A stretch of 64,000 nucleotides of DNA, taken from NCBI GenBank assembly GCA_018806915.1, contig JAGKQI010000043.1, positions 186,001 through 250,000 of the forward strand. Reading direction: 5' to 3'. Position 1 is the stretch's first letter, and every line of letters starts with the position of its first letter. This DNA is from Phytophthora colocasiae (taxonomy: Eukaryota > Oomycota > Peronosporomycetes > Peronosporales > Peronosporaceae). Made by a program: the position numbers and the translations under genes. Below are positions 1-64,000 of this stretch, piece after piece. The notes beneath the pieces were generated by a model. It was not told the DNA's origin. It saw only the letters and a list, made by a program, of their open reading frames with translations, and searched no databases.

Positions 1-451
1 GTACATCAACGAAAAATCGACTACTGCTACAGACTGACATGACTTGAATGTTGTAAGTCAAGACGATTGTACGGCCACAGAGACAGGAGGGGTGAACACA
101 AGAGTCCTGTAGCTCAACGTATTATGCAGCTTGTGTTTATGATGAGCTAGGCCGCATCAAAGCGCGTGTTTCCTAGACGCCCATTTTTCATTTATCTCTT
201 TCCAAGTCTCTATTCTTGGGGATTAATACGCGACAGCAACTCGCAACTCGTCCTCAACATCACCTCGTCCTCCAGCTTGTAGCAGTAGTGGGGTAATCCT
301 CATCTAGAATCCGTGTTTGCTGACGTTCGGGACGTGTCCGTTTTCAACTCGAACAACTTGGCTTTTGTATGGGGTCCACTTTTTATGCGACTAACATTAG
401 TTTTTCCTCCACTGCCATTCAGAGACTTGCCACAAAGGAAGTAATACACGA
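1..451. other. Upstream region without a recognised gene
   Basis: I see no coding potential, RNA gene or repeat here. It is the 5' flank of the cytochrome b5-domain gene and presumably contains its promoter. A pyrimidine-rich stretch with a CATTC core lies at about 410-425, roughly 30 bp before the start codon, but it is not a clear match to the oomycete initiator. Confidence 0.4.
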
Positions 452-1330
452 ATGGAGTCAATTCTACTAATGACGAAGGAATCCTCGATGGAGCACAAGA
501 AGAAGAAGCTCGGGATGACGGGAGAGACGGCGCCCTTCAGCCCAGACCCGCTACAGCTCAAACCCGCAAAGACCCAGGAGGAGCCACAGGATCTTCCCGA
601 GTCTTCGCTCTCAATGGGCACGTGCTACCCGAAATGCATGGGCTCAAGCGACGACACGTTGGTGTCTATCGCCCAAGCCAAGAGAACGAGCAATAATGAA
701 ACAACTACTACAACTCTGTATGAAGCAGAACTGGTGAACAGGATGCAGACGTTCGACCTGGAGGAGCTGGGACTGACCGCCGTCTCACAGGCCAAGAAGC
801 AGGAGAAGGGCATCGTCGTGGACTACGAGGACAGCGACGGGGAACACCCGGAACTCAGAGACCAAGCAGCCACGTGTGCCCCTAGTGCTTGTGGCCCTGT
901 GCTCACTCCAGCTGACGCACGGCCGTCACGACGGCGCTCTCGTTGCGGCTCGGACTTGAGGGGGAAGAGCGTCATCTTCGAGACGTCCGACCCTGCAGTC
1001 ACCAGCTCTTCAGACACAGACGCAGAGGAGGACGAACGCTGTTCCAAAGTGCACAAACTCTGTATGTGCGAGGTGAAGTTGCACCGCTCGCTCGAGTCGT
1101 GCTGGCTTGTGTCTAGTGGCCACGTGTACGACGTCACGGGTCTTGTGACGGCTCATCCAGGTGGTGTTCGCTCCATTTTGCGCAAGGCTGGCGGTCCGGA
1201 CTGTGCGCGGGATATGAAGTTCCACACTAAAAATGCACGGAAGATGATGGAGAAGTGCTTCATTGGGAAGCTGCAGCAATGCGGAGATGACGTGGACTGC
1301 TCCGGCGACGGTAACTGCAGCATCATGTAG
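452..1330 (+). CDS. Cytochrome b5-like heme-binding protein with C-terminal CaaX box
   Basis: Intronless 292-residue protein. The last third (about residues 195-280) is a cytochrome b5-like domain: the HPGG motif supplies the first heme-ligand histidine, and FHTKNARK supplies the second, followed by a KCFIGKL-type strand. The first 190 residues are low in complexity, rich in S, D, E and K, and show no domain I know. The protein ends CSIM, a typical CaaX prenylation box with M favouring farnesylation, so membrane attachment is likely; there is no transmembrane segment, unlike microsomal b5. The first ATG in the frame (452) was taken; in-frame ATGs follow at 470 and 488. The redox partner is unknown. 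The b5 domain call is firm, the lipid anchor is inference. Confidence 0.85.
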   Translation: MESILLMTKESSMEHKKKKLGMTGETAPFSPDPLQLKPAKTQEEPQDLPESSLSMGTCYPKCMGSSDDTLVSIAQAKRTSNNETTTTTLYEAELVNRMQTFDLEELGLTAVSQAKKQEKGIVVDYEDSDGEHPELRDQAATCAPSACGPVLTPADARPSRRRSRCGSDLRGKSVIFETSDPAVTSSSDTDAEEDERCSKVHKLCMCEVKLHRSLESCWLVSSGHVYDVTGLVTAHPGGVRSILRKAGGPDCARDMKFHTKNARKMMEKCFIGKLQQCGDDVDCSGDGNCSIM

Positions 1331-1473
1331 ACGAACAAAAGTAGACCTAGAAGATGTCTGTTGTATAATTTTTATCAAGCGAGGTCATAGCCTGCTTTGC
1401 CTTTTTATTTACTACTTCTTCGTGATGAAGACGTGAATGACTTCACCCGAGGAGTAGCTTTGTCTTGTTCCGA

Positions 1474-2108
1474 TCAAGTGAACTGCTTCATGAACTCCGT
1501 CGCGACGATACGGCCACGTGCGTTGAGTGAGATCTTCATCTCACTGATCTCCTTGTCGATGTCCTCCATGAAGGTGATGATGAAGTCGATGAGCTTATGC
1601 TTGTACATGTTCTCGAGGTGCTGGTGAACCACGAGGAAGCTCATGTCGTAGCCTTCCACAGGCACCCGCCGCATGATGATGAACTGCTCGGCACGTTGCA
1701 TGAGGAAGCGGTTGAACTTGTGGCTTAGAATCGTCTCGATTTCGTCCGCCTTCTTGATGCAAATGCTCACGCGTGTCGAGTTGATGGACGGTTCGATCAG
1801 ACATTTCTCCTGCTCATTGCGGCAGATCAACACGGGGTTTAATAGTAGCTCCTTGCTCATCCTGCATAGTAAACAGCAGTCAGTATCTTCCTCTCTCTAT
1901 TAGAACAGCTTAAGACACGCGTACTGGAGCTCCACTTCAGGCTTGTTGTGGCGCTCCACAGTCTGCGACGGGAAATTGCGCAGACATAAGGCCGAGTCCA
2001 GTGAACTGCGGATGGAGCTGAGGTACGGGGCGAGAGTGTTGGCCTGTAAGTGGACGTTATCGTTAGTAGAGAGGAGAAGAAGAAAGAGAAGAGAAAAATA
2101 AACACCAT
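1474..2108 (-). CDS. ARPC4: Actin-related protein 2/3 complex subunit 4 (p20-Arc)
   Basis: ARPC4 is the 20-kDa core subunit of the Arp2/3 complex that nucleates branched actin. Three exons give 175 residues (animal ARPC4 is 168): 2106-2108 (the ATG alone), 1907-2043 and 1474-1861. Exon 2 encodes [20 protein letters not shown], then the [16 protein letters not shown] stretch. Exon 3 encodes the conserved core, with [31 protein letters not shown] and YKHKLIDFI. Intron 1 (2044-2105) begins GT directly after the ATG, carries a CTAAC branch site and ends TTACAG. Intron 2 (1862-1906) is 45 bp. Phases close exactly. A MITE lies about 110 bp upstream. Confidence 0.93.
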
Positions 2109-2218
2109 AGTTCTTCTATTGCGAGGAGGAATTGTCTGATTGCTATCTGACTACGGGGGTGAGACAGTTCTTGGGACAGAGTAATTATGGAGCAATCTTT
2201 CAGATTAATTTAATTTTT

Positions 2219-2637
2219 TAAGGGCCAGTCTTAACCGCGTGCCATGGCACGGCACTTGTGCCAGCTCGCATCTGATTGGCTCGTTCGAGTTGGGGGTAGG
2301 GTTGGGAGTGCCGTGAAAGTGCCATGCACGGCACTTCGAAGTGCCATGGCAATTGCAAGTGCCGTGTGCCGTGGCCTTTGCGGTAGTAGTTTACACGATA
2401 TCTCGCGACCGTTCGTGTTCGATTCTCATGGGTGTGAGCAAGTCGGCATTCTACATCTCCGTTCACCAAGTAATGGACGCTATACAAGCCTCTGGTTAGC
2501 TCAAACTACGGTAATATAATGAGAAGGCACGGATGCATTCGTTCCAAACCACGTTGGCGGCACGCCGATGGCACACAGCTACCCCTACCCGCTGGCACAA
2601 GTGCCGTGCCATGGCACGCGGTTAAGACTGGCCCTAA
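2219..2637. mobile_element. PIF/Harbinger-type MITE
   Basis: A perfect 44-bp terminal inverted repeat, starting GGGCCAGTCTTAACC, spans 2222-2265 and 2591-2634. The 3-bp duplication TAA flanks it (2219-2221 and 2635-2637); TWA duplications and GG-starting ends are typical of PIF/Harbinger elements. The interior (about 325 bp) has no transposase and contains further GTGCCATGGCA-like inverted motifs. It sits in the 5' flank of ARPC4. The perfect repeat and intact duplication point to a recent insertion. Confidence 0.88.
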
Positions 2638-3069
2638 GTGTAAGAAGATAAAATAGGGACACTTTGACTTCTTCAACATGAAAGACCTTCATCACCTTCA
2701 TAATACAAGTTGATTACGATGGCAGTTTGCGAAGGAGATCTCCTGACAGGAATCCTGTATCACTCGCTCTACACGTAGATCTCACTTTTCTACTTACCAG
2801 CAACAACTCAAGCCCAAACGTCGATATGAGCACCTTCGTCCAGTCCAAGCGTCTTCCAAGTGGGAACTCCATCCCAGGCCTTGTCCAATTCAGTATTACA
2901 CGGAATTGGCTGTAGTTGCTGCAGTAGTAATAATCTCAATACAACACGCTGCAATAATAAAAGCGGCCGCAATAACTGCAATATGAATTAATGCTCCTGC
3001 TCGCTACCAACTGATGCCAATTTCGTTACATCCCACATATTCCTGTTCGCACGAAGAAACATGACGAGT
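2638..3069. other. Intergenic, no gene seen
   Basis: AT-rich spacer between the MITE and a hAT transposase remnant. Short ORFs here look random. I see no hairpin, tRNA or repeat worth naming. Confidence 0.4.
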
Positions 3070-3522
3070 TCAAAATTCACTGGGAGCATACAAGTGCGTT
3101 GGGGGGGTGAGCACAAGCTTGCACTGTGAAAAAAAACGCTCACATGCATTCGAAGTCGGCGGCAGTTCCTTCAACAGTAGACTGTAGTTGGCACGACTGG
3201 GACGCTTGTTTGGCCCAGCAAGAAGAATCCGCGTCGCGTAGTCATCTTGGCGTTTCTTGCGCTTGTCTCCACACTTCGCCACCTCGAATGCCTTCACCGC
3301 ATCTGCCTCAGCCTTTGAAAGCGTGCCACCGTTGATCACTTTGACGGCTGCCGCTTCAAATATAGGAGAGTGGACTATACTAGCGTTCGCGTTAAGCTGG
3401 GCACGCATCGTGGGGTACTCGCTAATAACCGAGTCAAAAAGCAGGCGGACATCCGCCAAATCGATATCGTCGCACTGCAGCTTCTTAGTGATGCTCTGGA
3501 ACTTCTTCATGTGCTCCAGCAA
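3070..3522 (-). pseudogene. hAT-type transposase C-terminal remnant
   Basis: A 150-residue open frame resembling the C-terminal dimerisation region of hAT-family transposases. The diagnostic part is PPTSNACERFFSQCKLVLTP, matching the hAT pattern of P-x-SN-x-x-ER-x-FS near the end of the protein. The upstream zinc finger and catalytic region are absent, as are recognisable 8-bp duplications and terminal repeats. It is therefore a fragment, or possibly a domesticated short gene; I favour fragment because a 5'-truncated aldo/keto reductase follows immediately. Confidence 0.65.
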
Positions 3523-3685
3523 CGTCCATCAGTTCAATTGTGTCTTGCCATTGCTATGCAAGCACTTATGTTATATTGTATTGTAATTTTCGAGAAATAT
3601 CATATTTTATTTTTTGTGAATATCCCAGTAATCCGTTTTTTTATTTTTAGAAACTGATTTTATCGATACTGAAATTTTTTATTCA

Positions 3686-4519
3686 GACCCCTGCTCCATC
3701 CCCAGTGTGGCTTTGGGTGTCTTCCAGAGCAACGCAGGCTCGGAAGCCTATAACGCCGTCCTCACTGCTCTCAAATTCGGATACCGCCACATCGACACTG
3801 CCACTGCATACGAGAACGAGAGCGACGTGGGTAGAGCCATCCGTGACTCTGGAATCCCTCGTGAAGAAATCTTCGTTACCAGCAAGTACTATGAGATTTC
3901 GTGGGTCCCCTGGTCAACTACTGCCAAACAACCGTGGACCTACCAGGGCGTCGTCGACGGTGTTCGAGAGAGCAACCGCAAGCTCGGACTCGGTTACATC
4001 GATCTGTACTTGTTGCACGCCCCGTGCGACGGCGCCACCCGTGCTGAAGCGTGGAGAGCTCTGGAAGACCTGCAAGCGGAAGGAATCGTGCGAGACATTG
4101 GCGTGTCCAACTTCGGTGAGCAGCATCTGCTGAAGCTGGCGAAGACCTGGCGCGTTTAGCCGGTGGTGAATCAGGTGGAGCTTCACCCTTGGTGTGGCCG
4201 TGCAGAGACGGTCAAGTTCTGCGAGGAGCAAGGCATTCTAATGGAGGCGTATTCGCCTTTGGCACGAGCCCAGACGATGGACGACCCGGTGGTCGTGGAG
4301 ATCGCGAATGAGCTGAATGCCACGCAGGCGCAGGTTATGATCGCCTGGAGCCTCGCTAAGGGCTTCATTCCACTGCCCAAGTCGGTGAAGGAGGAACGTA
4401 TCAAGAGCAACCTCCAAGCTGCGGAGTTGAAGCTGTCGGCTGAACAAGTGGCGAAACTGGACAACTTGGACGAATACTTTTGGTTCGGATGGGACCCCAT
4501 CAAACAGCACGACGTTTAA
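3686..4519 (+). pseudogene. Aldo/keto reductase, 5'-truncated with in-frame stop
   Basis: Clear AKR-superfamily NADPH oxidoreductase. Two open stretches (3707-4159 and 4163-4519) are in the same frame, separated only by a TAG at 4157-4159 where a sense codon is expected (TWRV-stop-PVVNQVELHPW). The catalytic D and Y (HIDTATAYENE), K (VTSKYYE) and H (LYLLHAP) are all present, and the C-terminal cofactor region (IPLPKSVKEERIKSN) is intact. Homology begins at IPSVALGVFQS with the usual first strand and initiator Met missing. Upstream is AT-rich and ends in TTCAG, so an unseen 5' exon is possible. Most likely a pseudogene; stop readthrough or a base error cannot be excluded. Confidence 0.8.
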
Positions 4520-4605
4520 ACGAGGGAGAAGCGTGTTCTGAAATTCAGGTTATCCCTTCTAATGAACGCATACGTTAAATGTCTTTCGATCTTTGCTGCT
4601 GTTGT

Positions 4606-5838
4606 TTATTCGAGGTCACCAACACCGAAGTTACCAGTCGACAGCTTCAACTGCTGGGCTTGTTTCGGCGTGTGTCGGGCGATGGTAGGGTGTGGCTTGA
4701 TCTTGGCGAGAGCGGTAGTGCCGTTGCGCGAGCCAAAAGGTCCGCTGTCTTCGAGGACGTTTACTTCACACAGACGTCCCAGTTGAGCCGTGCACTCGTC
4801 TTCGGACGACTCCAGCGGCGCGTAGATGGATCCATCGGTCATACCGGGAACATCCGGGTCATCTCCGTCGTAGAGTGGCTTGGTCGTGTTGACGAAGTAG
4901 TTTCCTTCTGCGAGGACGTAGGCGTTGGTGCCGATCTCCATCGAGTGGTACGAGTTGTCCTTGTAGAAGTTGTTGGCGATGTGCGTGACTACGTTGCTGT
5001 CTGTAGTGCCGCCAACCTTCGGAAGGCGACCGGATAGGTAGTGAATGTAGTTGTTGACCATACTAATGGCCGTGTACTTGCCGTAGAACAGGAAGCTCCA
5101 GTAGTGGTGGCCATCGCACGTCTTGGAGAATTCAGTGTGTCCGTCGAAGTCCGAGTTGCTGATGGTCATTGTAGAAGCTCCAGCCTTGTCCACTGCGATG
5201 AATTGGCGTCCGATACGCGAGATCTTGATATGGTCGAGCCAAATGTGCTTCAACGGCACTGTGCCGTCCGTGAGTCCCTGGATCGTAATGGCGTCTCCGC
5301 CCCACACGAGATGCGGGTTGATCTCGGTGATGTGGATATTCTGGACGATGATGTTGTCGCCGTTGAGCGCGAGTCCCTTGCCCATGATCACACCGCTTTT
5401 GCCGACACCGCGGATGGTTTTGTTGCTTCGGACGTTCAGGCGGTTGAACGGCGCGTTGTCGTACGTGACGTTGACGCTGACGCCGTTAGTGCATCCACCC
5501 GTGTTCTCCATGCCTCCGTCCTGGAGAATGACGTCCTGGCCTTTGAAGCCGTTGTTGAGCGCGATGCACTTGCGCATGTAGTCTGGACGACATCCTTCGG
5601 CGGTTGTATTGCCCTCCAGCTTACGGAAGTCGAAGGTCGTGTTGAGGATAACCACTTGAGGTGCAGGGTCTCTCAGAAACGCAACCAGTTCTTTGGTAGT
5701 CTTCGGATACACCGGAGTAGCGTCGCCACCGCCGGTAGTTCCCGTGGCCAAACCGGAAGGAGAACCAATTGTGATGGCAGTTGTTGATCGAGCCACGAGC
5801 GCCACGGCAGCAGCGAAAAGGAACTGAAATCGAGCCAT
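4606..5838 (-). CDS. Secreted pectin lyase, polysaccharide lyase family 1
   Basis: A 410-residue intronless protein with a signal peptide (about residues 1-20, [20 protein letters not shown]), so it is secreted. It should cleave methyl-esterified pectin by beta-elimination in the plant cell wall. The parallel beta-helix family is shown by [28 protein letters not shown] and [11 protein letters not shown], then SGRLPKV and YVLAEGNYF. The RIGRQ form and lack of the Ca-binding acidic triad favour pectin lyase over pectate lyase. N-glycosylation sequons (NTT, NVT, NKT) are common. A strong oomycete core promoter lies 27 bp upstream of the ATG. Its closest neighbours are unrelated housekeeping genes. 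Confidence 0.9.
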
Positions 5839-5864
5839 CCTCGTTGACTGTGCACTGTCGATGG

Positions 5865-5878
5865 AAATTCGCGAATGA
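5865..5878 (-). promoter_or_regulatory. Oomycete initiator/FPR core promoter of the pectin lyase
   Basis: On the minus strand this reads TCATTCGCGAATTT, close to the oomycete initiator (TCATTYY) plus flanking region (CAATTT-like). It ends 27 bp upstream of the pectin lyase start codon, a usual 5' leader length in oomycetes. Confidence 0.7.
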
Positions 5879-6197
5879 AGTCTGTCTGGCCTGGCTTGCT
5901 TTGGGTGTTCGCAAGCGTAGAGTCATCCATGCTGACTCGTGCTGATGGCCTGCCTGCTAGGAAAGCGTTATCGCCATATGAAATCCTGCAACAGCACATG
6001 TCTACCTACTGCGACTTGAGTAAGGCGAAGTTTGCCTTACTCAAGTCCGACTCGCCGCGAAGCACATCCAAAGCGCCATCCCTAGACTGCTGTTAAAGCA
6101 TCTGCACGAGTTTCAAGACAAATCACTTCGCCGCGTTGTGGGGATGTCGAAGCTGAGAACCACAAATGAGTGTTCGGATCTCAGGATCACTCCCGTA
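5879..6197. other. Intergenic region with a perfect hairpin
   Basis: No gene seen. The only structure is a perfect 13-bp inverted repeat with a 7-base loop at 6014-6046 (ACTTGAGTAAGGC arm). It lies between the HPF1 3' end and the pectin lyase promoter, both on the minus strand. Confidence 0.5.
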
Positions 6198-7568
6198 TTA
6201 TTGTACGTTCATCCTCGACGCTTTGACAACTGAAAAATATAGTTTTGGCATTCGATCACTTCACTTACCGCTGGAAAGAGGAGGTGGGAGATCGACCGTC
6301 GACTGTTTACCGCTCTTATTACCCGACGCCACGATGGATTCGATACACGCACTTAGATCCTCCTTGTTGCGATGTTTGCAGTGACCCGACGCAATTTTGT
6401 AAAAGTTTCCACGACGTAGCAGCATGTACGCAATGCGAAGTAGTTGCAGCGCTTCCTTCTGAATATCGTAGACATCCGTTAGTTAAGAATATCTAACAAG
6501 AGCACTACGCATGACAAACCTCAAGACACGAGCCAGCGGTGAAGATGTCCAGACCAAGTAGCAAACCCGTTCCAAAGTCACACTCGTCACTTGCAATCGT
6601 AGCTCTCGTCACTAGATCACTCAGCTTCTTACGCGCTGGAGATTTCTTCTCAGGGTCTTGCTCCAGTTGTTGAAGCACATTGGCCAGATCTTTCCCAGTT
6701 GTAGGCAGCTCGCGGTATCCCGTGTTGTTCTTGGAGTCGACTGGTACCACAATACCAAGTTGATGTAACGATGGAGCGACGATGTCCTTTGCTCTCTTGG
6801 ACCGAAGAGCTGACTCAGACTGCCCTCTGGCTCGTGACTTCTCACTGCGATGAGCCTCGATCTTCTGCAGTAACTCCGCAGCCTTACCAGCATCGAGTTT
6901 CGACCGACGTTTCTCTAGTCTTTTCTCCAGTACTTGGAACAAACTCCCCGCAGAAATGTCGAACTTGCACTCCTTGCTGCTCTCCGCACACACGACGTAG
7001 TCTGGAACTTGGTCGGGGGCATCTCTACGTTCATCCATCAGTGATTAGCTTTGAACCACAGCAGGAAAGAGTTATTTCAACTTGAGGTTACCTGAAGTAC
7101 CCCCAGTGCCGACCAACGTCGCTGTCAGTGTCTACCAGGACAGTTGCCACTTCGGGAGGATCGAAGAAGAACCGGCCATGTAGATACAGAGGTTTATCCA
7201 CGACCACGCCGTTTCTCGCCAAGATGTCGAACGGACCAGTTAACCGGAGAGCTAAAGTCTCCACAAATGCATCTACAATTGAGCCGTTAGATCTATTCGA
7301 TTGTTGCAATGTAATATAATATCGTTCTCCTACCACAGGGGCTTTCAGGTCGAATCTCCGACGCCAGAGCAAAAACACTGTACAAGTCTTCGGGTGGCTG
7401 CAGGAACAACGTGGACGATAGAAACGTATCCCACGCAGGGCGATGACCCGATGAAGACTGCTGCTTTGTAGACGGTTTTTCGTTATCGTCGACCTTTTGC
7501 CGCTTCGCTGGGGCGTCAGGGACAGCAGTGGTGTCCTCGCGACTACGAAGGCGACCAGAGCGGCGCAT
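6198..7568 (-). CDS. HPF1: Histone PARylation factor 1
   Basis: HPF1 completes the active site of PARP1/2 and directs ADP-ribose onto serine. I rebuilt five exons: 7334-7568, 7092-7272, 6520-7024, 6269-6458 and 6198-6229, giving 380 residues with phases that close; introns carry CTAAC/CTAAT branch sites. Family hallmarks: LRLTGPFDIL, LHGRFFFDPPEV, HWGYFRDAPDQVP, LGIVVPVDSKNNTGYRELP and ASDECDFGTGLLLGLDIF, then ALQLLRIAYMLLRR. Glu286 in DECDFG corresponds to the catalytic human Glu284. The N-terminal 50 residues are basic and polar. The last, 39-bp intron is the least certain; without it the protein ends a few residues after exon 4 at 6261. A PARP lies about 50 kb away. Confidence 0.9.
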
Positions 7569-7786
7569 TAATTTTTAGGTCTTGCTCACGCTACGCACTT
7601 GACTGCTGAAAGCTCATCGTAACATCAAATTATATGTAACAATCATTCAGGACCTTAATTATCCCCTATTCACTTGATAAAAGTAAGCTATCCGTATCGA
7701 AATGATCTCACAATTCAATCCTTCCCCTACCCCTTCGTAGTGGTTGGCTGGCACTGGTGCATGTCAACGATGTTCACTGTGCTGCT

Positions 7787-7800
7787 TCATTCTCGCATTC
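7787..7800 (+). promoter_or_regulatory. Oomycete initiator-type core promoter of thermospermine synthase
   Basis: Reads TCATTCTCGCATTC, matching the oomycete initiator TCATTYY followed by a CATT core. It is 40 bp upstream of the ATG at 7840. The 271-bp gap also serves HPF1 on the other strand, so this is a bidirectional promoter region. Confidence 0.6.
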
Positions 7801-7839
7801 GTTCTATCCTCTCGTAGTAAATTCCCAGTGCAATTCACC

Positions 7840-8829
7840 ATGGCCGAGTCCAAGAAGGAAGCTATTGCCACCGAGCAGGCCGAATTGGCCCCGATGGAGA
7901 AGTCGTTCTGGTACAAGGAGGCTCTGACCGAAGACCTGTACTTGTCTGCTGCCCTGAAGACTATCACGTTCGAGGCCAAGTCCAAGTTCCAGACGATGCA
8001 GATCATCGAGACGCACTCGTTCGGCAAGACCCTCGTACTGGACGGCAAGACGCAGTCGGCCAAGAACGACGAAGCCATTTACCACGAGACGCTCGTGCAC
8101 CCGGCTCTGCTGGCCCACCCGAACCCGAAGACCGTGTACATTGGCGGTGGTGGTGAATTCGCCACGGCCCGTGAGGTACTCAAGTACAAGTCAGTCGAGA
8201 AGGTCGTGATGGTCGATATCGACGAACTGGTGTGCAACATGTGCCGCAAGGAGATGCCCGAATGGGCCGACGGAGCTTTCGAGGACCCCCGTCTTGAGGT
8301 GCACTACACAGACGCGCACGCCTTCCTCAAGCAGTACGACGGCACGTTCGACGTCATTATCATGGACATTGCCGACCCTATTGAGGCCGGTCCGGGCTAC
8401 GTCTTGTACACGGAGGAGTTCTACAAGTACGCGCTGACCAAACTCAACAAGAATGGCTACATGGTCACTCAGTCCGGCCCCGGTGCTGTGTACAACTGGG
8501 ACGAATGCTTCTCGTCCATTTACTGCACGCTCAAGACCAACTTCAACACGGTCGTGCCCTACTCGGTGGACATCCCGTCCTTCGGCTGCATCTGGGCCTT
8601 CAACATGGCTACCAACGCGGAGGACGGCGGTGAAGCGGCCGTGACGGCCATCCGCGAGCGCAGCATCGCCACGACTAACGCCCTAATCGAGTCGCGTATC
8701 AGCAAGCCGCTCAAGTTCCTCGACGGCGTGAGCCACATGGGCCTCTTCGGCCTGCCCAAGATCGTGCGCGAGGCCCTTGAGAAGGAGACGCGCGTCATCA
8801 CAGTGGACAATCCCGTCTTCATGTACTAA
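7840..8829 (+). CDS. ACL5: Thermospermine synthase (ACAULIS5-like aminopropyltransferase)
   Basis: A 329-residue aminopropyltransferase that adds an aminopropyl group from decarboxylated S-adenosylmethionine to a polyamine. It resembles plant and algal thermospermine synthases rather than spermidine synthase: FGKTLVLDGKTQSAKNDEAI, YHETLVHPALLAHPNPKTV and MDIADPIEAGPGYVLYT. The cofactor loop reads GGGEFATAREVL, with F where most members have G; the acidic VMVDIDE follows. The start at 7840 has a strong context (CACCATGG) and follows a core promoter; the frame is open further upstream but has no earlier ATG. No signal peptide, so cytosolic. Spermidine or spermine synthase activity cannot be excluded without assay. 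Confidence 0.85.
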   Translation: MAESKKEAIATEQAELAPMEKSFWYKEALTEDLYLSAALKTITFEAKSKFQTMQIIETHSFGKTLVLDGKTQSAKNDEAIYHETLVHPALLAHPNPKTVYIGGGGEFATAREVLKYKSVEKVVMVDIDELVCNMCRKEMPEWADGAFEDPRLEVHYTDAHAFLKQYDGTFDVIIMDIADPIEAGPGYVLYTEEFYKYALTKLNKNGYMVTQSGPGAVYNWDECFSSIYCTLKTNFNTVVPYSVDIPSFGCIWAFNMATNAEDGGEAAVTAIRERSIATTNALIESRISKPLKFLDGVSHMGLFGLPKIVREALEKETRVITVDNPVFMY

Positions 8830-8998
8830 GAAGCCTCCGTGCTGACTCTGTAAATGCCATTCTACACACACCACTCACATCCGTTCATGGCGTCTCCACC
8901 TTGTGTGCAAACGACATAATAGAGCTGCATCACGTCCATTTAGTTCTCTACTAACGAGACTTGCTCTACTACTGCCTTGTCTAAAATCACCTGCGCAC

Positions 8999-9994
8999 TT
9001 ACGCCTCCTCCTCCTTGCTCTCGCCGACCTCGAAGCGCTCGTAAGCGGCCACAGACACGTCAACGCCCAGCTTCTTAGCCTGCTCCGCCACGAAAGCGCC
9101 CACCTTGGGGTTGCCCTCTTCGATGAAGTGGTCCTGCTCCAGCAGCGTGAACTCGCCGAAAAACTTGTTCAGACGGCCCTCCGTCATCTTGGCTACGATG
9201 TGCGCAGGCTTGCCCGAGTCCTTGACCTGGTCGGCCAGGAACGCGCGCTCCTTCTCCACGAGCGTCTCCGGGACAGTCTCACGGGACAGGAAGCGCGGCT
9301 TGGCGGCCACGATGTGCATGGCCAGACGGTGGCCGAGCTCCTTGACGCCGGCCACCTGCTCGGCCGAGGCCGTCTGAGACGGGAACTGCAGAGCAACGAG
9401 TGCGCCGGCCCGACCGAGACCTGGAGCCGCTACGTTGTGCAGGTAGCTGCAGATGGTGCCCTGCTCGAGCTGGAACTGCACGGCGCGATTGGCCACGACG
9501 TTCTCGCCCACGACACCGACCAGCTCGGGCACCTTCTCGGCCACAGTAGCGCCGTCCACCTGCACAGTGGCCAGCTTGTCCGTGGACAGCTGGGTCACCA
9601 CCTCCGTGGCTGGAGCTTCGGCCAACGCACCGGCCACGCTGCTCACAAGCGCCTGGAATTTGTCGTTCATGGCCACAAAGTCCGTCTCGCTGTTGACTTC
9701 CACCATGGCCGCACTCAGACCGCTATCAGCCACTTTGACGGACACGAGACCCTCGGCCGTCTGACGTCCAGCCTTCTTACTGGCCGACGCGATGCCCTTC
9801 TTGCGCAGCCACTCGAAAGCGGCCGGGAAATCGCCCTCGGTGGCTGCCAGAGCGTTGCGGACGTCCTTGAGCGGCGCCTGCGACTCAGCGCGCAGCTTCT
9901 TCACGGCCTCAATGTCCGGCTTGTAGGTGCTGAGACGGCGCGACAGACGCAGCGAGGAAGCGCGCGTGCAACGGGAAAGAGACGCGAAGACCAT
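8999..9994 (-). CDS. TSFM: Mitochondrial elongation factor Ts
   Basis: EF-Ts is the guanine nucleotide exchange factor for mitochondrial EF-Tu. The 331-residue protein starts with a basic, Ser/Arg-rich presequence (MVFASLSRCTRASSLRLSRR) typical of mitochondrial import. A UBA-like helix region follows (IEAVKKLRAESQAPLKDVRN, AFEWLRKKGIASASKKAGR), then the signature VNSETDFVAMND and two EF-Ts core repeats (MHIVAAKPRFLSRE region; FFGEFTLLEQDHF). The start at 9994 was chosen because it is the first ATG; upstream in-frame sequence only offers TTG. It converges with the thermospermine synthase, with 169 bp between the stop codons. Confidence 0.92.
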   Translation of the reverse strand: MVFASLSRCTRASSLRLSRRLSTYKPDIEAVKKLRAESQAPLKDVRNALAATEGDFPAAFEWLRKKGIASASKKAGRQTAEGLVSVKVADSGLSAAMVEVNSETDFVAMNDKFQALVSSVAGALAEAPATEVVTQLSTDKLATVQVDGATVAEKVPELVGVVGENVVANRAVQFQLEQGTICSYLHNVAAPGLGRAGALVALQFPSQTASAEQVAGVKELGHRLAMHIVAAKPRFLSRETVPETLVEKERAFLADQVKDSGKPAHIVAKMTEGRLNKFFGEFTLLEQDHFIEEGNPKVGAFVAEQAKKLGVDVSVAAYERFEVGESKEEEA

Positions 9995-10224
9995 GGCGGA
10001 CGAGTTGAGTATGGTTGATGAAGTTGTGGTAGCCGCACGATTAGCGGATACTTCTACCGGGAAGAAATTATTTTCAATGGACAAAAAGCATGTTTTCTAC
10101 CCGGTAGCCTGGCCTAATCTGGTGGTATTAATAAGTGAAAATATTGTTTGACCCACGTTATAGCAGACTCTTACTACAGTTAACTACGATAACTACACTG
10201 TAGCACATCTAGCCTTCCTTCAGC

Positions 10225-13200
10225 TCACTTTCGCATCGGGAGAACGTCCGTGTGGTATTTCTTGCGAAAGTACGAGCGCACAGGTCCCAGCACCACGAAA
10301 TATTCGAACAGGATGCTGGTGAATAGGTTCCCCATGATGATACCGAAGTATTTGAGACGGAAACTCATGGGCATCGCCACATCCGGCAGACCTACCACGT
10401 TGGTGCTGCTGGAGATGCGGAACTGATCCGTGAGGGAGTTCGGGTCTCCTAGCACCAGATACAGGTCAAGTGCTCCGACAGCAACGAAAAAGACCAAGAG
10501 CAGGTAGTTATTCCAGATCGGTTGGCGGTAGATCGATCCGAAGCTGAACGTCCACGCCGCCGTGTGCTGCTGGAAGATGATGGAGAAGAAGAGTACCGTG
10601 GCCATGTGGTTATCGGATAGCAACCACCACTTCGCAACGTCGACGTCGTCGGGCGGACTTCGCTCGTCAGCATGTGGACCCCGCAGCACAAATAGATGAC
10701 GTTGATCGCTTCCTGACCAATGATTGACAGCAGAGTCGTTGGGCCGATCAAACTGGACGTTGGACGTGTGTCCTTAAGCTCCTTCAGAGGCTTGGATAAC
10801 GTGATGACGTACGAGCAGCCCACCAACGTGAAGCCGTCCGCCAGGATCCAGCACCATTGAGACATAATGACGGCATGGTAGTACTGAAACAGGCGAAGAA
10901 CGGGCTCAATGAGGCCGTAGACGATCAGGAACTTGACAGACGCGAAGGACGTCGCCAAACTGCAGCGACCTTCACGGCACAAATCAACCACCGATTGAAT
11001 CGTCTTCGCCTTACTCGTGAACGGCGACACCACCGAAGCTTCAGCGTCACTCAGCGCCACACCGGCGTGTGCGAACCGCAGTGCACCACAGTCGTTGCCG
11101 CCGTCACCGCACATCCCCGTCACCGCTCCCGTCTCCATGTGCAACTTCACGCACTCGACCTTCCCGTCGGGTGTCATGCGGCTGAAGATGCGGATGTTCA
11201 GTAGCAACCCCTTGATCTCGCCCATCGCCACCAGGTAGTCGAACGCCACACCCGTGACGGCCAGCTCCACGTCCTCGCCCTGCTCTACAAGGTGCTTCAC
11301 ACCAGGCAGGTCGTACTCCTCCGCTGAGTCCACGTCGCGCCACACCAGCTTCTTCACCTCGGTGGTCGACACCATCTCGCCCAGAATCACGCGTGAGCTG
11401 GACGACACCATGCCGCTCTCACGCGCGATGTAGCAGCCGCACATGGCGTTGTCGCCCGTGATCATGACGGTGCGGATGTCGCCGGCCTTAAGCTTCATGA
11501 TGGCGTCGGCCGTGTCGTCCTTGAGCTCGTTACGGAACAGGATAAGTCCCAGTAGCGACAGACTCTCGTCCACAGCCTCGCGGTTGTTGGCGAACTCGAT
11601 CACCTGCTCGTGCGTCCAGTCACTCGGCAGCTCACGGTACGACAGACCCAGCACGTAGCACCCGTCCTTGGCGAGGCGGTCGGCCACGTTCTTGTAGTCG
11701 GCTGGCACGCTTTCTGACGTGCTCAGCTGCTGCATGCGCTCGTACGAACCCTTGCAGAAGACGTAGTACTTGCCGCTCTTGCGGTTGCGCACCACGACAC
11801 TCATGGACATGCGGTGGTGGTCGAAGTCGTAGCGCTTGACGAACTCCAATTCCAGACCCGGGTCCACCTTCGACCGCACGCACGGCTGCTCGCCCTCCTT
11901 CTCGACCAGCTCCCAACCCGTGGCCGTGAACATACGCACCTCCACTTCGTTACCCACAAGACGGTCCTCTAGAGAACCGACCGAGTGGCACGTCGTCAGT
12001 GCGTACAGCAGTTCCTCGGACGACGGGGCGTCTTTGACGTCGTTGACAATCGGAGTGAAGCGGCTGTCCTTGACCGGCTGCACGCCGAGGAAGTCAAGAC
12101 CTTGCTTGGTGAGCGTACCGGTCTTGTCGAAGCAGAAAATGCGAACCTTGCCTGCGAGAGTAATGCGTTGGACGTTGAGGGAGAAGATGCCCTGCTTCTC
12201 CAGACGCTGTGAGGCGTTCACTTGACCGACGGTGATAACAACCGGTAGTAACGGACTGATGACGCACGAAAGCATGAAAATGGCGTAGCAGAACGCAGCG
12301 AAGCGGTTGCTCAAGTTGCCATTGCTAAGGAGGAAGTTGACGATGAGGATGCACGCCACCACGGCGTAGACGAACAGGAGGGCGATGAGAAGCTTCAGGT
12401 GCTCGTTGTACTTGAATCGCATCGGGATCGGAAACAGAATTGACTGGATCAATTGACCCCTCGTCGTGTGTGCGCCCGTCGTCTGCACGATCGCCAGGAT
12501 CTTCTCATTGCGACCGGAAGACAACACGCGGGTGCCAGCAAATAGCGTGTGCTTCTTGCTGCCCTTCTCCGGGTCGTACACTTCGTTACTGTGTTCCGGG
12601 ATCGGGAACTTCTGCACCGGCATCGATTCGCCAGTCAACATGGACTCGTCGCACACCGTCGTGCCCTTGACGATGGCCATATCACACGGTACCACCCAGT
12701 TCTCAGACACCTTCACGAGATCGCCTGGGGCGACGTCAGGAGATGACAACACTCGCCACTCGCCTCCGCGGAACACATTCACATCCGTGACGTAGCGCGT
12801 CATCTTGACAATGGACGACTGGATCTGACGCTGCGTGTAGATATTCACCACGGCAGCTCCCAAGACCACCACCGTCATGACAAGGCCCATGTTCCAGTAC
12901 GTGAAGTAGTACCAGACGTAGTAGCACATGATCTGGTAGATGTAGAATAGCGTGAAGAACTCGTGCGCGATCGAAACTGGCAGTGATGGCATCTCAACGT
13001 CGACGGAGTTGGATCCGACTGTGTTGATGCGGTGCTCTGCCTCCGCTTCCGACAGACCGTTCGCTTCGTGTAGGATGTCATCGTACGTGTTTCCTAGTGC
13101 TACAGCTCCAGGCACGAACCGACCCTCGTTCTCCTCGTACACGTAGCGCAGGTGCTGGAACTCGACGATACGGAGGCCACCCACACTGACTACAGGCACA

Positions 13201-14414
13201 GTGGTGCGGTATCCGCTGATCTTCCCTTTGGACGCAAAGAAATTCTCGATCTTGGCGACGAAATCCGACACGCCCGAGCGATCTGCTAGTAGCACTTCCG
13301 TGTCGTCGCGCTTGAGCATGTAGACGAACTGGCACTTGTCGAGGGGGACACGAAGACGGAAGAAGTTGTAAATACGGTCCTGTAGCGCCACGATGACGAC
13401 GAACCAAACAGACGTGATGACCCACACCACGATGAACACGACAGCGTTTTCTTCCGAGGCGTCAAACAGCGGCGGGTCGAAGCGACCATAGTAGTCAGCG
13501 ATAATAACAATGAGGAGAGCATTTAACGCGAGCGACGCCAACACCACGCAACCGAACACAAACGTGCCGAGAGGTGAGTTGGAAAACCCGGTCTGTAGAA
13601 TACCTTCATTGGCCTCGATCTGCACACGCGTGTCAGAAGCCCGAACGCCTGTGTTGCGACCGTGCGGGTTGCCGGCGACTGCTCTCGACGGAGTCTGCGG
13701 CGTGGCGATGAGCTTCTTGTTCATCTCGTTCACCGATTTGTTGGTCTTCTGCATGAAATTCTTGTAGAACGCCCACCCGCCGAGCACCACGAAGAACGCG
13801 AGGTAGAGCAGGTAGATGATCACCAGTGAAGTCTCTGTGTACGTGGTGAAGCGCGGGGTCGTGGACGTTGACGAAGACGTGCAGGTGGCTCTAAGATCTA
13901 TGTCGACAGAGCCGTCACGCAGCATGAGACTGTAGCAGTTGGCACCCACGGGGAAGGTGGCGTTGTTGTTGCGGACATTGGCCGAATAGGTCCAGAAGAC
14001 GGAGCTGTCTTGCGATGCAGCAGCCAGCGACGAATTCGTGTCAGCACACTGCAATTCCTCTGTCAATTCACCCGTTTCCGTGTTGGCCACAGCTTGCACT
14101 CTGCAGATTGTACTGGGATCGTTGTAGTAGAACTTCTGGGTAGTCGGATGGTACATGACATACGGGTAATTGACTTGACGCTGTTTGTTCCAGCCCTCGA
14201 CGTAGTACGATTCATAGTCACCACCGGAAGGTCGATTGTACTTGGTGTAGATCACCTTGGTAGTCTCCGAGTACTCGCAGCAGTAGTATTCCGGAGCGTG
14301 ACGGACTGGACACGCAGCAAAGTCCATTTGGTTGGCACTGGAGCCGAACACTTGCACGGGTGCAAGCGTGGCTAGAGCCAACGTTGGTAGGAGAACAGAC
14401 CTGCAGCGCGACAT
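10225..14414 (-). pseudogene. P5-type ATPase copy 1, frameshifted near the C-terminus
   Basis: P-type ATPase, P5B-like. Signal peptide, a Cys-rich ectodomain (CPVRHAPEYYCCEYSETTK), a membrane block, TGES, FCFDKTGTLTKQGLDFLGV, and GDGGNDCGALRFAHAGVALS. Relative to copies 2 and 3, a 16-bp deletion at about 10655 removes the codons for WYCPF and shifts the frame. The upstream frame then runs about 68 aberrant residues to a stop at 10449, losing the last membrane helices; the correct frame resumes as an open stretch from about 10655 to 10225. Start 14414 was preferred over the ATG at 14534 because it gives a signal peptide and lies downstream of a core promoter. Pseudogene, or a very recent or assembly-level lesion, because the rest is intact. 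Confidence 0.85.
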
Positions 14415-14485
14415 CTTCGATGGCAATCGGTCGTTGGCAGGAGAGAGAGAGAGAAAACTTTGGTTGGATGCGAGGCTACCGATGC

Positions 14486-14499
14486 GAAACGCAGAATGA
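14486..14499 (-). promoter_or_regulatory. Core promoter of P5 ATPase copy 1
   Basis: The minus strand reads TCATTCTGCGTTTC, an initiator/FPR-like motif 72 bp upstream of the ATG at 14414. It supports that start. The terminus of the Helitron array lies only 45 bp further upstream, so everything beyond the core promoter has been displaced. Confidence 0.6.
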
Positions 14500-14726
14500 G
14501 TGAGGCGGGTCGGATGCGGTGCGTTTCCCTCCATTGAGGCACACTAGCCGAGTGCCGCCCGCTTTTGCGGGCGGTTTGTATGTGTTTGGTTGAAACCCGT
14601 GGGGCTCACTGTTCCAGTTCGCCCCACTACTCTCCATCGGCGCCACACCTTCGGCGCGCGCCAGTTGGCCGAGGTGCTACCTTCGCTTCGCTCGATAGGA
14701 TGTATTTTAGCCAATCACCAGTGGGG

Positions 14727-14750
14727 GCTGCGAGCTCGCGAGCTCGCAGC
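14727..14750. repeat. 24-bp perfect palindrome
   Basis: A perfect palindrome centred on CTCGCGAG, inside the Helitron derivative between its two 3'-end modules. On the minus strand it precedes a CTAA tetranucleotide by about 16 bases, so it may be a variant Helitron 3' hairpin. Confidence 0.7.
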
Positions 14751-15031
14751 TACTATTTCGTACTTATCGAAGCAATTTTAGCCGAGTGCCGCCCGCTTTT
14801 GCGGGCGGTTTGTATGTGTTTGGTCGAAACCCGTGGGGCTCACTGTTCCAGTTCGCCCCACTACTCACCATCGGCGCCACACCTTCGGCGCGCGCCAGTT
14901 GGCCGAGGTGCTACCTTCGCTCGGTAGGATGTATTTTAGCCAATCACCGGTCTGTAAAGCGGGGCAGCTCAGCATTTTAATCGTACTTTGCTTAATTTTG
15001 TCCAATCAAATATTTTGTGGCCGGGTGTGCG

Positions 15032-15250
15032 GACCAATCAGAGGCCATTGAGAGGGTTATCATTAGTGGGCTATATTTGTAATTTTGGCATTCCTGAGAG
15101 CAGTCTAGAAGATAGGGATAGGCTACACCATGGGAAAATACAGTATAGAATACGTACATGTACGAAATGGAGAGACAGGTAGCTACGCAGGTTTATGCGC
15201 TACGACGTTGAACAGACACACAGACACGGCACTAGCCTAGAGGGCAGAGA
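15032..15250. repeat. 219-bp direct repeat, left copy (Helitron 5' end)
   Basis: Begins GACCAATCAGAGGCC and ends AGGGCAGAGA on the plus strand. The partner is 21501-21719 in the same orientation. These are the 5' termini of the two tandem Helitron units. Confidence 0.9.
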
Positions 15251-15455
15251 CTAGCCGAGTGCCGCCCGCTTTGCGGGCGGTGTGTATGTGTTAGGTCCCA
15301 ACCCGTAGTGCTCGCTGTTCCAGCTCGCCCTACTACTCTGTATCCCCTGCCTTCGCTTCGCTCGGAGGGGACAAAAACATACACAGTGTTTCATATGCAC
15401 AGTGAACATGTATTTGTTGTTATGAAAAATGCAGTGATCTCCTTCTGCCTCTTGC

Positions 15456-18400
15456 TTACATCTCGAATATCTGTCGGTAAACAATATTCTGTGTGTACAC
15501 TCCATCGGCGTCCACCTGGTCAGGATACTCGATCATCACCTTGAGTCTCGACCGCGCTGTCACTTTCGATAACGCCACGTACAGCTGTCCGTGTGAGAAG
15601 CAAGGAGTCGCCAAGTATAGTCCGAGATTTTGTACCGTTTGTCCTTGGGCCTTGTTGATTGTCATCGCAAACACTGGTTGCACTGGGAACTGCTTACGAC
15701 GTAGACGGAAAGGGAACTCACGCGTGTCCCCGTCACTGAGGAACACAATCCGCGGAATGAACACATGCTGGCCGTGGCGTTCCCCTGTCATGATGGTCGC
15801 ATGGATCACGTGAGGTTTCAGCTCCACAACACGGAGGCGCGTTCCGTTGCACAGTCCAAGATTGGGATTCAGGTTTCGCATCATCATGATCGGCGCACCC
15901 TTCTTCAGAGTTAGTTTGTGCGGCGGGATTCCGTTCATATTCACTGAATGCAGGAGTTCAGGCTCAAAGTAATCAGCGTCACCGTCATTATCCACTGAAT
16001 CGTTGGACAAATACTCCTGGGCGTCACCTTCCAGCTTCTGAGAAACAGCTTCGTTGATACGCTGCACGATCATGTTCGTAGTCGTCAATATCGTTCGGTT
16101 GGCAAAGTACTCATCCGTGGCGATCTCAGGGTTATTAATGTCTGCATACATCTCGTCAATGATGCGTCGCATGCCTCTGGGAGTGGTGCCAGGCCGAACC
16201 TCTTCATCTTCTTCTTCCGGCTCCTCCTCCGGTTCGCTCTCAATCAACATGTCGTTCGGGATCTTGATGAAATCTGGTCCAAGTCCAGCATTCACTTGGT
16301 GCCTTCCTTCGCCCACTTGAAGGAGAAACTCAGAGAATGCTGCCAGTTCTTCCGCTGTCGTTTCATTCGCAGCCGACCTCACACGCATGTTCTCCGTAAG
16401 ATGAACTTGTTCGAATTTGCTCCACAACTCCGAAGACTTTAGACACGCGTCGATGGTATCGGCAGGCGTTCCCTGCAGTACCACCGGTAGAATTTGTCTG
16501 AAATCTCCTGAAAGGACGACCACTTTCCTGCCAAATGGTTCATCGATGTCCAAGATATCCCGTAGCGAACGGTCCACAGCCTCAAAAGCGTGACGATGGG
16601 CCATCGGAGCTTCGTCCCAGATAATTAAACTGGCCATCTTGATAAGTTCCTTCAGGGCGGAGTTCTTATTGATCGCACACGTAGACTCCGCATTCAGCTT
16701 TAGCGGGATTCGAAAGGTAGAATGTGCAGTGCGACCACCCATTAGTAGAAGTGCGGCAATTCCACTCGAAGCTACCGCAATGGCAATTTTCCCAGACAAA
16801 CGAACTTTTGCCAGGATGTGCTTGAGCAAGGTTGATTTTCCAGTACCACCAGGTCCATCCAGAAAATATAACTTGTTGCCTTCTGAAGATCCATCGACAG
16901 CCGCCATGACTTTCGCGTAGATAGCTTGTTGACCTTCATTAAGTCCATCCTCATGCTCCACAATTTCTTGAAGCATGTGATAGTCATACGCCATGGTCTC
17001 GCGGTCAATCAAACTGTTGTTGGTCTGGAGTGCGTCTCGAAGAAGCAGATCAGGGAAATCGGCAAGTTGTGGAAGGTCAAACTCATGTACCGCTTTCCCA
17101 CTCACTTGAAGCAACTCGTTCAGACTCTTGAGCGTGTTAAACATCACCACGTCGTCCCTCGCCTGGCCTTCCATGGCGCGGAATCGACGGTGGAAATCCT
17201 CAGACAATGCTCCGTAGTAATTATCCCATAGCTGACGCACCTGCCCAACCTGAGAGTATACTAACAGCGTAGCAAATAGCTGACGCAGTTGATACGCCAT
17301 CTGGAACGTCGCGGCTTCCTCCATACAGGCTGCCCACTCCTCATCATTCTCGAGATATCCTAGACGTAACGCGGCATCCTTATACGATCCACATACGACG
17401 TTATCCACAGTCCGGATATCCTGGAAAGAAGTAGGTCCTTTGCGATGGCATAGCAAGACGCGTAAGTAGAACCTCTCCTCATCTCGCGGAGACACGTGAA
17501 TCATTCGTCCTAGTGCAGCTTGATACTTTTTGCGGCGGACCCATATCTTGTGTTTGTCCCATCTAAAGTACTTCGGCACATCCTGATACACAATTGTCTT
17601 AGCTAACTGGTCTTCGGGCGCTCTACTCGCACATATGTCGAAGAAGGCAGTAAGCTTCGTGCGCTCACTACGATCCATGACGCGTTCCGGATCTTCGGTC
17701 TCGTGGAATACCACCATCTGCTCACCTTCGAGGTGTACCGTGAGCTGGAAAACCGCATGGGACTTCCCTTGCACTACGTGCCCGAGGAGACGCATACACG
17801 CCTCAATGGGAGAGATGTACCTCGCGCTTAAGTATCGGATGGTCTCGTTGGGTTCCCGTCTGTCGATATTACCTTCGTCTTGCACCGTCTCCACTGTAAT
17901 CACAGCTCTGTCGGATCCCTTGTACACGTACTTGTAGAGATACTTCACCACTGACAGTGCTGTGCAGATTTCAATGTTGATGTGGCAGTTGTACTTGTAT
18001 GAAAAGTATGGGTTGTATGGCACCACCCACTGATTCAGCGTAGCATTGTCGTACCGTCTTCCATTGAATGTAAAAAATCCTTCCGATCGTCGTCGGCGTC
18101 TGTACTGCGGGAAACCGTCTTCGCTCACCCGCGTTGTCTCCACGAACGGTTTCGGGTAGCCCTTTGTACACTTGCCATCCTTCATACAGACACACGATGG
18201 ATTCGCCGCGCCACAGGGCCCGTGCATCATATTCGTCATGACCGTTTCATAAAGGCCGGGGTTGGTGTCAGGATCCGGTACTTCCGCCGATACAATCTTG
18301 TCAATAATCTGCCTTGTGCGTGGCTTGTCCTCGTCCGCCAAGATGACAATGATGTGCGCATGAGGAAGTCCACGCTTTTGAAACTCCACCACGTAAATCC

Positions 18401-20472
18401 GAGCGGAAACCCGCCCAAGCACACCCTCGTCTAAGTCTTTTAAATGAGCAGCCAGCTTTGCTGCCATACTCTCGCGACGATGTCTGGGCGGTCTTGGGCG
18501 CTCTGGTTAGGATCGCGAATCTGCTCTTGGATCTCTTCCCACTTTGGATTGCAAGTCATCGTGTCGAAGATATCTGGCTTGCCGTACTCCCTAACGATTG
18601 CCATCGAGTCTTGGTACGATTGGTACATCTGACGCGGGCTCCCTGAGTGAGAAGACGGTAAGATGATCTTCTTCCCAACCTGATTGAGGAAGTGCCTGTT
18701 TCGGGCTCGGTCGGGGTGAGCCAGCTCTCCAGTGTCACGATCATATTCCGCCAGGAGGCCTTCGCCATCGCCCAGGATAGTCCTAGCCTCTTCCATAGCT
18801 TCGCTCAGGTACGCATCTCGCAGTCCATTGTACTGGTAAGCACGGATCTCCTTCTGGTGAATTGCTATCCAGCGAAGTTCTTCTTGCTCGCATTTGGCTC
18901 TCTGGTCCACACAATACTGTTGGAAAAGGCGCCCCCCTTTATGTAGAGCTGATCGGTCATCGTCCTTTTGGAAGAGTCGATACGCGACGTGCTCACGTAG
19001 AGCCATAGCGCGTTTGTTCCTGCGCACCACATCACCTTCGTACGTATCCGTATACGTCCACCCCAGTTCTCCATACGGAAGAAGTAGCGGGTACTGAAGG
19101 GGGTCGTAGTTGGCGTTTGTTTCCCAGAGACGCATGAGATTTCTGTCTTTTGTATATACCAAGAGATCGCGAGGCTGTGCGAGGTTGCCGTCTTCAATCA
19201 TAGTGACGGCCACTTCCAGAAACCGTCGGCAGATTTTCCGTTCGAGGTCTGGAAGGATTGTTTCTCAGACGGAACACCAAGTCGATTGGCTGCTGCATAA
19301 TCGCTTTGACGCACCCTTTCGCCAAACGTGAGAAACTGCTGAGCGAACGGGTTGTACCTTTGCATCACCCGCTCGATGTCTAACAAAGCCACAGGGTCCA
19401 GGTCTGCGAAAATCCCCATACGTCTCTCAGCTCGGCGCTCCATGTCCGGATCGACGATATAGATCTGCGCAAACTTGGGCTGAGTCCTTTGGCCAGTTCG
19501 ACGATCAATGTATGGCAACAACGAACCCATGTAGTGGCCCATAGCACCTTGAATTCGGTAGGAGTATACGCCACGTTCACCCGCGACGCTGTTGTCCTGG
19601 TTGACGTTCTGAAACCTACCCGTGTTCGGGTTTGAAGCACCGATAGACGTAAAGGCAAACGCCTGGTTGTACGCCCGTATCTGCTTTCGAAAATTGGGGT
19701 CTCCGTAAAGCTGGAGAAGTTCGTCTGGAGCTGGGGCCAGAGGTGGTAGTCTGACTTTCCCCTCGATACAGCAGGCAGACCCGCTTTCACCAGGCCACTT
19801 CCACGCGTTACAATGACCGCACACCGTAGTGGGAGGCAGCCGGTGGCGTCTGGTGTCTTCATCAACATCTGGACCTGTGACCATCGAAGGACGGAAATCT
19901 TCATGGTTTAGAAGTGCTTTTCGATGGCGAGTGATACGTCGACGTTCTCGAACACGCTCGCGCTCCTCTTCGCGCTCTTCCTCCGTTTGTAACGCCCTTC
20001 TAATGGCGTGACGCTCTCGGTCCCGTTCTCGCTCTGCCGCACGCTCCTCATCCGTCTGACGTCGATTTTGCTGTCCAAGTCGGTTTCTTTCGCGATCTGC
20101 TACCATTTGTCCAGCACTTCGTTGAGCTCTCCGTTGCCGCTGGCGTTCGGCATCCCGTTGCCGCGTACGTTCGCGTTGGGAAGAGCTCATATTTGCCCGC
20201 CGCAGCCTGGCTCTCTCTGCGTCACTCATCCTAAGCGCCGCAGCACTGGATGGATTCGTAGTGGGGGCCATGGTTGTTCCTGTCGGAGGAACCACCGGTG
20301 CATCTACAGGGGCTACAATGGGGTCGCCTGAAACCGAAACGTTGTTTACCTGCTGACTGAGTAGTTCCAATTCTCGCGAAGCCCTCGAAAAACGGTTGCG
20401 TGCCTGCTTCCTTCTGTTGATCCGTCGTCGCTTTGCAGTAGGCGATTCATCCTCTGCTGGAGTTGCGTTCAC
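15456..20472 (-). pseudogene. Helitron Rep/helicase, three frames split by frameshifts
   Basis: The RepHel protein drives rolling-circle transposition. The first frame (19198-20472) has a basic Arg-rich start and a CGHC...CC zinc finger, then the Helitron N-terminal region. The second (18440-19213) has LQYPLLLPYGELGW and the MTCNPKWEEI motif. The third (15456-18467) has the HUH nuclease motif (RGLPHAHII), the two-tyrosine motif (KYLYKYVYKG), and a Pif1-type SF1 helicase with DGPGGTGKSTLLKHIL, IIWDEAPMAH, LSGDFRQILPV and INKAQGQT. The frames overlap by 16 and 28 bp and join by single-base shifts at about 19200-19230 and 18450. The element is probably inactive through these shifts, though all catalytic motifs survive. 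Confidence 0.88.
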
Positions 20473-21500
20473 GCGCTCCGCTTCGTCTAAACGATGCTGC
20501 AGCTGTCCTCGACGGTCGTCTCTACACAGTAGAATGTTAGAAGACTTCCAACAGCACGAAACATTAATTTTACGTACCTATCCCGCTTCGTGCCGACCCT
20601 GACCGGAGCCATAGCCTTCCCTCGCCAAAAAAGCACAAAGGAAGCAGCGTTAGACAACGGTCTAACACTGAATAATTGTATTTTAACTGTAAACTAATTC
20701 TTGATAGGTGAATGGGAACATGCAGCGCATGCCGTTCTGCCCCTGACACGGTAAGCAGCATGAAATGTCTCCATAACATGTGCCGGTCTCACACACGACC
20801 ACTGGCCCAAGGCTGAGGTGGGTGGCCCGGCCAAGCCGGCTTTTATCGCCACATGGATCCACCCCAGGACCCCGGATTGGTATGAGGCTTCCCATGCCGC
20901 TGGCGGGCGAACATGGGCGTCTCAGGGATCAGGGCTCCGAAGAGCAATAGAGAGGCAGAACTGAGACAGGAACGGCGAAGGGTGGCCAGCTGCAACCTTT
21001 TATCCCAAAAATGGGAAGGTCATGGATTTGGGCGCAAAAGCTACAGTACCCAAATTTCAATTTTCACCAAAGTACCCGCAGGGATGGCTTACTTGCTTAA
21101 ATGGGCAATATTGTAGATTCGGAGTGGACTGCCCGGCGTCTGTGCGCTCGAGAGGGTCTCGGTCAGAATGGCCGTGGCGTGGCACCCACTGCAACCCTCC
21201 TCAAGCCCCGCAGAGGACCTGTCAGAGTCCTCCGCAGGCTCCAGCCCACCCTTAATTTTGTACACACCAGCTCCCAGTTGCCCCAATGTGGTACCAGTTC
21301 TCCCACAAGGCGGAACACCCGACACCGTAAAGATTTGATAGCTGTATTATGTTTATATGGGTACTTACCGAGTATTCCTAGGCTGGCTGCGCCGCTCGAT
21401 CACTCCTGTCCTCGCTAGCCGCCGCGCCGTTCGCGTAATGTCCTCTGTCGCTGCTGACGCCGTTTGCGTTTTGGAATGAAAGAATTCTAGAATTTAAATC

Positions 21501-21719
21501 GACCAATCAGAGGCCATTGAGAGGGTTATCATTAGTGGGCTATATTTGTAATTTTGGCATTCCTGAGAGCAGTCTAGAACATAGGGATAGGCTACACCAT
21601 GGGAAAATACAGTATAGAATACGTACATGTACAAAATGGAGAGACAGGTAGCTACGCAGGTTTATGCGCTAAGACGTTGAACAGACACACAGACACGGCA
21701 CTAGCCTAGAGGGCAGAGA
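21501..21719. repeat. 219-bp direct repeat, right copy (Helitron 5' end)
   Basis: Same sequence as 15032-15250 with few differences. On the minus strand it is the 5' terminus of the autonomous-type unit; the host sequence resumes with T at 21720. Confidence 0.9.
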
Positions 21720-23707
21720 TGAAGTGCAGTGCATGAAGTGCGTCAGCAAGTCGCTTTTAGCTGCAAATCCCGTTGGGTGCGTGTTGTCCTGTGGTTTGGG
21801 CTGCTCCGTCACGTTTCAACGAAGCGTAGTGCGCATCTAAACATCAGCATGGGGAAGCTTGAGGTGGAGGTGCTGTAGTCGAGAATGCAAGCAAGTGATC
21901 GTTGCAGCACTTGTAACCGAAGAACAAGAGGCAAGAGGCACCGTTTGATGGCAGCACGTTTTGCTGTGCATGCAATTGTCGGGGACTTTCGCTTGACAAG
22001 TTTCGCCGCTTAGACTAAACCATAAACAGGCTGGTGCAGGAGTCGAAAAAGTGTGGACGCTGCAAAAACTGAAGTGACAGAATGGTTGGCTGGTGCGGTG
22101 GCGCGGAGGCAAATGACTCAGTCCACAGCCCAATGCATTGCCTCAATGCATTGAGGCTGGCATGACAGCAGTCGAAGCTTCTGTTTGAGTCATTCGAGCG
22201 GATCTTTTCAATAACGACCCTTTTATAGCTCAAAGAGCATACAAAACGCAAATGAAATTGATGCTCAATCTCTGCATGTCGCAAAAGTATCTTTTATTGA
22301 TTGCTCTGGCAAGAGTTTACCAACGCCACTGTAGACTCGACGGTGCTGTACATACCCTACATGTACTGTACCGGGATGCTCAGCCTTCCGGCCGTATTCA
22401 GGGCAGTACACAACACGCTCGTTGCACTGTGCTACTGTACTCCCAGCACAATTCCGTCAAGCAGCCGTCTTCGTGATGATGAAATCTTGGGCAGGTCGCA
22501 CTGCATCCGCGGTGAGGTCTGCAAGAGGCATCTTTGCAGACTCTACAAAGATGCCCGGCGTGCAAGAGTGACACGGTTCACACACAGCTGGAGGTCACAA
22601 TTCACGTCGCGGCGCCCATTATCTTCGCGCGCCGAGCTTCCATGCCCAAGGTGTTCACCCGCCGCATCTATATCTGCCCATGCTCGAGGCTCGCTTTCCG
22701 CAGCTGCTGTCCCATCCACTCAAGCGGCCATCGTGGAATGGGGCTGCAGAGATCCGCAACCTTCATGTCGAGCTTGTTGTCGTCGTCCTGGTCGTCGTGA
22801 GGCGGCGGAAGGCGAAGGAAGCGGCAACGAAACTCGTCAAGAGGAAGGAAGCGGAGACGGTGACGGCGGAACTACGTACCGACAAGATATGGGCGTGGGA
22901 TTAATTCAGTTGATGGGAACACGCCATAAGTCGAGATCCCGTGGGGTGATTGTGGGTGCAAAAGCTCCAGCACCCTTAATACCTTCAGTTTCAGCTGGGT
23001 AAGGCTGACTGATCCAACTAAAACCCAACGGATCGACCGGATGAGGCATCTTTTATCCCATATCAATTGTCCCATACCGTCCTGTCTTTGGCAGACCTCC
23101 AACACGACAATCAATCTGGTCGATTGCTCACAGTGAGCCTCACTGGTAGTCTTGAGGTTCTGCCTTGCGTGAGCAGGAACAACCGATACTTGTACGTAGT
23201 GTGGTGCGTCTGGATCGAGCCATTGCCGCGATGCACTTCGAATCAGGACTGATTAGCTGGACCAACACAACCGGAGAAGTACATCCACCGCTCGAGCAAG
23301 CAAATCGTGGTGTCTTGTTGTTTGCGAACGCCCTCCTTGAACGTCAACGCAGGAAGCCGAACAACAAGACAAAGTTCCAAAACCACCACAAATGCCTGAA
23401 AAACACCATGCACGCTGACAAACACAATACCACGTGTTTTCACCACATAAAAACATTCGCGGGCACCGCTAAATCACAGGAAACCACAAGAATTTATAAG
23501 CAAACATCCCTTAGTGCGCACCAGCACAACCAATACTATTCACCCAATCATATACCTCTATTTGAAGATTTTACCCAATCACATCACGCGCTGCGCAGCC
23601 TAAAGTACAACTTGACTGGTGGCGCTCGTCCGAGACCTTGCTGCTTCAAACTCTCTCTACTTCTAAATAAGTTCTTTCTCGCCTAGATCCCCACTCGCTT
23701 CTCGACA
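21720..23707. other. Gene-poor stretch between Helitron and MULE
   Basis: Two kilobases without a protein I recognise. The longest frame (22301-23002) has an unbiased, low-complexity composition and no motif, and overlaps equally long frames in other registers. I see no terminal repeats that would delimit another element. The part close to 23.7 kb may be the 5' end of the MULE. Confidence 0.4.
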
Positions 23708-25473
23708 ATGCCCCGCCCACACGCCTGGAACCTGCTCTGTAGCGGTGTTTCGTCCGAAGACACCGCTTTCCTTCTCCAAGGAATGAAAACGTGGAAGACT
23801 GTCAAGAGCCAGCTGATGTCATGCGCGGCTTGCAGCAGCGGCATTCCGCATTCTATGCGCTACAAGGTGCTGCGCTGCGCCTGCAAGCACTGCACGGACG
23901 CAGTTCCCTACCAGGTCTGCCCATGGCGGCTGAAGGTGCTGGTCTGTCAGGAGACCGACGTCGCCGACATCCACGAGTTAGGCGAGCACCATTCGCGCGC
24001 GCGAACGCCGTCAAGTTGTGCATCACGCCGCAGCAGCGGGACTTCATCAAGGAGCTGGCCCGCGAAAACCTGATGCCGCTACGCATCCGGCACGCATTGG
24101 GACGCAAGTTTGGTCTCCGTCCTGCCGTACTACCCAGCCTGCGCTCGGTGCAAAACATTGTGCATCACTTTCGTCGAACGCGGCTCGGCGGCAACGACAA
24201 GCTCAAGGCGATTGTGGAGGCGGTGCGGGCATCCGCATTTAGTGGACGTGAAGGCGACCACGATGCCTTTACGTTCACTAGTGCGCATGATACCTCTGGC
24301 CTCCCCGAGATCGGAAACGGCTCAGATCCTCGGCCGTTCTTGATCGGCATGACCACCAAGGCACTTCTGCGCAACGCTGCGCGGGACGCGAGCACCTTTG
24401 TGTTGCACCTCGACGCTACGTTCAAACTGAACAGCGTTGGTTACCCTGTTCTTGTCTGCGGCATCACCGACACCACCAGAACTTTCCACCTGGTGGCGCT
24501 TTTCATCACGTCGCAGCTCCAGTACGTGCACTTTGAAGCGGCGCTCGTTGCGCTACGCCGTGTGTATGCTCGGATCAACGGTGCGGAGTGGCAGGTGAAG
24601 TTCGTTCTTGGAGATGCAGACAAGGCACAACACAAAGCCTTCCGCAGTGTCTTCGCCGACTGCTCATTTACGTACCTCATGTGTTTCTACCACGTAGTGG
24701 CAAAGCTGCGCGAGAGGACTCGCGGATTGAGCTCGAAGCTCTCTGCATTAGTGTACAAGGGCGTCTACGACTTGCACTTTGCGCAGAGCAAGAGCGAGTA
24801 CGTGGACAAGAAGGCGGCCATGCTGAAGGAGTGGGCTGGGCACGCTGACCTCGCCGCATTTGCCACATACGTGAAGTCCCAGTGGCTCGAGGGCAACTTC
24901 GCGAACTGGCAGTGCTTTCTTACCCCGCCCGGGTTCGCCACCATTAACAACCCTGTTGAGCAGTTCAACCGGGCGCTGAAGCGCGACTACACGCATCACC
25001 GCCAGCTGAAAATGGGATTGCTGCTTGCGCAGCTACTTGCATGTTGCGGTCACCGCTCCATGGCGTTGCCTCGATTCGCCCTCGCGCCTTCCTGCGCAAC
25101 GACGCTCCAGACCCGCACACGTGGGCTTCGTCGCCGTGGCCTGCTCTGCGAAAACGTAGTCACCAGATCCAGCATCGACTTTCTCCTTGGTGACGCCGAC
25201 CCAGAACTGGTACATGTGCGTGCGCTGCCTCCTGTGAGGACGTTCGTCCCGGATCTCAACCGTGCGAGAGAGGACATGGCGATTTCCGCCCAGTTCGGTG
25301 TTCACTACGCGCGCATGGAGGTCGAGGGCCAGCCTCGTACTGGCTGGCCGGTCGACCTTCGGGCTGCATACTGTCCCTGTAAATACCACTTCAAAATGGG
25401 GTACTGCTGTCACTTGCTGTTTGCCCAGCAGTCCCGCAGCGTAGTGGACGAGTCAGGCGAGAAATCCTTGTAA
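23708..25473 (+). pseudogene. MULE transposase, solitary copy with a CG-slip frameshift
   Basis: Mutator-like transposase. Frame 1 starts at ATG 23708 and carries a Cys-rich N-terminal zinc-binding region (CAACSSG...CACKHC). Near 23991-24003, in a short run of CG repeats, the frame shifts; removing one CG unit would restore it. The main frame then has the DDE core (HLDATFKLN, LGDADKAQHKAF with FYHVV, and NNPVEQFNRALKRDY) and a SWIM zinc finger (AYCPCKYHFKMGYCCHLL). It is related to, but clearly diverged from, the two MULE copies at 33-44 kb. I could not find its terminal repeats or target duplication. Confidence 0.85.
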
Positions 25474-28284
25474 ACAGGAAGCGAGTTCGAAACGCTGGGC
25501 GCCCGCAAAGTATTGGCCACGCGCTTCAGCGTCTGTAGGTAGGAATGATAATAACACACGTTTGCAGCACTCACATATCCATTATGCTTGCCATTATCTA
25601 CACAGTAACAGACTAAACCACACATACAGAACGCATCATGTTAACGACGAAAATATAACACCCTGGAGTAAAGCAACCATAACACTTATTGCACTTACGA
25701 GATTGTGTATCGATCCTCCAGCGACCAACATGACGCTCATTGCGTTATGCACGCAAATGTCCAGGCAGGCAGCAGACGACCAGCGCGTAGAGCTGATCTG
25801 TGGCTATGCGCTGGTCGCGCCAGCCTAGCGCAACAGGCCACCGACGCTTCTCCTGCCCTGCTGTCCACGCACTGCAGGCCACCGACGACACCCCCGCCGC
25901 ACAGGCCGCGCGCTGCAGACCACTGACGACACGCTCCGCTGAAGGCCGCGCTCAGTCCACCCAGTCAGGTTCTTAAATGGGGAGGGAGGGGAGGTGAGAC
26001 ACCTTAACCTAGACCTAACGGCAAACTGACTGACAGGATGCTGGCAGATGAGCCGTCTCTGTCATGGTGCTGAGCTGGATCCCATTGTGTTTGTCAGGGA
26101 ATGTATGGTGTTTATGATATTTTGTGGAACAACAACAAGCTGATCTTCAAAAGAGCCGGATAAAACGCGCGCATTCATCGTCTCTTGTCCAGCAGCACCT
26201 CCGCGAACTTCACTTGGTGGCTACGCTCCATGGCCACCATCGCGACGGGTGTACATGTACTGTATCGGTAGCTGCTCTCAGGGAAGTCCTGCAGCCTCTT
26301 AAGACGTCGATTTCCTGCTGCTTCAAGGCTAGACCGAGCCAAAGATTCCAGCAGCTTCGTGATCGCTGCCTCGTTGTCTTTTCCGTTGTGAAAGTCGCTC
26401 ACTGAATGGGGATGCGATTGATTTCGCTAACCATCAACTGGACCACTTGAACTCGATCCCATCTCGGTGATGTACAATATTTTATTGCCAATCCTTACTT
26501 TCGCGCCTCGAAAATTCGCTTTCTACCTGCCAAATTTTGCCAAAGTGTTTTTCAGCGATAGCCGGGTGTCCGAGTGTAGAACCAACGACGCATAGCCGTC
26601 ACGTGCATACGTGGTAAGTGCTGTACTCCAGCATTGGTAGAGCAGTTTGGTCCTACCCGAAGTTCGAGAATAGCCGAACGATATGCTTCAAAACATAATT
26701 CCTACAGGTAGGCGCAGTTCTTAAATTTTAATAAGGAGACAAGTAGCGTCGTCGGCTCGAGACACGGCCAACGAGAGCAATGCACTTGTACTGTAGGGAC
26801 ATTTGCATTGTACAAATTGGACTGTACACCCACTATCGCTATTCGGTTCAACGCCTGTCTGCTAAGTGCTGCTCGTTGACTCGACGGTCGAGTCTGCGGC
26901 GGACATTAACCGCGATCATCCTAGTTGCCAACAAGTTGCTGTCGAACATCATGCCCGTGCACGTTGGAATGCCAACCGCTTCAGCGAGCTAGCAAAACTG
27001 GCAATAAGCGCGTGTTTTGAACGATCCCAGCGGGACAGTAGGGCATCACAGATGATAGATATGTATCATACAAGTTGCAGTGTGACTCGCCTGGTGAGAG
27101 GCTCATCCATACCGTGACATGTCCCGTGAGTGATCGCTGCAACTTGATGTCCAGGCGCTGATACATGTACTGGTAGAGAACGCAGCTGAAACCTAAAGGT
27201 GCGTGAAATCTCTTCCAGCACCAATGCCGGAAGTCTGTGGTTTTTGCCGCGGACTCTTCCTGCTGGAACGGCCATGACATGGCCCATGTGGGTTACTGGT
27301 CAAGGCTACTTTCTCGCGAGATGTGTTGAAGCAGAGGAACACGCTGCACGCGTGGGCTGATTTGCCTGGTAAAGGACGACGACGCTGGCAAATATTCCTA
27401 CCGGGTACACTGTAGGCTACCCATGCTGCTGCTATCCGGATAGCATAGAAAGCTAGGCTTATTGGAGACTGTACGTTTAGTATACTCTTGATATTGCGTG
27501 ACGCTCACGAAAGTTAGTTTGCAGAGTTACGGTAGCCCTGATACAATCGGGTTTGGTCAGCTCAATGGCCCGTTGTTTCGGCTTTTGATTTCAAGCGGGA
27601 GTCTCTCGTCTACACTCACGTTGCAGATCCTCGTCCTATCTAGTGGGCACTGCATAAAACAATGTTCGACGAAGGTCGCGGTGCAGAGTGATTCTGCTCC
27701 GCACCAGTTCCAGGGACGGGAACACAAAACCACAAACGCTCAGTAGTATCCGTGTCAGACAAGTTTCCGGTCACTCTTTTTTTACTTGAGTTAACTATAG
27801 AATGGGTCGAGACCTGATTTACTGTGACCACGCAAGTGGTCACTTTACAACTACTTGGTTTTTGTATGCAGGTTGGAGGGCTCTGGTGTGGCCCCTCTGC
27901 TCCCGCAATGCAAATCTGGAACTGCCAAGACGTATACTTGATGTTTGTATGGAGATTTCGGTGACCACACGATGGTGTGACCACTTCGCTGTCACCCACG
28001 GATACGTCTACTGCCGGTAACATTGATTGATTTTTGTTTGTAAAAATTCATCGATACTTTTCCAAGTACTAAACGCTGTCAACTTACTCAAACCCACCAA
28101 GTTCCAGCACCCAATTTTTGCGACAAGCATCTGATTAAGTAGCGCGTTACAGAAACGGTGGTGCCGTTCCAGCTGGAAAAACCCTAACCGTCGACACTCG
28201 ACGAGCAGGTACGAGAAGCTCTTCATCTGAAGCTCCACAAGCCTCAGGAAGCGCAACACCATCACCGTCACAGCCAAATGCAAT
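25474..28284. other. Long intergenic stretch, no gene recognised
   Basis: No coding sequence I can support. A GC-rich patch at 25790-25950 carries loose repeats of CAGGCCACCGACG. Several scattered TGTACATGTACTG motifs occur (26250, 27165). A palindrome GTGACCACGCAAGTGGTCAC is at 27828-27847. This is probably decayed transposon sequence plus the distal promoter of P5 ATPase copy 2. Confidence 0.4.
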
Positions 28285-28298
28285 TCATTCGGCAATTT
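28285..28298 (+). promoter_or_regulatory. Core promoter of P5 ATPase copy 2
   Basis: TCATTCGGCAATTT fits the oomycete initiator plus flanking promoter region. It lies 80 bp upstream of the ATG at 28379, giving a normal leader. Confidence 0.75.
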
Positions 28299-28378
28299 GC
28301 ATCGGCGAACTCACATCACTTCCTTCCTCAAGTCAAACGCTTCTACTCAAGTGTCTGTCCTTGATTTATCATTAAACG

Positions 28379-31300
28379 ATGCCTCGCTGGAGTTCAACGC
28401 TTCTGCCAACGCTGGCACTAGCAACGCTTGCACCTGTGCAAGTGAATGCTGCAGCGGCCAACCAAATGGACTTTGCTGCTTGTCCGGTTCGACATGCTCC
28501 TGAGTACTACTGCTGTGAGTACTCAGAGACTACCAAAGTGCTCTACACTAAATACAACCGTCCGTCGGGTGGTGACTACGAGTCATACTACGTCGATGGA
28601 TGGAACGAGCAACGGCAAGTGAACTTCCCATACACAATGTACCACCCGACTACGCAGAAGTTCTACTACGACGACCCAAGTAGTATCTGTCGAGTACAAG
28701 CTGTGACCAACACGGAGACGGGAGAGTTGACGGAGGAGATGCAGTGTGCTGACACCAACTCGTCCCTCACTGCGGATTCGCAAGACAGCACCGTCTTCTG
28801 GAACTACGCTGCCAATGTGCGCAATAACAACGCTTCCTTCCCTATTGGCGCGACGTGCTACAGCATTATGCTACGTGACGGCACAGTTGACGCCGATCTG
28901 AGAGACGCTTGTACGTCATCGTCGTCGACGGTGAAGCCTCGGTTCACCTCGTACACGGAGACGCCGTTGGTCATCATCTACGTGCTCTACCTGGTCTTCT
29001 TTGTCATCCTCGGCGGTTGGACGGCTTACAAGAACTTCACGCAGAACGCCAACAACTCGGTGAACGAGATGAACAAGAAGCTGATCGCCACGCCGCAGAC
29101 TCCGTCGAGAGCAGTCGCTGGAAATGCCAACGGACGTCACACCAGTGTGCGTGTTTCTGACACACGCATGCAGATCGAAGCCGCCGAAGGGATTCTCCAG
29201 ACCGGTTTCTCCCGCTCGCACCTAGGCAACTTCGTCTTCGGCTGTGTGGTAGTGGCTTCGCTAGCGTTGAACGTCCTTCTGGTTATCATCATCTGCGACT
29301 ACTACGGTAACTTCGATCCACCGCTCTTTGACCCCACGGAGGACAATGCGCTTGTGTTCATCATCGTTTGGATCATCACGTCAATCTGGTTCGTCGTCAT
29401 CGTGGCGATGCAGGACAGCATCTTCAACTTCTTCCGCGTCCGTGTACCCCTCGACAAGTGCGAGTTCGTCTACATGCTCAAGCGCGACGAGACGGAGGTG
29501 CTGCTGGCCGATCGCTCGGGAGTGTCCGACTGGGTCGCGAAGGTCGAGAGCTTTTTCGCGTCCAAGGGTAAGATCAGCGGATACCGTACGACGGTTCCGG
29601 TGGTGGAGGTGGATGGACTCCGTATCGTCGAGTTCCAGCACGTGCGCTACGTGTACGAGGAGACTGAAGGCCGCTTCGTGCCCGGCGCCGTCGCGCTCGG
29701 ACGTACCTACGACGACATGCAGCAGGAGGCCGGCGGTCTGTCCAACACCGAAGCCACTCACCGCATCAACACGGTCGGATCCAACTCCGTCGACGTCGAG
29801 ATGCCATCACTGCCGGTTTCCATGGCGCACGAGTTCTTCACGCTGTTCTACATCTACCAGATCATGTGCTACTACGTCTGGTACTACTTCACGTACTGGA
29901 ACATGGGAATTGTCATGACGGTGGTGGTCTTGGGAGCTGCCGTGGTGAATATCTACACGCAGCGTCAGATCCAGTCGTCCATTGTCAAGATGACGCGGTA
30001 CCGCACAGACGTGAATGTGTTCCGCAGTGGTGAATGGCTTGTGCTGTCGTCGCCTGATCTGGCTCCGGGTGATCTCGTGAAGGTGTCTGAGAACTGGGTG
30101 GTGCCGTGTGATATGGCCATCGTTAAGGGCACGACGGTGTGCGACGAGTCCATGTTGACTGGCGAATCGATGCCGGTGCAGAAGTTCCCGATCCCGGAAC
30201 GCAGCAACGAAGTGTATGACCCGGAGAAGGGCAGCAAGAAGCACACGCTGTTTGCTGGCACCCGCGTGTTGTCTTCCGGTCGCAATGAGGAGATCCTGGC
30301 GATCGTGCAGACGACGGGCGCACACACGACCAAGGGCCAATTGATCCAGTCAATTCTGTTTCCGATTCCGATGCGATTCAAGTACAACGAGCACCTGAAG
30401 GTGCTGATCGCGCTTCTCCTGGTCTACTCTATCATTGCTTGTATCATGGTGATCAACTTCCTGATGAGCAACGGTAAGCTCAGCAACCGCTACGCTGCCT
30501 TCTGCTACGCCATCTTCGTCTTGTCCTGCGTCATCAGTCCCCTTCTTCCTGTTGTTATTACTGTCGGTCAAGTTAACGCCTCACAGCGCCTCGAGAAGCT
30601 TGGTGTGTTTTCTCTCAACGTCGAGCGTATCACGCTTGCCGGTAAGGTTCGCATTTTCTGCTTCGACAAGACCGGTACGCTCACCAAGCAAGGTCTCGAC
30701 TTCCTCGGCGTGCAGCCGGTCAAGGACAGTCGCTTCACTCCGATTGTCAACGACGTCAAAGACGCCCCGTCGTCCGAGGAACTGCTGTATGCACTGACGA
30801 CGTGCCACTCGGTCGGTTCTCTCGAGGACCGTCTTGTGGGTAACGAAGTGGAGGTGCGTATGTTCACGGCCACGGGTTGGGAGCTGGTCGAGAAGGAGGG
30901 CGAGCAGCCGTGCGTGAGGTCGAAGGTGGACCCGGGTCTGGAATTGGAGTTCGTCAAGCGCTACGACTTCGACCACCACCGCATGTCCATGAGTGTCGTG
31001 GTGCGCAACCGCAAGAGCGGCAAGTACTACGTCTTCTGCAAGGGTTCGTACGAGCGCATGCAGCAGCTGAGCACGTCAGAAAGCGTGCCGGCCGACTACA
31101 AGAACGTGGCCGACCGCCTCGCCAAGGACGGGTGCTACGTGCTGGGTCTGTCGTACCGCGAGCTGCCGAGTGACTGGACGCACGAGCAGGTGATCGAGTT
31201 CGCCAACAACCGCGAGGCTGTGGACGAGAGTCTGTCGCTACTGGGACTTATCCTGTTCCGTAACGAGCTCAAGGACGACACGGCCGACGCCATCATGAAG

Positions 31301-32584
31301 CTTAAGGCCGGCGACATCCGCACCGTCATGATCACGGGCGACAACGCCATGTGCGGCTGCTACATCGCGCGTGAGAGCGGCATGGTGTCGTCCAGCTCAC
31401 GGGTGATTCTGGGCGAGATGGTGTCGACCACCGAGGTGAAGAAGCTGGTGTGGCGCGACGTGGACTCAGCGGAGGAGTACGACCTGCCTGGTGTGAAGCA
31501 CCTTGTAGAGCAGGGCGAGGACGTGGAGCTGGCCGTCACGGGTGTGGCGTTCGACTACCTGGTGGCGATGGGCGAGATCAAGGGGTTGCTACTGAACATC
31601 CGCATCTTCAGCCGCATGACACCCGACGGGAAGGTCGAGTGCGTGAAGTTGCACATGGAGACGGGAGCGGTGACGGGAATGTGCGGTGACGGCGGCAACG
31701 ACTGTGGTGCACTGCGGTTCGCACACGCCGGTGTGGCGCTGAGTGACGCTGAAGCTTCGGTGGTGTCGCCGTTCACGAGTAAGGCGAAGACGATTCAATC
31801 CGTGGTTGATTTGTGCCGTGAAGGTCGCTGCAGTGTGGCGACGTCCTTCGCGTCTGTCAAGTTCCTGATCATGTATGGTCTCATCGGGTCGGTGCTCCGG
31901 TTGTTCATGTACTACCACGCCATCAACCTTTCGCAATGGTGCTGGATTCTGGTTGAAGGTTTCATGCTGGTTGGTTGCTCGTACGTCATCACCTTGTCCA
32001 AGCCATTGGAAGAGCTAAAAGCTGAGCGTCCGACATCGAGTCTGATTGGACCGACTACGCTGGCATCCATCCTCGGACAAGAGGCCATCAACATTATCTA
32101 CTTGTGCTTCAGCATCCACATGCTGTCAAGTCAAGTCTGGTACTGTCCGTTCTCGCCGGACAGTGTGGACGTTGCGAAGTGGTGGCTGCTGTCCGACAAC
32201 CACTTGGCCACGACGCTTTTCTTCACTGTCATCTTCCAGCAACACATTTCGGCTTGGGTCTTCAGTTTCGGCTCGACCTACCGCCAACCGATCTGGAAAA
32301 ACTCTCTACTGCTTCTGTTCATCGCTGCCGTCAGCGCTCTCGACCTGTACATGCTGCTGGGAGAGCCCAGCATCGTCACGGACCGTTTCCGCATTTCCAG
32401 TGGCACTAACGTCGTGGGTCTACCTGATATCCCCATGCCTATGAGCTTCCGCTGGAAGTTGCTTGCAATGCTTCTCGGAAACGTCTTCACCTGCATCCTG
32501 TTCGAGTACGTCGTGGTGCTTGGACCTGTACGGTCATACTTCCGGAACAAGTACCATAAAGACTTGATCCCGATGAAGAAGTAA
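28379..32584 (+). CDS. P5B-like P-type ATPase, intact copy 2
   Basis: Intronless 1401-residue pump. Signal peptide (MPRWSSTLLPTLALATLAPVQ, ending about NA), a Cys-rich ectodomain to about residue 190, then three helices and a cytosolic linker (residues 195-350). Actuator domain with TGES (594-597); membrane motif ISPLLPVVITVGQVNASQRL where P5B pumps have PPALP; DKTGTLT with phospho-Asp763; N domain with FDHHRMSMSVVV; GDGGND at 1103-1108, then SPFTSK; and six C-terminal helices. The P5 class is shown by TGTLTKQGLDFLGV and AHAGVALSDAEASVVSPF. Animal P5B members export polyamines from endolysosomes; the substrate here is unknown. It is the only copy of the three with every catalytic motif and frame intact. 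Confidence 0.9.
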   Translation: MPRWSSTLLPTLALATLAPVQVNAAAANQMDFAACPVRHAPEYYCCEYSETTKVLYTKYNRPSGGDYESYYVDGWNEQRQVNFPYTMYHPTTQKFYYDDPSSICRVQAVTNTETGELTEEMQCADTNSSLTADSQDSTVFWNYAANVRNNNASFPIGATCYSIMLRDGTVDADLRDACTSSSSTVKPRFTSYTETPLVIIYVLYLVFFVILGGWTAYKNFTQNANNSVNEMNKKLIATPQTPSRAVAGNANGRHTSVRVSDTRMQIEAAEGILQTGFSRSHLGNFVFGCVVVASLALNVLLVIIICDYYGNFDPPLFDPTEDNALVFIIVWIITSIWFVVIVAMQDSIFNFFRVRVPLDKCEFVYMLKRDETEVLLADRSGVSDWVAKVESFFASKGKISGYRTTVPVVEVDGLRIVEFQHVRYVYEETEGRFVPGAVALGRTYDDMQQEAGGLSNTEATHRINTVGSNSVDVEMPSLPVSMAHEFFTLFYIYQIMCYYVWYYFTYWNMGIVMTVVVLGAAVVNIYTQRQIQSSIVKMTRYRTDVNVFRSGEWLVLSSPDLAPGDLVKVSENWVVPCDMAIVKGTTVCDESMLTGESMPVQKFPIPERSNEVYDPEKGSKKHTLFAGTRVLSSGRNEEILAIVQTTGAHTTKGQLIQSILFPIPMRFKYNEHLKVLIALLLVYSIIACIMVINFLMSNGKLSNRYAAFCYAIFVLSCVISPLLPVVITVGQVNASQRLEKLGVFSLNVERITLAGKVRIFCFDKTGTLTKQGLDFLGVQPVKDSRFTPIVNDVKDAPSSEELLYALTTCHSVGSLEDRLVGNEVEVRMFTATGWELVEKEGEQPCVRSKVDPGLELEFVKRYDFDHHRMSMSVVVRNRKSGKYYVFCKGSYERMQQLSTSESVPADYKNVADRLAKDGCYVLGLSYRELPSDWTHEQVIEFANNREAVDESLSLLGLILFRNELKDDTADAIMKLKAGDIRTVMITGDNAMCGCYIARESGMVSSSSRVILGEMVSTTEVKKLVWRDVDSAEEYDLPGVKHLVEQGEDVELAVTGVAFDYLVAMGEIKGLLLNIRIFSRMTPDGKVECVKLHMETGAVTGMCGDGGNDCGALRFAHAGVALSDAEASVVSPFTSKAKTIQSVVDLCREGRCSVATSFASVKFLIMYGLIGSVLRLFMYYHAINLSQWCWILVEGFMLVGCSYVITLSKPLEELKAERPTSSLIGPTTLASILGQEAINIIYLCFSIHMLSSQVWYCPFSPDSVDVAKWWLLSDNHLATTLFFTVIFQQHISAWVFSFGSTYRQPIWKNSLLLLFIAAVSALDLYMLLGEPSIVTDRFRISSGTNVVGLPDIPMPMSFRWKLLAMLLGNVFTCILFEYVVVLGPVRSYFRNKYHKDLIPMKK

Positions 32585-33040
32585 GGCGATGACGAGGGTG
32601 ATGAACATCTTGTAGTGTAGTGTTTGCATCGCATTCAGCTTGTGGCCATGCGCCTTGTCATTCAATAAAAACACAATTACAATAGATACTACGGTCTTTT
32701 AGTTTTGCAAACAGTCTTAGCCCGGTACGACCACTTTTTTCTCAACTACTGCCTGTAATTTTAACTGTGAGCAAATGTTGCTTTGATTGGGGAATGCACC
32801 TTATCCACCGTACAGCCAGAGTTCAAGACCTGAACCTATGATTAAGTGCGCGTTTGCACTCCCAAGGTGGCCTCCATGGATCCATGGCCACTAGACAGTG
32901 TGGCGTTTATCTCTTGAGCTGAACGACATTGCTGTCGGCATTTGCTGTTTTGTAAGTGACACATGTTGAATGCCAAGGAGCCACTTTTGCGGATGTGTTT
33001 TGGTCTCCTATACGTGGTACTGCCGAATGGAAGCTGCAGG
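32585..33040. other. 3' flank of P5 ATPase copy 2
   Basis: Contains an AATAAA signal at about 32663 and no other gene. The sequence ends at the 9-bp target-site flank of MULE copy A. Confidence 0.5.
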
Positions 33041-33441
33041 AGCGAGAGTGCATTCTACAGAATAAGTTTGCGTATGTACAGAAGCAGAGACAAAAATACA
33101 GATACCATACCCAAATTACAGATAATAGAACGGCACTACAGCAAAGTGGGCCAGGAATACAGAGTCGTTGCACAGAACTACAGAGACGCTTGATCCCATT
33201 GGCTGCACGGCTTCATATGCTGCAAAAGACGTCCTTTGCGTCTGAGGACTATTTTTTGCAGCGGTTCAGATTAAAAATACTTCTAGATACTGCAGACATC
33301 CACAAGCATTGATATTATCGCTATTCTTCATTTTTACATTGGCTTCCTCCTGATCTAAGGTCCTGAACCCGACGACCCTAACAAGACCCGCGGAATCTCC
33401 CTACCTGCTCCTACTAACTCCGCGTCTTGCCAGTCCTCGCA

Positions 33442-35267
33442 ATGCCGGCCTACGTGTGGCAGAAAGTGAGCTCTTGTGTAACTGAGCATGATCTTGAAGA
33501 CTTCATGGACAAACAAAAGAGCTGGCTTAAAAGCAAAAACCAGAAAGAGAGATGTCAGATCTGTTCACCAAACGTGGATAACCACAAGATGCGGTACACT
33601 ATCCTGAAGTGCTCGTCTTCGACGTGTTCAGTAGTCGCAGCAAGTCAGGAAAGCTGCATGTGGTTTGTCAAGATCCACACCTGTATGCTGACATCGCGTA
33701 GTGATGTTTACCAGAGTGGTATCCACTTATCTACCGCAAATTCACCGAAGAATTGCAAGATCAGCCTCAGCATGCATCGGTTTATCAAGGAACGTGCTGC
33801 TGCAGGGGAAAAACCTTCGGTTGTCTTAAACAAGCTGGCACTTAAGTATAATTTTCAGGATATCGACCCCAAGCAATTGCTGGCCCGAGTCCAGACGCGT
33901 GTCCGGAACCACCGCAAAAATGTCTTGAATGACAACGATTTTGTGGACGAAATGGCTACATTGGCCAAAACCCACCGATACACACACAATCTTGAGGAAA
34001 ATGAGGCATTCACCTTTGGTTTTCCTGTGGACCCAAATGGGGAACCTCTTCTTGGAGAAGGCTCTGATGAGGATCCCTTACTAGTAGGATTTGCCACAAA
34101 ATCTACGATTCGCCGTCTTCAGTTTGCTGCACAGTACATGACGCACCTTGACGCAACATTCAAACTGAACACGCGTGGTTTTCCTGTTATCGCGATCGGA
34201 ATATCGGATATGTGGCGACAGTTCCATTTAGTTGCTCTGTTCTTGGTATCTGACATCAAGCAAAAACGATGGGAAGCTGCCATCCGCTCCACACTAGACA
34301 TGTATTTCAATATTACGGGCGATACTCCAGGAATCGGCTACGTCATGATGGATGCTGACGCTGCGCAACGCAGCGGCTTCGAGTCAATTGCTATCCAAAG
34401 TCTCGCCCTGGATAAACAGCCAAAGTTTTTGATGTGTTTTTCACGTTGTGAAGAACGTGAAGAAGCACATAGCACACCTCAGTTCGGCAAAGAGAGCGGT
34501 TGTGTTTAGACACGTGTACGCGATCCACTACGCTCGAGATCCACTCGAGCTGCAAAACAGGATGAAGGAAGCATTGGCATCCTGGAATACCGACTCGGAT
34601 TTGGCAGACTTCAGCTCTTACTTTCTCAGTCAGTGGATGACAGGTCGATATCGGAATTGGCAGTGTCTCCGAATCTCCCATGGGAATGGCCAAAACAAAC
34701 AATCCAATTGAGAACTTTAACGGCCGTTTCAAACAGCAGCACACCCAGCGAAGGTTACTCCGACTGAACGCTCTCTTTGTTCAGCTTTTGCAGTGCTGCT
34801 CACTTCAGGCGATATTATCACTTCCATTTCAAACAGAAGTGAGAGATAGCCCTAACATTTTGCGTGACCATCGGCGCTTGAATTCCGAAAACGCATTCAG
34901 TATTGTCGAGGTGCAAGACACCCAGATTAGAGTACCATCCGGCCGATTGTACCGTGTATTCCAGCGGTACGTCTCAAGAGAATTGTCGACCAAAGCATCC
35001 GAAACAGAGCAGCAAGAGGCGACGGATTTCGAGTTCGAAGCGGAAGCGCAACCTGGAGTAGGCTGGTTTGTACACGCTGAGTTTCGACAATGCAGTTGCA
35101 GAACGTGGTTCAAGCTGGGGAGTTGCGTTCATGTAGTTGCAGTGCGATTCAAACTGGGTCTGCATGTCGAACCATCGGGTCTCAAAAGAGCTGTGTTCGT
35201 GGACAAACGTGCCAAGAAGAAACGCGGGCGGCCCGCCTTAGCTGGTACAGCTCTCTCACTTGAATGA
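33442..35267 (+). pseudogene. MULE transposase in copy A
   Basis: Mutator-like transposase with a Cys-rich N-terminal domain (CQICSPNVDNHKMRYTILKC), the DDE core (HLDATFKLN; YVMMDADAAQRSGF; NNPIENFNGRFKQQH) and a SWIM finger (FRQCSCRTWFKLGSCVHVVA). The start is the ATG at 33442; the open frame extends upstream only via TTG. Two lesions: a T tract at about 34437 is two bases shorter than in copy B, and one extra C occurs at about 34669. After the second lesion the frame is restored through the SWIM finger to the natural stop at 35265. Confidence 0.88.
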
Positions 35268-35987
35268 GCGAGATATATCGCATTTAACCCACCGATGGCG
35301 CCGGCCTTTCATTTCTCTTTGACACTTCTTTCATTTCCCAGGGCTTCAATTTCTCTTTCACAATACTTTCAATTTCATATTTGCAGCGTTTTCTCTGTTG
35401 CACTGCTTGATACGAGCATTGTTATCGAACCGGCCACAGAAAACACGCACGCCAACAAACCGAGAGCAAGATCTTCGAGCCCACGCCAACACCACCGGGA
35501 TTATGGGCACATTCATCAAAATCACGACAACCTAAACAGTCTCCTCCATGAGCATGGTCACGGAGAAAATCAACCAAGGAAGTCCACAGAGAAAAAAGCC
35601 GGCAGTACGTCCACTGGGAGAAAGACCACCGACAGTATGTCCACTTGGAGTATGACCACGAAAAGCGTGACTGTCCACACGACGATCACCAGTACCACAC
35701 GATCCGACAAGGCATCCATTTCCACGAAGCGTAAAAGAGAGTGGAGCGCAGATAGTAGTGTGTTCTCGTTCGTTTTTCATTTGAATCAGCCAGTAAGTCC
35801 TTACGAGACACCCATATTAAACACGATAAACCACAAGAGCGTGGCAATGCATGAATACATTGAAACACTCCAAAGCCTTAATGCGTCAGGTTCAATTGGT
35901 GAAGAGAACAGGACACTTCCCCTTTTTCCTTCGGCAACCCAGACCACACGACACGACTATCAGTCTCGTACTTCGAAGCCCTGGAAA

Positions 35988-36379
35988 ATGCTCGGTGGCA
36001 AGGCTTATTTGAGGGCCTGTGCTCTTGTTGCTTTCGCGTCTTCAAGCTCCGTCGTTGATGCTCAGTCCACATACGACGCAATTGTCGTTGGAAGCGGCCC
36101 CGGAAGTCTCGTTGCTGCTGAGTACTTGTCTCGTGATCCAAACGTTTCGGTGCTGATCGTCGAGGCTGGCCCCAAGTCCTCGGTGCTTCTGGCGGCACCA
36201 CGATGATCCCGGACTACGCGAAGAGCAAAGGTCTCACAGCTTTCGACATCCCTAGCGAGTACGAGAGCATTTCCTGGAATTCCAACTTCGCACATTTCCG
36301 TGTGGACTGGATCTCTAGTCCTTCGACGTGGCTCGGTAAACTCGTCGGTCAAGGCGGCGCTTCCGTCTTGGTCTCTTGA
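35988..36379 (+). pseudogene. Captured GMC/FAD oxidoreductase fragment in copy A
   Basis: Starts with a signal-peptide-like stretch (MLGGKAYLRACALVAFASSS) followed by an FAD-binding Rossmann motif (DAIVVGSGPGSLVAAEYLS, VSVLIVEAGP), as in glucose-methanol-choline oxidoreductases. In this copy one C is missing at about 36178, shifting the frame. Homology stops abruptly after GKLVGQGG, so only the 5' end of a host gene is present. The longer open frame from 35295 runs through it but shows no further domain. Confidence 0.65.
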
Positions 36380-38263
36380 TCTGTAAAAGTGGGAGAGAAA
36401 ATAAATAAAAACAAAATTTCAAATATAAATTTCTGTTCCTCGGTCGGATGGTTTTATTCCGGTAAATCATTGTTGCACCGTGGATCTTGGAGCTGATGTA
36501 ACAATAAAGTTTGAGAGCTTGTGTAATGCTCTTCTTTCGTTTCATGGATAACATTTAGGCTGTGGGCATGTTTGGGCGGGTCGCATCATCTTCGAGTCCT
36601 TGTTCGTACTCAATAGACCTGCATCTCCTCGGAGACAATTGAGACAACCCGTGCGTCCTGTTAGCCGTGGGGATCATCAACAGCAGCCTGGACGGGGTCA
36701 TGCTTGGCCTTGAGACGCCTGACTACCTCGCCATGCAAGTGCGGTCTGAAACGCTGGGTAAACAGCCTTTGGACGGAGCCGTCTTGGCCCAGTTAGCAGG
36801 ACCTACGGACAACGACCCGTTCCAGTTACGTGGTTCAGTCTCCTGTTAAATCAAATTCGGGTTAGCTATCTTCATAGCAACTTCCTCTTCAATCACAACC
36901 CAAAGCTGTTGACGTCCCGCACTACCACCATAGCAAGAAAGAGAATAAAACCTCGTACGAGGAGGTCAGCTACCAGGATGAGCTGCAGAAAACATCGCTG
37001 AGTCGTCAGCGAACCTTCACTACTACGATCTTGACAGCTCCGACGAGGAAACCTCCGAAGAGGAATCAAATCCCGTGTCCATTTCTCCCCGCAACGTTGA
37101 AATCTTCGACTTCTCCTTGTCGATCGTCTTCATTTCTTCGGATAAAAGTGACGAATACGTTAAACCGCCAGTGGACGTTCCCCGCAAGTATCGCACCCAG
37201 AACCGTCAAGGAGGTGTGCTGGCGTTGTTCACACATTGGGCGTTTAAAAGGGAGAAGCGCCGTTTGGGCGGAGATGGGGCCGCTTCCGGAGCGAGCTGAG
37301 GCGCATCTTTCTCCATTTGAAGAGGTTCTTGATGGAGTATCTGTAGGAATGTACTCGGGCATAATTATTTGAGCTGTGGGTATACATATTGTAGTGTGTT
37401 AATTTATTCCTTCAAGTATCAAGAACAACCGAGAGAAGGTCGTGTGGCCAGTACCATTGTCTTTATTCACATTGACTTATCAACAAGACACTAGTTTGCA
37501 ACATCACCACAGATATTCCGTCAAGTGAGCCGGATCACCGGGTATTGTAGGATAGGAGACGTCTAGGGAGCTCTGGTAAGCACCTTTGGTTGAGCACGTT
37601 TAAGTGGTGACGTGACGTTCGTAGCCTTAGGAGACTTACGTAATGCCGTGACGTTCGCAGGTCTTGTCGGTGTAGTTTCAGTTAGGCTTTGGTGAGGCAT
37701 TCGACGTGAGGTTCCTAGGGATAAATTCCGACCGTGTCACATCATGGGTCGCTGTTCTTGGCGTGCTTTTGCTGCCAGTCGACGACTTTCACTGTCGTCC
37801 GATTCGCTAATGTCTTCTTCATCATCAACACTATCGATTGAACTGAAGAATTTGCTGCTGCCATCGCCACTTTCGATCGATCTTGACAAGAACTCGCTGC
37901 TATCGTCGCTATCGTCAACAACCAGCCCCTATGCGGTGACAGTCTCCTCGGCACGTCTGGATTTCAGGGTTAGACTCCCCAACGTTCTCTGGATGAATTT
38001 CTGCTTCCTCTTCTTACGTTCCGCTACTGCTCCATCTTGACGATCGAAAACTTTTTAGTTGCGATAAAGTCAAGCAACCCGCTTCAACATATCTACCCCC
38101 GGAATCCGATAGAATTGATTGAGCAGCTACGACAGGTTTAAATTGGTCCGTGGACTATTCCTGCAGACTAAATTAAGACCCCAATCCTCTACCTACACCT
38201 TCTGTAAAATTATCCATGCCTCTGTAGAATGGCAATTTCCACCTGTAGAATTATCTTTTTGTC
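36380..38263. other. MULE cargo of unidentified origin (copy A)
   Basis: Several short, protein-like pieces are visible. 36667-36849 (plus) ends in a plausible C-terminus containing LDGVMLGLETPDYLAMQVR. About 37040-37299 (plus) is acidic and then carries GGVLALFTHWAFKREKR. At about 37740-37930 (minus) is an acidic Ser/Asp-rich stretch ending RRLAAKARQEQRPMM. None is recognisable, and all are mirrored in copy B. They may be captured gene pieces. Confidence 0.4.
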
Positions 38264-38903
38264 CACTTTGTTCGACTATGACCACGTTACCCGCACAAAT
38301 GGTTATCTTGTGGTTGTGACAAAGCATGGCTGAGAATAGGAGGCAGAGACGGCGTACTCCACCACATGTGTCGTCTACCGTATTTAAGATCTCATAGTTC
38401 AGAGAGATCTCATAGTTCGCACCGTGTAATAGCCAATCAGCAACGTTGTTCAGTCCACATCAGCAATTGAGATCTCATAATTCGTAGCGTAAAAATAGGT
38501 CAAAACTCTCAAAAACAGGGCGCTCACTTCGAGAAAAGCACCATGGGGCCGCGGCCGGAAGGAAGGAAGGACGAGGACGACGGGCATCGGTAAAGCTCCT
38601 AAGCAATTCAAACGTGGTGCAGTATCGTACGAGCACAAACTACCAGTAGTAGAGTTCCATGATGCAGTAGTTTTAGAGACGTGTCGGTACCTGTACGGCT
38701 CTTGTACATTTTACAACAATACAACTTCAAAAACCTGGGGTCTGAACTATGAGATCTCAAATACGGTAGTCCTGCAAGTGCAGCCTGCATATGCTCATTG
38801 AGACCATGACGAAGATCATGACACCCGTTTAAGAGCTCTGAGTCTACACAAAAGCGAACGCAACGCCGGGCGTCGCTCCTGTCGCCTTGAACCCCTGCAG
38901 CTT
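38264..38903. other. 640-bp spacer between the inverted MULE copies
   Basis: Bounded by CACTTTGTT (38264-38272) and CTGCAGCTT (38895-38903). These are reverse complements of the right outer flank and the left outer flank of the MULE pair. The spacer appears inverted relative to its original orientation. It contains a MITE and no gene. Confidence 0.85.
38376..38768. mobile_element. TA-flanked MITE in the spacer
   Basis: A 26-bp terminal inverted repeat starting CCGTATTT(A/G)AGATCTCAT, with one mismatch, at 38378-38403 and 38741-38766. It is flanked by TA on both sides (38376-38377, 38767-38768), as in Tc1/mariner-related MITEs. The box GAGATCTCATAGTTC is repeated about three times near the left end. 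No coding sequence. Confidence 0.75.
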
Positions 38904-40786
38904 GACAAAAAGATAATTCTACAGGTGGAAATTGCCATTCTACAGAGGCATGGATAATTTTACAGAAGGTGTAGGTAGAGGATTGGGGTCTTAATTTAGT
39001 CTGCAGGAATAGTCCACGGACCAATTTAAACCTGTCGTAGCTGCTCAATCAATTCTATCGGATTCCGGGGGTAGATATGTTGAAGCGGGTTGCTTGACTT
39101 TATCGCAACTAAAAAGTTTTCGATCGTCAAGATGGAGCAGTAGCGGAACGTAAGAAGAGGAAGCAGAAATTCATCCAGAGAACGTTGGGGAGTCTAACCC
39201 TGAAATCCAGACGTGCCGAGGAGACTGTCACCGCATAGGGGCTGGTTGTTGACGATAGCGACGATAGCAGCGAGTTCTTGTCAAGATCGATCGAAAGTGG
39301 CGATGGCAGCAGCAAATTCTTCAGTTCAATCGATAGTGTTGATGATGAAGAAGACATTAGCGAATCGGACGACAGTGAAAGTCGTCGACTGGCAGCAAAA
39401 GCACGCCAAGAACAGCGACCCATGATGTGACACGGTCGGAATTTATCCCTAGGAACCTCACGTCGAATGCCTCACCAAAGCCTAACTGAAACTACACCGA
39501 CAAGACCTGCGAACGTCACGGCATTACGTAAGTCTCCTAAGGCTACGAACGTCACGTCACCACTTAAACGTGCTCAACCAAAGGTGCTTACCAGAGCTCC
39601 CTAGACGTCTCCTATCCTACAATACCCGGTGATCCGGCTCACTTGACGGAATATCTGTGGTGATGTTGCAAACTAGTGTCTTGTTGATAAGTCAATGTGA
39701 ATAAAGACAATGGTACTGGCCACACGACCTTCTCTCGGTTGTTCTTGATACTTGAAGGAATAAATTAACACACTACAATATGTATACCCACAGCTCAAAT
39801 AATTATGCCCGAGTACATTCCTACAGATACTCCATCAAGAACCTCTTCAAATGGAGAAAGATGCGCCTCAGCTCGCTCCGGAAGCGGCCCCATTCCGCCC
39901 AAACGGCGCTTCTCCCTTTTAAACGCCCAATGTGTGAACAACGCCAGCACACCTCCTTGACGGTTCTGGGTGCGATACTTGCGGGGAACGTCCACTGGCG
40001 GTTTAACGTATTCGTCACTTTTATCCGAAGAAATGAAGACGATCGACAAGGAGAAGTCGAAGATTTCAACGTTGCGGGGAGAAATGGACACGGGATTTGA
40101 TTCCTCTTCGGAGGTTTCCTCGTCGGAGCTGTCAAGATCGTAGTAGTGAAGGTTCGCTGACGACTCAGCGATGTTTTCTGCAGCTCATCCTGGTAGCTGA
40201 CCTCCTCGTACGAGGTTTTATTCTCTTTCTTGCTATGGTGGTAGTGCGGGACGTCAACAGCTTTGGGTTGTGATTGAAGAGGAAGTTGCTATGAAGATAG
40301 CTAACCCGAATTTGATTTAACAGGAGACTGAACCACGTAACTGGAACGGGTCGTTGTCCGTAGGTCCTGCTAACTGGGCCAAGACGGCTCCGTCCAAAGG
40401 CTGTTTACCCAGCGTTTCAGACCGCACTTGCATGGCGAGGTAGTCAGGCGTCTCAAGGCCAAACATGACCCCGTCCAGGCTGCTGTTGATGATCCCCACG
40501 GCTAACAGGACGCACGGGTTGTCTCAATTGTCTCCGAGGAGATGCAGGTCTATTGAGTACGAACAAGGACTCGAAGATGATGCGACCCGCCCAAACATGC
40601 CCACAGCCTAAATGTTATCCATGAAACGAAAGAAGAGCATTACACAAGCTCTCAAACTTTATTGTTACATCAGCTCCAAGATCCACGGTGCAACAATGAT
40701 TTACCGGAATAAAACCATCCGACCGAGGAACAGAAATTTATATTTGAAATTTTGTTTTTATTTATTTTCTCTCCCACTTTTACAGA
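38904..40786. other. MULE cargo of unidentified origin (copy B)
   Basis: Mirror image of 36380-38263 with scattered substitutions. The differences include a changed stretch near 39880, where copy B has CATTCCGCCC and copy A has CATCTCCGCCC in the same orientation. Confidence 0.4.
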
Positions 40787-41179
40787 TCAAGAGACCAAGA
40801 CGGAAGCGCCGCCTTGACCGACGAGTTTACCGAGCCACGTCGAAGGACTAGAGATCCAGTCCACACGGAAATGTGCGAAGTTGGAATTCCAGGAAATGCT
40901 CTCGTACTCGCTAGGGATGTCGAAAGCTGTGAGACCTTTGCTCTTCGCGTAGTCCGGGATCATCGTGGTGCCGCCAGAAGCACCGAGGGACTTGGGGCCA
41001 GCCTCGACGATCAGCACCGAAACGTTTGGATCACGAGACAAGTACTCAGCAGCAACGAGACTTCCGGGGCCGCTTCCAACGACAATTGCGTCGTATGTGG
41101 ACTGAGCATCAACGACGGAGCTTGAAGACGCGAAAGCAACAAGAGCACAGGCCCTCAAATAAGCCTTGCCACCGAGCAT
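40787..41179 (-). pseudogene. Captured GMC/FAD oxidoreductase fragment in copy B
   Basis: Same fragment as in copy A, but the frame is open from the signal-peptide Met to the stop at 40787. It encodes VGSGPGSLVAAEYLSRDPN, GASGGTTMIPDYAKSKGL, and ends at GKLVGQGGASVLVS. About 130 residues; the remaining roughly 400 residues of a GMC enzyme are missing, so it is not functional as an oxidoreductase. Confidence 0.65.
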
Positions 41180-41899
41180 TTTCCAGGGCTTCGAAGTACG
41201 AGACTGATAGTCGTGTCGTGTGGTCTGGGTTGCCGAAGGAAAAAGGGGAAGTGTCCTGTTCTCTTCACCAATTGAACCTGACGCATTAAGGCTTTGGAGT
41301 GTTTCAATGTATTCATGCATTGCCACGCTCTTGTGGTTTATCGTGTTTAATATGGGTGTCTCGTAAGGACTTACTGGCTGATTCAAATGAAAAACGAACG
41401 AGAACACACTACTATCTGCGCTCCACTCTCTTTTACGCTTCGTGGAAATGGATGCCTTGTCGGATCGTGTGGTACTGGTGATCGTCGTGTGGACAGTCAC
41501 GCTTTTCGTGGTCATACTCCAAGTGGACATACTGTCGGTGGTCTTTCTCCCAGTGGACGTACTGCCGGCTTTTTTCTCTGTGGACTTCCTTGGTTGATTT
41601 TCTCCGTGACCATGCTCATGGAGGAGACTGTTTAGGTTGTCGTGATTTTGATGAATGTGCCCATAATCCCGGTGGTGTTGGCGTGGGCTCGAAGATCTTG
41701 CTCTCGGTTTGTTGGCGTGCGTGTTTTCTGTGGCCGGTTCGATAACAATGCTCGTATCAAGCAGTGCAACAGAGAAAACGCTGCAAATATGAAATTGAAA
41801 GTATTGTGAAAGAGAAATTGAAGCCCTGGGAAATGAAAGAAGTGTCAAAGAGAAATGAAAGGCCGGCGCCATCGGTGGGTTAAATGCGATATATCTCGC

Positions 41900-43727
41900 T
41901 CATTCAAGTGAGAGAGCTGTACCAGCTAAGGCGGGCCGCCCGCGTTTCTTCTTGGCACGTTTGTCCACGAACACAGCTCTTTTGAGACCCGATGGTTCGA
42001 CATGCAGACCCAGTTTGAATCGCACTGCAACTACATGAACGCAACTCCCCAGCTTGAACCACGTTCTGCAACTGCATTGTCGAAACTCAGCGTGTACAAA
42101 CCAGCCTACTCAAGGTTGCGCTTCCGCTTCGAACTCGAAATCCGTCGCCTCTTGCTGCTCTGTTTCGGATGCTTTGGTCGACAATTCTCTTGAGACGTAC
42201 CGCTGGAATACACGGTACAATCGGCCGGATGGTACTCTAATCTGGGTGTCTTGCACCTCGACAATACTGAATGCGTTTTCGGAATTCAAGCGCCGATGGT
42301 CACGCAAAATGTTAGGGCTATCTCTCACTTCTGTTTGAAATGGAAGTGATAATATCGCCTGAAGTGAGCAGCACTGCAAAAAGCTGAACAAAGAGAGCGT
42401 TCAGTCGGAGTAACCTTCGCTGGGTGTGCTGCTGTTTGAAACGGCCGTTAAAGTTCTCAATTGGATTGTTTGTTTTGGCCATTCCCATGGGAGATTCGAG
42501 ACACTGCCAATTCCGATATCGACCTGTCATCCACTGACTGAGAAAGTAAGAGCTGAAGTCTGCCAAATCCGAGTCGGTATTCCAGGATGCCAATGCTTCC
42601 TTCATCCTGTTTTGCAGCTCGAGTGGATCTCGAGCGTAGTGGATCGCGTACACGTGTCTAAACACAACCGCTCTCTTTGCCGAACTGAGGTGTGCTATGT
42701 GCTTCTTCACGTTCTTCACAACGTGAAAAAAACACATCAAAAACTTTGGCTGTTTATCCAGGGCGAGACTTTGGATAGCAATTGACTCGAAGCCGCTGCG
42801 TTGCGCAGCGTCAGCATCCATCATGACGTAGCCGATTCCTGGAGTATCGCCCGTAATATTGAAATACATGTCTAGTGTGGAGCGGATGGCAGCTTCCCAT
42901 CGTTTTTGCTTGATGTCAGATACCAAGAACAGAGCAACTAAATGGAACTGTCGCCACATATCCGATATTCCGATCGCGATAACAGGAAAACCACGCGTGT
43001 TCAGTTTGAATGTTGCGTCAAGGTGCGTCATGTACTGTGCAGCAAACTGAAGACGGCGAATCGTAGATTTTGTGGCAAATCCTACTAGTAAGGGATCCTC
43101 ATCAGAGCCTTCTCCAAGAAGAGGTTCCCCATTTGGGTCCACAGGAAAACCAAAGGTGAATGCCTCATTTTCCTCAAGATTGTGTGTGTATCGGTGGGTT
43201 TTGGCCAATGTAGCCATTTCGTCCACAAAATCGTTGTCATTCAAGACATTTTTGCGGTGGTTCCGGACACGCGTCTGGACTCGGGCCAGCAATTGCTTGG
43301 GGTCGATATCCTGAAAATTATACTTAAGTGCCAGCTTGTTTAAGACAACCGAAGGTTTTCCCCCTGCAGCAGCACGTTCCTTGATAAACCGATGCATGCT
43401 GAGGCTGATCTTGCAATTCTTCGGTGAATTTGCGGTAGATAAGTGGATACCACTCTGGTAAACATCACTACGCGATGTCAGCATACAGGTGTGGATCTTG
43501 ACAAACCACATGCAGCTTTCCTGACTTGCTGCGACTACTGAACACGTCGAAGACGAGCACTTCAGGATAGTGTACCGCATCTTGTGGTTATCCACGTTTG
43601 GTGAACAGATCTGACATCTCTCTTTCTGGTTTTTGCTTTTAAGCCAGCTCTTTTGTTTGTCCATGAAGTCTTCAAGATCATGCTCAGTTACACAAGAGCT
43701 CACTTTCTGCCACACGTAGGCCGGCAT
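41900..43727 (-). pseudogene. MULE transposase in copy B
   Basis: The same gene as in copy A with different lesions. The T7 tract at about 42728 is intact, so the frame stays open from the N-terminal zinc region through all three DDE residues. One extra T at about 42378 then shifts the frame, and a G-to-T change at about 42112 creates a stop in the shifted region's original frame. The SWIM finger is therefore lost. Confidence 0.88.
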
Positions 43728-44138
43728 TGCGAGGACTGGCAAGACGCGGAGTTAGTAGGAGCAGGTAGGGAGATTCCGCGGGTCTTGTTAGGGTCGTCGG
43801 GTTCCGGACCTTAGATCAGGAGGAAGCCAATGTAAAAATGAAGAATAGCGATAATATCAATGCTTGTGGATGTCTGCAGTATCTAGAAGTATTTTTAATC
43901 TGAACCGCTGCAAAAAATAGTCCTCAGACGCAAAGGACGTCTTTTGCAGCATATGAAGCCGTGCAGCCAATGGGATCAAGCGTCTCTGTAGTTCTGTGCA
44001 ACGACTCTGTATTCCTGGCCCACTTTGCTGTAGTGCCGTTCTATTATCTGTAATTTGGGTATGGTATCTGTATTTTTGTCTCTGCTTCTGTACATACGCA
44101 AACTTATTCTGTAGAATGCACTCTCGCTCAACAAAGTG

Positions 44139-44281
44139 ATCACCAATTGGTGATTAAGCTTGTTTATCCATCTGCGCTGTGGACAGACTTGCAGCACATT
44201 AACCGGCTGTTTGTTTACTGTGCCAGCTGGCACTCTATTCACTCTCCAACGTGAGCTTACAAGGAACCTTCACCTGACGTG
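44139..44281. promoter_or_regulatory. Residual 5' flank of P5 ATPase copy 3
   Basis: Only about 150 bp of non-MULE sequence precede the ATG. It has a 16-bp palindrome (ATCACCAATTGGTGAT, 44138-44153) and a second one, GTGCCAGCTGGCAC (44219-44232). A weak initiator-like TCACTCTCCAACG at about 44239 is the only promoter candidate. Confidence 0.4.
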
Positions 44282-47200
44282 ATGCCTCGTTGGAGTTCAA
44301 CGCTTCTACCAGCGCTGGTACTGGCCATGCTGGCACCTGTGCAAGTGAATGCTGCAGCGGCCAACCAAATGGACTTTGCTGCTTGTCCGGTTCGACATGC
44401 TCCAGAGTACTATTGCTGTGAGTACTCAGAGACTACCAAAGTGCTCTACACCAAGTACAACCGTCCATCCGGGGGTGACTACGAGCCGTACTACGTCGAC
44501 GGATGGAACAAACTGCGGCAAGTCAACTTCCCGTTCTCAATGTACAGACCAGACACAAAGACATTCAACTACTCCAACTCGAACGAGGTGTGTCGAGTCC
44601 AAGCTGTCGCTAACAAGGCAACGGGTAAACTCACGGAACGTTTACAATGTACCGACACCAATTCGTCACTGGCTGCTGCTTCACAGAACAACACCGTGTT
44701 TTGGACCTACAAAGACAACTCGCGCAACAACAATGCTTCGTTCCCTTTGGGTGCTAACTGCTACAGTCTCATGCTGCATGATGGTACTGTCGACTTGAAT
44801 TTGAAGAACACGTGTACGTCTGCTGCTGCTGTCTCCGCCGCCCAGATCAGGTTCACGACGTTTATGGAGATGCCGTTGGTCGCAATTTACCTCTTGTACT
44901 TGGCGTTCTTCGCATTGGTGGGGGTCTGGGCCATTTACAGACACTTTCACCAGAGAGACAAGCAATTGACCAACGATATCAACAAGACGCTGTTAGCCAA
45001 GTCCCGGATCTCCGCCAAGCCAGCTGCGGCTGATACCTACGGCCGTCGCACCAGTATACGTGCCTCGGACGTGCACGTGCAAACGGTGGCCAGTAAGGAT
45101 GTTCTGCAAACAGGTTTCTCGAATTCGTCATTCGGTTCGTTTGTGTTTGGCTGTTTGATTTTCGCGTCGCTCTGTCTGAATGGCTTCATCATCTTGATCA
45201 TCGTCGACTTCTATCGCATATTTGACCCACCACTCTTCGACACAAGGGAGGACAGCACTGCAATCTTCTTTTTCGTGTGGATCGCCACACTCGGGTGGTT
45301 TGTAGCTGTCATGTCGTGTCAAGACCGCGTCTTCAACTTCTTCCGCGTCCGTGTACCCCTCGACAAGTGCGAGTTCGTCTACATGCTCAAGCGCGACGAG
45401 ACGGAGGTGCTGCTGGCCGATCGCTCGGGGGTGTCCGACTTGGTCGCGAAGGTCGAGAGCTTTTTCGCGTCCAAGGGTAAGATCAGCGGATACCGTACGA
45501 CGGTTCCGGTTGTGGAGGTGGATGGACTCCGTATCGTCGAGTTCCAGCACGTGCGCTACGTGTACGAGGAGACTGAAGGCCGCTTCGTGCCCGGCGCCGT
45601 TGCGCTCGGACGTACCTACGACGACATGCAGCAGGAGGCCGGCGGTCTGTCCAACACCGAAGCCACTCACCGCATCAACACGGTCGGATCCAACTCCGTC
45701 GACGTCGAGGTGCCATCACTGCCGGTTTCCATGGCGCACGAGTTCTTCACGCTGTTCTACATCTACCAGATCATGTGCTACTACGTCTGGTACTACTTCA
45801 CGTACTGGAACATGGGAATTGTCATGACGGTGGTGGTCTTGGGAGCTGCCGTGGTGAATATCTACACGCAGCGTCAGATCCAGTCGTCCATTGTCAAGAT
45901 GACGCGGTACCGCACAGACGTGAATGTGTTCCGCAGTGGTGAATGGCTTGTGCTGTCGTCGCCTGATCTGGCTCCGGGTGATCTCGTGAAGGTGTCTGAG
46001 AACTGGGTGGTGCCGTGTGATATGGCCATCGTTAAGGGCACGACGGTGTGCGACGAGTCCATGTTGACTGGCGAATCGATGCCGGTGCAGAAGTTCCCGA
46101 TCCCGGAACGCAGCAACGAAGTGTATGACCCGGAGAAGGGCAGCAAGAAGCACACGCTGTTTGCTGGCACCCGCGTGTTGTCTTCCGGTCGCAATGAGGA
46201 GATCCTGGCGATCGTGCAGACGACGGGCGCACACACGACCAAGGGCCAATTGATCCAGTCAATTCTGTTTCCGATTCCGATGCGATTCAAGTACAACGAG
46301 CACTTGAAGATGCTGATCGCGTTGCTGTTTGTGTATACCTTCATCGTGTGCACCATCTCGACCTACTTCGTCATGGAGAACCACATGATTAGCAACCGAT
46401 ACGCGACGTTCTTCACTTCGATCTTTATGTTGTCGGCTGTGGTTAGCCCCTTATTACCGGTGGTTATCACAGTTGGTCAAGTAAATGCCTCTCGACGTCT
46501 GGGGAAGCAGGGCATTTTCTCCCTTGACGTTCAACGTATTACTCTCGCAGGCAAGGTTCGCATTTTCTGCTTCGACAAGACCGGCACGCTCGACTTCCTC
46601 GGCGTGCAGCCGGTCAAGGACAGTCGCTTCACTCCGATTGTCAACGACGTCAAAGACGCCCCGTCGTCCGAGGAACTGCTGTACGCACTGACGACGTGCC
46701 ACTCGGTCGGTTCTCTCGAGGACCGTCTTGTGGGTAACGAAGTGGAGGTGCGTATGTTCACGGCCACGGGTTGGGAGCTGGTCGAGAAGGAGGGCGAGCA
46801 GCCGTGCGTGAGGTCGAAGGTGGACCCGGGTCTGGAATTGGAGTTCGTCAAGCGCTACGACTTCGACCACCACCGCATGTCCATGAGCGTCGTGGTGCGC
46901 AACCGCAAGAGCGGCAAGTACTACGTCTTCTGCAAGGGTTCGTACGAGCGCATGCAGCAGCTGAGCACGTCAGAAAGCGTGCCGGCCGACTACAAGAACG
47001 TGGCCGACCGCCTCGCCAAGGACGGGTGCTACGTGCTGGGTCTGTCGTACCGCGAGCTGCCGAGTGACTGGACGCACGAGCAGGTGATCGAGTTCGCCAA
47101 CAACCGCGAGGCTGTGGACGAGAGTCTGTCGCTACTGGGACTTATCCTGTTCCGTAACGAGCTCAAGGACGACACGGCCGACGCCATCATGAAGCTTAAG

Positions 47201-48478
47201 GCCGGCGACATCCGCACCGTCATGATCACGGGCGACAACGCCATGTGCGGCTGCTACATCGCGCGTGAGAGCGGCATGGTGTCGTCCAGCTCACGGGTGA
47301 TTCTGGGCGAGATGGTGTCGACCACCGAGGTGAAGAAGCTGGTGTGGCGCGACGTGGACTCGGCGGAGGAGTACGATCTGCCTGGTGTGAAGCACCTTGT
47401 AGAGCAGGGCGAGGACGTGGAGCTGGCCGTCACGGGGGTGGCGTTCGACTACCTGGTGGCGATGGGCGAGATCAAGGGGTTGCTACTGAACATCCGCATC
47501 TTCAGCCGCATGACACCCGACGGGAAGGTCGAGTGCGTGAAGTTGCACATGGAGACGGGAGCGGTGACGGGGATGTGCGGTGACGGCGGCAACGACTGTG
47601 GTGCGCTGCGGTTCGCACACGCTGGTGTGGCGCTGAGTGACGCTGAAGCTTCGGTGGTGTCGCCGTTCACGAGTAAGGCGAAGACGATCCAGTCGGTGGT
47701 TGACTTGTGCCGTGAAGGTCGCTGCAGTTTGGCGACGTCCTTCGCGTCTGTCAAGTTTCTGATCGTGAATGGTCTTGTTGGCTCGGTGATGTGGGGCTTC
47801 CAAGCTTACCATACTGTTGTTGTAGCACAGTGGTGTTGGATTCTGTCCGATGGGTTTTCACTACTGGGACTTTCGTACCTGATCACACTCTCAAAGCCGT
47901 TGGACGAGCTGAGAACTCAACGCCCAACGTCGAGCCTGATCGGCCCTACCACACTCGTGTCCATGTTCGGGCAGCAGATTATCAACGTCATTTCCCTCTG
48001 CTGCAGTGTCCACCTGCTCACTAGCGAAGTCTGGTACTGTCCATTCTCACCCGAAAGCATTGATGCGGCCAAGTGGTGGGTCATGTCGGACAACCACTTA
48101 GCGACGCTGTTCTTCTTCGCGATCATCTTTCAACAACACACAGCTGCGTGGGTCTTCAGCTTCGGTTCACACTATCGCCAGCCGATCTGGCGAAACTATC
48201 GGCTGATGGGGTTCTTCGTGGTTCTAGCATCGATCGATCTGTATCTGCTTCTGGGCGAACCAAGTGCCATTATGGAGCAGTTACGCATCTCAAGCAGTAC
48301 GAACGTCGTTGGACTGCCAGATATTCCTATGCCTTTCAGCTTCCGAACGAAGTATCTCGGCGTTCTATTGGGAGGCGTCTTCGCCAGCATTGCATTCCAG
48401 TATTTTGTAGTGCTTGGCCCCGTGCGCAGTTACTTCCGGAAAAAATACCACACAGATATGATCCCCATGAGAAAATAA
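44282..48478 (+). CDS. P5B-like P-type ATPase, copy 3, with shortened phosphorylation motif
   Basis: Intronless, 1398 residues from the ATG at 44282. Same architecture as copy 2: signal peptide, Cys-rich ectodomain, TGES, SPLLP membrane motif, GDGGND and C-terminal helices. The first 350 residues and the helices after the actuator and P domains diverge from copy 2, while 45331-46302 and 46553-47757 are nearly identical to it. A 15-bp in-frame deletion removes five residues after DKTGTL, so DKTGTLTKQGLDFLG becomes DKTGTLDFLG. Phospho-Asp765 remains, but the last Thr and the hinge after the motif are gone. Probably impaired or inactive, though the frame is kept. Confidence 0.88.
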   Translation: MPRWSSTLLPALVLAMLAPVQVNAAAANQMDFAACPVRHAPEYYCCEYSETTKVLYTKYNRPSGGDYEPYYVDGWNKLRQVNFPFSMYRPDTKTFNYSNSNEVCRVQAVANKATGKLTERLQCTDTNSSLAAASQNNTVFWTYKDNSRNNNASFPLGANCYSLMLHDGTVDLNLKNTCTSAAAVSAAQIRFTTFMEMPLVAIYLLYLAFFALVGVWAIYRHFHQRDKQLTNDINKTLLAKSRISAKPAAADTYGRRTSIRASDVHVQTVASKDVLQTGFSNSSFGSFVFGCLIFASLCLNGFIILIIVDFYRIFDPPLFDTREDSTAIFFFVWIATLGWFVAVMSCQDRVFNFFRVRVPLDKCEFVYMLKRDETEVLLADRSGVSDLVAKVESFFASKGKISGYRTTVPVVEVDGLRIVEFQHVRYVYEETEGRFVPGAVALGRTYDDMQQEAGGLSNTEATHRINTVGSNSVDVEVPSLPVSMAHEFFTLFYIYQIMCYYVWYYFTYWNMGIVMTVVVLGAAVVNIYTQRQIQSSIVKMTRYRTDVNVFRSGEWLVLSSPDLAPGDLVKVSENWVVPCDMAIVKGTTVCDESMLTGESMPVQKFPIPERSNEVYDPEKGSKKHTLFAGTRVLSSGRNEEILAIVQTTGAHTTKGQLIQSILFPIPMRFKYNEHLKMLIALLFVYTFIVCTISTYFVMENHMISNRYATFFTSIFMLSAVVSPLLPVVITVGQVNASRRLGKQGIFSLDVQRITLAGKVRIFCFDKTGTLDFLGVQPVKDSRFTPIVNDVKDAPSSEELLYALTTCHSVGSLEDRLVGNEVEVRMFTATGWELVEKEGEQPCVRSKVDPGLELEFVKRYDFDHHRMSMSVVVRNRKSGKYYVFCKGSYERMQQLSTSESVPADYKNVADRLAKDGCYVLGLSYRELPSDWTHEQVIEFANNREAVDESLSLLGLILFRNELKDDTADAIMKLKAGDIRTVMITGDNAMCGCYIARESGMVSSSSRVILGEMVSTTEVKKLVWRDVDSAEEYDLPGVKHLVEQGEDVELAVTGVAFDYLVAMGEIKGLLLNIRIFSRMTPDGKVECVKLHMETGAVTGMCGDGGNDCGALRFAHAGVALSDAEASVVSPFTSKAKTIQSVVDLCREGRCSLATSFASVKFLIVNGLVGSVMWGFQAYHTVVVAQWCWILSDGFSLLGLSYLITLSKPLDELRTQRPTSSLIGPTTLVSMFGQQIINVISLCCSVHLLTSEVWYCPFSPESIDAAKWWVMSDNHLATLFFFAIIFQQHTAAWVFSFGSHYRQPIWRNYRLMGFFVVLASIDLYLLLGEPSAIMEQLRISSSTNVVGLPDIPMPFSFRTKYLGVLLGGVFASIAFQYFVVLGPVRSYFRKKYHTDMIPMRK

Positions 48479-48808
48479 GGCGACGATAAAATGAATCCTG
48501 TGTCTGCTGTTGCATGGCTTACTCATCCGGAATACCGAGTAAAAGGCTCCACTTCGAGCTGGAGGCTTTTCTTTCCGCGGGGTCAAAGTAGTCACAGCGG
48601 GTTCGATTTTTGCTGTGCGATTTTCTTGGGCCACGATGCCGTACCACAAAGAGGGATACATGTATTACCCTTTCAACTCCAATGCCGTCACGATCTCGCC
48701 CATCTGAAGCTCGAAGTAGAAGGAGAATCAACTGAATGCAGTACAGTTTGTTAGCAAAAATATAAGTCTTATGAATCATAAGTTATGATAGGTCGGAAAA
48801 TACCTATT
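48479..48808. other. Convergent intergenic region
   Basis: 3' ends of P5 ATPase copy 3 (plus) and the giant protein gene (minus) face each other here. An imperfect stem (AAAGGCTCCA...TGGAGGCTTT) is at about 48542-48571. No gene. Confidence 0.45.
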
Positions 48809-51800
48809 TCACTTGCAGTCTTCCAGATCCATTCGGCAACAAAGTTCATGCAGGAACGAGCGTGTCCATTTGTGGCTGTTTCCTCGTGACGTCACGAAGT
48901 TACTCAACGTCGTCTCTCGCTGTGTCAGCGGACGAAGAAATTCACTTAGTGCAGGCTTCACAATGTCATCCTGGTGTTTCGCAATTGTTGTTTCGCCATT
49001 GAAGACGCGACAAGCGCTGGTCGACAGCAGTGGCAGCAGTGGAAGCTTCCGATCCAGATCAGAACCTAGAGCCAAACGACCATCTCGAATCGTAGCGTCT
49101 ACACCAAACCGATCCAGACTTTCACACGCAAAGGAGAGATTCACGAAACTGAAGCTGCACGCAATCTTCGTAGACCAGAGCAGCTCCAAGATGTGGTCAG
49201 CCTCGCACTCCGACACCAACAGCACTTGGCTGTTCTTGAACACCAACGCCACATCGATCACCCGTACAAACTCATTCAGCCGATCCACACCTTTTCGAGC
49301 CGCAATGGTCGAGAAGAAGTTCTCCGTCCCGTAGATTCGTGCACTGGACCAGGCCAAGCCCGCCAGTTCCTTCGGAAAGATCCACTGGCGGATGAACTGC
49401 GTCATGTCCAGGACTCTCACCACTGTCTTGAGATCCTCAACTGATCGTGCACTGAGAATTCTCTCAAACGCCCAAAGCTTCTCTTTCGCTGGAGAACACT
49501 CCATCACCTCCACTTCGCGCTCTTGTTGTACCTCTTCTTCCACCTGGAGCTCTCGCTCGCACTCATCAGTATGGGAAGTCACACACACTTCATCGTCCAG
49601 TCCGTACACGAGTCCTCGCGTGCAGATCTCAGCGATCAACTCGTCAGCACAGTCCTTGAAATCGAACTGAGCCTTCGACTGGATCACTTGAGCGATTTTG
49701 TCGACACGCAGCTTCTCCTGGTACAGCGTTTCCAGCGTCCAGTTTTCATCCACCAACTCCAAGGTTCGGTCCAACTGCGTCTTGCGGAACTGAATGCCAT
49801 TGACCGCCCACTCCAGCAGCCCACGGACAGCTTCAGCCTTGGTGTTATCCATGACCCAATTCAAGACATCGATCGCAGAGATGCTCGAGAGCTCACACCG
49901 ACCACTGACCTGCAAAATACTCTGTGCTACCTCGTCGAAGCTAGCAAGCCACAACGTTTGATTACATCCCAGCTGCCTCATTCGCCCTGCGCCTTGCATC
50001 AACTTGTCTTTCGTCAGCTTTGGCCCCAGCGTTAACACTGCTGATGCATCCGGAAGCAACTTCATGTCCGATCCTCTTGAACGAGCCTCGTCGAAGATTA
50101 CAAACGTCTCCTTCTCCAGCATCGACGCCTTTTTCAGAGGAACCTTGATACGTCGAGCTTTCTCCGCGATCATCCAGCAGTTGTTCTCGGTACTGCTGTC
50201 ATAATACGTCACACCAGCAAAATCAAAGTCCGGTTGGCCCAGCAGAAACTCGGCGGCGACATCGTTCGTCACTCCAGCAAGTAGAGCTCCCGTGTCAATT
50301 AGAACTTGCGCCTTCTTGTCGACTGTGAAACGAAGAACGCTCTCCCATGGGATTGACAGGCGTTGTGAGCTAAGACGGACAGCAGAAATCACCTCGTAGC
50401 TGTGTGCTACCTTCGCGATCGTGTCAATCATTTTCCCGTTTGTTCCCAACAACGAAGGCTCATTTGGCTCAACTTGCTGCACCGAAAGCGGGAGTAAGCG
50501 GTGGTTGTCGTTGGTCCCTGAAAACCCAATGCTATTCTTCCCAGCCGCAAGATTCCACGCCGTTCTCGACAACCTCTGCGGGTATTGCTGCGTATCCTGG
50601 GGAAACACGCAAGTATTGAGGTAAAAATTGATCGCTTCCATGCAGAATCTGTAGACTCTGCAGAGAGTCTCGAACTGCCGAGTATCAGTGATACTGATGT
50701 GTCGCACGTTGCACAGAGCCTGTCGGTCTTCAACTGATAATCCAACCTTCACACTGGTGTACCACCGGTCATACACTTGGTGTTGCTCCGATATGTCCAA
50801 ACGTAGTAGCATCATAAAAGCACTACGAACTTCCTCGTTCCGCAAACCTCCATGATAATATCCTAATAAAGTTAGCATAATGCAAACGTCAGGGTGACTG
50901 AATTCGGACCGCTCGGATGGAACATCTGCAGCTCGGAAGGGGATCGCGATCTTCTTCTGCCGTGTATTGGGGACTGGGAGGCCGAAGTTGACACGATAGC
51001 GCTTTTCCAGACAGTGTTCCAACACCCCAAAGGCCACGAAACCCCGTAATGCGAGCAGCTGCGTCACATAAGGCCCCAGTTTTGACAGTTGGCTTCCCAA
51101 AGCCTCCTCCAAACTCAGACTAAAATCCGTGATAGCCTTCACTAGTGCCTCACGAGCATCAGTACTTCCAAATGTGTTGAGCCACATAAATTCAAAGGGA
51201 GCGTTATCAATCAGATCCAGAACCACTGCCTTCTTCAATTCTTGTCGTAGTAGCTTCGTTTTTTCCGTCACGATGCTGAGTCGAGTTCCCTCGAAAGCAC
51301 CCAATCGGCTCAAATAGTCCGGTGAATGGCACGAGACATGAGGAGCTTGGAGCACTTTAGATACGCGGGACTCGAGAGCCTTATCCGCCATAACGCGTAG
51401 AAGCGCCTCTGCAGCTTTCCATCGGTCCACCCCGCTGCAAAGTGGGATAGGAGTGCCCACAGCATATACCAAGTGGTATTTGTGGTGTAGTAGAGCGTCA
51501 CACTCATCCAGGACATCTACGAACTGGTCACTATCGAGAATTTCATCCAGTATTTTAACGATTGGCTCGTCATCACCCAACTCCAAACGCTTCAGTTCCA
51601 GTGACATTCGATGTTCAGGCGCTACCATATGAATGCCGCCGAAAAGCTTCAGGTCTTGAAGAGAGTCACGGATGAATTCGAGTCTCCTGGCATTCAAGTC
51701 AACTTGTCGGTGGAATGGTTGCTCATAAATCCCCAGACAAGCGCTAGATGCCAAAAGGTATCGGTGCATAAACTGCCGTGCTTCACTTAGCAAGGGACTG

Positions 51801-54800
51801 AGAAAATGTGCTCGAACAACTTGAGAGCAACCAGTTCGCGTGAAGTGCAGAAAAAGCATGGGCAAAATCACTCGAGTTTTGCCACAGCCCATGTTGAGCT
51901 GGCAAACCGTTCCAGGGCGATCAATGAGATGTCGAGCGATGATAAACTGCTCATGACGGATCTGAAGTCTACCTTCCACCTCAAACGCAAGCCAATACGG
52001 ATAGTTCTCCGACTGCCACTGACGGATGTTGCGTAGCTCATCCACAATCGGATCGTCCGATAATTCGTGACAACGCTTCGTCTTCCAGACGAGTCGCTCC
52101 ATCTTGTCTTCTAGAACGCACAGCTCCATGTACAGAAGGACTCCTCTCATGAATAGCTTTCGTGACTTTTTGGTAAACTTCGGCACCAAAGTGTGTAACG
52201 TTTCTTCATCAAAACTACACCGAACAATATCACTAACGGTGAGCTGCGGCAAGAAATTGATTAGCATCAGAAGCTGGTCCTGTTGACTGCTCGCAGCTTT
52301 TGTAAAAGAGCACTGTAGATACTTTTCCATTTCGTAACGATGAGAGGATACGCCACTCAGCTGCGCCGTAAATGACTCAAGGAGCACGTGTGGTGCAGCC
52401 TTCAGCTTCGCCTGGGGCCGCATATGGTAACTTTCCCAACTCACGCGAAGTTCATCCAGCATTTCCTTGCTCATTGCGTTTGTAGTTGAACTTTCCAATG
52501 GTAGTGGCGGGATCTCAACTGGGCCAGCTTCTGCCTTCAGAAAGAGTTGTAACTTCATCTCCACAGATTTTACGTAGTCATCCGCGACTGGAAGTGGTTC
52601 ACATTCTACAAGATCATTAGATGAGCCAGACTTACTCAAGTGAGCCACGTTACCGAGAATAAAGGTTTCCTCGCTGCATCGGAGTTGAGAACGCAACGGA
52701 TTACGCTGGATTTGCCGTGCACATACCTCAGCATACTCCGTTTTCTCGTCGGAGCCAGCCATAGCGACGTTAATTGTCCGAGTATGGCCATAAAGAAAAG
52801 CGAGGTTTTCAGACTCTTTGAGTAGTGCTACCGCCAAAATTTTTACTGCTGGTTCTCGGTAGCCCAATTTGTATACAGTCAGCAGTGCGTCTTTCTCGAA
52901 AGTCGAAAATGGTCGACTGGACCGACACGCGCGTAGCAATTGCACCGCTGCCTCATTCCCTGTCATCTTCATCCGCTTACAGGGAACATTCACCCCTGCA
53001 CGAGTGCAAATAGCAGCCAGCAGAAGTCTCGCACCGACTGTCTCTGTTTCAAAGGTTCTCAAGCGGCTGTGAACGTCGTAGCTGTACGCTTCCACGCGAC
53101 TACCAGCTTCCTTGGAAATGCAGACATCAACCATATCAACCGAATCCTCCACTGTACCGACCGGAAGCAGCATCCGAAGTTCCGATCGAGTGATATCAGA
53201 CTGGTCCTGTCGCTCCAAAACCAGATACCGAGAGAAGCGAGGGAAGAAGTCATCGAATTGCTGGTTAGTTGCCAAGACGTAGCCCTTGTGCTCCACGGAC
53301 TCAAATTGCATGGAGCTATTGAGGCAAAAGGTCAGCTTGAATCGAGGAACTTCAATCTTCAGGACATCTTCAGGAGACTTCAGTGGGTAAAGAAACTGAG
53401 GCGCCTCCAATTTTGTCAGAATCTGGAAAACGCGGTCAAGAGCCCCCTCTCTCTGAACGAATCGGTCATAGTCACTAAGCTTGTTCAATAATTCTTCGTA
53501 CGGACGCTTCGTATCGCTGAACGGAACCTTAAAACATTGCACCGCGTTGTCTTCACCAATTGTAGCAATGAAAAATACTTCTCGACACTCAGCCATCTTC
53601 GGACGGAAGAGGACGCAGCTCTTCTCCACCCAAAACCAGTGTGAATACAACTTCCGTAGTTGGGCTGGAAACAAATCACACAAGCTCTTGATCCAGCCAA
53701 CACAGCACAGCTGAAGGGTACTAGTAATCTGCCCAGAAGAATCTGCAGTGAGCTCTTGAACAAGCAGCTCTTCTTCCAGTGCGAAATCATAGAAACGGTC
53801 GCAGAATTTTCGCTCAGTTCGGAGCATACCATTCGTTGTGAAAACTTCGAAGTTGCTCTGTCCAAATAACATCTTGAATCGTTTGTGGTTGCGGATGTTG
53901 GCTGGGAGACCTCCAGGTGTATAACCATCCGTTAGAACAGTTCCTGTGAACACGTTGATGGAATAATGGACACCCTTCACCTCGTCTACAGCTTCGAAGC
54001 AGCTCCCAAACTTCCCTTTGGTAGTCGAGATTTCACGGAACTGGTTCCACTTGAGTCTTTCAGGAGCCGTCGCACTTACCAAACGAACTAAACCAGTCAA
54101 TACACGATCACGGTCCTTCTTCACATAACCAACCAGGTCTGGGATTCGACGAGACATCATCTCAGAGACCTTGCTATCTGTACGGAGCATCAGGTCACTG
54201 CACCTCTCGTTAATACTCGAACAGAGAAACGCCGTGCGGAATAACACAATCAGCTCGCAGATTTCTTGAGCTGCTTCATCATCCAACGGTCCGAGGGTGT
54301 GGGCTAGCAGCGCGAACCCGTACAGCACACACTCTTTTTGACGAATTCGCCCTACCAACTTCGGATCCGATTCCTCCTTATATTCCGACCGGGCATCCTC
54401 CGCCCAGCGCCTTGCCATTTGAGAAAACTTCATCACAGTTGCTCTTGCATCAGCTGAGTACTGTAGAACAAAACCTGCAAGTTCACTGAGAAGCGGGACA
54501 TTCTCAAAATCGCGGGGGGTATGCTCCAGTTTCTTGGCAATACCTTCCAGCGTATCACAGAACGTGGCCAAACCCTCGGCGGTACGATACATATCAGACT
54601 TCCATAGCTGCTGAGGGCTAGCTTCATCAGTCAACGTCCCAACTTGGTAAAGAGACTGTCGGACGATGGTACCTACGCAAGAATCTGACCACGGCAAAAT
54701 ATCATCAAGCAGAGCCCACATCAGTTTCCGGTACTGCTGATTCGGAAAAGCACGTAACGATGCCAATGCAGCGAAAGAAGTCTTCTCGAAACCATCAGGC

Positions 54801-57421
54801 TGTTGCTGGAAGTTAGCGTACACCATGTTTCCTCGCGTGTCTCCTTCACCTGGCCAATCGTTCATCCACTGGAGTTTCTGGAACGATCGGGGCAGATTTT
54901 CGACAAAGCTGGTGATGACGCTCGACTCGGTAGCAGCAAACGGGTCGACCTTCACGCCAAATGAGTCCACCCATGTCAGAGTGGTGCCAACCAAACTTGG
55001 GTTCCAGACACACTCCGAACTGTACTGGTTGAGATTGTACAAGTTATCAACCGACTGGGGGCCCAATGTACGCGGAACGGAGAACGGTGCAAGGTTTGCT
55101 GCGAATACCTTGGCCGTGGTTTGTAGTGCTCGAGATGAAGCATACTGGGCGTAAAATGTTGTCCATTCGGAATTGCTCATTTCCGGTAGCGTAACCATTT
55201 CAGATGTTGGACTGGGCGGAGCAACAGCTCGCTGGGCTGTTAAGCACAAACTTCCGAGAAGTTCAAGATTGCGTGGCATAGTCAGCATGAAAACAACTTT
55301 GATAGCATCGTTCTTCGCTGAAGGAAGTGGCCGCACTAAGTACGGGGGAACAGCAAGCGTCCTTTTCAGCTTTGCTTCCTTCTGCTGAATTGAAGAGCTA
55401 ATCTGCCGAACACTATTTTCTAATCCGGATTTCAGGATACTCTTGCGACGCCACAAATCCTTAGGAAACTGGCACGTTAGCCGATATTCCTCATTTGCCA
55501 GCTGGGATCTTTTTGCTGATAAAATCTGCTGCTTTTCCACAATCTCATCTCGAAGCTGGGCGGCTCTCTTTTTCTTTGCCTCAATCTCTCCCCATTTCCC
55601 TCTCACGTATGCATCCCAAATTCCCACTTCACGGTTGTATACATCGACCATAGCGTCACAACTTAAACCAAATCTCAGACCGAAGTCAAACGTAGGATCC
55701 TGCTTCGTCAAGTGAAACAGCGGTGGTTGTCCTGTATGTGTGTTCCAAGTTCGAATATACCTGGCAACACGCTGTAACGCTGCAATCGCGGCTTGATCAC
55801 TTAGAACAGCCACTTTCAGGTCCTGCCAGTTTAATGCGATGTTGTACTGTGCGCACAGGGGAACTTCCCGGACACATGTCTGATGAACAAGGCAGAACGC
55901 AACCCACTTGACCAGCATTTCACGACTGCGCTGCTCGACGTCCAGAACAGAAGTCAATTGTGGGATCTTCCGCCATTGCGTTACCACTTGTTGGTACAGC
56001 ATCACAAGCTCATGAAGCAGCTCTAAATCGATCGAGCTGTCGTAATCTCCAGCATCAATAAGGATCTTCGATCGTTCAAACATAAACGCTTCCATTGTCC
56101 TCAGCATCAGAATACTCTTGTATGAAGCTGGAGAACTGTTCGACCTCACCCACAGAAGCAACTCACTCAAAGTGCACGATGCTCCAGTGTAGTCGCATCC
56201 TTCCAAATTTGACCACGCTCGCTGGTGGCGCTCCTCGGTGTTTTCTTTGCTGCTGAGGTCACTGACTCGCTTCGGATTCGTCATCTCCACTACGGAACTC
56301 AATCGACTTAACTGCTGCAGCACCTTACTGCCCGGTAAAATGTACCGATTGGCAGTTTCTTGATTCAAAACATCAACAAACCCTTCAATTCGGCTACGCA
56401 GCATCGTACACTGGGTTTGTAAAGCCGATACTTCATATCCACACCCCAATAGCTCCACAATGTTCTGAACGATAACTTGTAGCATGTAGAACACGTCGTC
56501 CACTGCAGCGCAACCATCTCCCACATTAATTTTCCCACTTAGCATCTCCTCCACCTCGTCCGCTGCGTCTTGGATTAACGTCAGCTGCATAGATACCATC
56601 GTTTTCCGAAATAAACCCTCCCCACAGCATAGGTTCCGTTCGATGACCGCTTGGACAATTGCCCAACAAGTATCGCGTGCTCGTCCTCCAGTATGTAGAC
56701 CCACGTCAGTAGTGCCTCCTCTAGCAACACAGCTTACAGTACCAATACCAGAATCTCCGTCCAGTAGCGAATGGATAGCACGCCTCACCACTGCAGCAAT
56801 GAATTGTGGAGTCTTCTGATGCCCTAATTCGTTCCTCGCAGCACTTCTTCCGGTACCATTAACACTTTGAGCTTTACGTAACTCCACCCCAAACACCGAC
56901 GAAAACTTTGTTGCCAGTTCGGAATCCAGATCTGCACAATGAAAAATGCCGTGCGTCATAGGAACAGCACTATGCACATTCTCACCACTGGGTAACAAAT
57001 GCAGCTTGTGTTCCCACTTATCGACGTAAAGTACATCGATCTTCACCTCCGTGGCGCTCTTCTTGGTGCGCTGCACCACGCAACCGTACTTGGGCAGCCA
57101 CGGGTCGTACCACACGTCTCCTCTCTGGTGGACTCCACTTTGAGCTGTAAGTCTTTCAGCCACTCGCTGCAGTGCGTCGATCTCGTGAGCAGCGAAGGCG
57201 GAAGCTGGAACGACGCGGTCGTCTGCCAGAGGTTCCACACGGCCGCATTGAAGCTTCCGGCGCTTTGTCTTACCGGCGGTGAGAACTGGGAAAGCCTCCA
57301 GACTCGACACAAAGGACGCAAAGAACTTGGCATAAGCAGCACACGTCGCTTCGTCTTGGATGTCGCTTGGAGCCTTGTACTTGAAGCGGAACACGGCGTT
57401 AAACAGTTCGTCATTCTTCAT
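48809..57421 (-). CDS. Giant DUF3638/DUF3645 protein with helicase-like NTPase motifs
   Basis: A single uninterrupted 2870-residue frame. It matches the DUF3638/DUF3645 family known from fungi and protists, often mislabelled ubiquitinyl hydrolase. Visible: a coiled-coil-rich stretch near residues 605-700; LLESFTAQL, then the NMG signature QLNMGCGKTRVILP (about 1843-1856), which is a Walker A-like loop; DVLDECDALLHH (about 1972-1983), a DExD-like motif II; the DUF3645 core IPFRAADVPSERSEFSHPDV (about 2155-2175); VIFDEARSRGSDMK (about 2443); and QGAGRMRQLG (about 2478), like motif VI. This is inferred to be an SF2-type ATPase module. The function and substrate are unknown. The start at 57421 is the first ATG of the frame; an overlapping short ORF lies just upstream. 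Confidence 0.85.
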   Translation of the reverse strand: MKNDELFNAVFRFKYKAPSDIQDEATCAAYAKFFASFVSSLEAFPVLTAGKTKRRKLQCGRVEPLADDRVVPASAFAAHEIDALQRVAERLTAQSGVHQRGDVWYDPWLPKYGCVVQRTKKSATEVKIDVLYVDKWEHKLHLLPSGENVHSAVPMTHGIFHCADLDSELATKFSSVFGVELRKAQSVNGTGRSAARNELGHQKTPQFIAAVVRRAIHSLLDGDSGIGTVSCVARGGTTDVGLHTGGRARDTCWAIVQAVIERNLCCGEGLFRKTMVSMQLTLIQDAADEVEEMLSGKINVGDGCAAVDDVFYMLQVIVQNIVELLGCGYEVSALQTQCTMLRSRIEGFVDVLNQETANRYILPGSKVLQQLSRLSSVVEMTNPKRVSDLSSKENTEERHQRAWSNLEGCDYTGASCTLSELLLWVRSNSSPASYKSILMLRTMEAFMFERSKILIDAGDYDSSIDLELLHELVMLYQQVVTQWRKIPQLTSVLDVEQRSREMLVKWVAFCLVHQTCVREVPLCAQYNIALNWQDLKVAVLSDQAAIAALQRVARYIRTWNTHTGQPPLFHLTKQDPTFDFGLRFGLSCDAMVDVYNREVGIWDAYVRGKWGEIEAKKKRAAQLRDEIVEKQQILSAKRSQLANEEYRLTCQFPKDLWRRKSILKSGLENSVRQISSSIQQKEAKLKRTLAVPPYLVRPLPSAKNDAIKVVFMLTMPRNLELLGSLCLTAQRAVAPPSPTSEMVTLPEMSNSEWTTFYAQYASSRALQTTAKVFAANLAPFSVPRTLGPQSVDNLYNLNQYSSECVWNPSLVGTTLTWVDSFGVKVDPFAATESSVITSFVENLPRSFQKLQWMNDWPGEGDTRGNMVYANFQQQPDGFEKTSFAALASLRAFPNQQYRKLMWALLDDILPWSDSCVGTIVRQSLYQVGTLTDEASPQQLWKSDMYRTAEGLATFCDTLEGIAKKLEHTPRDFENVPLLSELAGFVLQYSADARATVMKFSQMARRWAEDARSEYKEESDPKLVGRIRQKECVLYGFALLAHTLGPLDDEAAQEICELIVLFRTAFLCSSINERCSDLMLRTDSKVSEMMSRRIPDLVGYVKKDRDRVLTGLVRLVSATAPERLKWNQFREISTTKGKFGSCFEAVDEVKGVHYSINVFTGTVLTDGYTPGGLPANIRNHKRFKMLFGQSNFEVFTTNGMLRTERKFCDRFYDFALEEELLVQELTADSSGQITSTLQLCCVGWIKSLCDLFPAQLRKLYSHWFWVEKSCVLFRPKMAECREVFFIATIGEDNAVQCFKVPFSDTKRPYEELLNKLSDYDRFVQREGALDRVFQILTKLEAPQFLYPLKSPEDVLKIEVPRFKLTFCLNSSMQFESVEHKGYVLATNQQFDDFFPRFSRYLVLERQDQSDITRSELRMLLPVGTVEDSVDMVDVCISKEAGSRVEAYSYDVHSRLRTFETETVGARLLLAAICTRAGVNVPCKRMKMTGNEAAVQLLRACRSSRPFSTFEKDALLTVYKLGYREPAVKILAVALLKESENLAFLYGHTRTINVAMAGSDEKTEYAEVCARQIQRNPLRSQLRCSEETFILGNVAHLSKSGSSNDLVECEPLPVADDYVKSVEMKLQLFLKAEAGPVEIPPLPLESSTTNAMSKEMLDELRVSWESYHMRPQAKLKAAPHVLLESFTAQLSGVSSHRYEMEKYLQCSFTKAASSQQDQLLMLINFLPQLTVSDIVRCSFDEETLHTLVPKFTKKSRKLFMRGVLLYMELCVLEDKMERLVWKTKRCHELSDDPIVDELRNIRQWQSENYPYWLAFEVEGRLQIRHEQFIIARHLIDRPGTVCQLNMGCGKTRVILPMLFLHFTRTGCSQVVRAHFLSPLLSEARQFMHRYLLASSACLGIYEQPFHRQVDLNARRLEFIRDSLQDLKLFGGIHMVAPEHRMSLELKRLELGDDEPIVKILDEILDSDQFVDVLDECDALLHHKYHLVYAVGTPIPLCSGVDRWKAAEALLRVMADKALESRVSKVLQAPHVSCHSPDYLSRLGAFEGTRLSIVTEKTKLLRQELKKAVVLDLIDNAPFEFMWLNTFGSTDAREALVKAITDFSLSLEEALGSQLSKLGPYVTQLLALRGFVAFGVLEHCLEKRYRVNFGLPVPNTRQKKIAIPFRAADVPSERSEFSHPDVCIMLTLLGYYHGGLRNEEVRSAFMMLLRLDISEQHQVYDRWYTSVKVGLSVEDRQALCNVRHISITDTRQFETLCRVYRFCMEAINFYLNTCVFPQDTQQYPQRLSRTAWNLAAGKNSIGFSGTNDNHRLLPLSVQQVEPNEPSLLGTNGKMIDTIAKVAHSYEVISAVRLSSQRLSIPWESVLRFTVDKKAQVLIDTGALLAGVTNDVAAEFLLGQPDFDFAGVTYYDSSTENNCWMIAEKARRIKVPLKKASMLEKETFVIFDEARSRGSDMKLLPDASAVLTLGPKLTKDKLMQGAGRMRQLGCNQTLWLASFDEVAQSILQVSGRCELSSISAIDVLNWVMDNTKAEAVRGLLEWAVNGIQFRKTQLDRTLELVDENWTLETLYQEKLRVDKIAQVIQSKAQFDFKDCADELIAEICTRGLVYGLDDEVCVTSHTDECERELQVEEEVQQEREVEVMECSPAKEKLWAFERILSARSVEDLKTVVRVLDMTQFIRQWIFPKELAGLAWSSARIYGTENFFSTIAARKGVDRLNEFVRVIDVALVFKNSQVLLVSECEADHILELLWSTKIACSFSFVNLSFACESLDRFGVDATIRDGRLALGSDLDRKLPLLPLLSTSACRVFNGETTIAKHQDDIVKPALSEFLRPLTQRETTLSNFVTSRGNSHKWTRSFLHELCCRMDLEDCK

Positions 57422-57557
57422 CTTCACAGTCTGCTGCCTTCTCGCTCTCGTAGCAAATAGGAAACTGAAGTGTCTTCTCCCTTAACATATTCAGTTCTTC
57501 TTCTATGGGGCTGTACAAGGCCTGATAGAACGTGACATTCTTGCGACTGCCAGCCAT
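57411..57557 (-). CDS. 48-codon upstream ORF overlapping the giant gene start
   Basis: ATG in good context (AAGAGATGGC) at 57557; encodes MAGSRKNVTFYQALYSPIEE and ends ...CEDEE with its stop at 57411, inside the giant ORF and in a different frame. It ends 10 bp past the giant protein's ATG (57421). Either a translated uORF that controls the giant gene, or the true N-terminus joined by an indel or frameshift. No homology seen. Confidence 0.4.
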   Translation of the reverse strand: MAGSRKNVTFYQALYSPIEEELNMLREKTLQFPICYESEKAADCEDEE

Positions 57558-57787
57558 CTCTTCTTCTTCTTGATAGTTAGTTAGTAAGTGGTGTTTTGTG
57601 AAGACGTTTGTACAGTTTTAGAGCGGTTCAAGTTGAAGGGTAACTGTCGCTCAGAAGTGGTAGTATGACGTTTTAACAGCACGTATCCATCGTTACCAAA
57701 CTCAAGTCTAAAAAGCTGCTAAAGCCGATCATGAGTGATGGTCCTTCTCTCTAACTGTCACATCCACTTCAACTGTGTCTTTCTCAT

Positions 57788-57804
57788 CACATTCCGCAAT
57801 TTAC
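57788..57804 (+). promoter_or_regulatory. Core promoter of the PARP gene
   Basis: CACATTCCGCAATTTAC matches the oomycete initiator plus CAATTT flanking region, only a few bases before the ATG at 57809. The 251-bp gap to the minus-strand uORF is a shared promoter region. Confidence 0.65.
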
Positions 57805-57808
57805 CATC

Positions 57809-59911
57809 ATGGCCACAACCGCCACTTGTGTCGACCCGCAGAGCCGCTGCAGCGCCACCGCTGAGCTCTACAGAGACGCCAATGGCGTGCGCTGGAGCTT
57901 CATGTTGAACTTGACAGATATCTCGTACGGGGTCTACGGGTGCGTCCATTTAGCAGCAATTCCTGCCATTTTAGTGATGTTTATTGACTTCTCCGAACTG
58001 TAGCAATAACAAGTTCTACATGGCCCAACTCATCCTGGACCGCGGAGGCTTCGTGGTCTTCCGCAAATGGGGCCGTGTGGGTGCCAAGACGCCGCAATCC
58101 AAGACCGAGTTCTTCCATAGTGTGGAGCAGGCGGAGAGCGCCTTCCAGAAGGTTTTCCGAGCCAAGAGCGGTAATAAGTGGCCGCTTGAGCAGCCTTTCG
58201 AGCGCAAGAAAGGAAAGTATTTCCTTGTGGAGCTGGATGATGGAGAGACAGAGGGAGATGCCAGTGCTGCTGTAACACAAACGGACGAGAAGAAAGAGGT
58301 GGCTTCGAAGCTGCCACAAGAAGTGCAGGACATTGTGCAGGTACACAAAAGACACGATGTTATCGCTGTTATTATTAAATCTGACTAACGTGTTCACTGT
58401 GCGACGGCAGCTCATCTGTGACCCTGAGGTGGTGACGCGAGAAATGGCGAGTCTCAATGTGGACTTGAAGCGCTTCCCACTCGGTAAGCAGGCAGTAACC
58501 CTGTGCAATTGGCCAGTGTTTTATGTATACTAATTCACCAATGATCAAACCAACAGGCAAATTGTCGAAGCTGCAAATTTCACAGGGTTATGAGATCCTG
58601 CAACGTCTTTCGGCTGTACTGGAAGAGTTGGAAGAGCTGACGAAAGCACCTGCCGCCAAAACAAGCAAAGCTGGGTCGAAGAGCAGACGCAAAGCCAAGG
58701 CCAAAGCCAAAGCGCCAGTAGCAGCTACAGCCAGGAGCCAGTCTAGTCTCCAAGCGGATCTCAAGGCACTCTCGAGCGAGTTTTATTCACTCATTCCGCA
58801 CGATTTCGGTCGGTCGCTGCCACCGGTAATCGGCACGATGGCTGATCTCAAACTGAAATTGGAACTGCTGGAAGTACTATCGAACCTGGAGATTTCGCAG
58901 ATGCTCCAGAAGCAGGAAGCTGAGAAGCCTAGCGGGCCTGCGATTCACCCTCTCGATGTACACTACGGTATGCTGAACACGAACATGAAGCCGCTCAGCA
59001 AGCGTGACAAGGAGTACAAGATCATCGAGAAGTACGCGTTTTTTTTGTATGATGGAATGGTTCAGTACTTTTTCTCAGTTGACGAATTATCTATTTGGTG
59101 TTCAGGTTCATTAACAAGACGGATGGTGGAAGTAAGCTGAGTATCAATACGATTCTCAAGATCGCGCGTCCAGATGAAGACACCCACAAGGACGTACTAG
59201 GATCGCTTGACAACCACATGGTACGTTCTTCACTTTCAAAATGGCATTGGACTTGCAAGTTTTCGGTATTGATCATTGGATGCTTGTAGCTACTATGGCA
59301 CGGTTCCCGACTCTCTAACTTTGTCGGCATCCTATCACAAGGACTGCGTATCGCTCCACCCGAGGCTCCCAAGAACGGATACCAGTTTGGCAAAGGGGTA
59401 ACATGTGTCTGCCTTTGGAATTGTGGTTACTTTTGCTGATCTAATACCCCCGGTGCCGATTGCATGTTGTAGTTATACTTCGCTGATGCCTTAGCGAAGT
59501 CTGCGAACTACTGTTGCACAACCAGCCGAAACCCAACGGTGAGACGTCATGAAAGAAAACTCCGGAGATGTAGATTGCATATACTGACTTTTATATTTGC
59601 AGGCTATCCTCCTGCTCGCTGACGTTGCACTGGGCACGCAATACAAGACGCCTAGTGGTCAGTTCCTGGATTACAAGATGGTGAAGGATGAACGTGGGTG
59701 TGACAGCACTCTTGGTCTGGGTCGTATGGCACCAGCGGAAAACGAGTTTGTGACATTGGACGACGGTGTAGTGGTCCCTGCCGGAACGCTGAAGCCTGTG
59801 GACGGAAACCAGTATTTGCTATACAACGAGTTCATCGTGTATCGACGCGAGCAGGTCCAACTGCGCTACCTTGTGGCGTTGGACTTCCAGAACGTCGCGT
59901 GCGCTTGGTAA
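57809..59911 (+). CDS. PARP: Poly(ADP-ribose) polymerase, WGR type (PARP2/3-like)
   Basis: Nuclear DNA-damage-type PARP. Eight exons: 57809-57939, 58004-58340, 58411-58483, 58557-59037, 59106-59220, 59290-59397, 59473-59538 and 59603-59911. Phases close to give 539 residues. WGR domain ([24 protein letters not shown]), a Lys/Ala-rich linker ([16 protein letters not shown]), the helical regulatory domain ([29 protein letters not shown]) and the ART catalytic domain ([51 protein letters not shown]). The H-Y-E triad is His383, Tyr417, Glu513. No zinc fingers or BRCT, so PARP2/3-like rather than PARP1. Usual V before YFAD is L here. Confidence 0.92.
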
Positions 59912-60489
59912 GCGATGGCTGGCTCGAGTCGAGTCACTGCGAATGTGTCGTGACAGTTATTATTTTATGAGCAAAGTGCAAAATGCGCGAAGAAAATGTT
60001 AGTCATGTTGTTATCTTACTAGGAGCAATGTGAACTTGATTTCGTATGTTATTATCAATGATACCTTTTCATACACCACAAACTGATGCTTTCGACGGCG
60101 GATATCTTCTGCAGGCGGCACTTGGAAGGCCGCTCGCATCTCGACAGTCCTTAATTCCTAGTAAACTCAAGACGAAAGCCTTCTTCACCCGTGTCGCTAC
60201 CTGCAACGTTTTATAACGTGGTTTTGCGGCAGGAAGTAGCTGGAGATACGGCACGTGAATTTGACTTGAATTGAGAGCGTTTGGGAGTGTTTTAGAATGC
60301 CGACCGATTCATTCCTTCAAGACAAAGACGCCGGCCTTGTACACTTACCTGAGTGTACAAGGCCGGCGAACAAACGCGTTGTCAGACTGTTCCAATGAGT
60401 ATTAAGTTAAGTAGGTCTTTCACAGGGACGACTTTTGTGGTAGTTTTCCGACTCGAACCTTCGTCCTTGTCAGCAGGAACGGGCTGTAC
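59912..60489. other. Intergenic, no gene seen
   Basis: 3' flank of PARP. A perfect-looking inverted repeat around CAAGGCCGGC is at about 60325-60369 (GCCGGCCTTGTACACT...AGTGTACAAGGCCGGC), suggesting a hairpin of 16 bp. No ORF of interest. Confidence 0.5.
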
Positions 60490-61490
60490 TACACTCAGCG
60501 ACAAATTATTCCGGCCACCCCTACTTTTGGCCGCTACTCAGTCAATTTTTAGCGTATCGGGTTGCCGTTTGAGTATGATCTGAACAATCGCAGTTTTGCG
60601 GTTTGAAGCATACCTCACACAATAAACTAAACAGCACATCCGTCCCAACTTCCGGCCACCTGTCACCATACAAAAATTCATATATATATCACAATGATAG
60701 CTGCATTTGGGAGCGCGTGGCAGCTTGGTGCTGAGGACAGTTTGCAATTTGGCCGTGGTATGGCACTGTGGCTGAGAGATGAAGAGCGTGGGAGCATTTG
60801 CGGATTGAGAGAAGGCGGACTACTATTCGGACAATTGCGAAAAAAGCTAAGCGTTCTCGTGACGCTATCGAGCGTACGCTCAGGCCTGATGGAACGCAAC
60901 ACTACTGGCATGACGTGCGTCGTCCCGCACGAACGACGGTCATACGACAGAATGGAGGGGGTTCGGTAATGATTTAGAGACTTCTTCGACGAGCAGGGCT
61001 CGATTGGCCTGCACGAACCCCCGATCTAAGCCCGATAGAAAACTTGTGGGCACTGATGGCTCGGAAAGTTTATCCCAATGGACGCCAGTATGGATCTGTG
61101 CCGGAACTAACACCAGCGGTTTTAGATGCTTGGGACTATTGAAGTGTCGACACTTGAGAAGCTCATTGAGTCCATGACGCGACGCTGCATCGAGGTGATC
61201 GAGAAGAAAGGAGCGAAAACTCACTACTAATACACAAATACAGCTATCATTGTGATACATATATATGAACTTTTGTATGGTGACAGGTGGGCGGAAGTTG
61301 GGACGGATGTGCTGTTTAGTTTATTGTATGTGAGGTATGCTTCAAACCGCAAAACTGCGATTGTTAACACAAGTCCTGGGCTCTGTCGTACATTAGACAG
61401 ATCATACTCAAACGGCAACCCGATACGCTAAAAATTGACTGAGTAGCGGCCAAAAGTAGGGGTGGTCGGAATAATTTGTCGCTGAGTGTA
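60490..61490 (+). mobile_element. Tc1/mariner element, internally deleted
   Basis: Long terminal inverted repeats of more than 200 bp (60492-60703 and 61241-61488), starting CACTCAGCGACAAATTATTC, flanked by TA on both sides (60490-60491, 61489-61490). The right repeat carries about 32 extra bases that the left lacks. The interior is a truncated transposase. Confidence 0.88.
60840..61230 (+). pseudogene. Tc1/mariner transposase remnant
   Basis: A middle piece (DGTQHYWHDVRRPARTTV...RQNGGGSVMI, about 60840-60975) is followed after a deletion by the C-terminal catalytic piece DWPARTPDLSPIENLWALM (from 61002), which carries the third acidic position region, and then a KLIESMTRRCIEVIEKKG tail. The N-terminal DNA-binding domain and the central catalytic region are missing, and the pieces are in different frames. 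Confidence 0.8.
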
Positions 61491-62189
61491 CAGTTGTCCC
61501 TGATGCACTGACAAATACTACTATAGTACTAGAAACTCGATTAAAATTCATTACTATAGCATTTTACTATAGTACTCTGGAACTACTACCTACGATCAAC
61601 TAAATTTTCTCGATGTGGTCTTCCGCGGACGAGTTTAGTTCAGGTTTGGCTGGTTTGCCAGTTCACCACGTCAGTCTCCTGGTTGCCCTGAGCTTTAACA
61701 TGTATTTTGAGTAACAATCAATAGTTGTAGAAGTAATACATGTACAAGAAAAACTTACCGCGCAGCAATATAAATTAGGCCGAACAGGTCGCTCGACGAG
61801 GTAGTAGCACACAAGTTGAGCGAATGGATCCATGGCCTCCGGCTCCGGGTAAATACATCCGATTAAGGCGCACATCGTAGTCGGCTTGGTCGGTTCGGGT
61901 GGGTATTGGAATTCATATACGTTGAAGGTCAATGTGCGACCTGAACATGGTGAGATTTGGCAGATCAAGTTAAGCGCTGTAGGACTGAACAAGCTTAGTG
62001 AAGCTGAGACTACTATAGTCACTGCATGTGAAGCAAGGGCAAGCCCGCTTAAAAAACTCTGGTACGGAGAGAGCTCACATCTAATCTCACTTTTCATTTT
62101 TTCGGGATCAAGTGAACTTTCCTTTGCTGTGTAGCATCTAAAAGGGTTCTGAGCCCAAAAGAACTTTGCTGCATAGTGAAAGATCCAAG
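61491..62189. other. Region upstream of the copia remnant
   Basis: May hold a decayed LTR and leader; I could not delimit an LTR. A short repeat ACTATAGTACT occurs at 61523 and 61567. No gene supported. Confidence 0.35.
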
Positions 62190-63423
62190 ATGGCAGATGC
62201 AATGAAGCCCACCGCTGATGAAGTTTCGAAGAACTGGAATGGCAAAGACATATAAGTTTGCGATGCAGATGGTGTTTCGAGAAATGGATCTTAGCGACAT
62301 TGTGGAAGCGACGATAACCAGATCGATGCTTTCCAATGCAGATGCTGAAGCGAAATTTGACAAGAATCTGACCAAGATCATGCGTTTGATCAGGATGTCA
62401 GTGCCATCGGAGATCTTGCACCAGATTCGTGACAGGATGACTGGGACGGAGATGTGGGACGAATTATGTGATTTTTTGAGAATAAGATTAATAAAACAGT
62501 GAAGGCTCATACATTTCGTCGTTAGCGAGATGAACTCTGGACCATGAAGTTCACGTGCGGCGGAAATATGAATCTGCACATGAGCAAGATGTTCAATATC
62601 CGGACCGAATTGCAGACATTGCAGTATACTGTGGATGATATAGACATGATGGAAATGCTGCTGGAGAGCTTGCCTAATCAGATAAGAGTTCGAGAGTTGA
62701 TTCGATACAGTGCAGATACTAGTCTATTTACTCCAACCAAAGTCCGTGAGCTCATTCACGCTGCTGCTCCCCGGCAGTTTGAATTTCGCAATAAGGGAGG
62801 TGGTCATCGTGATGGAAATCAAAGGAAATGGTGGTGGAGTAAGGGGAAACAAGAGTAAAACTGGATCAAATCAAGAAAAGAAAAGCCGTGATCCGAAGAA
62901 GAAGAAGCAGAAGAAATGCTGGAACTGCGGAAGTACTGAGCATCTCAAGAGTGATTGTCCAGATAAAGCAGATAAATCAAGTGGAGCTTAGGCTGATGAA
63001 ACTACAGAGCAGAAGCGAAAACCACGAGGGAATGTGACTCTTCGGCAGGCTACTAATGAGCCGCAACATCCAGACATCGAGCCATGGGTTCCAGTTGGAG
63101 AACACAAAGGTGCTGGTGAGATGATGAGAGAGCTTGACCAGATGATTCTGGACGCTGGTATCAAAGTAGACATACGTGCGCCGGGACACCAAGATCTTAT
63201 TAAAAACGTTGCACTACAGGACGTTGCAAGAGATGATGTGATTGATAAAACAAGTGGATGGTGGTTTTTTGATACGGCAGCTAATGCTCACGTCACTGGA
63301 AATTTGTCAGACTTCGCGGAATTCACAGAGGATACAAGTCAGTCAGAGTGTGCATGGTGTTGCATCTGCTTTCGTCTCACGCATTGCTGGGGCTGGAACC
63401 GTAGCTCTAAGCACCAATGTTAA
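62190..63423 (+). pseudogene. Ty1/copia-type gag-pol remnant
   Basis: Degenerate retrotransposon coding region with several frame changes. Gag homology starts at the ATG at 62190, changes frame near 62245, and continues as YKFAMQMVFREMDLSDIVEA, WDELCDF, then FNIRTELQTLQYTVDDIDMM. A CCHC knuckle follows (CWNCGSTEHLKSDC, about 62918-62960). A copia-type protease start WWFFDTAANAHVTGN is at about 63260, with D-T-A where D-S-G is usual. Integrase and reverse transcriptase are absent; a tandem repeat begins shortly after. Confidence 0.75.
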
Positions 63424-63690
63424 TGGTGAACAAGTTGAAGTCCGGTTGAATGATGTAGTTGTGACGAACCCACGGTCTCAATCTGCTTTGTCGTCCTGCC
63501 GATTTAGTGACACCAGCACTGCGCTGTGTGGTCTCGCCGGGTTCTTGTCTTATCCCGTTCAACGTCAACTTCAATAACACTCGTCGGTCCCGGCTCACCT
63601 GCGCCGGAACGTCTCCGTCCCTATTTGTATTCTCAATCAATGCAATCTAAAGAACGCGACTCGTTCTCTATCCTGCGTCTCAACACGTTG

Positions 63691-64000
63691 TCCGTTCAAC
63701 CAATCGTCGACACTAACAACTGCCCTTGGATCCCGTCTTAAGCGTCGAGGATACTGACTAATGACCCGTTCCCGATAGCCCGTCGCCAGTCACTCACCCA
63801 CCTAACACCGCCCAAAGCTTCAGTTGCCGTCTCTTCTCGTCCGTCCAACCAATTGTCAACGCCAACAACTGCCCCTGGATCCCGTCCCAAACGTCAAGGA
63901 TACTGACTAATGACCCGTTCCCGATAGCCCGTCGCCAGTCACTCACCGTCTAGCACCGCCCAAAGCTTCAGTTGCCGTCTCTTCAATCGCTCGTCCGTCC
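63691..64000. repeat. 149-bp tandem repeat running off the window
   Basis: Two nearly complete units offset by 149 bp (the CCAATCGTCGAC block at 63700 and CCAATTGTCAAC at 63849). Shared blocks include ACTGACTAATGACCCGTTCC, GCCCGTCGCCAGTCACTCAC and GCTTCAGTTGCCGTCTCTTC. A third unit appears to start at the window edge. Pyrimidine-rich and non-coding. Confidence 0.8.

Follow-up and report, generated by a model that had tools for sequence, protein, structure and literature searches.

Two copies of a single MULE, here called A and B, lie in opposite orientation on either side of a short spacer in the window (the whole 64,000-nucleotide stretch of Phytophthora colocasiae DNA that was analysed), and the inner 9-mer of either copy exactly matches, when reverse-complemented, the outer 9-mer of the opposite copy (Table 1). 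It is our tentative reading that one aberrant transposition, a hybrid element insertion involving sister chromatids, made the twins, the inverted spacer and the exchanged duplications together. All four 9-mers directly abut an element end and, the ends being fixed, the chance of both matches is 4^-18, about 1.5e-11. With the 9-mers located at all four ends, the original prediction of swapped, inverted 9-bp duplications at inverted MULEs proves true to the base; the start that it gave, 33041, falls 10 bases inside the start of the left 9-mer, while its remaining coordinates agree.

Table 1. Features of the MULE pair and its surroundings, in window coordinates
Feature	Coordinates	Strand	Remarks
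P-type ATPase gene, left paralogue	28379..32584	+	flanking
Left outer 9-mer AAGCTGCAG	33031..33039	+	target duplication X, outer copy
MULE copy A	33040..38263	+	5224 bp
Transposase ORF of A	33442..34509	+	355 aa, shorter than that of B; PF10551, 31.8 bits (cut-off 27.6)
Inner 9-mer CACTTTGTT	38264..38272	+	reverse complement of right outer 9-mer
Spacer	38264..38903	.	640 bp including both inner 9-mers; reads as inverted relative to the C9 relative
MITE-like repeat in spacer	38376..38768	.	393 bp, TA-flanked (one TA per side counted in)
Inner 9-mer CTGCAGCTT	38895..38903	+	reverse complement of left outer 9-mer
MULE copy B	38904..44129	-	5226 bp
Cargo ORF of B	40787..41872	-	361 aa; residues 258-357 resemble cellobiose dehydrogenase (GMC oxidoreductase)
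Transposase ORF of B	42318..43727	-	469 aa; PF10551, 38.7 bits (cut-off 27.6)
Right outer 9-mer AACAAAGTG	44130..44138	+	target duplication Y, outer copy
P-type ATPase gene, right paralogue	44282..48478	+	flanking; ATG 152 bp from end of B

That the element ends are fixed to the base, as had been claimed, is confirmed by five further two-ended copies with identical termini, all five of which stand between direct duplications of 9 or 10 bp, within the 8-11 bp that characterise MULEs. None of the five is on contig C36, and C44, a more distant relative, has flanks unlike each other. The terminal inverted repeats of copy A are short and imperfect, with 14 of 21 positions alike by eye and ATTCTACAG in common; MULEs devoid of terminal inverted repeats are on record (PMC6446971). 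A MULE-type transposase domain is present in both A and B, its detection in the transposase of B bearing out the earlier assignment to MULEs, and the nearest proteins are Phytophthora MULE proteins, with 55-62% identity.

Between the two copies there are 4 SNPs and 5 indel events, while the remaining 20 pairs among the seven copies compared, a set that includes C10 and C58 despite their interruptions, differ by 15-27 SNPs. Taking as mean the 19.9 SNPs of the 10 pairs among the five outside copies, the Poisson probability of four or fewer is 1.8e-5, a rough figure, as the pairs are not independent. Nine SNPs are private to A and B together, spread over alignment positions 88 to 4815; among the four that separate them, one is private to A and three to B, and they are distributed as 2, 1 and 1 over the thirds of the element. 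Among the 30 MULE matches, fragments and diverged relatives (C44, C32, C53, C93, C97, C83:2027881, C8, C28 and C100:341422) were left unaligned. Judged by their sequences, A and B are twins derived from a single element and mutual closest kin, as copies flanking a hybrid element insertion should be, and this sister relation rules out two unrelated, unhomogenised independent insertions. Because the two are closest kin, independent insertion followed by a flip is not the simplest account.

The spacer can be read as inverted because a locus on another contig, C9 (two copies, 83-87% alike, without the MULE), has the left flank joined to the spacer in reverse-complemented form. When the spacer is re-inverted, the join aligns with C9 in one piece, over 279 columns (L046) and 262 columns (L047), while the present order aligns only as two pieces on opposite strands. 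This comparison with one diverged two-copy locus indicates, at the left junction, that the segment runs opposite to its orientation in an uninterrupted relative, and it brings outside support to the spacer inversion that had been proposed. No relative was found for the right junction, the upstream DNA of the window's two other ATPase genes scoring at shuffle background. The MITE-like repeat within the spacer has 29-bp terminal inverted repeats and 28 other near-full matches among the matches listed.

Hybrid element insertion, also named sister-chromatid transposition or alternative transposition, would start from one MULE, at X or, equally well, at Y. Once the DNA had replicated, the transposase would bring together the 5′ end of the copy on one sister and the 3′ end of the copy on its sister chromatid, and this hybrid pair of ends would insert at the target Y, on the same chromosome and a few hundred bases off; in the viable orientation, X[A]Y′ - inverted spacer - X′[B]Y would result directly. 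Tethering of both ends in such an aberrant insertion would favour a nearby target. The single step, the involvement of sister chromatids and the site that came first are all things that we infer. Copies are expected to be identical under hybrid element insertion and chimeric under ectopic recombination (PMC2775673), and, as far as their sequences go, the recombination side of this published discriminator is not what A and B display. Several observations weigh against the single step: old copies of independent origin could have come to resemble sisters through gene conversion between the inverted arms; A and C83, but not B, have a 2-base gap within a run of T; the right junction is without a confirming relative; and the MULEs assayed in yeast, Muta1 and Os3378, undergo ordinary excision and reinsertion (PMC5225508). 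The reciprocal empty chromatid was not seen. Recombinational flipping could hardly have a better substrate than two nearly identical 5.2-kb inverted repeats with 640 bp between them, so that about half of such pairs would look exchanged anyway.

Nearly as likely is a route in two steps, where a daughter copy inserts nearby in inverted orientation with its own direct duplications, and homologous recombination between the copies then flips the spacer; the second copy may have been a recent local daughter, or two older independent copies may have been homogenised by gene conversion. The original prediction was of this kind, with two insertions followed by recombination. It does predict the observed string, and a check with random letters gave the same string for both routes, but it does not establish the route, since the identical string is produced by one-step aberrant transposition, as stated for hybrid element insertion between sister chromatids in PMC2775673. 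Inverted 5.2-kb arms that are 4 SNPs apart make good recombination substrates, and Galileo in Drosophila provides a precedent (PMC2775673). Three ATPase paralogues of mosaic identity suggest gene conversion in the neighbourhood: the flanking pair is 99-100% identical in blocks, with 197-200 of 200 positions alike in bins 1201-2000 and 2401-3400 and 119-185 of 200 in most of the remaining bins, and these genes look gene-converted. A bacterial-code scan found no tRNA in the window. Gene conversion, or local insertion of a daughter, could also make recombined copies look like sisters. Yet A and B are without diverged blocks such as the ATPase paralogues retain, the route needs at least two events, with an insertion that landed by chance within about 640 bp, and the sisterhood of the copies rejects the version of this route that relies on independent copies left unhomogenised. 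The duplications are exchanged and inverted at opposite copies as in Galileo, where both copies are chimeric with a clear switch (PMC2775673); at A and B, in contrast, none of 58 gap-free biallelic SNP columns (gapped or three-state columns left out) groups A and B with different outside copies. Sources that were already twins, or that were homogenised later, would hide such chimerism.

A less likely sub-variant of the single step, one to which we give little credence, is a replicative event of the nick-and-join, IS26-like kind. Both 3′ ends of the resident element would attack the target in trans, and replication of the joined strands would leave an inverted segment with a copy on either side, as happens with IS26 and Tn3-type elements. 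We know of no eukaryotic MULE that transposes replicatively, which counts against this scheme, as do the five outside copies, which are simple insertions with direct duplications. It predicts an inversion, an inverted second copy and one original plus one target flank per copy, hence the same end string (PMC7986276), and its copies would start out as exact twins, which fits the kinship of A and B, whereas the yeast assays of Muta1 and Os3378 show excision (PMC5225508). If true, it would mean that a eukaryotic MULE can use a copy-making mode without excision, with a bearing on how Mutator elements grow in number.

Still more improbable is an error of assembly, the true order being X[A]X...Y[B]Y and the spacer having been misoriented by the assembler between the two 5.2-kb arms. 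Such a misorientation would give exactly the exchanged 9-mers, and some of the five indel events between A and B are in short homopolymers, as uncorrected long reads can give; this true order amounts to a re-inverted spacer, in agreement with C9, so that the C9 locus does not discriminate here. Against it, an assembly of 92.5 Mb in 105 contigs suggests long reads that would span 5.2 kb. The argument against an artefact in the original prediction holds for a fold-back palindrome, which would not produce two different 9-mers, but does not extend to a spacer misoriented by the assembler.

Exchanged duplications at transposon-flanked inversions are already published (PMC2775673), and the A/B pair belongs to a known type of event. 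In the Drosophila buzzatii inversions, as here, opposite copies of one DNA transposon, Galileo, stand at the inversion ends, with exchanged and inverted target duplications and uninterrupted relatives elsewhere; Galileo, however, is of the P superfamily, with 7-bp duplications, a chromosomal-scale inversion and chimeric copies (PMC2775673), where the present case involves a MULE whose duplications are 9 bp long, the inverted segment measures 640 bp and the copies are sisters that show no chimeric site. Closer in family are V21_4 and V21_5 of Arabidopsis Tsu-0, a head-to-head pair of VANDAL21 MULEs separated by about 200 bp, thus likewise adjacent and inverted around a short spacer, whose rearrangements were read as alternative transposition, with inversion of the spacer among the somatic variants (PMC12312487). 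What is known of them comes from reads in hypomethylated plants and leaves their duplications in part unresolved, as against a single assembled state with all four 9-mers resolved here. In Citrus, the Arrufatina rearrangement also involves an inverted MULE, CitMule, with dissimilar 9-bp duplications, but it is a 2-Mb deletion with one element, and the accessible part of that account reports no inverted twin (PMC4334395). Intramolecular replicative transposition of IS26 type, from one element in one step, has the same predicted end structure; this is a bacterial family with 8-bp duplications (PMC7986276). MULEs are not known to use its route.

Among 150 scored of 645 candidates, inspected by eye, the sole close equal-score inverted pair, on C34, proved to be an inverted duplication of 3.5 kb at 99.8%, lacking both terminal repeats and exchanged duplications, and therefore adds no second case; as A and B are themselves absent from these candidates, the list is no survey of such pairs. 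Titles and the first lines of abstracts yielded no oomycete case of a MULE with exchanged duplications, which does not prove that the literature has none.

All four duplications and both element ends being resolved to the base, with young copies and six or more kin that give a clean SNP history, the pair is usable as a natural test of how short inversions flanked by transposons originate, through recombination or through one faulty transposition, and this in MULEs, where alternative transposition has been proposed only recently (PMC12312487). It is also a warning that exchanged target duplications are by themselves no proof of recombination. As for the host, a MULE end now stands 152 bp upstream of the start codon of a P-type ATPase, and the intergenic DNA there appears to have been turned around.

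The two MULEs in the window are copies of one element in opposite orientation, with 640 bp between them. Four 9-mers, read directly at the element ends, follow the order AAGCTGCAG, copy A, CACTTTGTT and then, beyond the spacer, CTGCAGCTT, copy B, AACAAAGTG. The reverse complement of either copy's outer 9-mer is the other copy's inner 9-mer, a pattern with a chance probability, the ends being fixed, of about 1.5e-11, and the exchange of inverted target duplications put forward in the original prediction is thus confirmed.

Features of the inverted pair and its surroundings
Feature	Position	Strand	Remark
MULE copy A	33040-38263	+	5.2-kb element
MULE copy B	38904-44129	-	5.2-kb element
P-type ATPase paralogue	28379-32584		
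P-type ATPase paralogue (right)	44282-48478		
P-type ATPase paralogue	10228-14414		

Assignment to the MULEs, also predicted, is borne out by a 469-aa transposase ORF in B with domain PF10551 (38.7 bits, cut-off 27.6); its counterpart in A is shorter (355 aa, 31.8 bits), and a SWIM-like zinc finger stretch scores 14.8, below its own cut-off of 19.6. The second half of the element carries a cargo ORF, residues 258-357 of which resemble cellobiose dehydrogenase (1kdg, E 1.8e-11). The nearest proteins with a named organism (11 matches in all) are mostly from Phytophthora, with identities of 59% in P. megakarya, 55 and 62% in P. palmivora and 61% in P. nicotianae, which points to a host that is probably an oomycete close to this genus.

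Searched with A, the genome (92.5 Mb, 105 contigs) yielded 30 matches, among them seven two-ended copies: A, B and one each on C35, C83, C100, C10 and C58, the last two broken by other inserts. All five outside copies have direct duplications, of 9 bp in four and 10 bp in that on C100; the element's two ends alone, as queries (9 and 10 matches), revealed no further two-ended copy. An older, diverged relative (G000:C44:868742-879802), with unlike flanks and ends 11 kb apart, may not be a single element; it is either a rearranged copy or a pair of fragments. In another diverged match (G000:C93:1426701-1427909; 88%), from the cargo half, the segment corresponding to element positions 3885-4927 is exactly inverted, with 3818-3884 on one side of it and 4928-5017 on the other, and no terminal repeats were found at the break points. 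At G000:C34:233213-241827 lies a 3.5-kb inverted duplication (99.8%) around a MULE domain, its arms about 1.1 kb apart and one bearing a 202-bp insert, with neither terminal repeats nor target duplications.

The order expected before the event, the left flank joined to the spacer's reverse complement, aligned in one piece with each of two MULE-free places on contig C9, L046 (279 columns, 73%, E 5e-34) and L047 (262 columns, 72%, E 1e-27), the spacer's MITE being removed; with the MITE kept, E was 3e-33 and 1e-26. The present order matched C9 in two pieces only, on opposite strands, and the C9 stretch as query returned C36:218870-218999 (+) and C36:224802-224891 (-) in the window. About 40 bp adjoining the junction align poorly, and, as L046 and L047 are tandem relatives (87% over 886 columns in one comparison, 83% in another), they count as a single witness. 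This alignment indicates that the spacer is inverted relative to its C9 relative at the left junction; for the right junction no relative was found. The MITE itself (38376-38768; 393 bp, TA-flanked, with 29-bp terminal inverted repeats) has at least 28 other near-full matches at 94-99%.

The original prediction had the spacer flipped by recombination; the inversion stands at the left junction, while the route does not follow, since the same string can be reached in three ways. A check with random letters reproduced it for recombination between two copies in inverted orientation; the strings for the other two routes were written down from published models, not derived by script: insertion of a hybrid element with ends from sister chromatids (PMC2775673) and replicative trans attack (PMC7986276).

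A and B are sisters, with 4 SNPs and five indel events between them, against 15 to 27 SNPs in each of the remaining 20 pairs of the seven copies. Among 58 gap-free, biallelic SNP columns, nine set A and B together apart from all the rest, and these fall between alignment positions 88 and 4815; one column is private to A and three to B. A and the C83 copy have in common a gap of 2 bases within a run of T. Each outside copy has 6 to 9 private SNPs, which implies that the A+B lineage remained single, or was held homogeneous, during most of its past, and that the visible divergence of the two is of recent date. According to PMC2775673, chimeric copies denote recombination and identical copies hybrid element insertion, and by this yardstick the pair speaks for a one-step event, in which tethered ends would raise the odds of a near target. 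None of the five outside copies lies on C36, the window's contig, which speaks weakly against habitual local jumping. We lean tentatively towards one-step hybrid element insertion, at a likelihood just short of even.

Recombination, in all its forms, is a serious contender, only slightly less likely. Not one of the 58 columns is of chimeric type, allying A and B with different outside copies, but the yardstick is weakened because the source copies could already have been twins, hiding chimeras, or have been made alike by gene conversion. The latter is a live possibility given the three ATPase paralogues around the element, mosaics in which blocks of 99-100% nucleotide identity stand beside blocks near 60-70%, as gene conversion would leave. 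As to these genes themselves, the minus-strand copy has in-frame stops late in frame 1, and four residues that follow DKTGTL directly in the left one (28379-32584) are missing from the right one. Replicative inversion, for all that it yields the same string, is improbable, and an assembly-orientation error more improbable still; all four likelihoods are judgements, not computed values.

Exchanged duplications at transposon-flanked inversions are already known from Galileo (PMC2775673), and the A/B pair is alike in this. Other accounts propose alternative transposition for a close head-to-head VANDAL21 pair (PMC12312487) and describe a citrus MULE whose unlike 9-bp duplications mark a deletion (PMC4334395). 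The kind of event behind the pair is therefore already known, and A and B are a further case, useful for being a pair of young twins with each of its four duplications resolved.
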